Source: Liolophura sinensis
Lineage: Eukaryota; Mollusca; Polyplacophora; Chitonida; Chitonidae
Direction of reading: 5' to 3'
Length of the DNA: 64,000 bases
NCBI RefSeq assembly: GCF_032854445.1
Contig: NC_088306.1
Coordinates: 1,786,873-1,850,872, forward strand
Part shown: in pieces, positions 1-64,000 of the stretch
Numbering within the stretch: position 1 is the first letter of the stretch
Layout of the letters: each line of letters starts with the position of its first letter
Notes under the pieces: generated by a model
Databases searched by the model: none
Told to the model about the DNA's origin: nothing
Seen by the model: the letters and a program-made list of their open reading frames with translations, nothing else
Made by a program: the position numbers and the translations under genes

Positions 1-113
1 TAACTGGAGTATTGTATTTAAATCTCTTTTGACTCATCCTGAATGCCCCAGCTTGGTGTGAGGGCTCATAATCAGTTAAACAGTTTTGATTGTATCCTGG
101 TTTTTCTTTACAG

Positions 114-3100
114 AGAGAAGAAAGCCGCTTTGGAAGAAAAACTGAGACAGTATGCTGTACAGCAACAACAACAGCAGCACAAGCAGCAGATGGAAGAGTC
201 TGTCGTCACGAGGTCTAAAAATGTGCTAGGTAACCTTGACAACCAGCTACAAGATCAACATTTGTATGTAGCAAGAAATCTCAAGGATATTGATAATGCT
301 GATCAAGTGATATTTGCTACTAGTGCCCTTCCACCCGGAGCGGAATCCACACAAGAGGGTCAGAAAACTTTAGACGATGATGTTTATCCAGAAAGTTTGG
401 CAATAGTCAGAGGACAGACTGGAATTAAAACAGCAGACCAACAAGATAGCGAGCAATTGCGAGGAGAGCCTGCTGGTTTGGACCTGAATGTCTTGTCCGA
501 GGTGTTGGCGGGTAACACTGAATCAGACCATGTGCGTCGAATCAGGGAATACCAGCAGCGTTTGCTGGAGCGACACAAGAGCTGGAAGATGTTGGCTGAG
601 ACGAGGTCTGATATTGAGCGACGGCGCATTGAGCTTCGTCAGCGTTATCCTCAGCTTAACATTCCGCAGATGGAACCTCTGCCAACTTCAGGCTCATTAA
701 GTCTCCTTAATGCACCAAGACCTTTTCCTCCAACGTCATCGGTACTCCCGTCACAAGACCCACTCGTGACTGCAGAACCCTCTCTGGCTCAGCCTGTTTC
801 AGCCATCCACAACATAAATCCAAACCCCAAAGAACAACCAAATACATTTTCTCTTCAACAGTCTAATGGTGTCTCAGCAACCATTTTTCCTCCTGCATTG
901 CCATCTGGTGTTGTTGCCATGCCAACCACTAGTTCAACAATTCTTCAGACTAATGGTTTATCAGATAAAGGGGCCCTTGCTTCCAAAGTGGAACAACCCA
1001 AAATGGACAATGTTCGTAAGCAACTTCTTTTTGATTCAGAGACACCTAAAACTAGCCCAGAGAAACAGAAACCCAAAAGCCCTTTGACAGGGAGAAGAGA
1101 CATGAATCGAGTTGTCCATTCGGAGAAAAACGAGCTACCACCAAACGCTGCAGTCAGTGATTTTGCTACAGCAGTTCCGCTCGGTCAGTCAAGAGTGAGG
1201 AAGAAAATCCAAGTCTCTCCAGCAAACATTTCTCCAACAGAAGACCAGTCTTTGGACCATTCAGGAATTGATCCTATCCTGGCTCTCACAGAAGCAGCCA
1301 AGGAACGGAAACTTTATTTTGAAAAACGACAGAGGCAACTGACGCAGCAACTTGAAGAGATTCAGAACCAAAAGGCTGCATACCTGAGCCAGCATGAAGA
1401 CAGTCAAAGGAGACTGCAAGAACACCGCCAACGTGTTCTGCGAGAACTCATTCAAGGCTTTCCTTCTGAAACCTTGGACGATGCTATAACTCGTGAACAG
1501 CCCTTAGAGGTTCTGAGATCATCAAATTCTGTGGCCAAGCCAGAAACTGGAACCAGGCATCCAGATTCTTTGCAGAATGTTTCTTTTAAATCATTGAGTT
1601 CGGTTGGTCGCAAAACCTGGGCAGACCTTCTTCACGACGCAACAGAAAGTGCTGACTCAGCATCAATAGATCCAGTGTCACTTCTGAATGGCAGCCAGGC
1701 ATCTGCGCCCGACTCCCATCAACCACACGAGCTGAGCACTATTCTGGAGGTGGACACGCCCCCACAGAGCAAGAGTCTGTCGACAAGCCGGAGAAGAAGT
1801 GAGGGACAGGATGACGCTGATGGTCTTGTCATTGGACCACCTTCCCATGGCAACAGCATCTCCGGTGCTGAAATAACAGATGACAGATTTTCATCTCAGG
1901 TGAGCCATTTTCTCCTTAGTCCCACATGTATTTATGATGTTTTAACATGGCATTTCCAATCTACATGTTTAGACTGTGATTTATTTTTGAACCAGTGCTT
2001 ATACGCTCTGACTGAGTGGAGTTGTCCAGCCCTGTACATAGGGAACAAATACTATTACTCAGCAGTGCCCTTTACCTGCTTGAATAATAATGTCAGCTTA
2101 CATCAGTGCCCTCTACCTGCTTGAATAACATTGTCAGCTTACATCTGTGCCCCCTACCTGCTCGAATAACAATGTCAGCTTACATCTGTGCCCTCTACCT
2201 GCTCGAATAACAATGTCAGCTTACATCAGTGCCCTCTACCTGCTTGAATAACATTGTCAGCTTACATCTGTGCCCTCTACCTGCTCGAATAACAATGTCA
2301 GCTTACATCTGTGCCCTCTACCTGCTCGAATAACGTTGTCAGCTTACATCTGTGCCCTCTACCTGCTCGAATAACATTGTCAGCTTACATCTGTGCCCTC
2401 TACCTGCTTGAATAACATTGTCAGCTTACATCTGTGCCCCCTACCTGCTCGAATAACAATGTCAGCTTACATCTGTGCCCTCTACCTGCTCGAATAACAA
2501 TGTCAGCTTACATCAGTGCCCTCTACCTGCTTGAATAACATTGTCAGCTTACATCTGTGCCCTCTACCTGCTCGAATAACAATGTCAGCTTACATCTGTG
2601 CCCTCTACCTGCTCGAATAACGTTGTCAGCTTACATCTGTGCCCTCTACCTGCTCGAATAACAATGTCAGCTTACATCAGTGCCCTCTACCTGCTTGAAT
2701 AACAATGTCAGCTTACATCAGTGCCCTCTACCTGCTTGAATAACATTGTCAGCTTACATCAGTGCCCTCTATCTGCTTGAATAACAATGTCAGCTTACAT
2801 CAGTGCCCTCTACCTGCTCGAATAACAATGTCAGCTTACATCAGTGCCCTCTACCTGCTCGAATAACAATGTCAGCTTACATCAGTGCCCTCTATCTGCT
2901 TGAATAACAATGTCAGCTTACATCAGTGCCCTCTACCTGCTCGAATAACAATGTCAGCTTACATCAGTGCCCTCTACCTGCTCGAATAACAATGTCAGCT
3001 TACATCAGTGCCCTCTACCTGCTCGAATAACAATGTCAGCTTACATCAATGCCCTCTAATATAGTTAATCATATGCATGTACATAGAGGCCACAGTTGTT

Positions 3101-6100
3101 TTATGTGTTGCAAGATTAGCCTCCCCTACATAACATTAAATGTAACGTTTAATCCAAAGCAAACAAATGAATGTAGTTTTAGGATATGTATTAATTTATA
3201 AAAGAAGTTATTGTGTGTGTTTGCAGAGGATTTCAATGCTGCCACCACCCGGTTATGAAGATGTAACCAGAATAAGAGATGGTTTGGATGAGGATGGTTT
3301 GTACCGTTTGTTGGGTTTTTTTCCTGAGTTACAAGAGAAGATACAAAATACAAAACTACACACACTGTAAACATGTATTGGTTGTTCTGAGAGTTTATAG
3401 AACAATATGCACCCTTGTTATGCATGAGCATGTTAAAACATATCTTAGTTTTTGAGAGCTGCTGTCATGTAAGTGAAATATTACAGCGCAAAATTCAAAT
3501 CAAGGTAATAAAACAAACATTTTTTTGGAGAAATCATGTCAACAAAATAACACATTTTCTTTGAGGCTGAAAATTGAAAAAGTGATCACATCTAAAGTTT
3601 AATCAGGCTTTGTTCTCATTCAGCAAATTTAGAAGCTGTATGTCAAATGGTTCTGTGGGCCTCCATGCAAGCACAGCACAGCACAATGGCTGAGGAGCCT
3701 CTTACAAATATGGTCGTTGTGAGTTTATGTCCAGCTCATGCTGGCTTCCTCACTGGACATGCACGGCGAAGTCTTCCAGCAACCTGCGGATTGTCGTGTG
3801 TTTACGCTGGGCTCGATTTCCTCCCAATATAATGATGGCCAGGGTCATATATGTATAAGTGAAATATTCTTGAGTACAGTGTAAAATACCAGTCAAAGAA
3901 ATTCATAAATCAAATAGTTTTTGTAGAAATCATATCCACAAGCATGACAAGGAACACACACACAGACAGATGGGTGCAAATCAAGATCCATTTCCAAAGG
4001 TGAATAAAAATACACTAGGAGAATGTCATTTTAAGGGTCAGTGATATTCCTAGAATCTAGTATTAATTCATTACATTTAAACCTGAACAACTGATCATCT
4101 CATTTATTGTCTTTGTAGATTTTGAAGAAGGTTACGAGCCATTTGCTACTGGACTGGTGTTGAGAAAGTCTGATGACATCACGCTGAAAACAGTCAGCGA
4201 AGCCTCAGCGGCAGTGGCTAGAGCCCACCAACTCTTAGCCCAAACGGCAATCCCTCTGCTCACAGGTTCCGATACAGACGCACATCTCTACGACAACCAG
4301 TCGTCTGGAAGCGATTTAGTCAGTGCGATTTCAGGATCACAGAGCCACGCATCTGCCGAGTTTTGCGGCGCAGAGTTGCTGTTTTCCAAACGTGACCAGA
4401 AGGAGAGCTCAAACAACAGCTCTGTGTGGAGATCGCCTGATATATATGAGGGGTCTTCCCCGCATAGCTCAGAGGTAACCCAGTATTCTGCTCCTTCTGA
4501 GTCTGCTCGGTCAAACGGCTCTGAGGCAATCAAGTCAACGGAAAGTCTCACTCAGTACATGGCCTACAGCAATGGTGAGAAATGGGGTAATGGCACCATG
4601 TGGATGACCAAGGATCGGCAGCTCTCTCCCTCAGGGGTATCAGAGGTAACTCAGTACTCTGGGGCGTCGGGGGTATCCCAGGACTCCACTGGGAAAAGAT
4701 TGCACTCCTCGGAAGTTTTGGGAGATTCAGGAAAAGTCAGGGAGATGGGATCAGCAGAGATGAAGGGTAGAATTGTGGACAAGGTCGCGACCTTCAACTC
4801 ACCTTCAGAACTAGAGCTGACCCAGTTTTCTCACAATTCAGAAAAAACGTCCAGTCAGGATAAGTCTTCCACTCTGTTTATAACGAGCAAGTCTCAGGTT
4901 GATGAAGAAACCATTCCTGGTTACCACGGCAACGATCCGTTGACAAGCCACACAGAAATTGCAGAGTTGCGTCCGAAATCTTCAACCAGTGTGTCTGCCA
5001 CAGAAATAACGCAATATTCGTGCTCCCCAATATTAGAATTAAATACAGAACTTGAAGTTAAAGGCGGAAAATCGACTGAGACAAAAGAGTTGACACATGC
5101 AACATCACCTAGCATGCCTGGTATTGAGGAAGGCACAAACATTCCAGTCACAACCGAGTCCCAAATCCTGGAAAACGCCTCGTCACAGATGGAATTGACA
5201 AAAAATGTTCTCAACAAGCAGAGTTTGCACTCTGCCAAGTCTTTGACTGAAAGACGTGCAGTGACATCAAGCGAGAATGTCTGGTCATCTGATCTTACTG
5301 AGTGTTCGGCCACTTCAGTTGGAGAAAGTTGTCAGAGAAACAACAAAACCTATCCGCAGAAAAACTCATCTCTGAGGGAAGTGTCAGACATAGGAGACAT
5401 GACTTCCTACAGTTCAAGTCCTGCTGATCACAGCACACCTGCTCAATCAGAACTAGGGAGAGATGTGAAACAAATGTCTAACTCAGAATCACAAAAAGAA
5501 TCACTCCCTTTCCTGGATTTGTCACAGAAATCCAAGGAAAACCAGAGAGATATTTTCCGAGCCGTCAAAGTTTTCATAGAACCCCCAAACAGCCAGTCGT
5601 CTCCTCAAGGAACGGAGCGGTCGGGAAGGGATCGCACGCAGGGATCGTCAGTATCACAGGGCGTTGGCATAGACGTGCAATCAGGCCCTTCAGAGAGCAG
5701 TAGTTACATGACTCTGCCTGCCATGAGCAGAGCAAATCCCCTGGCCATGACAGACTTTTCTGCCTTCAGCAGCCATGTTAATGGAGACTTCCACTCCAAG
5801 ACAGACTCTTTCGAAACTTTTGGTAGCTCCGGGTACCAGCCTCTTTCTGAAGATTCCTGGAAAACGCCGGGTATGACCTCACATCACGAGGACTCCCTGG
5901 CCCTGGACCTTCACAAGTGGAAGGAGTATTTGCAGCTGGGTAGCCCTGATAAGGTGAGAATGAAAGAAAAGAATCCAATTTTCTGATATGTCGGTCAACT
6001 GGAAATTCCCTGACAGATTGAAATACAGGTATGGTCTTGATGAAACTGGTTACATGTGTTTGCATAAGTGCGATGTGTTTGTACAGCATTGTTCACATTG

Positions 6101-9100
6101 TTCAAATTGTGCTGACAGTGTACACGTCATACGTGGTTGTTTGACAGTGTACACATCGTGTGTGGTTATGTGACAGTGTACACATCATATGTGGTTATGT
6201 GACAGTGTACACATTGTATGCGGTTATGTGACAGTGTACACATCGTATGCAGTTATGTGACAGTGTAACATCGTATGTGGTTATGTGACAGTGTACACAT
6301 TGTATGTGGTTATGTGATAGTGTACACATTGTATGTGGTTATGTGACAGTGTAACATCGTATGTGGTTATGTGATAGTGTACACATTGTATGTGGTTATG
6401 TGACAGTGTACACATTGTATGTGGTTATGTGACAGTGTACACATTGTATGTGGTTATGTGACAGTGTACACATTGTATGTGGTTATTTGATAGTGTACAC
6501 ATTGTATGTGGTTATGTGACAGTGTAACATCGTATGTGGTTATGTGACAGTGTACACATTGTATGTGGTTATGTGACAGTGTACACATCGTATGTGTTTA
6601 TGTGACAGTGTAACATCGTATGTGGTTATGTGACAGTGTACACATTGTATGTGGTTATGTGATAGTGTACACATTGTATGTGGTTATGTGATAGTGTACA
6701 CATTGTATGTGGGTATGTGACAGTGCACACATAGAATGTGTACATGTATGTTAGGATTATTGTATTTCACCCAAAGGTTGGCTTGTAAAAATGTACTTTC
6801 AAGTTGCACATATTGTGCTTTAAATATATTATAAACAATATTATTGATGCCAGCGCTAAAGTTTTTCTGATGATGAATTAATGCAGCTTCACAAGAATTT
6901 CTTAAGAGGCCATTTACATGTAAGGTGGATAAATCAATCAGAATTGAGCAAAATGTTTCCCTTGAAAAGACCAACTAAACTTAAGGTGATACAGTATGTA
7001 TAAATATAACTATCATGAGTGTCATCTTTCACATCAGTGAGATGAGTGTCATTTTTGATGAAGGTTGTTTTCAGATAGTTCATTTCAAGCAGAGGGTTAA
7101 CAAAAAATGTGAAAAAGGGTGTCCAAACAGCTTTTCCTGAAGCTTTTTTATTTCAACAGAATGTTCAGATTTTCGAACAGTGCAGAAAATACATTAAGCA
7201 GAATTAAACGTCAACCAAGGAAAGAAACATTTCTTAAAGAACAAGGCGAACTATGCCGAACCTGTAACTGTTCAATCTTTTTGAAAAGTGATATTGCATT
7301 TTTGTGTCAACTGAAGTGGTTTTAAAGTTGCCATGCCAATTTAACCACAGCTTCATTTTAATAACACGTTTTAACTCCAATGGTCAATAAATGTTGCTTT
7401 TGTTGTTGTTAGTCGCAGATCTCCCTCTCAGAGCCTGGCATAATGGAGGAGGCTGAATTGACATTGGTGTCATCTGCATCAATAACCAGTCCATCCCGAC
7501 TGCACGACAGCCAATCGGAGAGCTTGGTGTCATTTGAGCGTCACGAGGCCAGTGTGGATGACATCGGAGTGCTGACTCCCCGGCAGAAGTCAGACCAGCG
7601 TCATGACGACATCATGCTGTATTTGGAACCTGGTGAGTTAGCCCTCAGTAGATGACTTCTGTGTTGTTGTTGTTGTTGTTAGGAGAAAAAATAGTGCCGG
7701 TGATAAGATTCATATTATAATCCATATTTGAAAATCTTTCAAAGACATGCTGATATACATACATGTATACGTGTACATGTGTTCAACCTGGAAATGGCAA
7801 ACATCCTAAATCTTCTACTGGAACCGTTGCTGGTCTAAAGGACTGTATGTGGCTTCATAGCCTTTCTTTGCCTTTGACCAGTGAGGTCACGTGTTCAAAT
7901 CCGGCTCGCTGTTTTGGCCACAGTTCTATGCCAGGACGTTTGTTTGTTTTGTTGCTTTATTTTGTTGTGTTTGGCATAAATGTACCCACTGTACATTTGC
8001 ATTCAATGCCAGCGGCACCCTGTTTTAGTGGCTATTTTCAAAGGTCATAGTGAATTGCCCCCGTGTACATGTCACTTTTTTTTTTGTCATTTATTTATTT
8101 CATTGATGTTTTATGCCATACTCAAGAATATTTCACTAAGACGGCGGCCAGCATTATGGTGGGTTGAAACCAGGCAAAGCCCGAGGGAAACCTACGACCA
8201 TCCACAGGTTGTTGGCTGACCTTCCCACGTACAGCCGGAGAGAAAGCCAGCATGAGCTGGACTTGAACTCAATGTGACCGCATTGGTGAGAGACTCCTGG
8301 GTCATTATGCTGTGCTGTGCTATGATCTTGTCAAACTTGGAGTGTTTCACCACTGTGATACACTGCTCTCAATGTTGTTTGGCAGGAGACAAGATGAGCT
8401 CAGAAAAACGAGGCATGACATTACAAGATGCATTCCTGGCCAAGAAGAAGGGCTTTGCGACCGCGTCAGAGAAGAGGGTTCTGGAAGCGAAAGAGAAAGC
8501 GCTTGGGCTCAGTGCCAAAGAAAAACCTCATGTGGAACCAGCTCAATCTGGTCTGACCAAAATGCTCGCATCATGGAAAAAATCTAGAGGCATTAGAGGT
8601 ACAAGATTTAATATTGCTTCTGTGTCTGCTGTTTTTGTCTTCATGTGTTTTTTTCCCTCTGATAAGTGTTTTATGCTGAACTAACAGAATTTCGCTTGCA
8701 TCCGATAGCATCAAAAATGACCTTTTTTGTAACCCCCCGTCTTTCTCATTTAACATGTTGGATGTCACATGTGAAGTACAACCCAGACTATGTCATTCAT
8801 TGTATTTGAGGACAATTTACGTACTCGTTTCATCAGAATGTCTTTTCTCTTTTTTTTTGCCTTAAGGTTTCTCTGGTATAATTACGGTGATCTTCGGTCG
8901 ATATGAACTGACAGATTGTTTATACAATCAGAAATAATACTGTAAAACAATTCTCTTCCTATTATTTCAGCTCCCTCAAAGCCTTCTCCTGGCAGATCAC
9001 AGCTGACACAGAAAACCAAGACGACCCCAGATCGTAAAAAACAGGAGAAAGAGAAAGTGGAGAGGACAAAGAGGTAAGGGGAGATAACCGTGTGTATCCA

Positions 9101-10297
9101 GCTTTTTCATGTCAAATTTTAGGAAAGTTATCACAGGCACTTTGGTTTCCATAAAACTGGCTGTTAGTTAAAAATTCCGGAGGACAGCATTTAACAACAA
9201 TCAGATAAATAATGCATGTGTTTACATAAATTCTTAACCTTGTTACTACATTGAGAAAACTACATTGATTGGATTGGCCAGTGTCATGGCGTCTCAATGA
9301 GTATAATATTATCAGTCAACACAAAATAATGCCATCAGAATATGCTTGAATAAAAATGTTGTGGACTTGTGAAGCGATTGAAGAACTACAGTATGTCATG
9401 TGCATTGTGTGCTGACCACTGTGGTGTTTGCTGATCACTACTTACTGATTCTCTGTGAAAGTTTTGAGGCCTTCTCATTGGTCAGGTTGTACAATCAGCT
9501 GGAGGAAGTGAAGGAGAGAAACCTCATAAAAGAGAGAGAAAAACAGTACGCCGCTAACAGAGACAAAGCCAAACAGTATCACAAGGTATGCACCAAAACC
9601 TCAACTACAAGTGGCTCTGGATCCCATTGTTCTAGGTTGTCCCTGTACCGAGAATTATGGTCTACCGTATTTCACCTTAAGTTTGGCGTATAAAACTATA
9701 AAGCTGCTGTTTTCAGGAGCACATAAAGGCCTTAAAATGATACTTCTGATATCAACATTGTTTTTGATAAGAAATTTATCAAACTTTACAAAATTTTTTT
9801 AATTTTATTCTTCAGATAAATCCCCATATACCTCAACACACTGTTAACACGTTTTTCTGAGCATTGGTATTAAATAGAAATTATTTCTGCACACATGTGA
9901 AGCTGAGCTGTAAATTCAAGTTATTTTAAAGTTCATACAAAAGGTCTCAAATGTTGTTATAAAATTGGATGAATAAGTCAGAATCAAGCAATATGTGTCA
10001 CCTGAAATGTGCCAAACCCCTCGTGAAATACGGTACCTGTGTATAGCTGGCTGTGAACATGTTGGCTATCTTAAAAGTATTCATTTCTCCTCCTGGATCA
10101 TGTCTTTTGCTTTGTGCACTGGACCATATAGTTCTTTAATTGTTAGAGATCCAACATGGCCGCAAGTACATGTAGATGTGAGGTATACAGCAATAGTTTT
10201 ACACATTTGTAGTGTATATTACTGTAACTGTAAGATTTTTTTATTTTTGCAGAAAATGCAAGAAAACCTGAAGAAGAAGAGAGCATCAAAGAAATGA
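114..10297 (+). CDS. CEP295: CEP295-like centrosomal protein, C-terminal part (8 exons, 5' end outside window)
   Basis: Seen: eight exons with GT-AG junctions and compatible phases: 114-1899, 3227-3296, 4119-5953, 7413-7632, 8386-8598, 8971-9073, 9486-9585, 10253-10297 (TGA). Together they encode about 1,456 residues after one carried-over base. Exon 1 has a Gln-rich coil (about 160-195) and two charged coiled coils (EYQQRLLERHKSWKMLAE, about 546-640; ERKLYFEKRQRQLTQQLEE, about 1303-1460). Exon 3 is Ser-rich and low complexity. The last four exons form an ALMS-type C-terminus: MTLQDAFLAKKKGFATASEK, then RLYNQLEEVKERN, AANRDKAKQYHK and a basic tail. Known: this motif ends ALMS1, CEP295 and C10orf90 and targets centrosomes. 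CEP295 acts in centriole-to-centrosome conversion. The SxxxAF..KKK..F and RLYNQL.EVK segments match recalled human CEP295 better than ALMS1. Human CEP295 is about 2,600 aa, so upstream exons should lie left of the window. Introns carry minisatellites, SINEs and a MITE. Alternative: an ALMS1-like paralogue. Confidence 0.85.
2061..3055. repeat. 41-bp minisatellite in a CEP295 intron
   Basis: About 24 tandem copies of a 41-bp unit (core gtcagcttacatctgtgccc). Copies differ at a few sites: tctgtg or tcagtg, ctcgaa or cttgaa, aacaat, aacatt or aacgtt. The variants recur in blocks, which suggests segmental duplication within the array. It fills most of the intron 1900-3226. Confidence 0.95.
3656..3920 (+). 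mobile_element. tRNA-headed SINE (family 1), degenerate, in a CEP295 intron
   Basis: The order is gggcctccatg head, agctcatgctggcttcctc middle, cttccagcaacctgcgga, and a gaaatattcttgagtac tail followed by a decayed gtgtaaaataccag end. This is the same order as the better preserved copies at 21498 and 30068. It is clearly diverged. Confidence 0.75.
6109..6735. repeat. 29-bp minisatellite in a CEP295 intron
   Basis: About 21 tandem copies of a 28-29-bp unit built on gtgacagtgtacacattgta plus tgtggttat. Some copies lack one base (gtgtaacatcg instead of gtgtacacatcg). It lies in the intron 5954-7412. The remainder of that intron (6736-7412) shows nothing I recognise. Confidence 0.93.
8088..8325 (-). 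mobile_element. SINE family 1, reverse orientation, in a CEP295 intron
   Basis: Read on +, it runs ttatgccatactcaagaat (reverse tail), agcattatggtggg, aaacctacgaccatccacag, cttcccacgtacagccggag and catgagctggacttgaactc, ending in the reversed head (gactcctgggtcattatgct). It lies 60 bp before the exon at 8386. Confidence 0.85.
9663..10035. mobile_element. MITE with TACCGTATTTCAC inverted ends
   Basis: The left end TACCGTATTTCACC..AGTTTGGC is matched in reverse complement by the right end GCCAAACCCCTCGTGAAATACGGTA. The 373-bp element has no coding capacity and lies in the last CEP295 intron (9586-10252). TA is a plausible target duplication, which would suit a Tc1/mariner-type origin. The internal stretch around cacataaaggccttaaaatg recurs at about 20610, so this is a dispersed family. 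Confidence 0.7.
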
Positions 10298-10365
10298 ATT
10301 TCAGCATGTAATACAAGACCATGAAAAAAAAAATCCTTCCTGTTTTAAATGTTAATAGTGCTTTT

Positions 10366-10371
10366 ATTAAA
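10366..10371 (+). terminator. Poly(A) signal of the CEP295-like gene
   Basis: ATTAAA, the commonest variant of AATAAA, lies 69 bp after the stop codon of the last CEP295-like exon. The spacing suggests a very short 3' UTR. Confidence 0.5.
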
Positions 10372-11560
10372 CAAGATATGAGATCACACATCGAGTAGTG
10401 TAACACCAATCATCATCAAGGATATCGCCACTCTTCAAAACCACCTCTCTGGCTCATTTACCAATGTGTTATTGCCGCAGGTGATTGCCCCGGCATCTAA
10501 ATCACAGACTTCATTCCACCTGCAGATGGTATTTGTGTTGGTGTTGAAAGGTACCTAGCATTCATGTTTCATTCTTGTCACTTTTCCACTGTTATCTTAC
10601 TTATGTTGTCTTAAGAAAACACTAAACTTACAAAATTCAAACGTGAGGATTGCCTAGGATCAAACTGCCCACAGCCATTGCTCAGTTGACAGCGTCTGCT
10701 ACCTCTAGCAGAGCAGGGATTAACAGAGTTGTGATAATCCAGGAAGCAGTGTCAGAATCATTAGTCTATGAATGGTGATTACGGGAAGTTATCTCTTTTA
10801 TAAACTGAAACAGTACATAAATGATGCCTGTGTACTTTGTATTGACGAATGCTAAAAAAAAAAAAAAATAGACTTATTTGCACCTAAGTACCAGTCAGTA
10901 GTTCCAAGACACCCGTGTGTCAGGAGATCAAGAGGTCGACACTTGTCAAGTGTCTACTGTAAGAGATGTTCAGCTATGTTAACTCAGAGAATGCAGTATC
11001 GAAATTTTTCAGGACTAAATAACTGCATGCATGCTTGAGGTTTAACCCTTGAATAATTCTACAAGCGTATATACTGCCCAATTTGCAAGGTAATTAGGCC
11101 AACTGGTAAAATGTAAATTTATGTGTGTAAAATTGATCAGTTACCATTTGTTGTATTTACATAAGGTCTTTACAGATAACAAGTTTATGGAGGCTTGCAC
11201 GAACATGTATATATGTACAGGGACCAGTTTTGAATGAGCTGATTTACTAATTGTAATTACAAAGGGTAACAGCTGTTACTTACATCTATTACTCTTTAAG
11301 TGTAAGTAACATGATTAGTCTAACCTGAGTATTACAAAGAACCATTACTTTCTGTAATGAATGGGTCATATCACGTTTCTGTAACACAGAAGAAATATAC
11401 GTTGATACATTTTGCCATGTACTCTCAAAGTAATTTATTGTACAAATGTACATACAAATATGTTACCTTCTATCTATTTATTTTGCTAACAATAAATCTG
11501 TGCTGTTATATTATGTAAGTTGTCATGTTATTTATCTCATGCAAGCCATAATCTAGAGAC
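10372..11560. other. Intergenic, no recognisable gene
   Basis: AT-rich sequence with an A15 run near 10854. No convincing ORF, RNA gene or repeat was seen. Confidence 0.6.
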
Positions 11561-11564
11561 ATAT

Positions 11565-11780
11565 ACGATGGTGGTCAAATTTAGTAGGAAAGTGCCTGGG
11601 GAAAACCACTGACCTTTGGCAAGTTTCTTGCATAGCTTCCACATATGCACACCAAATTGGTGGAAAACAGGTGATCTTCAATGAATGTTGAAGAGAGCAA
11701 ACAAATTTATTTGTCTTTGGCTGGGTTTGAACCCATACCTAATGTTTTATAGTGAAAGGCAAACTCAAGTTCTCATAACA
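11565..11780 (-). mobile_element. SINE family 2 fragment
   Basis: Contains gtgcctggggaaaaccac, gacctttggcaagtttcttg, ggtggaaaacaggtgatctt and gctgggtttgaacccatacc. This is the same order as the fuller copy at 17234, and the gggtttgaaccc part is a reversed tRNA-like B box. Confidence 0.6.
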
Positions 11781-11805
11781 TTACAAGCGTACATGTACAA
11801 CATTT

Positions 11806-14800
11806 ACCACTGGTCGTGATGTTTCACCTTCAATATGTACGACATGTATCAGTGATAGTGATATTCCACCTTCAGTATGTACGACATGTATCAGTGGTAG
11901 TGATGTTCCACCTTCAGTATGTATGACATGTATCAGTGGTAGTGATGTTCCACCTTCAGTATGTGTGACGTATCAGTGGTAGTGATGTTCCACCTTCAAT
12001 ATGTACGACATGTATCAGTGGTAGTGATGTTCCACCTTCAGTATGTACGACATGTATCAGTGGTAGTGATGTTCCACCTTCAGTATGTACGACATGTATC
12101 AATGGTAGTGATGTTCCACCTTCAGTATGTGTGACATGTATCAGTGGTAGTGATGTTTCACCTTCAGTATATGTGACATGTATCAGTGGTAGTGATATTC
12201 CACCTTCAGTATGCACGACATGTATCAGTGGTAGTGATGTTCCACCTTCAGTATATGTGACATGTATCAGTGGTAGTGATATTCCACCTTCAGTATGCAC
12301 GACATGTATCAGTGGTAGTGATGTTCCACCTTCAGTATGTGTGACATGTATCAGTGGTAGTGATGTTCCACCTTCAGTATGTGTGACATGTATCAGTGGT
12401 AGTGATGTTCCACCTTCAGTATGTGTGATATGTATCAGTGGTAGTGATGTTCCACCTTCAGTATGTACGACATGTATCAGTGGTAGTGATGTTCCACCTT
12501 CAGTATGTACATGTATCAGTGGTAGTGATGTTCCACCTTCAGTATGTACGACATGTATCGGTGGTAGTGATGTTCCACCTTTAGTATGTACGACATGTAT
12601 CAATGGTAGTGATGTTCCACCTTCAGTATGTGTGACATGTATCAGTGGTAGTGATGTTCCACCTTCAGTATGTGTGATATGTATCAGTGGTAGTGATGTT
12701 CCACCTTCAGTATGTACGACATGTATCAGTGGTAGTCATGTTCCACCTTCAGTATGTACGACATGTATCAGTGGTAGTGATGTTCCACCTTCAGTATGTA
12801 CGACATGTATCAGTGGTAGTGATATTCCACCTTCAGCATGTACGACATGTATCAATGGTAGTGATGTTCCACCTTCAGTATGTGTGACATGTATCAGTGG
12901 TAGTGATGTTTCACCTTCAGTATATGTGACATGTATCAGTGGTAGTGATGTTCCACCTTCAGCATGTGCGACATGTATCAGTGGTAGTGATGTTCCACCT
13001 TCAGTATGTATGACATGTATCGGTGGTAGTGATGTTCCACCTTCAGTATGTACGACATGTATCAGTGGTAGTGATGTTCCACCTTCAGTATGTACGACAT
13101 GCATCAGTGGTAGTGATGTTCCACCTTCAGTATGTACGACATGTATCAATGGTAGTGATGTTCCACCTTCAGTATGTGTGACACGTATCAGTGGTAGTGA
13201 TGTTCCACCTTCAGTATGTGTGACATGTATCAGTGGTAGTGATGTTCCACCTTCAGTATGTACGACATGTATCAGTGGTAGTGATGTTCCACCTTCAGTA
13301 TGTACAACATGTATCAGTGGTAGTGATGTTCCACCTTCAGTATGTACGACATGTATCAGTGGTAGTGATGTTCCACCTTCAGTATGTACGACATGTATCA
13401 GTGGTAGTGATGTTCCACCTTCAGTATGTGTGACATGTATCAATGGTAGTGATGTTCCACCTTCAGTATGTGTGACATGTATCAGTGGTAGTGATGTTCC
13501 ACCTTCAGTATGTACGACATGTATCAGTGGTAGTGATGTTCCACCTTGAGTATGTACATGTATCAGTGGTAGTGATGTTCCACCTTCAGTATGTGTGACA
13601 TGTATCAGTGGTAGTGATGTTTCACCTTCAGTATATGTGACATGTATCAGTGGTAGTGATGTTCCACCTTCAGAATGTACGACATGTATCAGTGGTAGTG
13701 ATGTTCCACCTTCAGTGTGTACGACATGCATCAGTGGTAGTGATGTTCCACCTTCAGTATGTGTGATGTATCAGTGGTAGTGATGTTCCACCTTCAGTAT
13801 ATGTGTCATGTATCAGTGGTAGTGATATTCCACCTTCAGTATGCACGACATGTATCAATGGTAGTGATGTTCCACCTTCAGTATGTGTGACATGTATCGG
13901 TGGTAGTGATGTTCCACCTTCAGTATGTGTGACATGTATCAGTGGTAGTGATGTTCCACCTTCAGTATGTACAACATGTATCAGTGGTAGTGATGTTTCA
14001 TCTTCAGTATGTACAACATGTATCAGTGGTAGTGATGTTCCACCTTCAGTATGTATGACATGTATCAGTGGTAGTGATGTTCCACCTTCAGTATGTACAA
14101 CATGTATCAGTGGTAGTGATGTTCCACCTTCAGTATGTGTGACATGTATCAGTGGTAGTGATGTTCCACCTTCAGTATGTGTGACATGTATCAGTGGTAG
14201 TGATGTTCCACCTTGAGTATGTGTGACATGTATCAGTGGTAGTGATATTCCACCTTCAGTATGTACATGTATCAGTGGTAGTGATGTTCCACCTTTAGTA
14301 TGTACAACCTGTATCAGTGGTAGCGATGTTCCACCTTCAGTATGTACGACATGTATCAGTGGTAGTGATGTTCCACCTTCAGTATGTGTGACATGTATCA
14401 GTGGTAGTGATGTTCCACCTTCAGTATGTACGACATGTATCAGTGGTAGTCATGTTTCACCTTCAGTATGTACGACATGTATCAGTGGTAGTGATGTTCC
14501 ACCTTCAGTATGTACGACATGCATCAGTGGTAGTGATGTTCCACCTTCAGTATGTGCGACATGTATCAGTGGTAGTGATGTTCCACCTTCAGTATGTACG
14601 ACATGTATCAGTGGTAGTGATGTTCCACCTTCAGTATGTGCGACATGTATCAGTGGTAGTGATGTTCCACCTTCAGTATGTGCGACATGTATCAGTGGTA
14701 GTGATGTTCCACCTTCAGTATGTACGACATGTATCAGTGGTAGTGATGTTCCACCTTCAGTAAGTGTGACATGTATCAGTGGTAGTGATGTTCCACCTTC

Positions 14801-14885
14801 AGTATGCCAACATGTATCAGTGGTAGTGATGTTTCATCTTCAGTATGTACAACATGTATCAGTGGTAGTGATGTTCCACCTTCAG
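11806..14885. repeat. 42-bp minisatellite, about 73 copies
   Basis: Tandem 42-bp unit containing catgtatcagtggtagtgat and gttccaccttcagtatg. Because 42 is a multiple of 3, each strand keeps long open frames that reach 472 codons on + and 331 on -. A few copies are short by 2-4 bases and shift the frame. Ends are approximate: the first units at 11806-11870 are degenerate and the array stops at the gatgttcttccttggtgtag junction. Confidence 0.97.
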
Positions 14886-15611
14886 TGATGTTCTTCCTTG
14901 GTGTAGGAAGCATTATGGCTTGTACAGCCATTGCTGTACCTTTTTTCAGCAAAAAAAAAAGGAAAATACAAATCACAATTAAAGTGGAATAAATTTAATG
15001 GCAGCTCAACAAAATGAAGGCCCATGCACACACGTGCACTGTAGACTGTGAAGCTCATAAAACTAATTTGCATCTATGAAGAATACAAAGCAGGACATCC
15101 CAAATCATGGCCTTTTGTGCTGAGATAGTCAACCAATGGCGTTACCACTTTGAAATTGCTTTCGACTTGCCTGCTTGAAGTTGGTGCCAGCTAAGACCTT
15201 TCCACGGGTTCAGCCATGACTTCAAGGAGTTTCGTAAGATAAAGGGCCATGTGTTGCAATTTACTGTGGACTGATAAAATTTTGTATGTTTTCTGCATGT
15301 ATTTATTGGCTTTCAGAGAGACGTACACTTTCTCCATACTCCGTTCAGTGTCACATATCGTGTATACATAGCTAAAGATGCTTTATTATAGTCCTGTCAG
15401 TTACATACTATATAAGGCATATATAAACAGGTGTTTTAAACACCAGCCCCGGTTGTTCCAAAGTGTATTTGTTGATACCAGTACTAAGCTTTATTACATA
15501 CATGTATGTAATCAGTACAATTGTAAATAAATCAAATGGCACAGCAGCATATTTAATTCATATTTAACATGCTGATGTGCAATAATGTTTCGGCCAAGTA
15601 TGAACTTATGA
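14886..15611. other. Spacer between two minisatellites
   Basis: About 700 bp with an A10 run near 14951. No gene or recognisable element was seen. Confidence 0.5.
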
Positions 15612-16450
15612 ACCGGTTTGTACATGTGAATACCATGGGTATGGTATGTAGTGATGGTTTTGCTATGAACCTGTTTGTACATGTGAATACTGTGTGTATG
15701 GTATGTAGTGATGGTTCTGTTGTGAACCTGCTGGTACATGTGAATACCATGGGTATGGTATGTAGTGATGGTTTTGCTATGAACCTGTTTGTACATGTGA
15801 ATACTGTGTGTATGGTATGTAGTGATGGTTCTGTTGTGAACCTGCTGGTACATGTGAATACCATGGGTATGGTATGTAGTGATGGTTCTGTTGTGAACCT
15901 GTTGGTACATGTCAATACTGTGTGTATGGTATGTAGTGATGGTTTTGCTGTGAACCTGTTTGTACATGTGAATACCATGGGTATTGTATGTAGTGATGGT
16001 TTTGCTGTGAACCTGCTGGTACATGTGAATACTGTGTGTATGGTATGTAGTGATGGTTCTGTTGTGAACCTGCTGGTACATGTGAATACTGTGTGTATGG
16101 AATGTAGTGATGGTTCTGTTGTGAACCTGCTGGTACATGTGAATACTGTGTGTATGGTATGTAGTGATGGTTCTGTTGTGAACCTGCTGGTACATGTGAA
16201 TACTGTGTGTATGGTATGTAGTGATGGTTCTGTTGTTAACCTGTTGGTACATGTGAATACCATGTGTATGGTATGTAGTGATGGTTCTGTTGTTAACCTG
16301 TTGGTACATGTGAATACCGTGTGTATGGTATGTAGTGATGGTTCTGTTGTTAACCTGTTGGTACATGTGAATACCGTGTGTATGGTATGTAGTGATGGTT
16401 TTGCTATGAACCTGTTGGTACATGTGAATACCGTGTGTATGGCATGTAGT
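15612..16450. repeat. 57-bp minisatellite, about 15 copies
   Basis: Tandem 57-bp unit built on ggtatgtagtgatggttctg, ttgtgaacctgctggtacat and gtgaatactgtgt. Two variant sites (tctgttgtg or tttgctatg; actgtgtg or accatggg) alternate in places. This gives a 114-bp period between 15640 and 15850. 57 is a multiple of 3, so both strands stay open for over 300 codons. Confidence 0.95.
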
Positions 16451-16664
16451 GATGAACAGTGGGAAACGTCTTCATTTGCATTAAAGGAAAAGATCTCTAA
16501 CAATCGCAATACGCCAGAGTTTTTAGATACCATTGGTATGGCTCATAAAGCTCACCATCGTATTCAAATATTAGAATGTCTTTCAACACTTAAAATAAAT
16601 GAAAGTATTTTTATGCATAGTTTTTAGTTGTCTGTATGATGAACCTTACTTCACACCTCCACCG

Positions 16665-16905
16665 TGGTCACTTAGCTGACTGGAGTTTAACACTATGGTG
16701 CTGAGTTTTTGGCTCACAGGGACATGACAGAGGCCAGGTTTATGGGTGGAGGAACCAGGAGTACCTGCTGGTCTTCAAGTACAAATACCTGACAAACCTA
16801 TAACGCCCCATCCAAAACAGCAATAGCCGGATTTGAACACGTGACCTCAATGGTGAAGGGCCTGATAGTGACAACGAGCCAGTGGTTTAACCATCATTTC
16901 ATAGC
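16665..16905 (-). mobile_element. SINE-like repeat, diverged
   Basis: Contains gtttatgggtggaggaacca, gagtacctgctggtcttcaa, a reversed B-box-like ccggatttgaacacgtgacc, and a reversed tRNA-like head (agccagtggtttaaccat). It is probably related to SINE family 2. Ends are uncertain. Confidence 0.5.
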
Positions 16906-16944
16906 AGAAAAAGCGCAATTCAGAGCTGGTGAAATTTCAATGTC

Positions 16945-16950
16945 TTTATT
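16945..16950 (-). terminator. Poly(A) signal of the BRCC3 gene
   Basis: The plus strand reads TTTATT, giving AATAAA on the minus strand 86 bp beyond the BRCC3 stop codon. Confidence 0.6.
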
Positions 16951-17035
16951 TACAAACCTATTCAGACAGCACAAGAGATCACAAGACACCACAAATACAT
17001 TGTACACAGAACATGGAGATATATATATATATGAT

Positions 17036-20000
17036 TTATGTGCGTAGTTCCTCCAGCATTTCTTCTTTTCTCCTCTCAAGCTCGTTTATTCTGACTTTGT
17101 TCCGTTCTAGTCTGTTTTCCAGGGACTGGATGAGGGGGCCCGTCATCACGTCCATGATGTGAGACAGAGACTTGGTGTACACTGATAAAAAAAACAAAAA
17201 AAAGAAACCACACACACGCCGATTAATATAATGACTGACTGACTGATTATGGCTTAATGCCATACTCAAGCATTTCTCACGTGTATGATAGCAGTCAGCT
17301 TCATGGATGGAGGCCAATGAGTGCCAAGCATAAACCACCGACCTTTGGCAAATTACTGACATTCCCACACGTAACGTACAGACATGCATCCCATATGGGT
17401 GGAAGACAAGTGGTCTTCAATGACCATGAAACTGTGCATACTGCAACACTGAGAGTGGAGGGAATCTACAAAATCCCTGTCCAAGTCTGGTTTTGAACCC
17501 ACTCCTCTTTTGCCCTATGTACTGAGAGCAAAGTGCCTTGAACGACTAGACCATGGCCCACTCCTTGGCCATTCTACACTATAATCTGAAGATGTACATG
17601 TATATGTATGCATTCCCAATAATCATGTCACAGGTATGCTATAATAAGCATTTAGAACAGAAGACTGGACAAACCTGGCACTGACATAGTTACACAACCA
17701 TATTACCTGCAGCATTGTGTATACAGGTCATGAGGTCAAGGTCTTTGTTCTGTCGGATCTGCTCATAAGCCTCAGACTCTTCAAGACGTAGAATGTTAGG
17801 TAATTCTACCAGGGACTCCAGACATGCTGGCCCCACCCTAGCGCTGGGGACAATATGGAGTGGCACCTCAATACGGCTGTACCTATAACAAGCAAATGTG
17901 CACAAAATTCAGGTCTAACTCAGGGGACCATTTCTTTTATTGAACAGTTCACTGGGGTTTAATGCTGGATATTTCATTCATATATATGACAACAATCAGT
18001 TTCATGAGTGGAGTAAAGCTTTTGATGTAAAAGGATCAGATTTGGCTTAGTTCATTTCATTGGTGTTTTACGCTGTACTTAGGAATATTTCACTTATGTG
18101 CCGGCACCCAGCAAAGAAATCAGACGGGGAAATTGCTGGCAGACTTTCCCACGAACAGTTGGAGAGGAAGCCAGCATAAGCTGGACTTGAACCCATAGTG
18201 ACCCGGAAAGGATAAAACAAAATGATAGACAGTTAACATTAATTTATTAATACATATTGATAACTTTAATGTTTTTGTGCAACATACATCTAATTCCCAT
18301 CGGTCATGTCTGTTGAGAACAAAATACATTGTAACATACAGATGCAGTGACCAGAGTGTACATGCGAACATTTGCCGTGACAAAAAACTGAGACTGTATC
18401 TGCTGCGTCAGCATGTTGATTGAGTAGATGTGTACTCACTGGGAGGGCTGTCCCTCAGGGCTGTGATTGACAGACTGGAAACAGGTCACCTGGATTCTGT
18501 TATTCTACATGGAAAATGGAATTTGTTTGGACCACAAACACATGTGTATGCATTTAAAACACACTTCATACTTTAACATTGAAGCCACTCCCACACATAC
18601 ATGTATGTAAGGTACATACATTTCATTGGTTTGCCATACTCAACAATTTCTCACTTACACAACGGCCATCAGCTTTTTGGGTGGAGGAAACCACAGTGCC
18701 TGGAGTAAACCACCAACCTTTGGTAAGTTAAAGGATTAGTGTCCAGATTTACCTACTTGTCCTAAGTATAAAGACTATAACCTGTTCAACAATATGTTAC
18801 CACAAGGGCCTCTGAGAAACTAATTACGACTTTAACTCCAACTAAACCAAAAGATTTACAACCCTAGCCAATCTCCAGCTGGCTGTCCAGTAAAGCTCAG
18901 CAGGTGACGTCACAGATGGCCAACCCAAGTCTAGCTGGCCTATATAACCTGGGAATTCGTATCAAAACTATGTCATTTTCGAGAATCTAGCCACACAGAA
19001 GCACATATATGGCAGCATCAATTTGAACCCATAGTATACGACATTGAAGTTCCGATTTATGACACTGACATCGTGGATCAGACTTCAGATTCCGAGTTTT
19101 CAGGCGCTGAATTTGATCTTTCTTCAGGTATTTCCAACCGCACTGGCGCAGACGTACAGACTGGTCAGCTATAGCTTTATCCTGTGTTACACTGTAGGTC
19201 TACATTTCATGTGTATATCAGATTTAATATTTAGTATTCTCTCCTTCTGTCCGCTTCAAAGTAAATATCATTCTATTCCCAAAGTGGATTTACTTCAAAA
19301 ATGGGTTCGCAGGAATTAATTTTCCTGCATTCGATCAAGTCAATACTGAAAATATTCTTACAACTGTTTAATTTTCCTAGTTATATTATATCCGGAATTA
19401 CTCGAGCACATCAAACAGGTGTTATGAAGGGTGGCTTTAATCCTCTTTCGCTTCCTGAAGTGCTGCTAATCCTCATAATCTGGATCAGACGGAGATTAAA
19501 ACAATGGGGGGTGGATTATCACTATGTAAGATTGCTTTCGCACCTACCCTGAGCAGTATTCAAAGAGATGTCACTTGTTTTCACACCTTTGATGTGTAAT
19601 TTTAATTAACAACCAGTATTTCAACCTCAGTCATTAATTCTTGATTTACGCAGACAAGCAACACGATTAGTTTTGGATTGTTTTCAGATTTAATTGTCCT
19701 CTATCTGGTCCGCTAACATTGCTGTAGCTGCCAAATGGCCATTGCGTTGTCATACACGGTTCACAATTTGTTAGAAGCTTACTCATTGGTCCACACAGGG
19801 ACACAGCCAGTGGGATGGCATGTATCATAGCAACATTCATTGGAAGCCATGACATGGATATATCTAATTTCCTTTAATTTTACCGGCATACTGAAGATTG
19901 GTCACACTAATGATGAAAGATATCCTGCTTTGTTTTACGCCCATCAAGCCCTCTCACCACAGTTTTTATACATATATCTAAAGCCTAATTTTTCCTCCAT

Positions 20001-23000
20001 GATGTTAAAATTTAGCCGCCTGCCAGGATTTCTTATCTCAACTCCTGTCAGCTCAGCAAAGTTTTGGCTGTGTTTGGTGGGTATAAAACCCATTCGTCTT
20101 GTTGCTAATTATGAATAAATAACAAATCTGAACACTAATCCTTTAACACTGATATACACATATGGCATATATTTGATTTGTCTGATTGGTGTTTTACGCC
20201 GTACTCAAGAATATTTCACAGATACATCTGCTGCCAGCATTATCGTGGGAGGAAACCGGGCAGAGCCTGGGGGAAACCCACGATCATCCACAGGTTGCTG
20301 CAAGACCTTTCTAATTACGGCCAGAGAGGAAGCCAACATGAGCTGGGCTTGAACTCACAGTGATCACACTAATGAGAGGGTATATATCTGAAGAAAGAAA
20401 ACAATTTTTTCAATTAAAGCCTAGACATTTAAGTCTATTTCCTCCTTGGTCATATTGGTTTAGGGCCAACTGGCTGTGTTGTAAAGCCTCTTTACTGACA
20501 TGCATTTACATCAGCATGTATGATAACAGAAAATAAATAACCATATGAACATTATACTACTGGCATTGTAATGTTTTTGACTGATAGCTATTTCACCTAG
20601 TTCAGAGGCACACAAAGGCCTTAAAATGACACTTTTTGTTCCAGCACTATAATTTTTCTGATAAGGAATTAATCAAACTTCACAAAAGAACTCTTGAAGG
20701 GATATAAAATCAACGCAGATTGGCTGACAGTGGAGATAGGGTTCCCTGGGTTAAATCTTGCAGCCTTGGTCATGCTTGAATAAATGTACCACACCTAAAA
20801 TTCAGCTTAGACAAAGGTAAAGCCTGGACTTGCCTATCTCTCACGTCAGCCAATCAGAATGGATTCTGTATCCGTTTAAGTGACAATATAAAGTTATAAA
20901 GCACATGGATTTGCCAAAACTGTCATCAACTATCAGACTATCTGCCTGGCGACTTTTCAACAACGCTACCTTTGCCTATATTAACTAACAAGGTTATGAG
21001 TACATGTATTTGTAATGAGAACCTTATCAGCTTTGGTTTGGTAAAAGCCTTCCCTGCTTTCTCAGAGGCATTTACAAGTTGATGAGGGCGTACACAGTAA
21101 CTAACATGATGTTCTTAGTGGACTGACACCTTGTTGATTGATCTGCACCAAATCCTCCTTACCTGCACCAAATCCTCCTTACCTTTGATACTTTATCCTG
21201 GTTGAATACTGATAAGATTAAGCCAATAAATCCCTCATCCATCATTTGGTACATAGCCTGTGTCCTCACATCTGCAAACAAGCATGTGAGCTGAGATTAG
21301 CTGCTCAATACACGTATATATCACATTAAGCATAACAAGAATTGGCCATTGCAATACGCGTAACAAGTACTATCTACACATACATGAATGAATGAATGGT
21401 TGGGATGGATGAAACCCTTTATTTCTAGAGGGTGCCTCTGTCAAAATGTACAATTCATTCTTCCCAGAGGCCTTTTATAACATTGTTTCTCAGTGTATAT
21501 TTATTTATTTACTTATCTATTTATTTGATTGGTGTTCTATGCTGTAGTCAAAAATATTTCACTTATACGGTGGCAGCCAGCATTATGGTGGGAAGAAACT
21601 GGGCAGAGCCCAGGGGAAACCCACGACCATCCGCAGGTTGATGGAAGACCTTCCCACTTATGGCTGGAGAGGAAGTCAGTATGAGCTGGACTTAAACACA
21701 CAGCGAACGCATTGGTGAGAGACTCTGGGTCATTACTCTGCGCTAGCACGCTAACCACCTGAGCCATGAAGGCCCCTCTCTGCGTTTAGTTGCCTGGTAT
21801 GTTTGTGTCAGTTTCAAATTGGGTAATGCTTTAGACATCCTTCACTCAGTTAGTCCACCTTTACAAAATACTCTGTTGGGCATAACCTGCACCTATAGGG
21901 AAAAAATAGGGCAGCTTCCTTTATGTTCTGGCTATTAATAAAGACAGGGATTTTAAAGAAATTAACACAAAAGGACAAAATCGATAAAAGGAAAAACTGA
22001 TAACAAGGAAAAAATATCCCAATAAAACTAAGTTCTGTTTTAGAAGGTTAGTAGGATTATGCTTAACCAGCAGATTCTCAATGTTGGCTAACCATAGTAT
22101 GCCAACATTTACTGCTCATTCAGCCTAAGGGAACAGGCCTAGTGCTAGAGGGCCTGTCGCAGGTTATGGTGCATACATGTACATATGTAAATGTATCTGG
22201 TGTTTCAGTACAACGTTGTTGTTATCCATGGTCCTGCAAGAATTCCACATTATTGACTGATTTACAGCATTACCAAACACATCAAAACAAAACTGGCTGA
22301 GGCTTTTTAGGTCTCCTTCCGCGCCTTTTCTGAAACAACTAAGGTTCGATAAGCCGTTTGTCTTTTCTCTCAATCAATAAAACTTCAAGGAAATGGTTCA
22401 AGCTGACCAAATAAACCTGTAAACATGTAAAATCTTTAATCCAGTGATCACACTGATTTCATCTTGCTGTGCATGCACATCATAGCTGTGTAGCCTGTTT
22501 CTTACCAACATGTGAGGGCCAGACTGTGATGTGAGGGTGAGAGTGATACCAGCCTAACACCCGCATCGGCCGGTCAAGCTCCTGTGCTAATCTGTGCGCA
22601 TGGTTAAGAAACGAAATCAGTGCTCCTGTTGTAACTACCAGATCAACAGTTATCCAGCAAACATTTCATAAAAAAACCTGTAATCACTGACATCTGTTTT
22701 TACTTATTCATTTACCTGGTAGTTCATTGGAGTTTTATGCTGCATACTTGTATGGCAGCAGCAAGCATTATGGTGGATTTGAACTCACAGTGATCGCACT
22801 AATGTCAGGCTCTTGGGTTAATGTGCAGCGTTATCATGCTAACTACTAGATCATTGACATCTGAGGTCAATCTAAGTACATGTAAATATAAAACTACATA
22901 CGGACTGTGGTTAGCACGCAAGGACGGTGCTATGCCCCAAAGCCTCTCGCCAATGTGGTTGCTGTGCAAGTTAACCAATGACTTCAAAAGCGTTCGGGGG

Positions 23001-25184
23001 CCTCCGTTGTTCAGTTGGTTAGCGCACTAGCGCAGCATAATGACCCAGAAGCCTCTCATCAATGCGGTCGCTGTAAGTTCAAGTCCAGCTCATGCTGGCT
23101 TCCTCTCCAGCCATATGTGGGAAGGTCTAGCAGCAACATGCAGATGGACGTGGGTTTCCCCTGGACTCTGCCTGGGTTCCTCCCACTATGGTGCTGGCTG
23201 CAGTCGCATAAGTGAAATATTCTTAAGTACGGCGTAAAACACCAACCAGATAAATAATAATAAATATAACTACATGTACATGCAGGTACGGATTAAAAGA
23301 GATTACATGTATTTCCACATTCCAAAAGGATATCTCTGCTTTGGTTGAAGCGTCGGACAGCTGCTCTGGAGAAATTTCCACTCTGTCTGGTTGCTTATCT
23401 GATCGTCGCAACATTATCACAGCTGATATCCGCGAAACTCTCTGCTCATCAATCTGCAGCAATTACATGTTGTTATTAAATGCTTCAATAAAACTGGCTT
23501 ACCATCAATGGCCTCAAGACAGACATTCACCTATTATTTATTTGACGAATAACATAAATCCATCTGATAGTAATAAACTCTCATCTTAAACATTCAAGTA
23601 CTGGTTAATAAATGAACATAAATGAGTAGATCTGTAAAGGTGTTTGTTTCAATCTGAATTTACATACATGTATTCATCCTATACCATATGTTTCTATGTT
23701 TCTGAGGTTTTGACTTTGGCACAGTTGACTTTGGCACAGTATGAAGGCAGAACTATAAACAGGCTTTCATATCATATTTACAAGCCAGGTCAGAATCAAA
23801 ACTTAAAATCGACTGTCCCATCACACTCCCATCACAGGCTCATATTAATAAGCTATGAACAGCGTAAAACATCAATCAAATAAATAAATAAATAATAAGC
23901 TATGCTAAGTTTTGTACCAATATCTGTCTGTCATGTCTATGTAACTGTTTTTGTCACTCTACAACAGTAAAACATGTGTTAAGAGCCAGTTTTTAAACTG
24001 ATGAGAAGACTCTGGTTTTGTCTGAGACGACAGAATATATGATATACTAGTATCAGATTTCCTATAATTTGTGTTTTTAATGGTGGTTAGTGGGGTAAAG
24101 CAGTCAAATGTTACACTGCCGGCTGGCTGATGAATAGTAGTACGTTGTCTGATATGGTGAACTACATGTATGTAACAGTTAAACAGCACATACCGTGAAA
24201 GTATCACAAGAGCTCTCATCTGTTCAGTCGGACATTGCTTTGACGTTGGGCTTGGCAAGATTGCTCTGACATTGGATTTGGCAAAATTTTATTCGGCCAA
24301 GGATGGCCCCAAACCAACATCAGAGAGCACTCCATTTAATCACCTGATGGAGTTGCTGTAGCTGTGTGTCACGGTGTTTGACATTAAAATTATCCATCAA
24401 ATACCTCTCCATGGCCTTAAGTTTACAGACATTTATGTTCCTTATCTTTTTGTCTGTCGATTTATCACGTGCACAATGTCGATAGGTCATTTCTAGGCTG
24501 TGTAGGCCCGGCATTTCTTGATGATGCTCAAAGAACCCAACGTATTGACGGCCTCAACATATCTGATAAGTGCTGGTGACTACGTCAGGTTTTTACATCT
24601 TAAAAACACTATGTAGAATGTCATGTATCCTTGTGTGCTGAGGGAACAATTGGACAGCCAGTAGATATTAGAACTACTGTCACAGTGGTGGATATGAAAT
24701 ATTCAACATGCTGGCAATAGAGCTTAATTCCGATGACAATGACAGCCCTCCTTGCGTCGTTCCATTAGTTTCGGATGAGAAAATGTGGGACCAACAGAAT
24801 TACATGTACATACACTAGCCCTGGATGTCGTAGTCATGGCTGGGTCTCCTTTAGCCCGGTAGGCTGAATTGTAAAATTTCGGAAAATAATCGATTACTAA
24901 CCTAACTCGCTCATCCAGCCACTTCTTTAAAGTTTTATAATTCCTCCTACCCGGCTAAAAAGGGGACCCAGCCATGACTACGCGACGCCCTACGAGCGTT
25001 GTCATCCAGGCCTATATATGCATGAACTCCATTACATTTACATTGTGAGTTACAATGCATAACATATCTGCTAATTTACCTCTCCAATGAGAAGACCCAT
25101 CACCTCCTCGCGTTCTGTAGACAGAGCGTGGGTCAGACAAACCATATAGGCGTCTGATTCCAAATAAACTTTTTCTACTGCCAT
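17036..25184 (-). CDS. BRCC3: BRCC36/BRCC3 lysine-63-specific JAMM deubiquitinase, complete
   Basis: Seen: seven exons in transcript order: 25184-25080, 23453-23334, 22593-22506, 21271-21183, 18504-18440, 17882-17707, 17181-17036 (TAA). They total 789 nt, or 262 residues, with all phases compatible. The start MAVEKVYLESDAYMVCLTHA matches the family N-terminus. The zinc site is visible: E27 (STEREEVMG), H92 and H94 (GWYHSHPH), and S102 and D105 (WPSHVD). Conserved blocks LRRSDKQPDRVEISPEQL, DVRTQAMYQMMD, HIVPSARVGPACLES and VYTKSLS follow, ending in a charged coiled coil (about 232-262). Known: BRCC36 cleaves K63-linked ubiquitin in the nuclear BRCA1-A complex (with Abraxas) and the cytoplasmic BRISC complex (with ABRO1). 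The catalytic residues are intact, so activity is inferred. It is shorter than the human protein because it lacks the ~25-residue insert after the GE-D region. The intron between exons 2 and 3 is AT-AC. Introns hold SINEs and an inverted-repeat element. Confidence 0.96.
17234..17570 (-). mobile_element. SINE family 2, fullest copy
   Basis: Starts ttatggcttaatgccatact. It contains taaaccaccgacctttggca, ggtggaagacaagtggtctt and ggttttgaacccactcctct, and ends in a reversed tRNA-like head (gactagaccatggcccactc). It shares the tail layout with family 1 but has a different body. It lies in the BRCC3 intron 17182-17706. Confidence 0.65.
18048..18215 (-). mobile_element. SINE family 1, truncated
   Basis: Contains cattggtgttttacgctgta, ggaatatttcacttatg and a middle ending gaagccagcataagctggac, then stops without the tRNA head. 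It lies in the BRCC3 intron 17883-18439. Confidence 0.75.
18620..18726 (-). mobile_element. SINE family 2, truncated by the adjoining transposon
   Basis: Contains gccatactcaacaatttctc, gggtggaggaaaccacagtg and taaaccaccaacctttggta. It stops exactly at the left end of the inverted-repeat element starting at 18727, so that element probably inserted into this SINE. Confidence 0.6.
18727..20146. mobile_element. 1.4-kb inverted-repeat DNA element (TTAA-type ends) in a BRCC3 intron
   Basis: The left end GTTAAAGGATTAGTGTCCAG and the reverse complement of the right end GTTAAAGGATTAGTGTTCAG match at 23 of 24 bases when extended to the following ATTT. Both ends contain TTAA, the target duplicated by piggyBac-like elements. 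Inside there are only short frames. One at about 19036-19172 (IVYDIEVPIYDTDIVDQTS) looks like a decayed acidic protein start. No catalytic motif was recognised. It is probably a non-autonomous or decayed DNA transposon, class uncertain. Confidence 0.7.
20176..20382 (-). mobile_element. SINE family 1
   Basis: Contains gattggtgttttacgccgta, ccagcattatcgtgggagga, cccacgatcatccacaggtt and gaactcacagtgatcacact. The tRNA head is missing at the right. It is in the BRCC3 intron 18505-21182, just right of the inverted-repeat element. Confidence 0.85.
20590..20910. mobile_element. Diverged relative of the 9663-10035 MITE
   Basis: Shares cacaaaggccttaaaatgac, the stretch ttctgataaggaattaatca, and a closing ataaagttataaagcac with the 9663 element. 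Terminal inverted repeats are not clear here, so ends are approximate. Confidence 0.4.
21143..21182 (-). repeat. 20-bp tandem duplication carrying two 5' splice sites
   Basis: The plus strand has ctgcaccaaatcctccttac twice in a row. On the minus strand each copy starts with GTAAGGAGG. The first follows the BRCC3 exon (AAAG|GTAAGG) and the second is 20 nt further (CAG|GTAAGG). Using the second would add 20 nt and shift the frame. Confidence 0.9.
21498..21776 (-). mobile_element. SINE family 1, near full length
   Basis: An AT-rich tail (tttatttgattggtgttcta) is followed by agcattatggtgggaagaaa, cccacgaccatccgcaggtt and agtatgagctggacttaaac. It ends in the reversed head gctaaccacctgagccatga. 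Read on the minus strand, this begins like a tRNA (GGCCTTCATGGCTCAG-GTGGTTAGCG). It lies in the BRCC3 intron 21272-22505. Confidence 0.9.
22594..22611 (-). promoter_or_regulatory. U12-type branch point and AC acceptor of BRCC3
   Basis: On the minus strand the intron ends TTTCTTAACCATGCGCAC and the exon begins AGATTAGCAC. TTTCTTAAC matches the U12 branch site TTCCTTAAC. The branch A at 22604 is 10 nt from the AC end, as expected for U12 introns. Confidence 0.92.
22722..22860 (-). mobile_element. SINE family 1, internally deleted
   Basis: Has ttggagttttatgctgcata, caagcattatggtggat, then directly gaactcacagtgatcgcact and a decayed head. It lies in the U12 intron of BRCC3. Confidence 0.65.
22998..23262 (+). 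mobile_element. SINE family 1, full length
   Basis: The head ggcctccgttgttcagttgg + ttagcgcac is tRNA-like. The body contains agctcatgctggcttcctct and the tail is gtgaaatattcttaagtacg + gcgtaaaacacc with an AT-rich end. It lies in the U12 intron of BRCC3, 60 bp from the ATATCC donor. Confidence 0.9.
23324..23333 (-). promoter_or_regulatory. U12-type 5' splice site (AT-AC intron) of BRCC3
   Basis: The exon ends in GCAGAG and the intron starts ATATCCTTTT, a perfect match to the U12 AT-AC donor consensus ATATCCTT. No GT donor is available at the conserved protein junction E|R. Confidence 0.93.
23856..23896 (+). mobile_element. SINE family 1 tail fragment
   Basis: Only agcgtaaaacatcaatc plus (aaat)n remains. 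It lies in the first BRCC3 intron (23454-25079), which otherwise shows nothing recognisable apart from the foldback element at 24829. Confidence 0.5.
24829..24982. mobile_element. 154-bp foldback (MITE-like) element
   Basis: The left arm CGTAGTCATGGCTGGGTC and the right arm GACCCAGCCATGACTACG are perfect reverse complements. Similarity continues inward (cctttagcccggtagg versus cctacccggctaaaaagg). No coding capacity. It lies in the first BRCC3 intron. Confidence 0.75.
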
Positions 25185-25241
25185 TTTCAGTTAACCTCAA
25201 TCACTTTAAATTGTTAAATTCAACTCATTTCTGTCACTCAC

Positions 25242-25420
25242 ACACTGATCCGGAAGTAGTGCGGTGGACTATATGTACCTCCGAAAAGGGGAGAGCTGTG
25301 AAAGTCAAACTTTGACATCGGCGTAATAGAAGCGGCAGGCTCAGACGTAGAGGTATTCCGCAAGTCGAAAAGGTTGCGGCCGTCATGCTTGACAGCAGAT
25401 CCGTTGTTATCAGATGGCAT
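25242..25420 (-). other. Protein-like open stretch upstream of BRCC3 (possible first coding exon of unknown gene)
   Basis: From an ATG at 25420 the minus strand is open for 60 codons (starts MPSDNNGSAVKHDGRNLFDL; ends SPPHYFRISV). A strong donor (AGTGT|GTGAGT) occurs at 25242, before the in-frame TGA. Composition looks like a real polypeptide rather than random sequence, but I do not recognise it. It lies 57 bp upstream of the BRCC3 ATG on the same strand. It could be an alternative 5' exon, a neighbouring gene's first exon spliced past BRCC3, or a chance ORF in a 5' UTR. Confidence 0.3.
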
Positions 25421-25429
25421 TGTCAAGCG

Positions 25430-27180
25430 TTCGGGGGGAGTAGTGTCAGAGGTGATAACGCCGTGCTGACCCGCTGACTGACTGGTAGAGGTTTGTATCG
25501 TGTATTTGCTGTGCAGAGCCTAACCCGTGTCGTCGGCCGCCAGCTGATCTCTGCATGCTGGAAACACGGCATATCCTCCCTTCATCCAGGTTCAGGGAGA
25601 TCGAAAACAGACCCACAGATCCGCCGACAGAATGACAGAACAGTCAATTGATTAGTGTGCCGTGATAAATTGTGCAGAAGATCGTCCCTTGGACTTTGCC
25701 ACAGGTGCGAATGATTTGTGTTAGTAGTCCTATGGTATATATAGGCTTACTTACCTCCATGAGGCTGCTGGTATAATAAAATAGCGTGTATGATCAGTAG
25801 GTTGGATGTCATAGGCATGATGGCAGATAGATGATGGAGGACAGAGATGCATTCTAACAGTTTCATGACAGATTGCGCAGTTTGTTCCGTTTTACATTTC
25901 ATTTCAGATATAGGCCTACATGTAGAGCCATCTGGTTTGCAGGTACATGAATGTTTGATTTGATTGATGTTTTATGCAGTAGGAACATGCAGGTAGGTCT
26001 ACCGTTAAGACCGTAGTGGCAAACACGTAACTCTAATTCAAGTGGCACAGCCACAAGAATTACAATGCGAAACAAGATGTATCATAGAATAATTTGCAGC
26101 ACCTCTGCACAGAGTTATATTTTAGCCTGGCACCTTACCTGAACTCTTTTGCTGTAGCAGTGCAGATGAGTCTGGGAAGAGTGCACAAATTTTCAGAAAA
26201 GGAAAAGGAGATATTGCAAAAATGCAAGCTTGTCCGTGGGATTTCTTTTTGCGGTAAGGACTCATTTATAATGTACAGCAACCAGTGATAGCTGTGCATT
26301 CCTTCGTGGCTTTTATTGAAGAAATTGATACGACAAATGTGCTTCTTAGGCAGATATGTTTTACATGTTTTGGTCAACTATAAACACACTTTTTTTTGTT
26401 CAGTTGCACAGAACTATTGTACCAATGTTTTATATATGAATAGGTCTAGAGGAAAATTGAGGAAAATAATAATTTAGAAATATAATAATAATTTATACAT
26501 GTTTTTAATTTGATCTGTAAAGCAGGCTATAGCTGTATGTAATCTGTACATGTAGCTGTTTTAATGACTGGGTCCTGCTGTTTTCAGCAGTAAGCATGTT
26601 AACTACCATTAGGTAAAACATGCAACTTGATGGATAATAAAATAAACCCTGAAGCAGCCTTGCAATTCACTAAAAGCACATTCAAATTTGAATAACCCAA
26701 CAACAATATTTTTTCGCACTGTAAACTTTCCTCTCCTCAGTAGTCAGAAAACTATCACTGCCCTCACATTATCTTACATGTTTTCCGGTTGTTTTCATGT
26801 CATGTGTTATTTTAGGGGAATTTGTCAATGTTGACAATTGTTGGGCTCTGTTGCAATATGTCCAGTTGTAAATTATACTAGTTTGAATTTGTTTCACTGT
26901 ATAGAAATACGTGTATTGAAACTGTATTAGGATGTGTGTTAGTAGGGTACCGACCAATCCGATTCTCATGTATGTGTGTCACTGACATGTAAACTCTCAT
27001 ACAGATGATATAATGTGTGGGCTAAAAATAAATCTCTTGTCCAACAGTACACAGCATATACATGTAGATTAGCGTATATCAGGCTCAGTTTTAAGGTATA
27101 TATCACATGGATTTTTAAAACAAATAGCTTTTTACAGATATGAATTTATGTATTATACACCTATATGTACATGCATGTAT
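25430..27180. other. Region upstream of BRCC3, no recognised gene
   Basis: Probably includes the BRCC3 promoter just right of 25430, but no core element can be named. A reversed SINE tail scrap (ttgattgatgttttatgcag) is at about 25960. The rest is AT-rich with short frames only. Confidence 0.5.
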
Positions 27181-27184
27181 TGTT

Positions 27185-28665
27185 GGGGTATCCCTCTGCA
27201 TGTTTGTGTATCCCTCTGCATGTTAATGTATCCCATTGAATGTTTGTGTATCCCTCCGCAAGGTGGTGTGTGTATCCCTCAGCGTGTTGTTTTATCCCTT
27301 TGCATGATAGTGTATTTCTCAGCATGTTTGTGTATCCCTAAGCATTTGTGTGCATCCCTCAGCATGTTTGTGTATCGCTTTGCATGTTTGTGTATCCCTC
27401 GGCATGTTTGTGTATCCCTTTACATGTTGGTGTGTCCCTAAGCAAGTTGGTGTATCCCTTACCATGTTGGTGTATCTCTCAGCATGTTGGTGTATCTCTC
27501 AGCATGTTAGTGTATCCTTCAGCATGTTGGTGCATCCTCCAGCATTTTGGTGCATCCTTCAGCATATTGGTGTATCTCTCAGCATGTTGGTGTATGTTGG
27601 TGCATCCTCCAGCATGTTGGTGTATCCTCCAGCCTGTTGGTGCATCCTCCAGCATGTTGGTGTACCCTCCAGCCTGTTGGTGCCTCCTCCAGCATGTTGG
27701 TGTATCTCTCAGCATGTTGATGTATCTCTCAGCATGTTGCTGCATCCTCCAGCATGTTGGTGTATCCTCCAACATTTTGCTGCACCCTCCAGCCTGTTGG
27801 TGCCTCCCTCAGCATGTTGGTGCCTCCTCCAGCATGTTGGTGCATCCTCCAGCATGTTGGTGCATCCTCCAGCATGTTGGTGCATCCTCAAGCCTGTTGG
27901 TGTATTTTTCAGCATGTTGGTGCATCCTCCAGCATGTTGATGTATCCTCCAGCATGTTGGTGCATCCTTCAACATGTTGGTGCATCCTCCAGCATGTTGG
28001 TGTATCCTCCAGCATGTTGGTGCATCCTCCAGCATGTTGGTGCATCCTCCAGCATGTTGGTGTATCCTTCAGCATGTTGGTGCATCCTCCAACATGTTGG
28101 TGTATCCTCAAGCCTGTTGGTGCATCCTCCAGCATGTTGGTGTATCCTCCAGCATGTTGATGCACCCTCCAGCATGTTGGTGCATCCTCCAGCATGTTGG
28201 TGTATCCTCCAACATTTTGCTGCACCCTCCAGCCTGTTGGTGCCTCCCTCAGCATGTTGGTGCCTCCTCCAGCATGTTGGTGCATCCTCCAGCATGTTGG
28301 TGCATCCTCAAGCCTGTTGGTGTATTTTTCAGCATGTTGGTGCATCCTCCAGCATGTTGATGTATCCTCCAGCATGTTGGTGCATCCTTCAACATGTTGG
28401 TGCATCCTCCAGCATGTTGGTGTATCCTCCAGCATGTTGGTGCATCCTCCAGCATGTTGGTGCATCCTCCAGCATGTTGGTGTATCCTTCAGCATGTTGG
28501 TGCATCCTCCAACATGTTGGTGTATCCTCAAGCCTGTTGGTGCATCCTCCAGCATGTTGGTGTATCCTCCAGCATGTTGATGCACCCTCCAGCATGTTGG
28601 TGCATCCTCCAGCATGTTGGTGCATCCTCCAGCATGTTGGTGTATCCTCCAGCATGTTGAGGTAT
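27185..28665. repeat. 20-bp minisatellite, about 74 copies, with internal higher-order duplication
   Basis: Unit agcatgttggtgcatcctcc (20 bp). Because 20 is not a multiple of 3, all three frames cycle through the same peptide pattern on both strands. The left third is more diverged (tgtttgtgtatccctc-type units). The block 27761-28200 (440 bp) is repeated at 28201-28620 (420 bp), apparently identical except for one missing unit. Confidence 0.97.
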
Positions 28666-29845
28666 ATTTTGGTGTATATGTTAGCCAATTCATGTGTTTA
28701 AGCAGCAATTTACACAGCAGTTTATAAGAAGACGAAAACATGCAGATTCAATCCTGGATTATTTCAGTTCAAATTTTATCTAAAACAATTTTGAAACATA
28801 CACCCCTTGTGAGTGTACATGTATATGTGTACAGTATGTGACAGTAGGTTTACACTTCAGAGTATAAGCATACAATGACAGATAGCAATCAGCCAGATGT
28901 GGCTGAAGGATGGGATCCAAATATTTACACAGCACACAAGGGCATGTCTAACAAACCGAGGCAGTCAATGTCATTTGTAATACATGTATATCAACAGGCT
29001 GTGTTACACTCTAAGCAAGGTTAATGTCTGTGGAATGTACATAGAACTGTTCCTGAAAACCATACTCCAAAATGACACGTTTTACAGCATGAAATAAAAT
29101 GTTTTCACATGACTCTAGAAACATGGTGATGATTCTAGCCTTCTATAATACATTTTGATCTCACCCTGTATTAAAGTGGAGCAGTTAAAAAGATTCCTTG
29201 GGCGTTAGGAGAGGAAATAAACAGTTGACAGGTTCTCATAGACCCATTTATTTGTTTTGGTTGTTGTTTAAGTCTTGATCAGTGGGCTCATTGAGGTGAT
29301 GCAGAAATTAAAACTCAGTTGTGTCAATATGTCGTACACACCGAAGTTCACCAGCTGCATGCCATCAGCTACTGCTTTATTTCGGAGACGCTGATTTCCT
29401 CCACCCACCAATGTTCATGTACGAACCCTGCTCTACATGTTGTATATACGTACGTTAATAGTTTGTTGTTCATATTTTTGTGCCATGTTACATGGCCATT
29501 CTGATGTGGATTTTGGCATCTCACATAACACCCCTGCGCTCGGGTATTAATGGATACAAAGAGTGCATATATAGATAAGTGTAGATCTGTTTGATGATGT
29601 TTGATGATGTTTGATGATGTATGTGTTTACCACAGTGATGCGTGGAACGTGTGTGTGTTTTGTTTATACGTAGTGAGACAGAATGTTTCATTTCCTTTTA
29701 CAGATTCTAAATCTTGCCTATTGATGATGATGGATGTAGTCATGACAGTGGCAGAGAGAAGAAGCTAGAAATTAAAGAAGAGAAACTGAACTTCTGAGCA
29801 TTGATGCAAGTGGCGGTCAGTTAATGTTCACCATCATAAACTGTT
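28666..29845. other. Intergenic, no recognisable gene
   Basis: AT-rich, with three short gtttgatgat repeats near 29590. A polypyrimidine-AG (ccttttacag, 29701) could be a splice acceptor for a 5' UTR exon of the downstream DUF229 gene, but no donor-phase evidence supports it. Confidence 0.4.
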
Positions 29846-29970
29846 TGTGGCTGAGCGATTTGCATGCTAGTGTAGCATAGTAACTCAGGGGCCCGTCACC
29901 AGTGCAGTCACTGTGAGTTGGGAAGGTCTGTCAGCAACCTGCGGAAGGTCGTTGGTTTCCCCCTGCAGCT
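29846..29970 (+). mobile_element. SINE family 1 fragment
   Basis: Contains tgctagtgtagcatagtaac, caccagtgcagtcactgtga and gtcagcaacctgcggaaggt, then ends. Head and tail are degraded or missing. Confidence 0.65.
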
Positions 29971-30067
29971 TTGAACGTTGTTGGCTTATCGTAGTCTTAT
30001 ACATTCAGCTGACCTAACCCTTACTACAGTTACATTAATTCTTCAACCTTTTCACATCTTTGCAAGA

Positions 30068-30334
30068 AGGGGCCTCCGTGGCTCAGTTGGTTAGCGCGCT
30101 AGTGCAGCATAATGACCCAGGAGCCTATCACCAATGCAGTCGCTGTGAGTTCAAGCCCAGCTCATGCTGGGTTCCTCTCCGGCCGTACGTGGGAAGGTCT
30201 GCAGCAACCTGCGGATGGTCGTGGGTTCCCCCCGGGTTCTGCCCGGTTTCCAGCCACCATAATGCTGACCGCCATTGTATATGGGAAATATTTTTGAGTA
30301 CGGCGTAAAACACCAATCAAATAAATAAATAAAT
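30068..30334 (+). mobile_element. SINE family 1, full length, well preserved
   Basis: The head ggggcctccgtggctcagtt + ggttagcgcg resembles a tRNA 5' half with A box. Then come gtgagttcaagcccagctca (B-box-like), gtgggaaggtctgcagcaac, and the tail agtacggcgtaaaacaccaa + tcaaataaataaataaat. It is the best reference copy in the window. Confidence 0.93.
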
Positions 30335-30889
30335 CTTTGCAAGGCGTTTAATTAATCAAGCATATTCTCCACATATTTGTCTCTCGGTTCTCAGTCGAAC
30401 TCATATCCTGCTGATACAACTGTGGCTTTGATTTGGCCAGTTTGTCATGAATTGCAGATGTATTTTGACAAGTTTCATTTCTGTGGAAATGGGATGTTCA
30501 TCCATTCATAAACCTGGCCTCTGTGTAATGTAAGATAAATACTCCTGAGTAGATACTTGGTTAAACTTCAATCAGGGGTTATTTTTCCATGTGCGAATCA
30601 CCAGTCTTGGGAGGAAATTAAATATTTCTTTCAGTCCAAATTGAGTTTTTTATTCAATCGACAAACCGAGTACCGGACTGAATACGGAGACGACTTCATT
30701 GAACCCCTGAGAATAAATAAATAACCTGCTGAGCAAAATAATACGTGGGTGTTTGATTTTTAAATGTGGACTTTACTGCATCCTTGAATGATGTTAGCCA
30801 TTTGTATAAAAAGTCAGTCTCATTAAGGGTGTAAGTTTTTGATGCAGTAATTGTGTTTTGTATCCCACAGGTCTGACAACTGGCTCACT

Positions 30890-33800
30890 ATGAGACTGAG
30901 AGCATTTTTGCGGGGGCGATTTTACCGTTCAAAACTGGGAGGTTTTCTGCTATGGCTGGTGGTTTGTGGAGTCATCTTCCTCGCTCTGGATTTGTACTTC
31001 GGAGCTCATCTTGTCGTTAACATGGACCTATCTCACACGGCTATTGGTGATCAGCCAGGAAATGTGAACGATCTGAAACTGAAAGCTGCTGATTTGGCGA
31101 GTCTGCGAGGAGGTGTGTCTGACCAGTCCGTTTCCGGCAGCTCAAAACCCCACGGCCCGAGACAGATGAATCCTCACCGTCTGAACAAAGTCCAGATTTG
31201 CAATCATCCGAATCTGGACCTGGAGCACGATGCTAATAAAGAAGCATTTTACACGATGAATGCTCTTGTCTGTCTGGGCACCAGTTTATTCAGCAGCAAA
31301 GATGGAGTGCTCTCCCTTAACAGAACTCTCCTGGGCCAAAACAAACTTAATAAGTGCACGTACAGAGGAATTGTAAGGTTTGACGACAACTCTGCCACCT
31401 ACACTCAAGAATTGGTCCGTTCTGAGGAGCCTTTCGAAATTGTGATCAAGCATGACTTCTTTCGAATCCAGTGTAATTTGAAGAATGGAGGCAGCAGGCG
31501 GCTTCTTGGCTTCAATGAAAAAACAGCAGTGGGCATAAAGCAAGAAAATCATTCTAGTGTTAACGGTTTTTCTAATTTACGAACATTAAAAACTTCAAAG
31601 GAAGATGCTGACATTGATTTGATTGGGATAAACCTGGGAGATGATGTAAATACCACTGAGTATGACCAGTACAAAGATTTCTTTGGAAATTACCCAGATT
31701 TTGGATTAACAGACGATTCAACCGAGTCAGAATCTGCTGACTTTGATCAGTTCATCGCTCAAGTTTATCCTTCAAAGGAGGTGTTTGAGCGCATTGATGG
31801 TATTCGTAAGGAGATGAAGGAACAGGGACAATCACAACCCCATGATCCCATGAACGTCCTGGTATTTTGTCTCGACTCTCTCTCTCATCTCTCATATCAA
31901 AGAAAACTTCCTCTGACATACAAGTTTATCAAGAACGCTCTTGGGGCAACAATCCTGCATGGATATAACATCGTAGGAGACGCTACCACGGCCAACCTGC
32001 TGCCCCTTCTTACTGGTAAGTAATACATGCCCAGCTCTGCCTTTCACTGTGTTACCATGACAACTCTCCCATTCCTGATGTAATAACACTTTGTTGCCAT
32101 GGCAACCCTAGTCCTCTTTTCACAGGTGATTACTTTCTCATGGCCAACTCTGTCATTGTCCATAAGCCACCCACCTTTGGTAAAGTTAGTGACAAACTTT
32201 CCCACTCGTGACAAACTTTCCCACTCGTGACAAACTTTCTCACTCGTGACAAACTTTCCCACTTGTGACAAATTTCTCACTCGTGACAAACTTTCCCACT
32301 CCTGACAAACTATCCCACTCCTGACAAACTATCCCACTCCTGACAAACTTGCAAACCACTTCTTGTTACTAAAGCCCTTATGATAAAGCAGGGGAACAAT
32401 CTACATGTAGAAATTGCCAAAGGCTGGGGTTGAAGTCACACCACATGTGCTCCCCACTTTTCTGCTTGTTTGATTAAAACGTGTTGAGAGTGATGTTAAA
32501 TCTTGAGCAAACCCCCCAAAAAAAGGGAAATTACCTGTATCAGATGTTAAGTGATCACATTGTTTTGTGCAGATATGTTTGTACTGTTCAGAATTTTCAA
32601 AATTTGTTTGTTTTTTTTTTGGTTTTTTAGGGAAAGCCCATGATGAATTGCCAGAAACAAGATCGGATGTGGCAGACAGCAACTATGTGGACACTTACCC
32701 TCTTCTTTGGTACAAGTACGAGCGTAAAGGTTATGCTACACTGTTTGCTGAAGACGAACCTACAATAGGATCGTTCAACTTGCGGCTGAATGGCTTTGAA
32801 CATCAGCCGACAGATCATTATATGCGTCCATTCTGGCAAACCATTTGGGCGTCGTCCTTGAACAAGGACAGTATGAAGTATTGCCTCGGCAACAAACCCA
32901 AACACCAGTACACTTTAGAGTATGTGCAAGATTTCTTCCACGTTTACCACCAGATCCCCAAGTTTGCGTTTGTCATGCATGCCGAGCTGACACATTGGGA
33001 TAACAACCCTGGACAGTTTATCGATGCTGACTTGACTGCTTTCTTGGCTGGCCTACAGAGAAATGGACACCTGAACAATACCGTGGTGATCCTGATGGGT
33101 GATCATGGTGCACGGTACAGCAAGGTGCGCTGGACGGTGCAAGGGAAGCTGGAAGAACGGCTGCCGATGATGTCTTGGGTCATTCCGGACTGGTTCGCCA
33201 AGAAATACCCAAAACTTGTGCAAAATTTCAAGCAAAATTCTCACAAACTAACCACGCCATATGACATTCACGAGACACTCTTAGATGTTCTGGACTTGAC
33301 AAGGACGACAAAACCTTTGAAGCATTCTGATCGTGGCCTGAGCCTTTTCCATTCCATCCCTCTGAATCGTACATGCAAATCGGCAGGAATTGACATGCAC
33401 TGGTGCACCTGCCTCACTCAGCAAATAGTGCACACCTCCAATGAGCATGTGCAGAAGTCTGTCGCAGAGGTCATGAATCACATCAATGAGAAAACGGCGA
33501 AATTCAGGGACCTCTGTGAGGAACTGAAACTGAAGTCCATAAAGAGTGCAATGTTGGTTGTGCCAAATGAAAAGGTAAATTAAAGGGACATACTGTCAAA
33601 AGAAATTAATAATTTTTGAGTTGGCTCAGCTAAATAAAAAAATCAGTTGCATTTGACTCCTAACTAATCCCCCTGGGCCTATATTTTCCAAAAAATGTCA
33701 GCAATCTGTCACTGATCTATAGGGTCCATTCGAGAAGATAACATGTGCAAATGATGCAGCGCAAAGATTCCCATAATGCAACGTTCACTTGTGGATCAAA

Positions 33801-34796
33801 CATGTAAACAATACGATAAGTTTAAAATCGAATTTATAAGTCTAGTAAACCAAATATGATCTATCTTTTCCATCGCTAAAGTTTTATAAAGTATTCATAA
33901 TTCCCAGCAATTTGTATGGCAGAACTGAAGTTACACGGTAGACCGCATAACTTATTGTGTCTGACATTTGACAAGTTTGCTGAACATAGCTCGTCGTCTA
34001 GACAACAAGGGAGGTAACTGATTCCAAAAATCAGGCCCTCTAAATACAGCAACTTGAGTGAGTTGATCGAAGGGAAACCTTAGACAAAACTGAACGTTGT
34101 TTTTTCATTCAAAGTAGGATACAGGTCAGTAGACATCTTGAAGTCTCAGCTTTATTTAAATGACGTCTAAAATAACAACCCAATTTTTTCAACATTGGCA
34201 CTATGTTTCTCTACAAACTGTGTGCATTTTCATGAAAAGTTTGTTGACATGTACCATCAGCCATTTCATCGTTTTCATCTGTATAATTAAAAAGAGTTGA
34301 CATTCTGGTGTGCAGACATGTGCGAGAAAAATCAAAAAATGAAAACACCCTTTCAACAGTTGAATGAAAGTTCGATAAGTTCGAAATATAATGATGTAGA
34401 AATTGACGTTTAATGTGTCTTTCGTTTCGTATTTTACATAAATCTGTATATGTATACATAAGTGGTTTTCTCGTAGCATGTTGATGATGGTTTTTCTCTA
34501 ATTTTCAGGTGTTACGCTATCAATTTTCCCAAGACGATGATCACCGCGTGGCAAATTTCAGCAGCAGAGCCAAGCTAGATATCGCCTATTATCAGGTCAC
34601 CATAGTAACAGAACCTGGTGAAGGCTTATACGAAGCAACAGTGCAAGCGAATTTCCTGAGTTCGGCGTACACCATCAATGCTCAGGTGAGCCGCGTGAAC
34701 AAGTACGGTAAACAGGCCGAATGCGTGCAGGAAAAACATCCAAGTATACGAAAGTTTTGCTACTGCAAGCCAAAACAGGCGGAGGAGAAAGCATAA
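30890..34796 (+). CDS. DUF229 (sulfatase/alkaline-phosphatase-like) type II membrane protein
   Basis: Seen: three exons, 30890-32015, 32631-33574 and 34509-34796 (TAA), with GT-AG introns and matching phases. They encode 785 residues. The ATG at 30890 is in an exon opening at 30871 after tatcccacag, so a 5' non-coding exon is likely upstream. A hydrophobic segment at about residues 17-42 (FLLWLVVCGVIFLALDLYFG) follows a basic N-terminus: a signal anchor. DUF229 landmarks follow in order: NVLVFCLDSLSHLSYQRKLP, GDATTANLLPLLTG at the first intron, FVMHAELTHWDNN, then VVILMGDHGARYSKVR and GKLEERLPMMS. Known: the family adopts a sulfatase-like fold, is widespread in animals and has no firmly assigned substrate. 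The MGDHG motif resembles metal-binding DH residues of that superfamily. The C-terminal exon is Cys-containing (CVQEKHP, FCYCK). Location in the secretory pathway or plasma membrane is inferred. Confidence 0.93.
32190..32351. repeat. 19-bp minisatellite in a DUF229-gene intron
   Basis: About 8-9 copies of gacaaactttcccactcgt. The last copies switch to cctgacaaactatcccact. The rest of the intron (32016-32630) has nothing recognisable. Confidence 0.92.
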
Positions 34797-35157
34797 TAGG
34801 TGCATGCTGTTTTAACAGTGCCATTGCGATTGTGATGTAAAGGTTTACTTGACAGACTCAGAGAATGTTTATATAGTAAATGATAATGGACATTTAGTCT
34901 GTCTGTTTGTTGTACACTTTACAGAGGAATATGTGGACATGTATAACACTTCAAAGTAAGCTACTTGTCTCATAACTCACTTTTTTATATATTTATTTAT
35001 ACATATATATAATTGTTTGTTCTTTTTTTTTTTATTTTTGCCATGATAAGCACCAAAGCTTGCTTTTTGCATTCAAAATTGTTTTTAATTTCAAGCTGAT
35101 TCTATATATGGAACCGTGATAGGAAGAAATAATTTTTAAACCACCTGGCTGCTCCAA

Positions 35158-35163
35158 AATAAA
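35158..35163 (+). terminator. Poly(A) signal candidate of the DUF229 gene
   Basis: AATAAA, 362 bp after the stop codon, is the first such hexamer downstream. Further AT-rich sequence could hold later sites. Confidence 0.45.
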
Positions 35164-35789
35164 CAGTGAATTTTATAATAATTCTCCAAGTCTTGTTAAT
35201 TTAAAGATAGTGCCCACTAAAGTTGTGACACGTTTTATAAGCTTTAAAACTTCCAAATCTAGATTGGATCAGATCAGGTCAAAAAATAAAATAAATTTGA
35301 CCTGGTTTGGAGCTGTGTGTATGATTGTGACCATCATGACCTTGCTCAAACAGGCCTGTGACTCTTGTGAGTTGGTATTTAATCAGATGATCTTGTCGGG
35401 TGTGCCTCATCAGTATTTAGTGGACAGACATGCAATTTTGGGCCAAATCAGTATTCTTTGCCATGTATATATTTCTTTTCTTTTTTGGCAGTGGGGTATT
35501 TTTTTTTTGGTTTTTCTTTCATGGTAATAATTTCTTATGACAGCATTTTGTTAACCCTTCATGAATTGATGTAAATTACAGAGCACCATATTTTGATACT
35601 TGCTATGTGTTTGGTCGTGAAAATATTCTGACTATATGTATTACATGGATTGGCACGTATATAGTGAAACCATGCAGAGGTTCTCTCCCTTGTTGATAAA
35701 TGTGATATTTGGTGTTTATTCTGATTAGTCCTGTCATATTTCAAAAGGATGGTGTTAGGTGGTAAAATAAGGCTTTTCCCAAATGTTCA

Positions 35790-36222
35790 CATATGTTCAG
35801 ATACTCAAAGGTTGACATATATTCACACACTAAAAGGATGACACATATTCACACACCCAAAGGTTGACATATATTCACATACTCAAAGGTTAACATATTC
35901 ACACACTCAAAGGTTGACATATATTCACACACTTAAAGGATGACATATATTCACACACCCAAAGGTTGACATATATTCACATACTCAAAGGTTGACATAT
36001 TCACACACTCAAAGGTTGACATATATTCACACACTAAAAGGATGACACATATTCACACACCCAAAGGTTGACATATATTCACACACCGAAAGGTTGACAT
36101 ATATTCACACACCCAAAGGTTGACATATATTCACACACTCAAAGGTTGACATATATTCACACACTTAAAAGATGACATATATTCACACACCCAAAGGTTG
36201 ACATATATTCCTACGCTCAAAT
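35790..36222. repeat. 26-bp minisatellite
   Basis: About 16 copies of a 26-bp unit (acatatattcacacactcaa + aggttg) with scattered substitutions (acccaaagg, aaaggatgac) and some shortened copies. It lies downstream of the DUF229 gene. Confidence 0.93.
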
Positions 36223-38040
36223 GCTCACGGATACAAAGGGCATGTATACATATGTGTGCATCATTCCCTTGCTGTAGAAAGTTTTCAAGCTTTGTAGTGT
36301 GTACATGTGAACTTTGTACATACAGGATATAGCAGAGGTAATGTCAGCAAATTTTGCAAGTCTGACATGGTCAAAATTTGTAAATTGTCATTGACAAGCT
36401 GGTTGACATGTCACATGATACGGTAGAGCTGTGTTTTGCATTACTGGCAAAAGACCTAAAACTGTAAATGTTGTAGAAAGAGTTTCAAGTGTTTGTGAAA
36501 AACAACATTACAAAAAACACTCTGTATATGATTTTTTTTCCCAAGTTTCCAGACTTTCAGAACAGTGATTTTTGTCATGTTGTTTCTAACTAACAACTCA
36601 GTGCCTGTATTCACTTGGGTTTCAAGTTTAGGTTTCGCTGCGTGATGGCTGCTGTGGGGTAATTGAGCTCCCACAAAAACACGGATCCATGTAAATATCT
36701 GACGGACACACGTAGCATTGTGGGACATTTGTGCCATTGTGATGACACGAAAATCTGATAAAATAATTTTTGTTGCTGTGATTTTTATAAAGTTGTTAGT
36801 TGATAGAAGATTTATTTTAGAAAATGTTGTTAAAATTAAATATTTTTATATGATTTTTGTTTTTGTAGAAAATTTATAAAGATAGTGTCGATATTTTCTG
36901 GGTATCGATGCATGTACACATAGCTTTGTGGTTTTGAATTAAACGAATGATAGTCTTTTAATAGAGAATAATAGTTTTAATAGAGAGGAAAATAAACAGG
37001 ATCAGTTGTGAATGAAGACTTTTGAAGATTTTATACAGATTACTCTGACAGATATAAAATGATCAAAATATAATAGGCTAAAGGCGCATGCATTCCACCA
37101 GTTTTCTCGTCACAGATGGATGAGTACAGCTGTAGCATGTACTGCACACGAATGCAGCTGTATCTCCCCCATTGATTTTGATGACAAAAATTGTATTTAA
37201 ACCCTGAACAAAAAAACATGGGGAAAATATGTTAGACTTTAAACCATGACTTAGATGATGTGTACATGTATATATTGAACCAGTAACAGCTTAATTTACA
37301 TGGATCTGTCCATTTGATTAATTTTGTCAGATCTTTATAATATCAGTATTGTGTACTAAATTAGCACAATGTATTCTATACATGTGGTTGTAAATACAGG
37401 TGCACGCATAGTGAATATTATCCTTTGTATATAAACATTGTTCAATCTTCAGAAAAAAAAATCCTGGTGTGTCAAACACATTTATTGCATTTCAGATACA
37501 TATGTACTTGAATACGCTTAGTTATGCACAAATTGTGCAAAGGTTTCTGACTGTTGTATGAGATTAAGATATGCTTATGTCATCTCTTCAACTCGTCATT
37601 AGTGTGATGTCTCCATGTATGTCAGTTCATGTTTTTTTCATTTGATAGCAGTAATCGTAGTTTATTGATTTTGTGAAGTTAAGGTTAATTGATGCATTTG
37701 TTTCTGATTATCATTTATTTCTTCTTCTTCTTATTATTATTATTATTATATATCAGTGTGTGTACAGTGGTAGAATGATTGAGATGATGAACTAAAATAG
37801 TGTTTACATGACTTTTGACAGTGGAGTAGATAAAGCTGACTTTGCGTAAGATAATGGAAATCCAGATGTTTTCAAATGAGCTTCCTAACGCTTTGTGATT
37901 ATATTGTTGTTTGTAGAGGATACATGTATTGTAGTATCTTTGAAAGTCTATAAAATTCCATGAATTCCACTATTAAACAACCCTTCTTAACTTTGCAATC
38001 CTCTTTTTTGTACACTAATATCCCTGAATATATTTTCAAT
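36223..38040. other. Intergenic, AT-rich, no recognisable gene
   Basis: Long AT-rich stretch with a (tta)n microsatellite at about 37730-37752. No gene, RNA or transposon was recognised. Confidence 0.5.
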
Positions 38041-38045
38041 GAAAT

Positions 38046-38500
38046 CCACAACCACTGACTCACTCATAGCAGAATTCAACCCACTAACTCCCCCACAGTT
38101 TGAATCCAGCCCACTTATTCCCTCAAAATGTAATCCACCCTACTGATTCCCACACAGTGAAATCCCCACCCACTGACTCTCAAACAGTGAAATCCACCCC
38201 ACTGATTCCCACACTGTAGAATCAACCCCACTGACTCCCACACAGTGAAATCCACATTCATTGAGCTCCACACAGTGAAAGCCATTCCACTGACTCCCAC
38301 ACGGTTGAATCCACTTCACTCCCACACAGTAAAATACATACCTACTGACTCCCACATAATGCAGTGTATGCCCACGGACTCCCACACACAGAGAAATCCA
38401 CATTTTCTGACTCTCACACAGCAAAGTCCACAGCCACTGACTCCTACACAGTTACAACCACTCTACTAACTCAAACAGAATGAAATTCATCACACTGAGT
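38046..38500. repeat. Degenerate ~28-bp minisatellite
   Basis: About 16 irregular copies of cactgactcccacacagtg + aaatccac with many substitutions and length changes. This is an old, decaying array. Confidence 0.85.
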
Positions 38501-38736
38501 CTTGACCTAACCCATCACACTGACTCTATTACTGAAAACATAGTTTTATTCTGCAAAAGTAAGCTGCCATATATTTTTCTCACTTAAAGACATATTCCAT
38601 ATGCAACAAAGATCATTTTGCACATGTGCATAGCATTGCATATCATTCATACTGTTTCGCAAAAATGCTTTATTTTTTTTCCAGTCGCTTTGGTTCTGGG
38701 AAAGGTAATCTTCTAAATACCCCTTCTCTAAATTTG

Positions 38737-39001
38737 TTTATTTATTTATTTGATTGGTGTTTTACGCCGTACTCAAGAATATTACACTTATACGACGGCG
38801 GCCAGCATTATGGTGGGAGGAAATCGGGCAGAGCCCAGGGAAAACCCAGAACCATCCGCAGGTTGCTGCAGACCTTCCCACGTGCGGCCGGAGAGAAAGC
38901 CAGCATGAGCTGGACTTGAACTCACAGCGACCGCATTTGTGAGAGGCTCCCAAGTCATTACGCTTCGCTAGCGCGCTAACCAACTGAGCCACGGAGGCAC
39001 C
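38737..39001 (-). mobile_element. SINE family 1, full length
   Basis: The AT tail (tttatttgattggtgtttta) is followed by cgccgtactcaagaatatta, cagcattatggtgggaggaa and catgagctggacttgaactc, ending in the reversed tRNA-like head gctaaccaactgagccacgg. A C-run follows, then a second tail scrap at 39020-39075. Confidence 0.92.
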
Positions 39002-39388
39002 ACCCCCCCCCCCTCCCCCATATTTGGTGTATTTGACACCGCCCTCAAGAATATTTCAGTTATACGACTGTGGCTTGTCGTAATGTTAAGTGTGTACCAC
39101 ACGTTAGATTCTTCATACAAGTGTACCTGTGGTCTATATCCCTAGCTGTAAAGAACGGAATGCTGATTTTGGCAGATTTCTGAACAGGACCCTGAAACCA
39201 TCATATTTGAAGGTACAACAATCGTATGAGATTTTTAAAAATGTCCCAGAGAATTTCTAACTTCATCCATCGTAATTACTGCATTGTGGTGCTCCTTGCA
39301 ACATGTTTCCTTGCTGGTTTGCATGAAATGTAATTTTAGCCCATGGTATGAAGCGTGTCGTCCAGTTTTTCACTTTCACATTGCATCA

Positions 39389-39418
39389 GGTTCCTCGGTT
39401 CAAATCTCGGTGGAACCT
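39389..39418 (+). pseudogene. tRNA-Gln remnant (5' end fused to T arm)
   Basis: ggttcc is joined directly to tcggttcaaatctcggtgga + acct. The D arm and anticodon arm are deleted. Confidence 0.75.
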
Positions 39419-39648
39419 TATGCCTCTAGTCATCTAATTTTTGCAATATAGCAACTATTATCCGGGAAAAATTCACCGGATAGCCAAAGCTTCAAAGATT
39501 TTATTACGACAAACATTTTTAGGTCACCTCCTCAAGATTACCTCATATCCCTAGGAAGAAAGGGCCAAAGGACATGCCGGTAAACAGGAAATTGATTTAG
39601 GGAGGGGCGGCCATTGCTAGAGACATTAGTTTGCCAAAAGTTCCACCT

Positions 39649-39720
39649 GGTTCCATAGTGTAACGGTTTGCACTCTGGACTTTGAATCAACCAAGCCGAG
39701 TTCAAATCTCGGTGAAACCT
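39649..39720 (+). pseudogene. tRNA-Gln(TTG)-like, degenerate
   Basis: 72 nt with Gln identity (loop CTTTGAA, anticodon TTG). The 3' anticodon stem is altered (TCAAC instead of TCCAG), the D loop is changed and the acceptor end is TGAAACC. Probably not functional. Confidence 0.7.
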
Positions 39721-39911
39721 GATTTATTTTTTTTCAAACAATCGTATGAGATTTTTGAAATTGTTCCGGTGAATTTCTGACGTTTTCCAGCGTAATGACT
39801 GCAGTGTGGTGTTAGTTGCAGCGTGTTTTATTAGTGGTTTGTATAATATTTAATTTTAGCCCACGGTATAAAGCGTGTCATTATGCTATTTTAACCCCGC
39901 AAATTGCATCA

Positions 39912-39983
39912 GCTTCCATGGTGTAATGGTTAGCACTCTGGACTTTGATCCCAGCGGTCGGAATTCAAATCTCGGTGGAATCT
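39912..39983 (+). pseudogene. tRNA-Gln(TTG)-like, degenerate
   Basis: 72 nt. The acceptor is GCTTCCA against TGGAATC, the anticodon loop is CTTTGAT, and the T arm is GGAATTCAAATCTCGG with lost pairing. A decayed copy. Confidence 0.7.
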
Positions 39984-40775
39984 TTGGCTCTTTTTATCTA
40001 ATTTTTGCAATATGGCAACTATTAGGCTGGAAGAATTCTGAAATTGTCATGCCATGCAAAGCCTAAACCTTTTCCACATGCCTGAAGACATTGTCAGCAT
40101 GGTCTGGCGGTTGCTTTTAGCATGTTGTCAAATTACATTTGATTTTTAGGCTTTTTCTAGCTTCTTTTCTTTAAATTATCAACATTGACCAAATAATCAA
40201 TTATATTTTGAATAAGTTTTCATTTTGTCATCTAAAAGACGATTAATTGTCTGGGTCACAAAAGTTTTTAAAGATTTTATTACGACAAACACTAATAGGC
40301 CACCTCCTCATCATTAGGCCTACTTCACATCGGTAAGGAGAAAGGGTGAAAGGACATGCCTTCCCCTGTTTTTATCTAATTTTTGAAATATGACAACTAT
40401 TATACTGGGGAAATTTTTCGCGCTAGATTCTAGCATGTTGTCAAATTACATCTATTTTCAATTATTTGGGCTATTTCTCGTTTCTTTTCTTTATATTATC
40501 AACACTGACCAGGTAATCAATTAATTTTTAATTAACTTTTCAGTTTTTCAGCTAAAAAACGTATACTATACCGGGTCACCTCTTAAAGATTATTTACATC
40601 CGTAAAAAGAAAGGGTGAAAAGACATGCCGATCAGCAGGAAACTGCTTTAGACAGAGGCGTTCATTGCTAGAGACATTAGTTTGATATCTGTTTACACAT
40701 TTGTGCAACAACAACGCTTGTTTTTCAGACTGATTTTCTGGTGAACTGGGAGCCCACAGAGCTTGAGTTTGGCCA

Positions 40776-42107
40776 GTGGTTACTGCGTGTGCCCCGTTGG
40801 ATCACAAGCCCGTGTCGTTTTCGCCTGTAAACAGGCCAAGCAGAACTTTGTCTGTGTCAATCTCTACACGAAGCAGCCCGGCATTTTCTACGGCTGTCCA
40901 GAGGGACTTTATTCCTTTTCTGTCAAGTGTGTTAAATATCAAGACAGAGCTAATAAGTTTTCAGAAGAATTATTTAAAGAAACACTTCTATCTCCGCGTG
41001 TCTACAGTGGCTGGGCATAATGCCCTAGTGAGTAAATCCAATGTTGTTATAAATGGAACGACGTGGTCCATTATGCCCGCGTCGTCAGTTTACCTGAATC
41101 TGACGGCCCACTGGGCACCGGATGAAATGTCAGATGACACTATCGAGGCAGCTTTGAAACCCTATGGTGAATGCCTGGGTGTGACGAAACCCAGATTTTC
41201 AGACCCGGAGCTCTCACATGTTCGGACAGGTATTCGGATTTACAGATTTAGGTGTCACAAAGTTCGTTATGTACCAAATTTTATTAATTTCGGTGGTGAC
41301 ATTGTTATGTTTACCTACCCCGGGCAAACTTATGAATGTCGGAAGTGTGGCCAAAAATCACACAAGGCGGCAGAGTGTAGAGCACTGTGGTGTTCTAACT
41401 GCGACGGTTTCTCCCCCCATGAGAATCCTCATACAGAGAAGGACTGTACAAATCCATGCCGAATGTGTGACTCAGGGCTTCATACGGTCAGTGACTGTTG
41501 TGCGAGAGCAGTGTCGTACGCGGCGCGAGTTAAGGGAAACCTACCGACTATGCGCCAGTATAATAAGGAAGACGCCGTAAAACAAGATGACATTGATGTT
41601 GACGTCAGCGACGATGATGATCCATTCAACGCACCTGCTATGGAACTGGTTCAAGACAGCGAGGAGAACGAAGACGAAATCGACGGGAATGGTGACGACA
41701 GCGCCGATGAAGACGTCAGCGACGACAGCGAGTCTGATAAGGAGATGGACGTCCGGGAGAATACTAAGAACACCGAAGAAGTGGATGTTGGTGATAATGA
41801 AACGTCATCAGCTGTCCCAAGGGTGAAGAATGTGGTCGTGGCTGACGTGCATGCTCCCGACGTGCGTTCACCAGTCCCAGTCGAGGAAAAGCGAGCTAAG
41901 TTGGACAATGGCAGTACAGCCGAAGAGGCAGCGTCATCTATCCCGCCCAGTTCCCATCCTACTGATTATGATGGTGTTGATGCTGATCAGTCGTCAGACT
42001 GTATGACGCCGACCCCATCTCAGGAGGGGGACACCATGCTTCTGGAATACAGGAAAAGAAAATCGCTTGCTTCTCGTGCGAGGCAGCGAATGAAAAGAGA
42101 CAAATGA
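40776..42107 (+). pseudogene. LINE ORF1 (CCHC zinc-knuckle RNA-binding protein)
   Basis: Open for 443 codons and ending TGA at 42105. No ATG opens it, and a second frame (40763-41020) looks equally protein-like (VFACKQAKQNFVCVNLYTKQ). A frameshift near 41000 probably separates the true N-terminus. Seen: an RRM-like region (VYLNLTAHWAPDEMSDDTIE), then three Cys/His knuckles (CRKCGQKSHKAAEC; a longer C..C..H..C; CRMCDSGLHTVSDC) at about residues 185-245. A strongly acidic tail (about 270-345) and a basic end (KRKSLASRARQRMKR) follow. Known: such ORF1 proteins bind element RNA. Confidence 0.8.
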
Positions 42108-42180
42108 TTTGTAGCGTAATTAGGACTCTCTTATTTGACCACAATGGGTATGTACGCTCTACCTTTACTTACTTTGTATA

Positions 42181-45100
42181 ATGAGCTTAAATAATATTCG
42201 TTTTGGGACTTTAAACATTAATGGTTTACGGGATCCGTCTAAACAAGAACATGTCAAGCAATTTGTTTTCGATAAAGGAATTGATGTACTATTCTTACAG
42301 GAAACACACTTCGAAAACTATAATGACATTAAATATTTGCAAATCCCAGGCGATGCAAGGTGGGCGTATGGGTCAAATCGAAGTTGTGGGGTGGGAATAA
42401 TTATTAGGTATACGGTAGACTGCTTTATACGGAAAATACAGAGGTGCCCTAACGGTCGCTACATAAGCCTTAGGGTTGAGCTCAACAACACTGCTTTAAA
42501 CCTTGTTTGTGTATATGCCCCTAATAATCCAAAGGAAAGAAAAGAGTTTATTTCTAATCTAGATAATGTGATGCAGGGCAGTGAGTTGGTTATTATGGGT
42601 GGGGATTTTAATTGTGTTGAGAGCATTGAATTAGATAGAGCTGACTGTGCCACTAATGGAAGGAATGATGGAGTGGACGAAATTAATAATTTGAAAAGAG
42701 ATTTTGGTATTTGTGATATTTTTAGGAAACTGCATCCGGATAAGAATTGTTACACGTGGTCTAGGCGCCAGTGTGCCAGTAGATTGGATAGATTTTATAT
42801 CCCTAACGCTGTGTTTAAGTATGTAACCCAGTGTGATGCTGTACATGTGTCTTTTTCTGATCATTCGTGTTTGTTTTTTGATATCTCTTTTGAAGATGTC
42901 ATTTCATGGGGGCCGTTCTACTGGAAGTGTAATACTTCTGTGTTAAATGACACGGAGCTTGTTGATGATATTAAATCCGTCTTCCATGATATTTTCTCTG
43001 TCTGTACAACTGGTCATGCAGATCTAATAGACAGATGGGAGACATTTAAAAGGGAATGTAAAGATAGGATTCGGAGTTACTGTAAGGAAAAATCTATGAA
43101 CAAAAAACGTGATTTGTTGGTACTTGAACAAGAATTAAATGCGTTGAAATCTAGTCCAATCATTAACTGTGAGCGTATTGACAATGTGAAAAAGACTCTA
43201 AATGCCCTTTATAAGTCGAATCATGCGGGAGCGGTTATCCGTGCTAAAGCTGTTCATTTTGATCAGGGAGAAAAACCAACCAAATTATTTCATTAGACGA
43301 GAAGTTGGTAGGGGCAGAAAGAAGATGATCAAAAGTATTACTTGTCATAGTGATTCTTCAATATCCCATGAATCTCAGGAAGGCATTGCTAAGTGTATAA
43401 GGTCGTATTGTATGAAATTGTATACTGAACAAGATACTGACTCCTCCATTCAAGATGAGTTCTTGTCATCGCTTCCGATGTTAAATGACGATTGTAAAAC
43501 TGCCTGCGAAGGCCTTTTGACTGAACAGGAGTTGTTTTTTGCAGTAAAAAATATGTCTAAAAACCGTTCGCCGGGATGCGACGGTTTGCCAGCAGAGTTT
43601 TATGTACAATTTTGGCCACTGTTTTCGGGTGTGTTTACGGATGTAGTTAATCACTGTTTTAACTTGGGTAGATTAAGTAATTCACAGCGTTCTGGGTTAA
43701 TCACACTATTATGTAAGGACCCCGACAATGCCGAAAGCATAAAAAACTGGAGGCCAATTAGCTTACTAAATGTAGATTATAAGATTGTTTCTAAAGCTTT
43801 GTGCAATCGGTTAAAAAATGTGATCGATACAATTGTACTTCAGAATCAGACATGTGGAATACCAGGCCGAAGTATTTTTGACAACCTTCACTTATTACGA
43901 AATACATATGATTATGTTGAACAAAAAGATTTAAAAGGATGCTTTCTTAACTTAGACCAGGAGAAAGCCTTTGACAGAGTAGACTGGTCATTTTTGTTCA
44001 AATGTTTAGAGAAATTTAACTTCGGACCCGACTTTTGTAAGTGGGTGCAATTATTATATACTGACATTACAAGTAGTGTTATTGTGAACGGGCACATAAC
44101 AGAAGAATTTAAACTGAGTCGAGGTGTCCGACAGGGTTGTTCTTTGTCACCATTATTGTATGTTTTGTCCTTAGAGCCCTTTATAGCCGCCATTAGAAAC
44201 AATGACGAAATTAATGGTGTACGGTTACCCGGCACAAATAAGGAAACAAGAGTGTCGGCATTTGCAGATGATACGACTGCAATTTTATCTGAAGAGAGTT
44301 CTGTTCCGCATGTAATTAAACTAGCAGAAAGTTATGGAAAAGCCTCAGGAGCAAAACTCAACTTGTTGAAAAGCACGGTTCTTCCCATTGGTAACTGGGA
44401 CGAAACTAACGTGCACAGTGGTGGGCTTATCATCACTACAAATTCAAAGATTTGTGGGGTATTTTTTGGACCAGATCAAACAGAACTCAATTCTGAGCGT
44501 GTTTTAAGTAAGGTAAAGAAACATGTATCAGCATGGAATGGAAGATATTTGACCCTACGGGGGAGGTCTGTCTTAATTAATACAGTTGCTTTAGCTGTTT
44601 TATGGTTTTCTGCACAGTGTACTCTGTTGCCACCTAAATGTGTCAATCAATGTTCCCAAACTGTGTTCAGATTTTTGTGGGATAACAAGCCCGAAAGTTT
44701 GAAGAGAGTTGTCGTACATAATAAAATAGGGAATGGAGGTCTAAACGTACATAATATAGATTGTAAAATAAAAGCACTTGGTACTCGGCATGTTTTAAAA
44801 TTAATTCATGCAACAACAGCGGAATGGAAATACTTTGCCATCTATTGGTTGGGTTTACCCCTAAGACATGTTTGTCGTGAATTCTGTCGTTCCAATGTCC
44901 CACATTCTGAAAACATTCCACCTTTTTATAGACTGGCCTTGAGCGCCTGGAGAGAATTTACCACAGGTGTACAGCAACCTGTAACATTGTGTTCAAGCAG
45001 GTATATTTATGAATATTTTGTAACAAAAATAGTACATTGTCCAAGAGCAATGGTGTCTATGCCGCATTTGGACTGGGTTAGAATACGGAAAACTGTTTTT

Positions 45101-45599
45101 CATCAATTCTTAGATCACAATTTGGTCAACTTCAGTTACAAGTTGGTTCATGACATTTTGCCCGTTAAGGAAAAACTTCTTAGGAGAAATGTAGCCACCG
45201 ATGACTTGTGTGTTTTTTGCTCCCTGTCTGAAACTCGGCAACATCTGTTTGTACAACGCAAAATCGTTCAGGATGTGTTTAATGACTTTAACCGGATATT
45301 TGTTTTGTTTGCGAACTACCTACCAAATATGGACTCGGAAACATTAATTTACAAGGTATTCAATTCCACCTTTAACCAGGAAGTTAGAGCTGTGATGGTG
45401 TATGTCATATGTGTTCTTCAGTTTAGTATTTGGTGTGTACGCAACGACATAATATTTCAGAAAAAAAAACAGGGATTCTGTTGCTATTGTTAAGGCCGCC
45501 AAAGGAATAATTAAAACCCGTATTCATGTTTCGACTAGACAGGCCATCTTTCGAGAAAATCTGGTGTATAAACAAAGTCTTCTGTACATTACGGAATGA
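42181..45599 (+). pseudogene. LINE ORF2: APE endonuclease + reverse transcriptase, two frameshifts
   Basis: From ATG 42181 the apurinic endonuclease domain is intact by eye: GTLNINGLRD, FLQETHF, YAPNN, GGDFNCV, SRLDRFY, SDHSCLF. The frame stops at 43294-43296 just after EKPTKLFH and continues in another frame, so one base is extra or two are missing near 43285. The RT domain then shows KNRSPGCDGLPAEFY, NWRPISLLNVDYKI, LNLDQEKAFDRVDW, GVRQGCSLSPLLY and FADD at about 44263. The C-terminus has a CVFC..H Zn-like motif. A second shift lies in the A-run near 45462-45470. The third frame continues VAIVKAAKGIIKTRIH to a TGA at 45599. With two breaks this copy should be inactive, unless the A-run or T-run counts are assembly errors. 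Confidence 0.9.
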
Positions 45600-46176
45600 T
45601 AAATTAGTGTATTTATTGAAATGAGCAATTGTTCTATTCACAAAGCAGTCATCTTTTCTGTGATCTTTTATTTCAATTAAGACTGCCTTGTGATTTCAAA
45701 AGTTTGTGATAGCCGGGTATTGTGAAATCTTGTGTATTTGATAACAATCTGGGAATAAATTCAACAATTTTCAAAAAAAAAAAAAAAATACTTTGACATG
45801 CTCTCAGACGAACACTCTTGAAACTTTCTCATTTTCCTTTGACGATTGGAAGTGAACCAAAATGTAAACTTTAAAAAAGACAAAGAAACTGAAGTTTAGG
45901 CTATAATTATTTCCAATGTTACAAATGCTGTTAAATGTGGAAAAATTATCTATTAATGAAAAGTGTTGCAAAATGATACCGTACGGTCTTAACACTTTCG
46001 TCAAATACGTTATGAAACTTTAAGAAAGGATAAGCGTCAAGATTTTTGGAACAAATAACGATTAGTTCTGGTGTGTTTTATCAGAAAACCAAACAAAATG
46101 ACAAAAAAAGAGAAAAAAAACCCCCAACTCTACAACTTTACATAAATGATATAAAAACAAGAAAAGAAATAGCAAA

Positions 46177-46258
46177 TGGCAGCGGTGGGATTCGAACCCA
46201 CGCCTCCGAAGAGACTGGTGCCTTAAACCAGCGCCTTAGACCGCTCGGCCACGCTACC
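46177..46258 (-). tRNA. tRNA-Leu(AAG), canonical
   Basis: 82 nt. Acceptor GGTAGCG/CGCTGCC, A box TGGCCGAGCGG, anticodon stem CTGGT/ACCAG with loop TTAAGGC, long variable arm, T arm GTGGG-TTCGAAT-CCCAC. It is nearly the vertebrate Leu-AAG sequence. A T-rich stretch (TTCTTTTCTTG) follows. A good functional candidate. Confidence 0.95.
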
Positions 46259-46411
46259 AGATCCCATAGCCGTAGCGATCGCGTGTGATTTTAAAAGCTA
46301 AGAGGCATTCGGAAAGTGGCTCCTCTTAAGGAATAAAGGCAGGTGTGACGTTATTGTTGGGTGATACATAAGTATATTTTCCACTGTGATTTGTGTAAGC
46401 TGTTAAAATAT

Positions 46412-46697
46412 ATGAGAATTTAGTTTGTTTTTGAGAAAAAGTTTACTGCAGATGGGTGCTATGAGCCTATCCGCCATAGCGAAGGTTATCTTTGCAAAAT
46501 GTTATGATTTTACGTCCAGAAGCAAGAGCTGAACAATGTTAATGCATGACAAGTTGACTTCGCCAACTTCACCAGATGAATTTTCAGAAAAAGTAGTGTG
46601 CTCTTGTGTAACATATAAAATATGTGCTAACCGGAAGTGGTGTAGGCCTTGTTAGAATGTCAGTGTTTTTTTTTCCGAAATGTTCAATCATCTGTCA
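46412..46697. repeat. Spacer sub-repeat, example copy (~288 bp, 23 copies in the array)
   Basis: Runs from tatgagaatttagttt to the tctgtca preceding the tRNA. Copies per interval from left to right: 1, 2, 2, 1, 2, 1, 2, 3, 3, 2, 2 and 2 (last cut by the gap). Each holds gagcctatccgccatagcg (a possible 6-bp hairpin GCTATG/CATAGC), a ttcaccagatgaattttc block, and ends aatgtcagtg + T7-9 + ccgaaatgttcaatcat. Some copies are open for about 76 codons, but others have stops. Confidence 0.9.
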
Positions 46698-46779
46698 GGT
46701 AGCGTGGCCGAGCGGTCTAAGGCGCTGGTTATAGGCACCAGCCTCTCAGGAGGCGTGGGTTCGAATCCCACCGCTTCCA
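46698..46779 (+). tRNA. tRNA-Leu(TAG), lacks U33
   Basis: 82 nt. The anticodon arm reads CTGGT-TATAGGC-ACCAG, so position 33 is A instead of the near-universal U. The acceptor 3' strand CGCTTCC gives a T3-T70 mismatch. A T8 run follows. Function doubtful. Confidence 0.8.
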
Positions 46780-47222
46780 TACGGGTTTTTTTTAATTTTT
46801 GGCTTGAAATAAAATACGTGCTTTGCTTTGCCGAATACTTTGACATGCTCTCAGACGAGCACTCTTGAAACTTTCTCATTTTCCTTTGACGATTGGAAGT
46901 GAACCAAAATGTAAACTTTAAAAAAGACAAAGAAACTGAAGTTTAGGCTATGTCTATTTCCATTGTTACCAATGCTGTTAAATGTGGAAAAGATATCTAT
47001 TAATGAAAAGTGTTGCAAAATGATACCGTACGGTCTTAACACTTTCGTCAAATACGATATGAAACTTTAAGAAAGGAGAAGCGTCTGGATATTTGGAACA
47101 AATAACGATTAGTTCTGGTGTGTTTCATCAGAAAACCAAACAAAATGACAAAAAAAGAGACAAAAAAACCCCAACACCACAGCTTTACATAAATGATATG
47201 AAACAAGAAAAGAAATAGCAAA

Positions 47223-47304
47223 TGGCAGCGGTGGGATTCGAACCCACGCCTCCGAAGAGACTGGTGCCTTAAACCGGCGCCTTAGACCGCTCGGCCACGC
47301 TACC
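47223..47304 (-). tRNA. tRNA-Leu(AAG), T28C mismatch
   Basis: As the canonical copy, except that the anticodon stem is CCGGT against ACCAG, which breaks pair 28-42. Confidence 0.88.
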
Positions 47305-48032
47305 AGATCCCATTACCGTAGCGATCGCGTGTGATTTTAAAAGCTAAGAGGCATTCGGAAAGTGGCTCCTCTTAAGGAATAAAGGCAGGTGTGACGTTGT
47401 TGTTGGGTGATACACCAGTATATTGTCCACTGTGATTTTTGTAAGCTGTTAAAATATATGAGAGTTTAGTTTCTTTTTGAAAAAAAGTTTACTGCAGATG
47501 GCTGCTATGAGCCTATCCACCATAGCGAAGGTTAGGTTTGCAAAATGTTATGATTTTACGTCCAGAAGCAAGAGTCGAACAATGTTAATGCATGACAAGT
47601 TGACTTCGCCAACTTCACCAGATGAATTTTCAGAAAAAGTAGTGTGCTCTTGTGTAACATATAAAATACGTGCTAACCGGAAGTGGTGTAGGCCTTGTTA
47701 GAATGTCAGTGTTTTTTTTTCCGAAATGTTCAATCATCTGTCAGTTATGAGAGTTTAGTTTGTTTGTGAGAAAAAGTTTAATGCAGATGGCTGCTATGAG
47801 CCTATCCGCCATAGCGAAGGTTGGCTTTGCAAAATGTTATGATTTTACGTCCAGAAGGAAGAGTCGAACAATGTTAATGCATGACAAGTTGACTTCGCCA
47901 ACTTCACCAGATGAATATTCAGAAAAAGGAGTGAGCTCTTGTATAAACTATAAAATATGTGCTAACCGGAAGTGGTGTAGGCCTTGTTAGAATGTCAGTG
48001 TTTTTTTTTCCGAAATGTTCAATCATCTGTCA

Positions 48033-48114
48033 GGTAGCGTGGCCGAGCGGTCTAAGGCGCTGGTTATAGGCACCAGCCTCTCTGGAGGCGTGGGTTCGAA
48101 TCCCACCGCTTCCA
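48033..48114 (+). tRNA. tRNA-Leu(TAG), lacks U33
   Basis: Same A33 and T3-T70 defects as 46698, plus a base change in the variable arm loop (ctctggagg). Confidence 0.8.
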
Positions 48115-48557
48115 TACGGGTTTTTTTTTATTTTTGGCTTGAAATAAAATACGTGCTTTGCTTTGCCGAATACTTTGACATGCTCTCAGACGAGCACTCT
48201 TGAAACTTTCTCATTTTCCTTTGACGATTGGAAGTGAACCAAAATGTAAACTTTAAAAAAGACAAACAAACTGAAGTTTAGGCTATGTCTATTTCCATTG
48301 TTACCAATGCTGTTAAACGTGGAAAAGATATCTATTAATGAAAAGTGTTGCAAAATGATACCGTACGGTCTTAACACTTTCGTCAAATACGATATGAAAC
48401 TTTAAGAAAGGAGAAGCGTCTGGATATTTGGAACAAATAACGATTAGTTCTGGTGTGTTTCATCAGAAAACCAAACAAAATGACAAAAAAAGAGACAAAA
48501 AAACCCCAACACCACAGCTTTACATAAATGATATGAAACAAGAAAAGAAATAGCAAA

Positions 48558-48639
48558 TGGCAGCGGTGGGATTCGAACCCACGCCTCCGAAGAGACTGGT
48601 GCCTTAAACCAGCGCCTTAGACCGCTCGGCCACGCTACC
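48558..48639 (-). tRNA. tRNA-Leu(AAG), canonical
   Basis: Identical by eye to the canonical copy at 46177. A good functional candidate. Confidence 0.95.
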
Positions 48640-49367
48640 AGATCCCATTACCGTAGCGATCGCGTGTGATTTTAAAAGCTAAGAGGCATTCGGAAAGTGG
48701 CTCCTCTTAAGGAATAAAGGCAGGTGTGACGTTGTTGTTGGGTGATACACCAGTATATTGTCCACTGTGATTTTTGTAAGCTGATAAAATATATGAGAGT
48801 TTAGTTTCTTTTTGAAAAAAAGTTTACTGCAGATGGCTGCTATGAGCCTATCCACCATAGCGAAGGTTAGCTTTGCAAAATGTTATGATTTTACGTCCAG
48901 AAGCAAGAGTCGAACAATGTTAATGCATGACAAGTTGACTTCGCCAACTTCACCAGATGAATTTTCAGAAAAAGTAGTGTGCTCTTGTGTAACATATAAA
49001 ATATGTGCTAACCGGAAGTGGTGTAGGCCTTGTTAGAATGTCAGTGTTTTTTTTTCCAAAATTTTCAATCATCTGTCAGTTATGAGAGTTTAGTTTGTTT
49101 GTGAGAAAAAGTTTAATGCAGATGGCTGCTATGAGCCTATCCGCCATAGCGAAGGTTGGCTTTGCAAAATGTTATGATTTTACGTCCAGAAGGAAGAGTC
49201 GAACAATGTTAATGCATGACAAGTTGACTTCGCCAACTTCACCAGATGAATATTCAGAAAAAGGAGTGAGCTCTTGTATAACCTATAAAATATGTGCTAA
49301 ACGGACGTGGTGTAGGCCTTGTTAGAATGTCAGTGTTTTTTTTTCCGAAATGTTCAATCATCTGTCA

Positions 49368-49449
49368 GGTAGCGTGGCCGAGCGGTCTAAGGCGCTGGTT
49401 ATAGGCACCAGCCTCTCAGGAGGCGTGGGTTCGAATCCCACCGCTTCCA
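49368..49449 (+). tRNA. tRNA-Leu(TAG), lacks U33
   Basis: Same sequence as 46698, including A33 and the CGCTTCC acceptor strand. Confidence 0.8.
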
Positions 49450-49893
49450 TACGGGTTTTTTTTTATTTTTGGCTTGAAATAAAATACGTGCTTTGCTTTG
49501 CCGAATACTTTGACATGCTCTCAGACGAGCACTCTTGAAACTTTCTCATTTTCCTTTGACGATTGGAAGTGAACCAAAATGTAAACTTTAAAAAAGACAA
49601 ACAAACTGAAGTTTAGGCTATGTCTATTTCCATTGTTACCAATGCTGTTAAATGTGGAAAAGATATCTATTAATGAAAAGTGTTGCAAAATGATACCGTA
49701 CTGTCTTAACACTTTCGTCAAATACGATATGAAACTTTAAGAAAGGAGAAGCGTCTGGATATTTGGAACAAATAACGATTAGTTCTGGTGTGTTTCATCA
49801 GAAAACCAAACAAAATGACAAAAAAAGAGACAAAAAAAACCCCAACACCACAGCTTTACATAAATGATATGAAACAAGAAAAGAAATAGCAAA

Positions 49894-49975
49894 TGGCAGC
49901 GGTGGGATTCGAACCCACGCCTCCGAAGAGACTGGTGCCTTAAACCAGCGGCTTAGACCGCTCGGCCACGCTACC
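49894..49975 (-). tRNA. tRNA-Leu(AAG), G24C
   Basis: The D-stem 3' strand GGC is changed to GCC, breaking pair 11-24. The same change is in the copy at 54647. Confidence 0.88.
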
Positions 49976-50416
49976 AGATCCCATTACCGTAGCGATCGCG
50001 TGTGATTTTAAAAGCTAAGAGGCATTCGGAAAGTGGCTCCTCTTAAGGAATAAAGGCAGGTGTGACGTTGTTGTTGGGTGATACACCAGTATATTGTCCA
50101 CTGTGATTTTTGTAAGCTGTTAAAACATATGAGAGTTTAGTTTGTTTTTGAAAAAAAGTTTACTGCAGATGGCTGCTATGAGCCTATCCACCATAGCGAA
50201 GGTTAGCTTTGCAAAATGTTATGATTTTACGTCCAGAAGCAAGAGTCGAACAATGTTAATGCATGACAAGTTGAATTCGCCAACTTCACCAGATGAATTT
50301 TCAGAAAAAGGAGTGAGCTCTTGTATAACCTATAAAATATGTGCTAACCGGAAGTGGTGTAGGCCTTGTTAGAATGTCAGTGTTTTTTATTTTCCGAAAT
50401 GTTCAATCATCTGTCA

Positions 50417-50498
50417 GGTAGCGTGGCCGGCTGGTCTAAGGCGCTGGTTTTAGGCACCAGTCTTTCAGGAGGCGTGGGTTCGAATCCCACCGCTGCCA
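50417..50498 (+). tRNA. tRNA-Leu(TAG), damaged A box
   Basis: U33 is present (loop TTTAGGC) and the acceptor is CGCTGCC. The A box reads TGGCCGGCTGG, so invariant A14 is G. Confidence 0.83.
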
Positions 50499-50942
50499 TT
50501 CGGGTTTTTTTTTATTTCTTCCTTGAAATAAAATACGTGCTTTGCTTTGCCGAATACTTTGACATGCTCTCAGACGAACACTCTTGAAACTTTCTCATTT
50601 TCCTTTGACGATTGGAAGTGAACCAGAATGTAAACTTTAAAAAAGACAAAGAAACTGAAGTTTAGGCTATAATTATTTCCATTGTTACAAATGCTGTTAA
50701 ATGTGGAAAAATTATCTATTAATGAAAAGTGTTGCAAAATGATACCGTACGGTCTTAACACTTTCGTCAAATACGATATGAAACTTTAAGAAAGGAGAAG
50801 CGTCTGGATTTTTGGAACAAATAACGATTAGTTCTGGTGTGTTTCATCAGAAAACCAAACGAAATGACAAAAAAAGAGACAAAATAAAACCAACTCCACA
50901 ACTTTACATAAAGGATATAAAAACAAGAAAAGAAATAGCAAA

Positions 50943-51024
50943 TGGCAGGGGTGGGATTCGAACCCACGCCTCCGAAGAGACTGGTGCCTTAAACCAGCGC
51001 CTTAGACCGCTCGGCCACGCTACC
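50943..51024 (-). tRNA. tRNA-Leu(AAG), G67C
   Basis: The acceptor 3' strand CCCTGCC replaces CGCTGCC, giving C6-C67. The change is shared with 56272. Confidence 0.88.
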
Positions 51025-51750
51025 ACATCCCATAACCGTAACGATCGCGTGTGATTTTAAAAGCTAAGAGGCATTCGGAAAGTGGCTCCTCTTAAGGAAT
51101 AAAGGCAGGTGTGACGTTATTGTTGGGTGATACATAAGTATATTGTCCACTGTGATTTGTGTAAGCTGTTAAACGATATGAGAGTTTAGTTTGTTTTTGA
51201 GAAAAAGTTTACTGCAGATGGCTGCTATGAGCCTATCCGCCATAGCGAAGGTTATCTTTTCAAAATGTTATGATTTTACGTCCAGAAGCAAGACCTGAAC
51301 AATGTTAATGCATGACAAGTTGAATTCGCCAACTTCACCAGATAAATTTTCAGAAAAAGTAGTGTGCTCTTGTGTAACATATAAAATATGTGCTAACCGG
51401 AAGTGGTGTAGGCCTTGTTAGAATGTCAGTGTTTTTTTTCCAAAATCTTCAATCATCTGTCAGTTATGAGAATTTAGTTTCTTTTTGAGAAAAAGTTTAC
51501 TACACATGGCTGTTATAAGCCTATCCACCATAGCGAAGGTTAGCTTTTCAAAATGTTATGATTTTACGTCCAGAAGCAAGAGTCGAACAATGTTAATGCA
51601 TGACAAGCTGACTTGGCTAACTTTAACAGATGAATTTTCAGAGAAAGGAGTGTGCTCTTGTGTAACCTATAAAATATGTGCTCACTGGAAGTGATGTAGG
51701 CCTTGTTAGAATGTCAGTGTTTTTTTTCCGAAATGTTCAATCATCTGTCA

Positions 51751-51832
51751 GGTAGCGTGGCGGAGTGGTCTAAGGCGCTGGTTTTAGGCACCAGTCTCTC
51801 AGGAGGCGTGGGTTCGAATCCCACCGCTGCCA
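51751..51832 (+). tRNA. tRNA-Leu(TAG), C12G
   Basis: The D stem reads TGGCGGAG, breaking pair 12-23. The change is shared with 57372. Otherwise normal, with U33. Confidence 0.86.
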
Positions 51833-52273
51833 TACGGGTTTTTTATTTTATTTCTTGCTTGAAATAAAATACGTGCTTTGTTTTGCCGAATACTTTGACA
51901 TGCTCTCAGACGAGCACTCTTGAAACTTTCTCATTTTCCTATGACGATTGGAAGTGAACCAAAACGTAAACTTTATAAAAGACAAAGAAACTGAAGTTTA
52001 GGCTATAATTATTACCATTGTTATCATTGCTTTAAAATGTGGAAGATTTATCTATTAATGAAAAGTGTTTTCAAAATGATACCGTACGGTCTTAACACTT
52101 TCGTCAAATACGATATGAAACTTTAAGAAAGGAGAAGCGTCTGGATTTTGGAACAAATAACGATTAGTTCTGATGTGTTTCATCAGGAAACCAAACGAAA
52201 TGACAAAAAAGACAAACAAAACCAACTCCACAACTTTACATAAATGATGTAAAACAAAAAAGGAAATAGCAAA

Positions 52274-52355
52274 TGGCAGCGGTGGAATTCGAACCCACGC
52301 CTCCGAAGAGACTGGTGCCTTAAACCAGCGCCTTAGACCGCTCGGCCACGCTACC
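52274..52355 (-). tRNA. tRNA-Leu(AAG), C61T
   Basis: The T arm is GTGGG-TTCGAAT-TCCAC. Pair 53-61 becomes G-U and the B box is changed at C61. Confidence 0.88.
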
Positions 52356-52792
52356 ACATCCCATAACCGTATCGATCGCGTGTGATTTTAAAAGCTAAGA
52401 GGCATTCGGAAAGTGGCTCCTCTTAAGGAATAAAGGCAGGTGTGACGTTATTGTTGGGTGATACACCAGTATATTGTCCACTGTGATTTGTGTAAGCTGT
52501 TAAAATATATGAGTTTAGTTTGTTTTTGAGAAAAAGTTTACTGCAGATGGCTGTTATGAGCCGATCCGCCATAGCGAAGGTTAGCTTTGCAAAATGTTAT
52601 GATTTTACGTCCAGAAGCAAGAGCTGAACAATGTTAATGCATGACAAGTTGACTTCGCCAACTTCACCAGATTAATTTTCAGAAAAAGGAGTGAGCTCTT
52701 GTGTAACCTATAAAATATGTGCTAACCGGAAGTGGTGTAGGCCTTGTTAGAATGTCAGTGTTTTTTTTTCCGAAATGTTCCACCATCTGTCA

Positions 52793-52874
52793 GGTAGCGT
52801 GGCCGAGTGGTCTAAGGCGCTGGTTTTAGGCACCAGTCTCTCAGGAGGCGTGGTTTCGAATCCCACCGCTGCCA
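52793..52874 (+). tRNA. tRNA-Leu(TAG), G53T
   Basis: The T stem GTGGT breaks the conserved 53-61 pair and the B box. The change is shared with 54121. Confidence 0.85.
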
Positions 52875-53315
52875 TACGCGGTGTTTTTTTTTTATTTCTT
52901 GCTTGATATAAAATACAGGCTTTGTTTTGCCGAATACTTTGACATGCTCTCAGACGAGCACTCTTGAAACTTTCTCATTTTCCTTTGACGATTGGAAGTG
53001 AACCAGAATGTAAACTTTAAAAAAGACAAAGAAACTGAAGTTTAGGCTATAATTATTTCCATTGTTACAAATGCTGTTAAAGTGGAAAAATTATCTATTA
53101 ATGAAAAGTGTTGTAAAATAATATCCTATGGTCTTAACACTTTCGTCAAATACGATATGAAACTTTAAGAAAGGAGAAGCGTCTGGATTTTGGAACAAAT
53201 AACGATTAGTTCTGATGTGTTTCATCAGGAAACCAAACGAAATGACAAAAAAGACAAACAAAACCAACTCCACAGCTTTACATAAATGATGTAAAACAAA
53301 AAAGGAAATAGCAAA

Positions 53316-53397
53316 TGGCAGCGGTGTTATTTGAACCCACGCCTCCGAAGAGACTGGTGCCTTAAACCAGCGCCTTAGACCGCTCGGCCACGCTACC
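53316..53397 (-). tRNA. tRNA-Leu(AAG), T arm decayed
   Basis: The T arm is GGG-TTCAAAT-AACAC, with G57A, C61A and C62A. Probable pseudogene. Confidence 0.8.
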
Positions 53398-54120
53398 AGA
53401 TCCCATAACCGTATCGATCGCGTGTGATTTTAAAGCTAAGAGGCATTCGGAAAGTGGCTCCTCTTAATGAATAAAGGCAGGTGTGACGTTATTGTTGGGT
53501 GATACACCAGTATATTGTCCACTGTGATTTGTGTAAGCTGTTAAAATATATGAGTTTAGTTTGTTTTTGAGAAAAAGTTTACTGCAGATGGCTGTTATGA
53601 GCCTATCCGCCACAGCGAAGGTTAGCTTTGCAAAATGTTATGATTTTACGTCCAGAAGCAAGAGCTGAACAATGTTAATGCATGACAAGTTGACTTCGCC
53701 AACTTCACCAGATGAATTTTCAGAAAAAGGAGTGTGCTCTTGTGTAACCTATAAAATATGTGCTAACGGAAGCGGTGTACGCCTTGTAAGAATGTCAGTG
53801 TTTTTTTTTCCGAAATGTTCAATCATCTGTCAGTTATGAGAGTTTAGTTTGTTTTTGAGAAAAAGTTTACTGCAGATGGCTGTTATGAGCCTATCCACCA
53901 TAGCGACGGTTAGCTTTGCAAAATGTTATGATTTTACGTACAGAAGCAAGAGTCGAACAATGTTAATGCATGACAAGTTGACTTCGCCAACTTCACCAGA
54001 TTAATTTTCAGAAAAAGGAGTGAGCTCTTGTATAACCTATAAAATATGTGCTAACCGGAAGTGGTGTACGCCTTGTTAGAATGTCAGTGATTTTTTTCCG
54101 AAATGTTCCACCATCTGTCA

Positions 54121-54202
54121 GGTAGCGTGGCCGAGTGGTCTAAGGCGCTGGTTTTAGGCACCAGTCTCTCAGGAGGCGTGGTTTCGAATCCCACCGCTGC
54201 CA
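54121..54202 (+). tRNA. tRNA-Leu(TAG), G53T
   Basis: Same T-stem change as 52793. Otherwise canonical. Confidence 0.85.
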
Positions 54203-54646
54203 TACGCGGTGTTTTTTTTTTATTTCTTGCTTGATATAAAATACGTGCTTTGTTTTGCCGAATACTTTGACATGCTCTCAGACGAGCACTCTTGAAACTT
54301 TCTCATTTTCCTTTGACGATTGGAAGTGAACCAGAATGTAAACTTTAAAAAAGACAAAGAAACTGAAGTTTAGGCTATAATTATTTCCATTGTTACAAAT
54401 GCTGTTAAATGTTGAAAAATTATCTATTAATGAAAAGTGTTGTAAAATAATATCCTACGGTCTTAACACTTTCGTCAAATACGATATGAAACTTTAAGAA
54501 AAGAAGAAGCGTCTGGATTTTTGGAACAAATAACGATTAGTTCTGGTGTGTTTCATCAGGAAACCAAACGAAATGACAAAAAAGACAAACAAAACCAACT
54601 CCACAGCTTTACATAAATGATATAAAACAAAAAAGGAAATAGCAAA

Positions 54647-54728
54647 TGGCAGCGGTGGGATTCGAACCCACGCCTCCGAAGAGACTGGTGCCTTAAACCA
54701 GCGGCTTAGACCGCTCGGCCACGCTACC
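54647..54728 (-). tRNA. tRNA-Leu(AAG), G24C
   Basis: Same D-stem change as 49894. Confidence 0.88.
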
Positions 54729-55742
54729 AGATCCCATAACCGTATCGATCGCGTGTGATTTTAAAAGCTAAGAGGCATTCGGAAAGTGGCTCCTCTTAAG
54801 GAATAAAGGCAGGTGTGACGTTATTGCTGGGTGATACACCAGTATATTGTCCACTGTGATTTGTGTAAGCTGTTAAAATATATGAGTTTAGTTTGTTTTT
54901 GAGAAAAAGTTTACTACAGATGGCTGCTATGAGCCTATCCGCCACAGCGAAGGTTAGCTTTGCAAAATGTTATGATTTTATGTCCAGAAGCAAGAGCTGA
55001 ACAAAGTTAATGCATGACAAGTTGACTTCGCCAACTTCACCAGATTAATTTTTAGAAAAAGGAGTGAGCTCTTGTATAACCTATAAAATATGTGCTAACC
55101 GGAAGCGGTGTACGCCTTGTAAGAATGTCAGTGTTTTTTTTCCGAAATGTTCAATCATCTGTCAGTTATGAGAGTTTAGTTTGTTTTTGAGAAAAAGTTT
55201 ACTGCAGATGGCTGCTATGAGCCTATCCGCCATAGCGAAGGTTAGCTTTGCAAAATGTTATGATTTTACGTCCAGAAGCAAGAGCTGAACAATGTTAATG
55301 CATGACAAGTTGACTTCGCCAACTTCACCAGATGAATTTTCAGAAAAAGGAGTGAGCTCTTGTATAACCTATAAAATATGTGCTAACCGGAAGCGGTGTA
55401 CGTTTTGTAAGAATGTCAGTGTTTTTTTTCCCGAAATGTTCAATCATCTGTCAGTTATGAGAGTTTAGTTTGTTTTTGAGAAAAAGTTTACTGCAGATGG
55501 CTGTTATGAGCCTATCCACCATAGCGACGGTTAGCTTTGCAAAATGTTATGATTTTACGTACAGAAGCAAGAGTCGAACAATGTTAATGCATGACAAGTT
55601 GACTTCACCAACTTCACCAGATGGATTTTCAGAAAAAGGAGTGAACTCTTGTATAACCTATAAAATATGTGCTAACCGGAAGTGGTGTAGGCCTTGTTAG
55701 AATGTCAGTGTTTTTTTTTCCGAAATGTTCCACCATCTGTCA

Positions 55743-55824
55743 GGTAGCGTGGCCGAGTGGTCTAAGGCGCTGGTTTTAGGCACCAGTCTCTCAGGAGGCG
55801 TGGGTTCGAATCCCACCGCTGCCA
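55743..55824 (+). tRNA. tRNA-Leu(TAG), canonical
   Basis: All conserved features are present: A box TGGCCGAGTGG, loop TTTAGGC with U33, T arm GTGGG-TTCGAAT-CCCAC, and CGCTGCC pairing with GGTAGCG. A T7 run follows. This is the only fully canonical TAG copy in the window. Confidence 0.95.
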
Positions 55825-56271
55825 TACGCGGTGTTTTTTTTATTTCTTGCTTGATATAAAATACGTGCTTTGTTTTTGCCGAATACTTTGACATGCTCTC
55901 AGACGAGCACTCTTGAAACTTTCTCATTTTCCTTTGACGATTGGAAGTGAACCAGAATGTAAACTTTAAAAAAGACAAAAAAACTGTAGTTTAGGCTATA
56001 ATTATTTCCATTGTTACAAATGCTGTTAAATGTGGAAAAATTATCTATTTATGAAAAGTGTTGCAAAATGATACCGTACGGTCTTAACACTTTCGTCAAA
56101 TACGATATGAAACTTTAAGAAAGGAGAAGCGTCTGGATTTTTGGAACAAATAACGATTAGTTCTGGTGTGTTTCATCAGGAAACCAAACGAAATGACAAA
56201 AAAAGAGACAAAAAAAACCAACTCCACAGCTTTACATAAAGGATATAAAAACAAGAAAAAGAAATAGCAAA

Positions 56272-56353
56272 TGGCAGGGGTGGGATTCGAACCCACGCCT
56301 CCGAAGAGACTGGTGCCTTAAACCAGCGCCTTAGACCGCTCGGCCACGCTACC
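56272..56353 (-). tRNA. tRNA-Leu(AAG), G67C
   Basis: Same acceptor-stem change as 50943. Confidence 0.88.
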
Positions 56354-57371
56354 ACATCCCATAACCGTAACGATCGCGTGTGATTTTAAAAGCTAAGAGG
56401 CATTCGGAAAGTGGCTCCTCTTAAGGAATAAAGGCAGGTGTGACGTTATTGTTGGGTGATACACCAGTATATTGTCCACTGTGATTTGTGTAAGCTGTTA
56501 AAATATATGAGAGTTTAGTTTGTTTTTGAGAAAAAGTTTACTGCAGATGGATGCTATGAGCCTATCCGCCATAGCGAAGGTTATCTTTTCAAAATGTTAT
56601 GATTTTACGTCCAGAAGCAAGAGCTGAACAATGTTAATGCATGACAAGTTGAATTCGCCAACTTCACCAGATAAATTTTCAGAAAAAGTAGTGTGCTCTT
56701 GTGTAACATATAAAATATGTGCTAACCGAAAGTTGGTGTAGGCCTTGTTTAGAATGTCAGTGTTTTTTTTTTCCAAAATGTTCAATCATCTGTCAGTTAT
56801 GAGAATTTAGTTTCTTTTTGAGAAAAAGTTTACTGCAGATGGCTGTTATAAGCTATCCACCATAGCGAAGGTTAGCTTTGCAAAATGTTATGATTTTACG
56901 TCCAGAAGCAAGAGTTGAACAATGTTAATGCATGACAAGTTGACCTTGCCAACTTCACCAGATGAATTTTCAGAAAAAGGAGTGCGCTCTTGTATAACCT
57001 ATAAAATATGTGCTAACCGGAAATGATGTAGGCCTTGTTAGAATGTCAGTGTTTTTTTTCCGAAATGTTCAATCATCTGTTAGGTATGAGAGTTTAGTTT
57101 GTTTTTGAGAAAAAGTTTACTGCAGATGGCTGCTATGAGCCGATCCGCCATAGCGAAGGTTAGCTTTTCAAAATGTTATGATTTTACGTCCAGAAGCAAG
57201 AGTCGAACAATGTTAATGCATGACAAGCTGACTTCGCTAACTTTAACAGATGAATTTTCAGAAAAAGGAGTGTGCTCTTGTGTAACCTATAAAATTATGT
57301 GCTCACTGGAAGTGATGTAGGCCTTGTTAGAATGTCAGTGTTTTTTTTCCGAAATGTTCTATCATCTGTCA

Positions 57372-57453
57372 GGTAGCGTGGCGGAGTGGTCTAAAGCGCT
57401 GGTTTTAGGCACCAGTCTCTCAGGAGGCGTGGGTTCGAATCCCACCGCTGCCA
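57372..57453 (+). tRNA. tRNA-Leu(TAG), C12G and G23A
   Basis: D stem TGGCGGAG with ..AAAGC. It shares C12G with 51751 and has added G23A, which does not restore pairing. Confidence 0.84.
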
Positions 57454-57899
57454 TACGGGGTTTTTGTTTTATTTCTTGCTTGAAATAAAATACGTGCTTT
57501 GTTTTGCCGAATACTTTGACATGCTCTCAGACGAGCACTCTTGAAACTTTCTCATTTTCCTATGACGATTGGAAGTGAACCATAACGTAAACTTTAAAAA
57601 AAGACAAAGAAACTGAAGTTTAGGCTATAATTATTACCATTGTTATCATTGCTTTTAAATGTGGAAGATTTTATCTATTAATGAAAAGTGTTTTCAAAAT
57701 GATACCGTACGGTCTTAACACTTTCGTCAAATACGATATGAAACTTTAAGAAAAGAAGAAGCGTCTGGATTTTTGGAACAAATAACGATTAGTTCTGGTG
57801 TGTTTCATTAGGAAACCAAACGAAATGACAAAAAAAGACAAACAAAACCAACTCCACAACTTTACATAAATGATATAAAACAAGAAAAGAAATAGCAAA

Positions 57900-57981
57900 T
57901 GGCAGCGGTGGGATTCGAACCCATGCCTCCGAAGAGACTGGTGCCTTAAACCAGCGCCTTAGACCGCTCGGCCACGCTACC
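57900..57981 (-). tRNA. tRNA-Leu(AAG), G49A
   Basis: The T stem starts ATGGG, giving A49-C65. Otherwise canonical. Confidence 0.88.
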
Positions 57982-58712
57982 ACATCCCATAACCGTAACT
58001 ATCGCGTGTGATTTTAAAAGCTAAGAGGGCATTCGGAAAGTGGCTCCTCTTAAGGAATAAAGGCAGGTGTGACGTTATTTTTGGGTGATACACCAGTATA
58101 TTTTTCCACTGTGATTTGTGTAAGCTGTTAAAATATATGAGAATTTAGTTTGTTTTTGAGAAAAAGTTTACTGCAGATGGATGCTATGAGCCTATCCGCC
58201 ATAGCGAAGGTTAGCTTTGCAAAATGTTATGATTTTACTTCCAGAAGCAAGACCTGAACAATGTTAATGCATGACAAGTTGACTTCGCCAACTTCACCAG
58301 ATGAATTTTCAGAAAAAGGAGTGAGCTCTTGTGTAACCTATAAAATATGTGCTAACCGAAGCGGTGTACGCCTTGTAAGAACGTCAGTGTTTTTTTCTTC
58401 CAAAATGTTCAATCATCTGTCAGTTATGAGAGTTTAGTTTTGTTTTTGAGAAAAAGTTTACTGCAGATGGCTGTTATGAGCCTATCCACCATAGCGACGG
58501 TTAGCTTTGCAAAATGTTATGATTTTACGTACAGAAGCAAGAGTCGAACAATGTTAATGCATGACAAGTTGACTTCACCAACTTCACCAGATGGATTTTC
58601 AGAAAAAGGAGTGAGCTCTTGTATAACCTATAAAAATATGTGCTAACCGGAAGTGGTGTAGGCCTTGTTAGAATGTCAGTGTTTTTTTTTCCGAAATGTT
58701 CCACATCTGTCA

Positions 58713-58793
58713 GGTAGCGTGGCCGAGTGGTCTAAGGCGCTGGTTTTAGGCACCAGTCTCTCAGGAGGCGTGGGTTCGAATCCACCGCTGCCA
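58713..58793 (+). tRNA. tRNA-Leu(TAG), one-base deletion
   Basis: 81 nt. The 3' strand of the T stem is short by one C (TTCGAATCCACCGC). Pseudogene or sequencing error. Confidence 0.78.
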
Positions 58794-59232
58794 TACGTGG
58801 TGTATTTTTTATTTCTTGCTTGATATAAAATACGTGCTTTGTTTTGCCGAATACTTTGACATGCTCTCAGACGAGCACTCTTGAAACTTTCTCCATTTTC
58901 CTTTGACGATTGGAAGTGAACCAGAATGTAAACTTTAAAAAAGACAAAGAAACTGAAGTTAGGCTATAATTATTTCCATTGTTACAAATGCTGTTAAATG
59001 TGGAAAAATTATCTATTAATGAAAAGTGTTGTAAAATGATATCGTACGGTCTTAACACTTTCGTCAAATACGATATGAAACTTTAAGAAAAGAAGAAGCG
59101 TCTGGATTTTGGACAAATAACGATTAGTTCTGATGTGTTGCATCAGGAAACCAAACGAAATGACGAAAAAGACAAACAAAACCAACTCCACAACTTTACA
59201 TAAATGATATAAAACAAAAAGAAAATAGCAAA

Positions 59233-59314
59233 TGGCAGCGGTGGTATTCGAACCCACGCCTCCGAAGAGACTGGTGCCTGAAACCAGCGCCTTAGACCGC
59301 TCGGCCACGCTACC
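59233..59314 (-). tRNA. tRNA-Leu with anticodon CAG
   Basis: The loop reads TTCAGGC instead of TTAAGGC (A34C). The anticodon is therefore CAG, still leucine but reading CUG. The T arm also has C61A, breaking pair 53-61, so function is uncertain. Confidence 0.85.
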
Positions 59315-60043
59315 AGATCCCATAACCGTACCGATCGTGTGTGATTTTAAAAGCTAAGAGGCATTCGGAAAGTGGCTCCTCTTAAGGGAATAAAGGCAGG
59401 TGTGACGTTATTTTTGGGTGATACACCAGTATATTGTCCACTGTGATTTGTGTAAGCTGTTAAAATATATGAGTTTAGTTTGTTTTTGAGAAAAAGAGTT
59501 TACTGCAGATGGCTGCTATGAGCCTATCCGCCACAGCGAAGGTTAGCTTTGCAAAATGTTATGATTTTACGTCCAGAAGCAAGAGCTGAACAATGTTAAT
59601 GCATGACAAGTTGACTTCGCCAACTTCACCAGATGAATTTTCAGAAAAAGGAGTGTGCTCTTGTGTAACCTATAAAATATGTGCTAACCGGAAGCGGTGT
59701 ACGCCTTGTAAGAATGCCAGTGTTTTTTTTTTCCGAATTGTTCAATCATCTGTCAGTTATGAGAGTTTAGTTTGTTTTTGAGAAAAAGTTTACTGCAGAT
59801 GGCTGTTATGAGCCTATCCACCATAGCGACGGTTAGCTTTGCAAAATGTTATGATTTTACGTACAGAAGCAAGAGTCGAACAATGTTAATGCATGACAAG
59901 TTGACTTCACCAACTTCACCAGATGGATTTTCAGAAAAAGGAGTGAGCTCTTGTATAACCTATAAAATATGTGCTAACCGGAAGTGGTGTAGGCCTTGTT
60001 AGAATGTCAGTGTTTTTTTTCCGAAATGTTCCACCATCTGTCA

Positions 60044-60125
60044 GGTAGCGTGGCCGAGTGGTCTAAGGCGCTGGTTTTAGGCACCAGTCTCTCAGGAGGC
60101 GTGGGTTCGAATTCCACCGCTGCCA
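60044..60125 (+). tRNA. tRNA-Leu(TAG), C61T
   Basis: Only the T arm (TTCGAAT-TCCAC) differs from the canonical copy, giving a G53-U61 wobble. Confidence 0.88.
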
Positions 60126-60566
60126 TACGCGGTGTTTTTTTTTATTTCTTGCTTGATATAAAATACGTGCTTTGTTTTGCCGAATACTTTGACATGCTCT
60201 CAGACGAGCACTCTTGAAACTTTCTAATTTTCCTTTGACGATTGGAAGTGAACCAGAATGTAAATTTTAAAAAAGACAAAGAAACTGAAGTTTAGGCTAT
60301 AATTATTTCCATTGTTACAAATGCTGTTAAATGTGGAAAAATTGACTATTAATGAAAAGTGATGTAAAATGATACCGTACGGTCTTAACACTTTCGTCAA
60401 ATACGATATGAAACTTTAAAAAGGAGAAGCGTCTGGATTTGGAACAAATAACGATTAGTTCTGATGTGTTTCATCAGGAAACCAAACGAAATTACAAAAA
60501 AGACGAACAAAACCCCAACTCCACAACTTTACATAAATGATATAAAACAAAAAAGGAAATAGCAAA

Positions 60567-60647
60567 TGGCAGCGGTGGGATTCGAACCCACGCCTCCGAA
60601 GAGACTGGTGCTTAAACCAGCGCCTTAGACCGCTCGGCCACGCTACC
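60567..60647 (-). tRNA. tRNA-Leu(AAG), one-base deletion in anticodon loop
   Basis: 81 nt. The loop is TTAAGC (6 nt, one G lost 3' of the anticodon). Pseudogene or assembly error close to the gap. Confidence 0.78.
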
Positions 60648-61300
60648 AGATCCCATAACCGTATCGATCGCGTGTGATTTTAAAAGCTAAGAGGCATTCG
60701 GAAAGTGGCTCCTCTTAAGGAATAAAGGCAGGTGTGACGTTATTGTTGGGTGATACACCAGTATATTTTCCACTGTGATTTGTGTAAGCTGTTAAAATAT
60801 ATGAGAGTTTAGTTTGTTTTTGAGAAAAAGTTTAATGCAGATGGGTGCTATGAGCCTGTCCGCCATAGCGAAGGTTAGCTTTGCAAAATGTTATGTTTTT
60901 ATGTCCAGAAGCAAGAGCTGAACAATGTTAATGCATGACAAGTTGACTTCGCCAACTTCACCAGATGAATTTTCAGAAAAAGGAGTGTGCTCTTGTGTAA
61001 CCTATAAAATATGTGCTAACCGGAAGCGGTGTACGCCTTGTAAGAATGTCAGTGTTTCTTTTTTCCCCGAAATGTTCAATCATCTGTCAGTTATGAGAGT
61101 TTAGTTTGTTTTTGAGAAAAAGTTTACTGCAGATTGGCTGTTATGAGCCTATCCACCATAGCGACGGTTAGCTTTGCAAAATGTTATGATTTTACGTACA
61201 GAAGCAAGAGTCGAACAATGTTAAAAACATGACAAGTTGACTTCGCCAACTTCACCAGATGAATTTTCAGAAAAAAGGAGTGAGCTCTTGTATAACCTAA

Positions 61301-61500
61301 NNNNNNNNNNNNNNNNNNNNNNNNNNNNNNNNNNNNNNNNNNNNNNNNNNNNNNNNNNNNNNNNNNNNNNNNNNNNNNNNNNNNNNNNNNNNNNNNNNNN
61401 NNNNNNNNNNNNNNNNNNNNNNNNNNNNNNNNNNNNNNNNNNNNNNNNNNNNNNNNNNNNNNNNNNNNNNNNNNNNNNNNNNNNNNNNNNNNNNNNNNNN
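61301..61500. other. Assembly gap (200 N)
   Basis: Exactly 200 N. The left side is mid sub-repeat of the Leu array and the right side is tRNA-Gln repeat sequence. The round number suggests a placeholder, so array length and the right junction are unknown. Confidence 1.
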
Positions 61501-62180
61501 CAAATTACATTTGTTTTCACTATACGGTTTCTTTCTCGCCTCTTTTCTTTATGTTATCAACACTGACCAGATAATGAATTTTTTTTGTATAATTTTTTTT
61601 TATCTTCTAACGGGCGCTTAATTGTCTGGGTCGCAAGAATGTTTAAAGATTTTATTACGACAAGCATTAATAGGACACTTCCTCATGATTACATCACACC
61701 AGAAGGGAGGAAGGGTGAAAGGACACATCTTTCCATTTTTTTTTGTTTAATTTTTGCAATAAGGCAATTATTGTACTGGGGAAATTTCTAAAAATGTCAT
61801 GCCATGCAAGGCCTAAAGCTTTTGCACATCCCTTAAGACATTGTCAACATGGTTTCGCGTTTGATTCTAGCATGTTGTCAAACTACACATGTTTTTAATT
61901 ATTTGGCTATTTCTTGCTCCTTTTCTTTATATTACCAACATTGACCAGGTGTAGCAATTATTTTTTGATGAAGGCTTTCAGTTTGTCAACAAGAAGGCGT
62001 ATACTATACCGGGGCATAAGTTTCAAACATTTTATTACGACAAACAATTTAAGATCACCTCTTAAAGATTATTTACATTTGTAAGGAGAAAAGGTGAAAA
62101 GACATGCCTGTCAGCAATAAACTGCTTTAGACAGAGGCGTTCATTGCTAGAGGCATTAGTTTGCCAAATAGTGTTCACCT

Positions 62181-62252
62181 GGTTCCATGGTGTAATTGTT
62201 AGCACTCTGGACTCTGAATCCAGCGATCCGAGTTCAAATCTCGGTGGAACGT
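62181..62252 (+). tRNA. tRNA-Gln(CTG)
   Basis: 72 nt. The anticodon arm is CTGGA-CTCTGAA-TCCAG, anticodon CTG at 62214-62216. The T arm CCGAG-TTCAAAT-CTCGG is intact. The first acceptor pair is mismatched (end GGAACG) and the D loop has a G-to-T change (GTAATTGTTAG). Possibly functional. Confidence 0.8.
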
Positions 62253-62368
62253 AATTTATTGGTTTTAAACAACTGTGTGAGACTTTGAAATTGTGCTAGT
62301 GAATTTCTCATGTTTTCCTGCTGTATGACTGCATGGTGGTGTTAGTTGCAAAATGTTATATGCAATAT

Positions 62369-62434
62369 GCCGTCGTATAAGTGAAATATTCTTGAGTACG
62401 GCGTAAAAACACCAATCAAATAAAAAAATAAATA
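62369..62434 (+). mobile_element. SINE family 1 tail fragment between two tRNA-Gln copies
   Basis: Contains gccgtcgtataagtgaaata, ttcttgagtacggcgtaaaa and an A/T-rich end. The head and body are missing. Confidence 0.8.
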
Positions 62435-62449
62435 GATCATATTGCATCA

Positions 62450-62520
62450 GGTTCCATGGTGTAATGGTTAGCACTCTGGACTTTGAATCCAGCGATCCGA
62501 GTTCAATCTCGGTGGAACCT
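62450..62520 (+). tRNA. tRNA-Gln(TTG), one-base T-loop deletion
   Basis: 71 nt. Acceptor GGTTCCA/TGGAACC, D arm and anticodon arm (CTTTGAA, anticodon TTG) are canonical. The T loop is TTCAAT, one A short. Probably a pseudogene, or a read error. Confidence 0.8.
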
Positions 62521-62666
62521 TTCCTTTTTTCAATTTAACTTTTTACCTAAACCTTTTGCACATTCTTGAAGACAGTGTTAGCATGATCTAGCGGTTGATT
62601 TTAGCATGTTGTCAAATTACATTTGTTTTCAACTATTCAGGTTTTTTCTCGCCTCTTTCCTTTATA

Positions 62667-64000
62667 CAATCCTGGAAAAAAGTTTGGAATATTGGTGAAT
62701 TTCACACCATCTCCACGAAGAGCATGGTTCGTTACGTTCAGGTCAATAATCTGTCGATTGGTTTCACTTAGATTAGTCTTAATGATGCATTATCAATAGT
62801 TTCCTCAAACCAGAACATTTCTAAATGTTATAGGAGACGAGTTTTCCACGATAATCTGAAAGCGCCCCAAACAAGTGCAGAAATTCAGTGAAACCCATGT
62901 ATTTTATTACGAGCTGTAACTTTTATTCGATTGGAAATATGTCTACAATACTTGGTAAGTTAAATATGCAAAACACTAACAATACAGAAAATTAATTTAG
63001 TACTTGGTGTGCCCACCCCTTGCATTGTACAATGCGCGCACACGTCTTGGCATACTGGCAACTAAGGAAGTCAAAGTTTCTTCCGGTATATCTCTCAGCA
63101 AGTGAGCACAGCACGAGTTAGTTCAGCCACGTTCGTTGGGGCTTCATCCAGTTATTGAACCCACGGGAAACTCCGCCCACAAGTTCTCAATTGGGTTCAT
63201 ATCCGGTGAAATGGCTGGCCACTGCATGTGCTCAACACCCTCTTGTTCCAGAAAATTCGGCATCAGTTCGGTCCGGTGCGGCGTGGCGTTGTCGTCCTGA
63301 TACACAAAGTTTGCCCTGAATTGTTGCCGAGCAAATGGGAGCATTATCGTTTCCAGAGTCCGTTGATATTGGTGCTGGTTCATGTGTCCATCAAGACGTG
63401 CAGGTCGCATTTACCAGTGCTATGAAAGCACCCAGACGGTGACCCACCGCCCCCGCCTTGGACTCTGGGCATGATGCAATCTTCGTTCAGAGCCTCGTGA
63501 GCCTGACGACGCACCATCACACGGCCATCTTCCCGGTAGACGACAAAACGAGACTCATCACTGAATATCACGTGTCGCCAGTGTCCCACCTGCCAGTTCA
63601 GGTGTTCCCGCGGCCCAGGATAGGCGTGCCTGGCGGTGTCGACGCTGTAGCAAAGGCTTCCTCTTAGGCCTCCCTACCAAATACCAGCAGTCAACAGTCT
63701 GGATCGCACTAAGCGGCTTGACACAGGAGTATTGGTAAATCTCATCAGTCAGCGCGTATCTGGTTGGAACTCTTCGTACGAAGCCATTGCGGCAAAGTCT
63801 CACCAGATACCGGTCCTCTCTCTCGGTGGTCTTTCGTGGCCGACCAGACCTCGGTCTAGGCGTCGGCACACCCGTCTGTCGGTGTCCGCTTAAAGATTTT
63901 GGAGACGGCTCCCTGAGTGACACCAAGAGCTGCTGCAATGTCCTTCTGTTTTGCTCCAGCCAGGCTCATACCAACGATACGGTTGCAGACTGCAGCACTC
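62667..64000 (-). mobile_element. Tc1/mariner element, decayed, runs off the window
   Basis: The left terminus CAATCCTGGAAAAAAGTTTG directly follows TA in a Gln-repeat context (tttata), where other repeat copies continue ttatcaac. So this is a TA insertion. The transposase lies on the minus strand. The other terminus is beyond 64000. Confidence 0.85.
63144..64000 (-). pseudogene. Tc1-type DD34E transposase, frameshifted
   Basis: Three minus-strand frames carry consecutive parts. An N-terminal HTH is at about 64000-63890 (KQKDIAAALGVTQGAVSKIF), followed by a GRPRKTTEREDRYLVR linker. The first catalytic Asp is in VIFSDESRF (about 63565). The second is in YQDDNATPHR (about 63290) and the Glu in PDMNPIENLW, with 34 residues between second Asp and Glu. 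Several frame breaks make it inactive. The start lies beyond the window. Confidence 0.9.

Follow-up and report, generated by a model that had tools for sequence, protein, structure and literature searches.

The 64-kb window, the whole stretch of chiton DNA analysed here, contains a tandem leucine tRNA array at 45789..61300, with Leu-AAG genes on the minus strand and Leu-TAG genes on the plus strand. Of the 27 tRNAs that ARAGORN detects in the window, 23 are tRNA-Leu genes whose strands strictly alternate between 46176 and 60648. The plus strand carries 11 Leu-TAG genes, and the minus strand carries 10 Leu-AAG genes, one Leu-CAG gene (59232) and one gene with an ambiguous anticodon (60566). All 27 tRNAs also lie above the Rfam RF00005 gathering score of 29 (range 38–64 bits), and the two programs together confirm the alternating array of 12 minus-strand and 11 plus-strand leucine tRNAs proposed in the preliminary description. 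That account had assigned all 12 minus-strand copies to Leu(AAG/CAG), which holds for 10 AAG copies and one CAG copy but not for the remaining copy, whose anticodon loop is broken.

Each repeat unit is ~1.04–1.63 kb long and comprises one Leu-AAG and one Leu-TAG gene facing away from each other, together with a 289-bp element. The strict strand alternation arises because each unit holds one AAG and one TAG gene. The units follow one another head to tail with the same tRNA gene set, as is characteristic of tandem tRNA gene arrays, and their cores are 92.8–99.1% identical when aligned, far above chance. This anatomy supports the tandemly repeated, two-gene divergent/convergent unit suggested initially. 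The regular spacing also suggested is found on the convergent side, where the spacers between the TAG and AAG 3′ ends measure 438–446 nt in 11 of 11 units (for example, 46780..47221), but not on the divergent side, where the 11 measured spacers range from 436 to 1017 nt. Divergent spacing varies because the 289-bp element (exemplified by 46411..46697), which precedes each TAG gene, occurs once, twice or three times per unit.

The array starts at 45789, the base directly after the poly-A of a LINE, and its right end abuts a run of 200 N at 61301..61500, exactly the bounds first reported. This assembly gap cuts off the right end of the array, so that the true copy number may differ from the 23 genes seen. 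Two plus-strand tRNA-Gln genes, absent from the preliminary description, lie on either side of the Leu array. The left pair (39649 and 39911; 39649..39984) is accompanied by Gln-unit repeat similarity that extends to ~40684, beside the 5′ end of the LINE, while beyond the right pair (62181 and 62449; 62181..62521) Gln genes and Gln-unit repeats continue rightward on the same chromosome.

Most gene copies in the window deviate from a canonical tRNA structure. In a strict cloverleaf check, only 3 of the 23 are clean: the first Leu-AAG gene (46176–46259, minus strand), the copy at 48557–48640 and the sole lesion-free Leu-TAG gene of the window (55743–55824, plus strand; Rfam 60.5 bits). Among the remaining copies, the plus-strand Leu-TAG gene at 46698..46779 lacks U33 and has a U:U at acceptor pair 3, as do the copies at 48033 and 49368. 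The minus-strand gene at 59232..59315 carries the anticodon CAG at the AAG position along with a broken T-stem pair, and the last gene before the gap (60566..60648, minus strand) has an anticodon loop one base short. A single stem mismatch need not kill a tRNA, and two window copies fail solely through a G:U at 53:61; when that pair is allowed, 5 of the 23 are clean.

Structural lesions account for 14 of 22 distinct changes in the AAG genes (11.2 expected at random) and 13 of 22 in the TAG genes (12.2 expected), so that no depletion of lesions relative to random placement was found in the window genes of either type. Compared with equal-sized windows, gene diversity falls at the 45th percentile for TAG and the 14th for AAG, and the ratio of gene to flank variation is 0.88 and 0.44, respectively. 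Seven other gene sets of the same genome show ratios of 0.14–0.64. Because AAG genes vary less than the sequence around them and the seven other sets show such ratios, selection has likely acted over longer times, and drift is likely not the whole story. From these sequence patterns, we read the locus as a birth-and-death tRNA array that is largely decayed in the window.

Copies elsewhere in the genome were counted by exact-pattern searches, a genome-wide count that the preliminary description had proposed. Counts from a DNA search with the unit were set aside because that search overlooked the window array and most of C7:25410001-25420000. These searches revealed 74 loci, of which 23 belong to the window array, 48 to a second, larger array on another chromosome and 3 are solitary, placing 71 of 74 within the two arrays. 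In the sister array, 17 of 48 loci match exactly throughout the three stretches tested; these stretches omit gene positions 45–51. The arrays do not differ significantly in their share of clean copies (3/23 versus 17/48; Fisher P = 0.089), and the two counts follow different criteria. Genome-wide, 22 genes match at all three stretches (11 AAG and 11 TAG). The two arrays contain 20 of these 22 and so, as judged from gene sequence, seem to provide most of the CUN-reading leucine tRNAs AAG and TAG. A further Leu pattern, which runs one column off register, gave 95 Leu-type matches at up to two mismatches. These matches reveal arrays of Leu type on both C5 and C13, together with 12 dispersed matches, several of which were listed without their sequence; a few diverged Leu-AAG/TAG genes may therefore lie outside both arrays.

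Two copies in the sister array combine features of both gene types. The copy at C7:25421183 has a TAG-type body with an AAG-type 3′ flank and shares a rare change with its plus-strand neighbor, and at C7:25423644 a TAG body is followed by ~63 nt of AAG-type 3′ flank. These two copies suggest that facing genes sometimes recombine across strands. An origin of the AAG/TAG pair by inverted duplication was also considered. Opposite-strand alignments of the unit to the window span 83–106 bp, covering the gene and little flank; the similarity is thus roughly gene-sized, and no larger inverted duplication is visible.

The element at the left edge of the array (40689..45788, plus strand) is an L1-like LINE of ~5.1 kb with an ORF1, an endonuclease, a reverse transcriptase (RT) plus zinc finger, and a poly-A tail. 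It is ~51 nt shorter at its 5′ end than its sister copies, and its endonuclease and RT do not share a reading frame. The RT matches L1 ORF2p at about 1e-54 and R2 at about 1e-18; the element is L1-like and, as in the TRE3 type, combines an endonuclease, an RT and a zinc finger. The flanks of the window copy are a Gln repeat on the left and Leu spacer on the right. A simple insertion with target-site duplication was rejected for this copy, as its two sides have no common flank of at least 9 nt.

Ten of the 40 listed copies of this LINE lie inside known tRNA arrays, which make up 0.07% of the genome. Among seven copies examined at the sequence level, five lie downstream of a tRNA-like gene and point the same way, at distances of 49, 103, 103, 123 and 162 nt (P = 0.003 if place and orientation are random, with a distance bound set after the data were seen). 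Of these five, three copies on C5 have target-site duplications; the C10 and C12 copies fit the distance, but no target-site duplication was found at either. The two other examined copies, in the window and at C7:25420229, depart from this spacing, and their flanks are mismatched. Three further copies fit by coordinates, bringing the count to 8 of 10 in-array copies (P = 4e-5, with the same post hoc bound). The insertions vary in their target duplications and flanks, in contrast to a single fixed target sequence, and occur in Leu and Thr arrays and, judging by coordinates, in Gln arrays.

These placements tentatively point to an animal L1-type LINE that may have evolved the TRE3 habit independently, an idea we consider quite possible but short of an even chance. 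Such an element would recognize Pol III complexes on tRNA genes of several isotypes and insert ~50–160 nt behind them in the same direction, and its filling of arrays would supply homology for joining and reshuffling, as in the fusion of the Leu array into the Gln array. Alternatively, the enrichment could reflect survival of insertions in harmless arrays rather than targeting. This alternative, which we regard as rather unlikely though worth weighing, fits the tolerance of arrays to insertions, the 30 of 40 listed copies outside known arrays and the two of seven examined copies off the position rule; however, it does not anticipate the shared orientation and 49–162-nt distances of the five fitting copies, or the agreement of 8 of 10 in-array copies.

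Taken as a whole, the locus is probably best explained as a tandem array generated by unequal exchange, with redundant copies that drift, a sister array and a role as a LINE landing zone. The unit anatomy is directly observed; the nuclear array would have grown by unequal exchange of the ~1.04–1.63-kb AAG/TAG unit, within which the 289-bp element would have expanded on its own to one to three copies. Because the copies are redundant, they would be free to drift, leaving most window copies with a structural lesion, while some clean copies, mostly in the sister array, probably supply the cell. Facing genes may at times exchange across strands. tRNA arrays would also be a favored landing zone of an L1-like LINE that tends to insert ~50–160 nt behind tRNA genes in the same direction, possibly guided by the Pol III machinery. 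The LINE at 40689–45788 visibly forms the seam between the Gln and Leu arrays, and the fusion of two arrays may be how this seam originated.

A selected dosage amplification, in which most or all copies are transcribed and supply two CUN-reading tRNAs in step, is an unlikely explanation. It is consistent with the concentration of nearly all such genes found in two arrays, the equal numbers of AAG and TAG genes exact at all tested stretches, the Rfam scores of every copy and the terminator-like T runs, since a run of four T starts 6–11 nt past the gene end in 23 of 23 array genes. Against it stand lesions in 20 of 23 window copies (18 of 23 if G:U at 53:61 is allowed), the lack of lesion depletion and TAG genes that are almost as variable as their flanks. 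The AAG (read as IAG) and UAG anticodons both decode the single CUN box. The preliminary description had proposed a coupling of two leucine codon families, which does not apply to anticodons of one box, and an amplified decoding, which appears doubtful for the window array given 3 of 23 structurally clean copies and changes that hit structure about as often as random ones.

The same account also raised the possibility of a tRNA-bearing satellite, spread by recombination without a translational role and carrying its tRNA genes as passengers. Near-neutral variation, the many damaged copies and the nested expansion of the non-tRNA 289-bp element lend this view partial support. A pure satellite is nonetheless quite improbable, as almost all genes found for the two isoacceptors, including 20 of the 22 exact-match genes, sit in the two arrays and clean copies persist in both. 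A further proposal, that the array acts mainly as a chromatin barrier or boundary, would rest on analogy with the human 1q23.3 tRNA repeat (PMC4041453), for which such a role has been put forward; the array is AT-rich, whereas the human unit is GC-rich, and we consider this role very improbable. An assembly artefact, for which the adjoining 200-N gap might be cited, is scarcely credible given unit copies that are 1–7% apart with private changes and a diverged sister array.

Several known systems resemble the window array. In the human 1q23.3 tandem repeat, the unit is 7.3 kb long and GC-rich, carries five tRNAs (Leu, Gly, Glu, Gly, Asp) on both strands and binds CTCF (Darrow and Chadwick 2014, PMC4041453). 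This repeat shares with the window array its tandem units, several tRNA genes on both strands and an animal host; the window units are shorter (1.04–1.63 kb) and hold two isoacceptors of one amino acid, with most copies damaged. Arrays that mix tRNA genes on the two strands are uncommon in animals, as the preliminary description had supposed, but not without precedent. In Entamoeba (PMC2652664), nearly all tRNA genes lie in 25 array units with short tandem repeats in between, which resembles the internal repeats of the chiton unit, although Entamoeba is a protist and its units hold up to five tRNA genes. Nematostella and teleosts have tRNA gene clusters of fifty or more (PMC2888827), and the Arg(TCT)/Thr cluster illustrated there is somewhat like the C12:24.45 Mb array of the chiton genome; adjacent pairs in those clusters are mostly parallel, whereas window pairs are antiparallel and serve one amino acid.

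The LINE likewise invites comparison with known elements. Dictyostelium TRE3 (PMC5911963, PMC5006619) inserts downstream of tRNA genes in the same direction, with a TRE3-type range of 40–150 bp; five of seven examined chiton copies lie at 49–162 nt, and the two with mismatched flanks do not follow this pattern. Nearly every copy of a TRE3-type element adjoins a tRNA gene; of the listed chiton copies, a quarter (10/40) lie in known arrays. The chiton host is an animal, and the likeness would be one of habit. The zebrafish Dewa LINE (PMC3706591) is another animal LINE found in tRNA-Leu spacer and is listed among target-specific elements; the chiton LINE varies in its insertion sequences and has entered Leu and Thr arrays and, judging by coordinates, Gln arrays. 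No prior report of the window array or its LINE was found in the open-licence PMC literature.

On its own, the array adds another case to the known tandem tRNA genes, its antiparallel unit for a single amino acid being unusual, and it provides a natural setting in which to test how surplus tRNA copies degenerate and are renewed. The LINE lead is more novel than the array itself. tRNA arrays seem to be favored landing sites of this element, and the habit of settling just behind tRNA genes is best known from slime moulds. If an animal genome does harbor a TRE3-like LINE that acts on several isotypes, the repeated evolution of Pol III-guided insertion would become testable, as would the possibility that such elements drive the turnover of tRNA arrays.

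The Leu array of the window (C12:1786873-1850872 in the 609-Mb assembly) is real. ARAGORN, run on the whole window, places 23 tRNA-Leu genes with strictly alternating strands between 46176 and 60648, which bears out the 12 minus-strand and 11 plus-strand genes of the preliminary description. All 11 plus-strand genes are Leu-TAG, and the minus-strand genes comprise ten AAG, one CAG and one with an ambiguous anticodon loop. Two tRNA-Gln genes border the array on either side, and all 27 window tRNAs (23 Leu and four Gln) exceed the Rfam gathering score. Each unit runs from AAG (minus) through a divergent spacer to TAG (plus) and a convergent spacer; this order, with unit cores 92.8-99.1% identical, confirms the proposed two-gene divergent/convergent unit. 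The regular spacing also claimed holds for the convergent spacer (438-446 nt in 11/11 units) but not for the divergent one, whose length (436-1017 nt, 11 measured) varies because a 289-bp element 5' of the TAG gene is present one to three times. This element contains ACCGGAAGTG, which occurs 11 times in the window array, 11 times in 30 kb of C7 and nowhere else in the window, and which we take to resemble an ETS-factor site. A four-T run begins 6-11 nt 3' of the gene in all 23 Leu copies. The left end of the array adjoins the poly-A of a LINE, whose last base is 45788, and the right end is a run of 200 Ns (61301-61500). The suggestion that the unit couples two leucine codon families is not upheld: anticodons AAG (I34) and UAG both read the CUN leucine box, and the unit therefore couples two readers of one box.

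Two genome-wide pattern searches, one around the anticodon (≤2 mismatches; 66 places) and one with the 3' third of the gene (≤1 mismatch; 64 places), merge by position into 74 Leu-AAG/TAG loci. The window accounts for 23 of these and a sister array (C7:25381001-25429260) for 48; the other three are solitary. In the C7 array, 40 of 47 neighbour pairs are on alternate strands, and ARAGORN calls three more genes there that are absent from the merge (25422072, 25422597 and 25429703). The solitary AAG gene L019 and TAG gene L021 agree with the clean consensus, and the solitary AAG gene L020 is missing one T-arm base. Genes exact at three tested stretches (positions 1-26, 18-44 and 52-82) number two AAG and one TAG in the window, eight AAG and nine TAG in C7, and one of each among the solitary genes, 20 of the 22 lying inside the two arrays.

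Many array copies carry lesions. Each full-length gene was mapped to a cloverleaf, with standard pairs and a chosen set of universally conserved bases required; 3/23 window copies are lesion-free, as are 4/13 ARAGORN genes in the examined part of C7. Window copies 52273 and 60044 fail solely through a G:U at pair 53:61, two copies are one base short, and three TAG copies have in common a missing U33 and an acceptor-stem U:U. A lone mismatch need not abolish tRNA function. Among 32 full-length genes from both arrays, distinct changes strike structure about as often as random changes (AAG, 14/22 versus 11.2 expected; TAG, 13/22 versus 12.2). Diversity in the window array is 0.043 for the TAG gene, 0.024 for the AAG gene and 0.034-0.055 for spacer parts. 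Gene-to-flank diversity ratios are 0.88 (TAG) and 0.44 (AAG) in the window, 0.44 (TAG) and 0.54 (AAG) in C7, and 0.31 (C5 Leu-CAG), 0.21 (Arg), 0.35 (Thr-CGT), 0.64 (C10 Thr) and 0.14 (Gln) in the remaining sets. Of these nine sets, window TAG thus shows the weakest constraint, and the other eight all bear signs of it. On sequence evidence, the most likely interpretation of the window array is a birth-and-death tRNA array with an unusual antiparallel layout, of which this copy has largely decayed.

The AAG and TAG genes of a unit form facing inverted repeats of ~82 bp. The minus-strand gene C7:25421183 has a TAG-type body with an AAG-type 3' flank, and its body shares a rare change with the plus-strand neighbour 25420660; C7:25423644 (plus) runs on into ~63 nt of AAG-type 3' flank. 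From both we infer conversion and exchange between facing genes.

tRNA arrays are common in the Liolophura sinensis genome. ARAGORN identifies a one-strand Leu-CAG array (C5:6577111-6649634, genome pieces L026-L033; 34 CAG, three CAA and one 'Met' call) containing three LINE insertions, a Thr array on C10, and a largely alternating array of 15 Arg-TCT(-) and 14 Thr-CGT(+) genes at 24.45 Mb (C12:24448808-24484072, L035-L039), so opposite-strand pairing is not exclusive to Leu. A fourth Leu-type array (C13:16703729-16725855; 14 matches in the pattern search), whose anticodon is probably CAA, holds one LINE copy. On C12 the window array is flanked by Gln units; tRNA-Gln genes lie to its right (window 62181-62521; L009, L010), also past the right end of the window, and Gln-unit repeats recur by DNA similarity further along C12 and on C11 (C11:4576259-4606753). 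As in the Liolophura unit, tRNA genes occupy both strands of a 7.3-kb unit described at human 1q23.3 (PMC4041453). According to the survey in PMC2888827, Nematostella and teleosts have clusters that reach fifty tRNA genes or more, and neighbouring tRNA genes are mostly parallel.

The window also holds minisatellites of 41 bp (2063-3058), 42 bp (11793-14891), 57 bp (15609-16454) and 20 bp (27320-28659), some of which keep long frames open on both strands. Two frames at 30851-33583 match successive parts of DUF229 (sulfatase-like) and are probably exons of one gene. Broken frames at 63144-63965 (minus) resemble a Tc1/mariner-type transposase.

The LINE at 40689-45788 encodes an endonuclease domain, a reverse transcriptase (RT) and a zinc finger. 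The closest solved structure to its RT is human L1 ORF2p (~1e-54), R2 being much weaker (~1e-18). A Pfam search of ORF1 gave no match; zinc-knuckle-like motifs can be read from its sequence. The window copy and six other near-full-length copies (95.2-98.5% identical to it) were examined; ORF1 (460 aa) and ORF2 (1214 aa) are both open in one of the seven, from which the family looks recent. A related second family also populates the arrays of C5 and C7 and the Arg/Thr array of C12. The 5' part of the window LINE was used as query and 40 of 111 candidates were scored, giving at least 40 copies genome-wide among the matches listed. Ten of these 40 lie within tRNA arrays (C5, C7, C10, C12 and C13) versus 0.03 expected, the arrays being those known from tRNA searches (422 kb, 0.069% of the genome); without the window copy the count is 9/39 (binomial 8e-21, copies treated as independent). 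Of 13 flank or non-array pieces (116 kb), ten have no LINE match; weak matches (64-69%) occur in L001 (by a tRNA-Thr gene), L010 (by Gln genes) and L034 (by the C5 array). The matches listed also include LINE clusters at C11:22217415-22238115, C12:19777151-19848625, C8:38901679-38920560, C6:20468400-20498196 and C2:25526841-25579460.

For five of the seven examined copies, a tRNA-like gene pointing the same way lies 49-162 nt upstream of the LINE: C10 Thr (123 nt), C12 Thr-CGT (103 nt) and three in C5 Leu (103, 49 and 162 nt), one of the five upstream genes being known by similarity only, with no ARAGORN call. Target-site duplications flank all three C5 copies, two of them exact (24 and 11 nt) and the third longer but imperfect; no such duplication was detected at the C10 and C12 copies. 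By coordinates only, assuming ~51 nt more at the LINE 5' end, copies at C13 (~134 nt), C7:25404290 (~32 nt) and C12:1913835 (~40-90 nt, beside a Gln repeat) also fit. With 50% orientation and uniform position within a 440-nt spacer, and with a distance bound set after the data were seen, the probability is 0.003 for 5/7 and 4e-5 for 8/10. The two misfits, the window copy and C7:25420229, have left and right flanks of different origin. The window LINE has a Gln repeat on its left and Leu spacer on its right, and is thus a seam between two tRNA arrays, which may have arisen when insertions recombined with each other or when an insertion was accompanied by a deletion. Dictyostelium TRE3 LINEs are cited as a parallel for a tRNA-associated LINE (PMC5006619), and a tRNA-Leu spacer is said to be the target of zebrafish Dewa (PMC3706591). 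Judged from the sequence context of its copies, the Liolophura element appears to land behind tRNA genes, and such an animal LINE is the most promising lead to emerge here.
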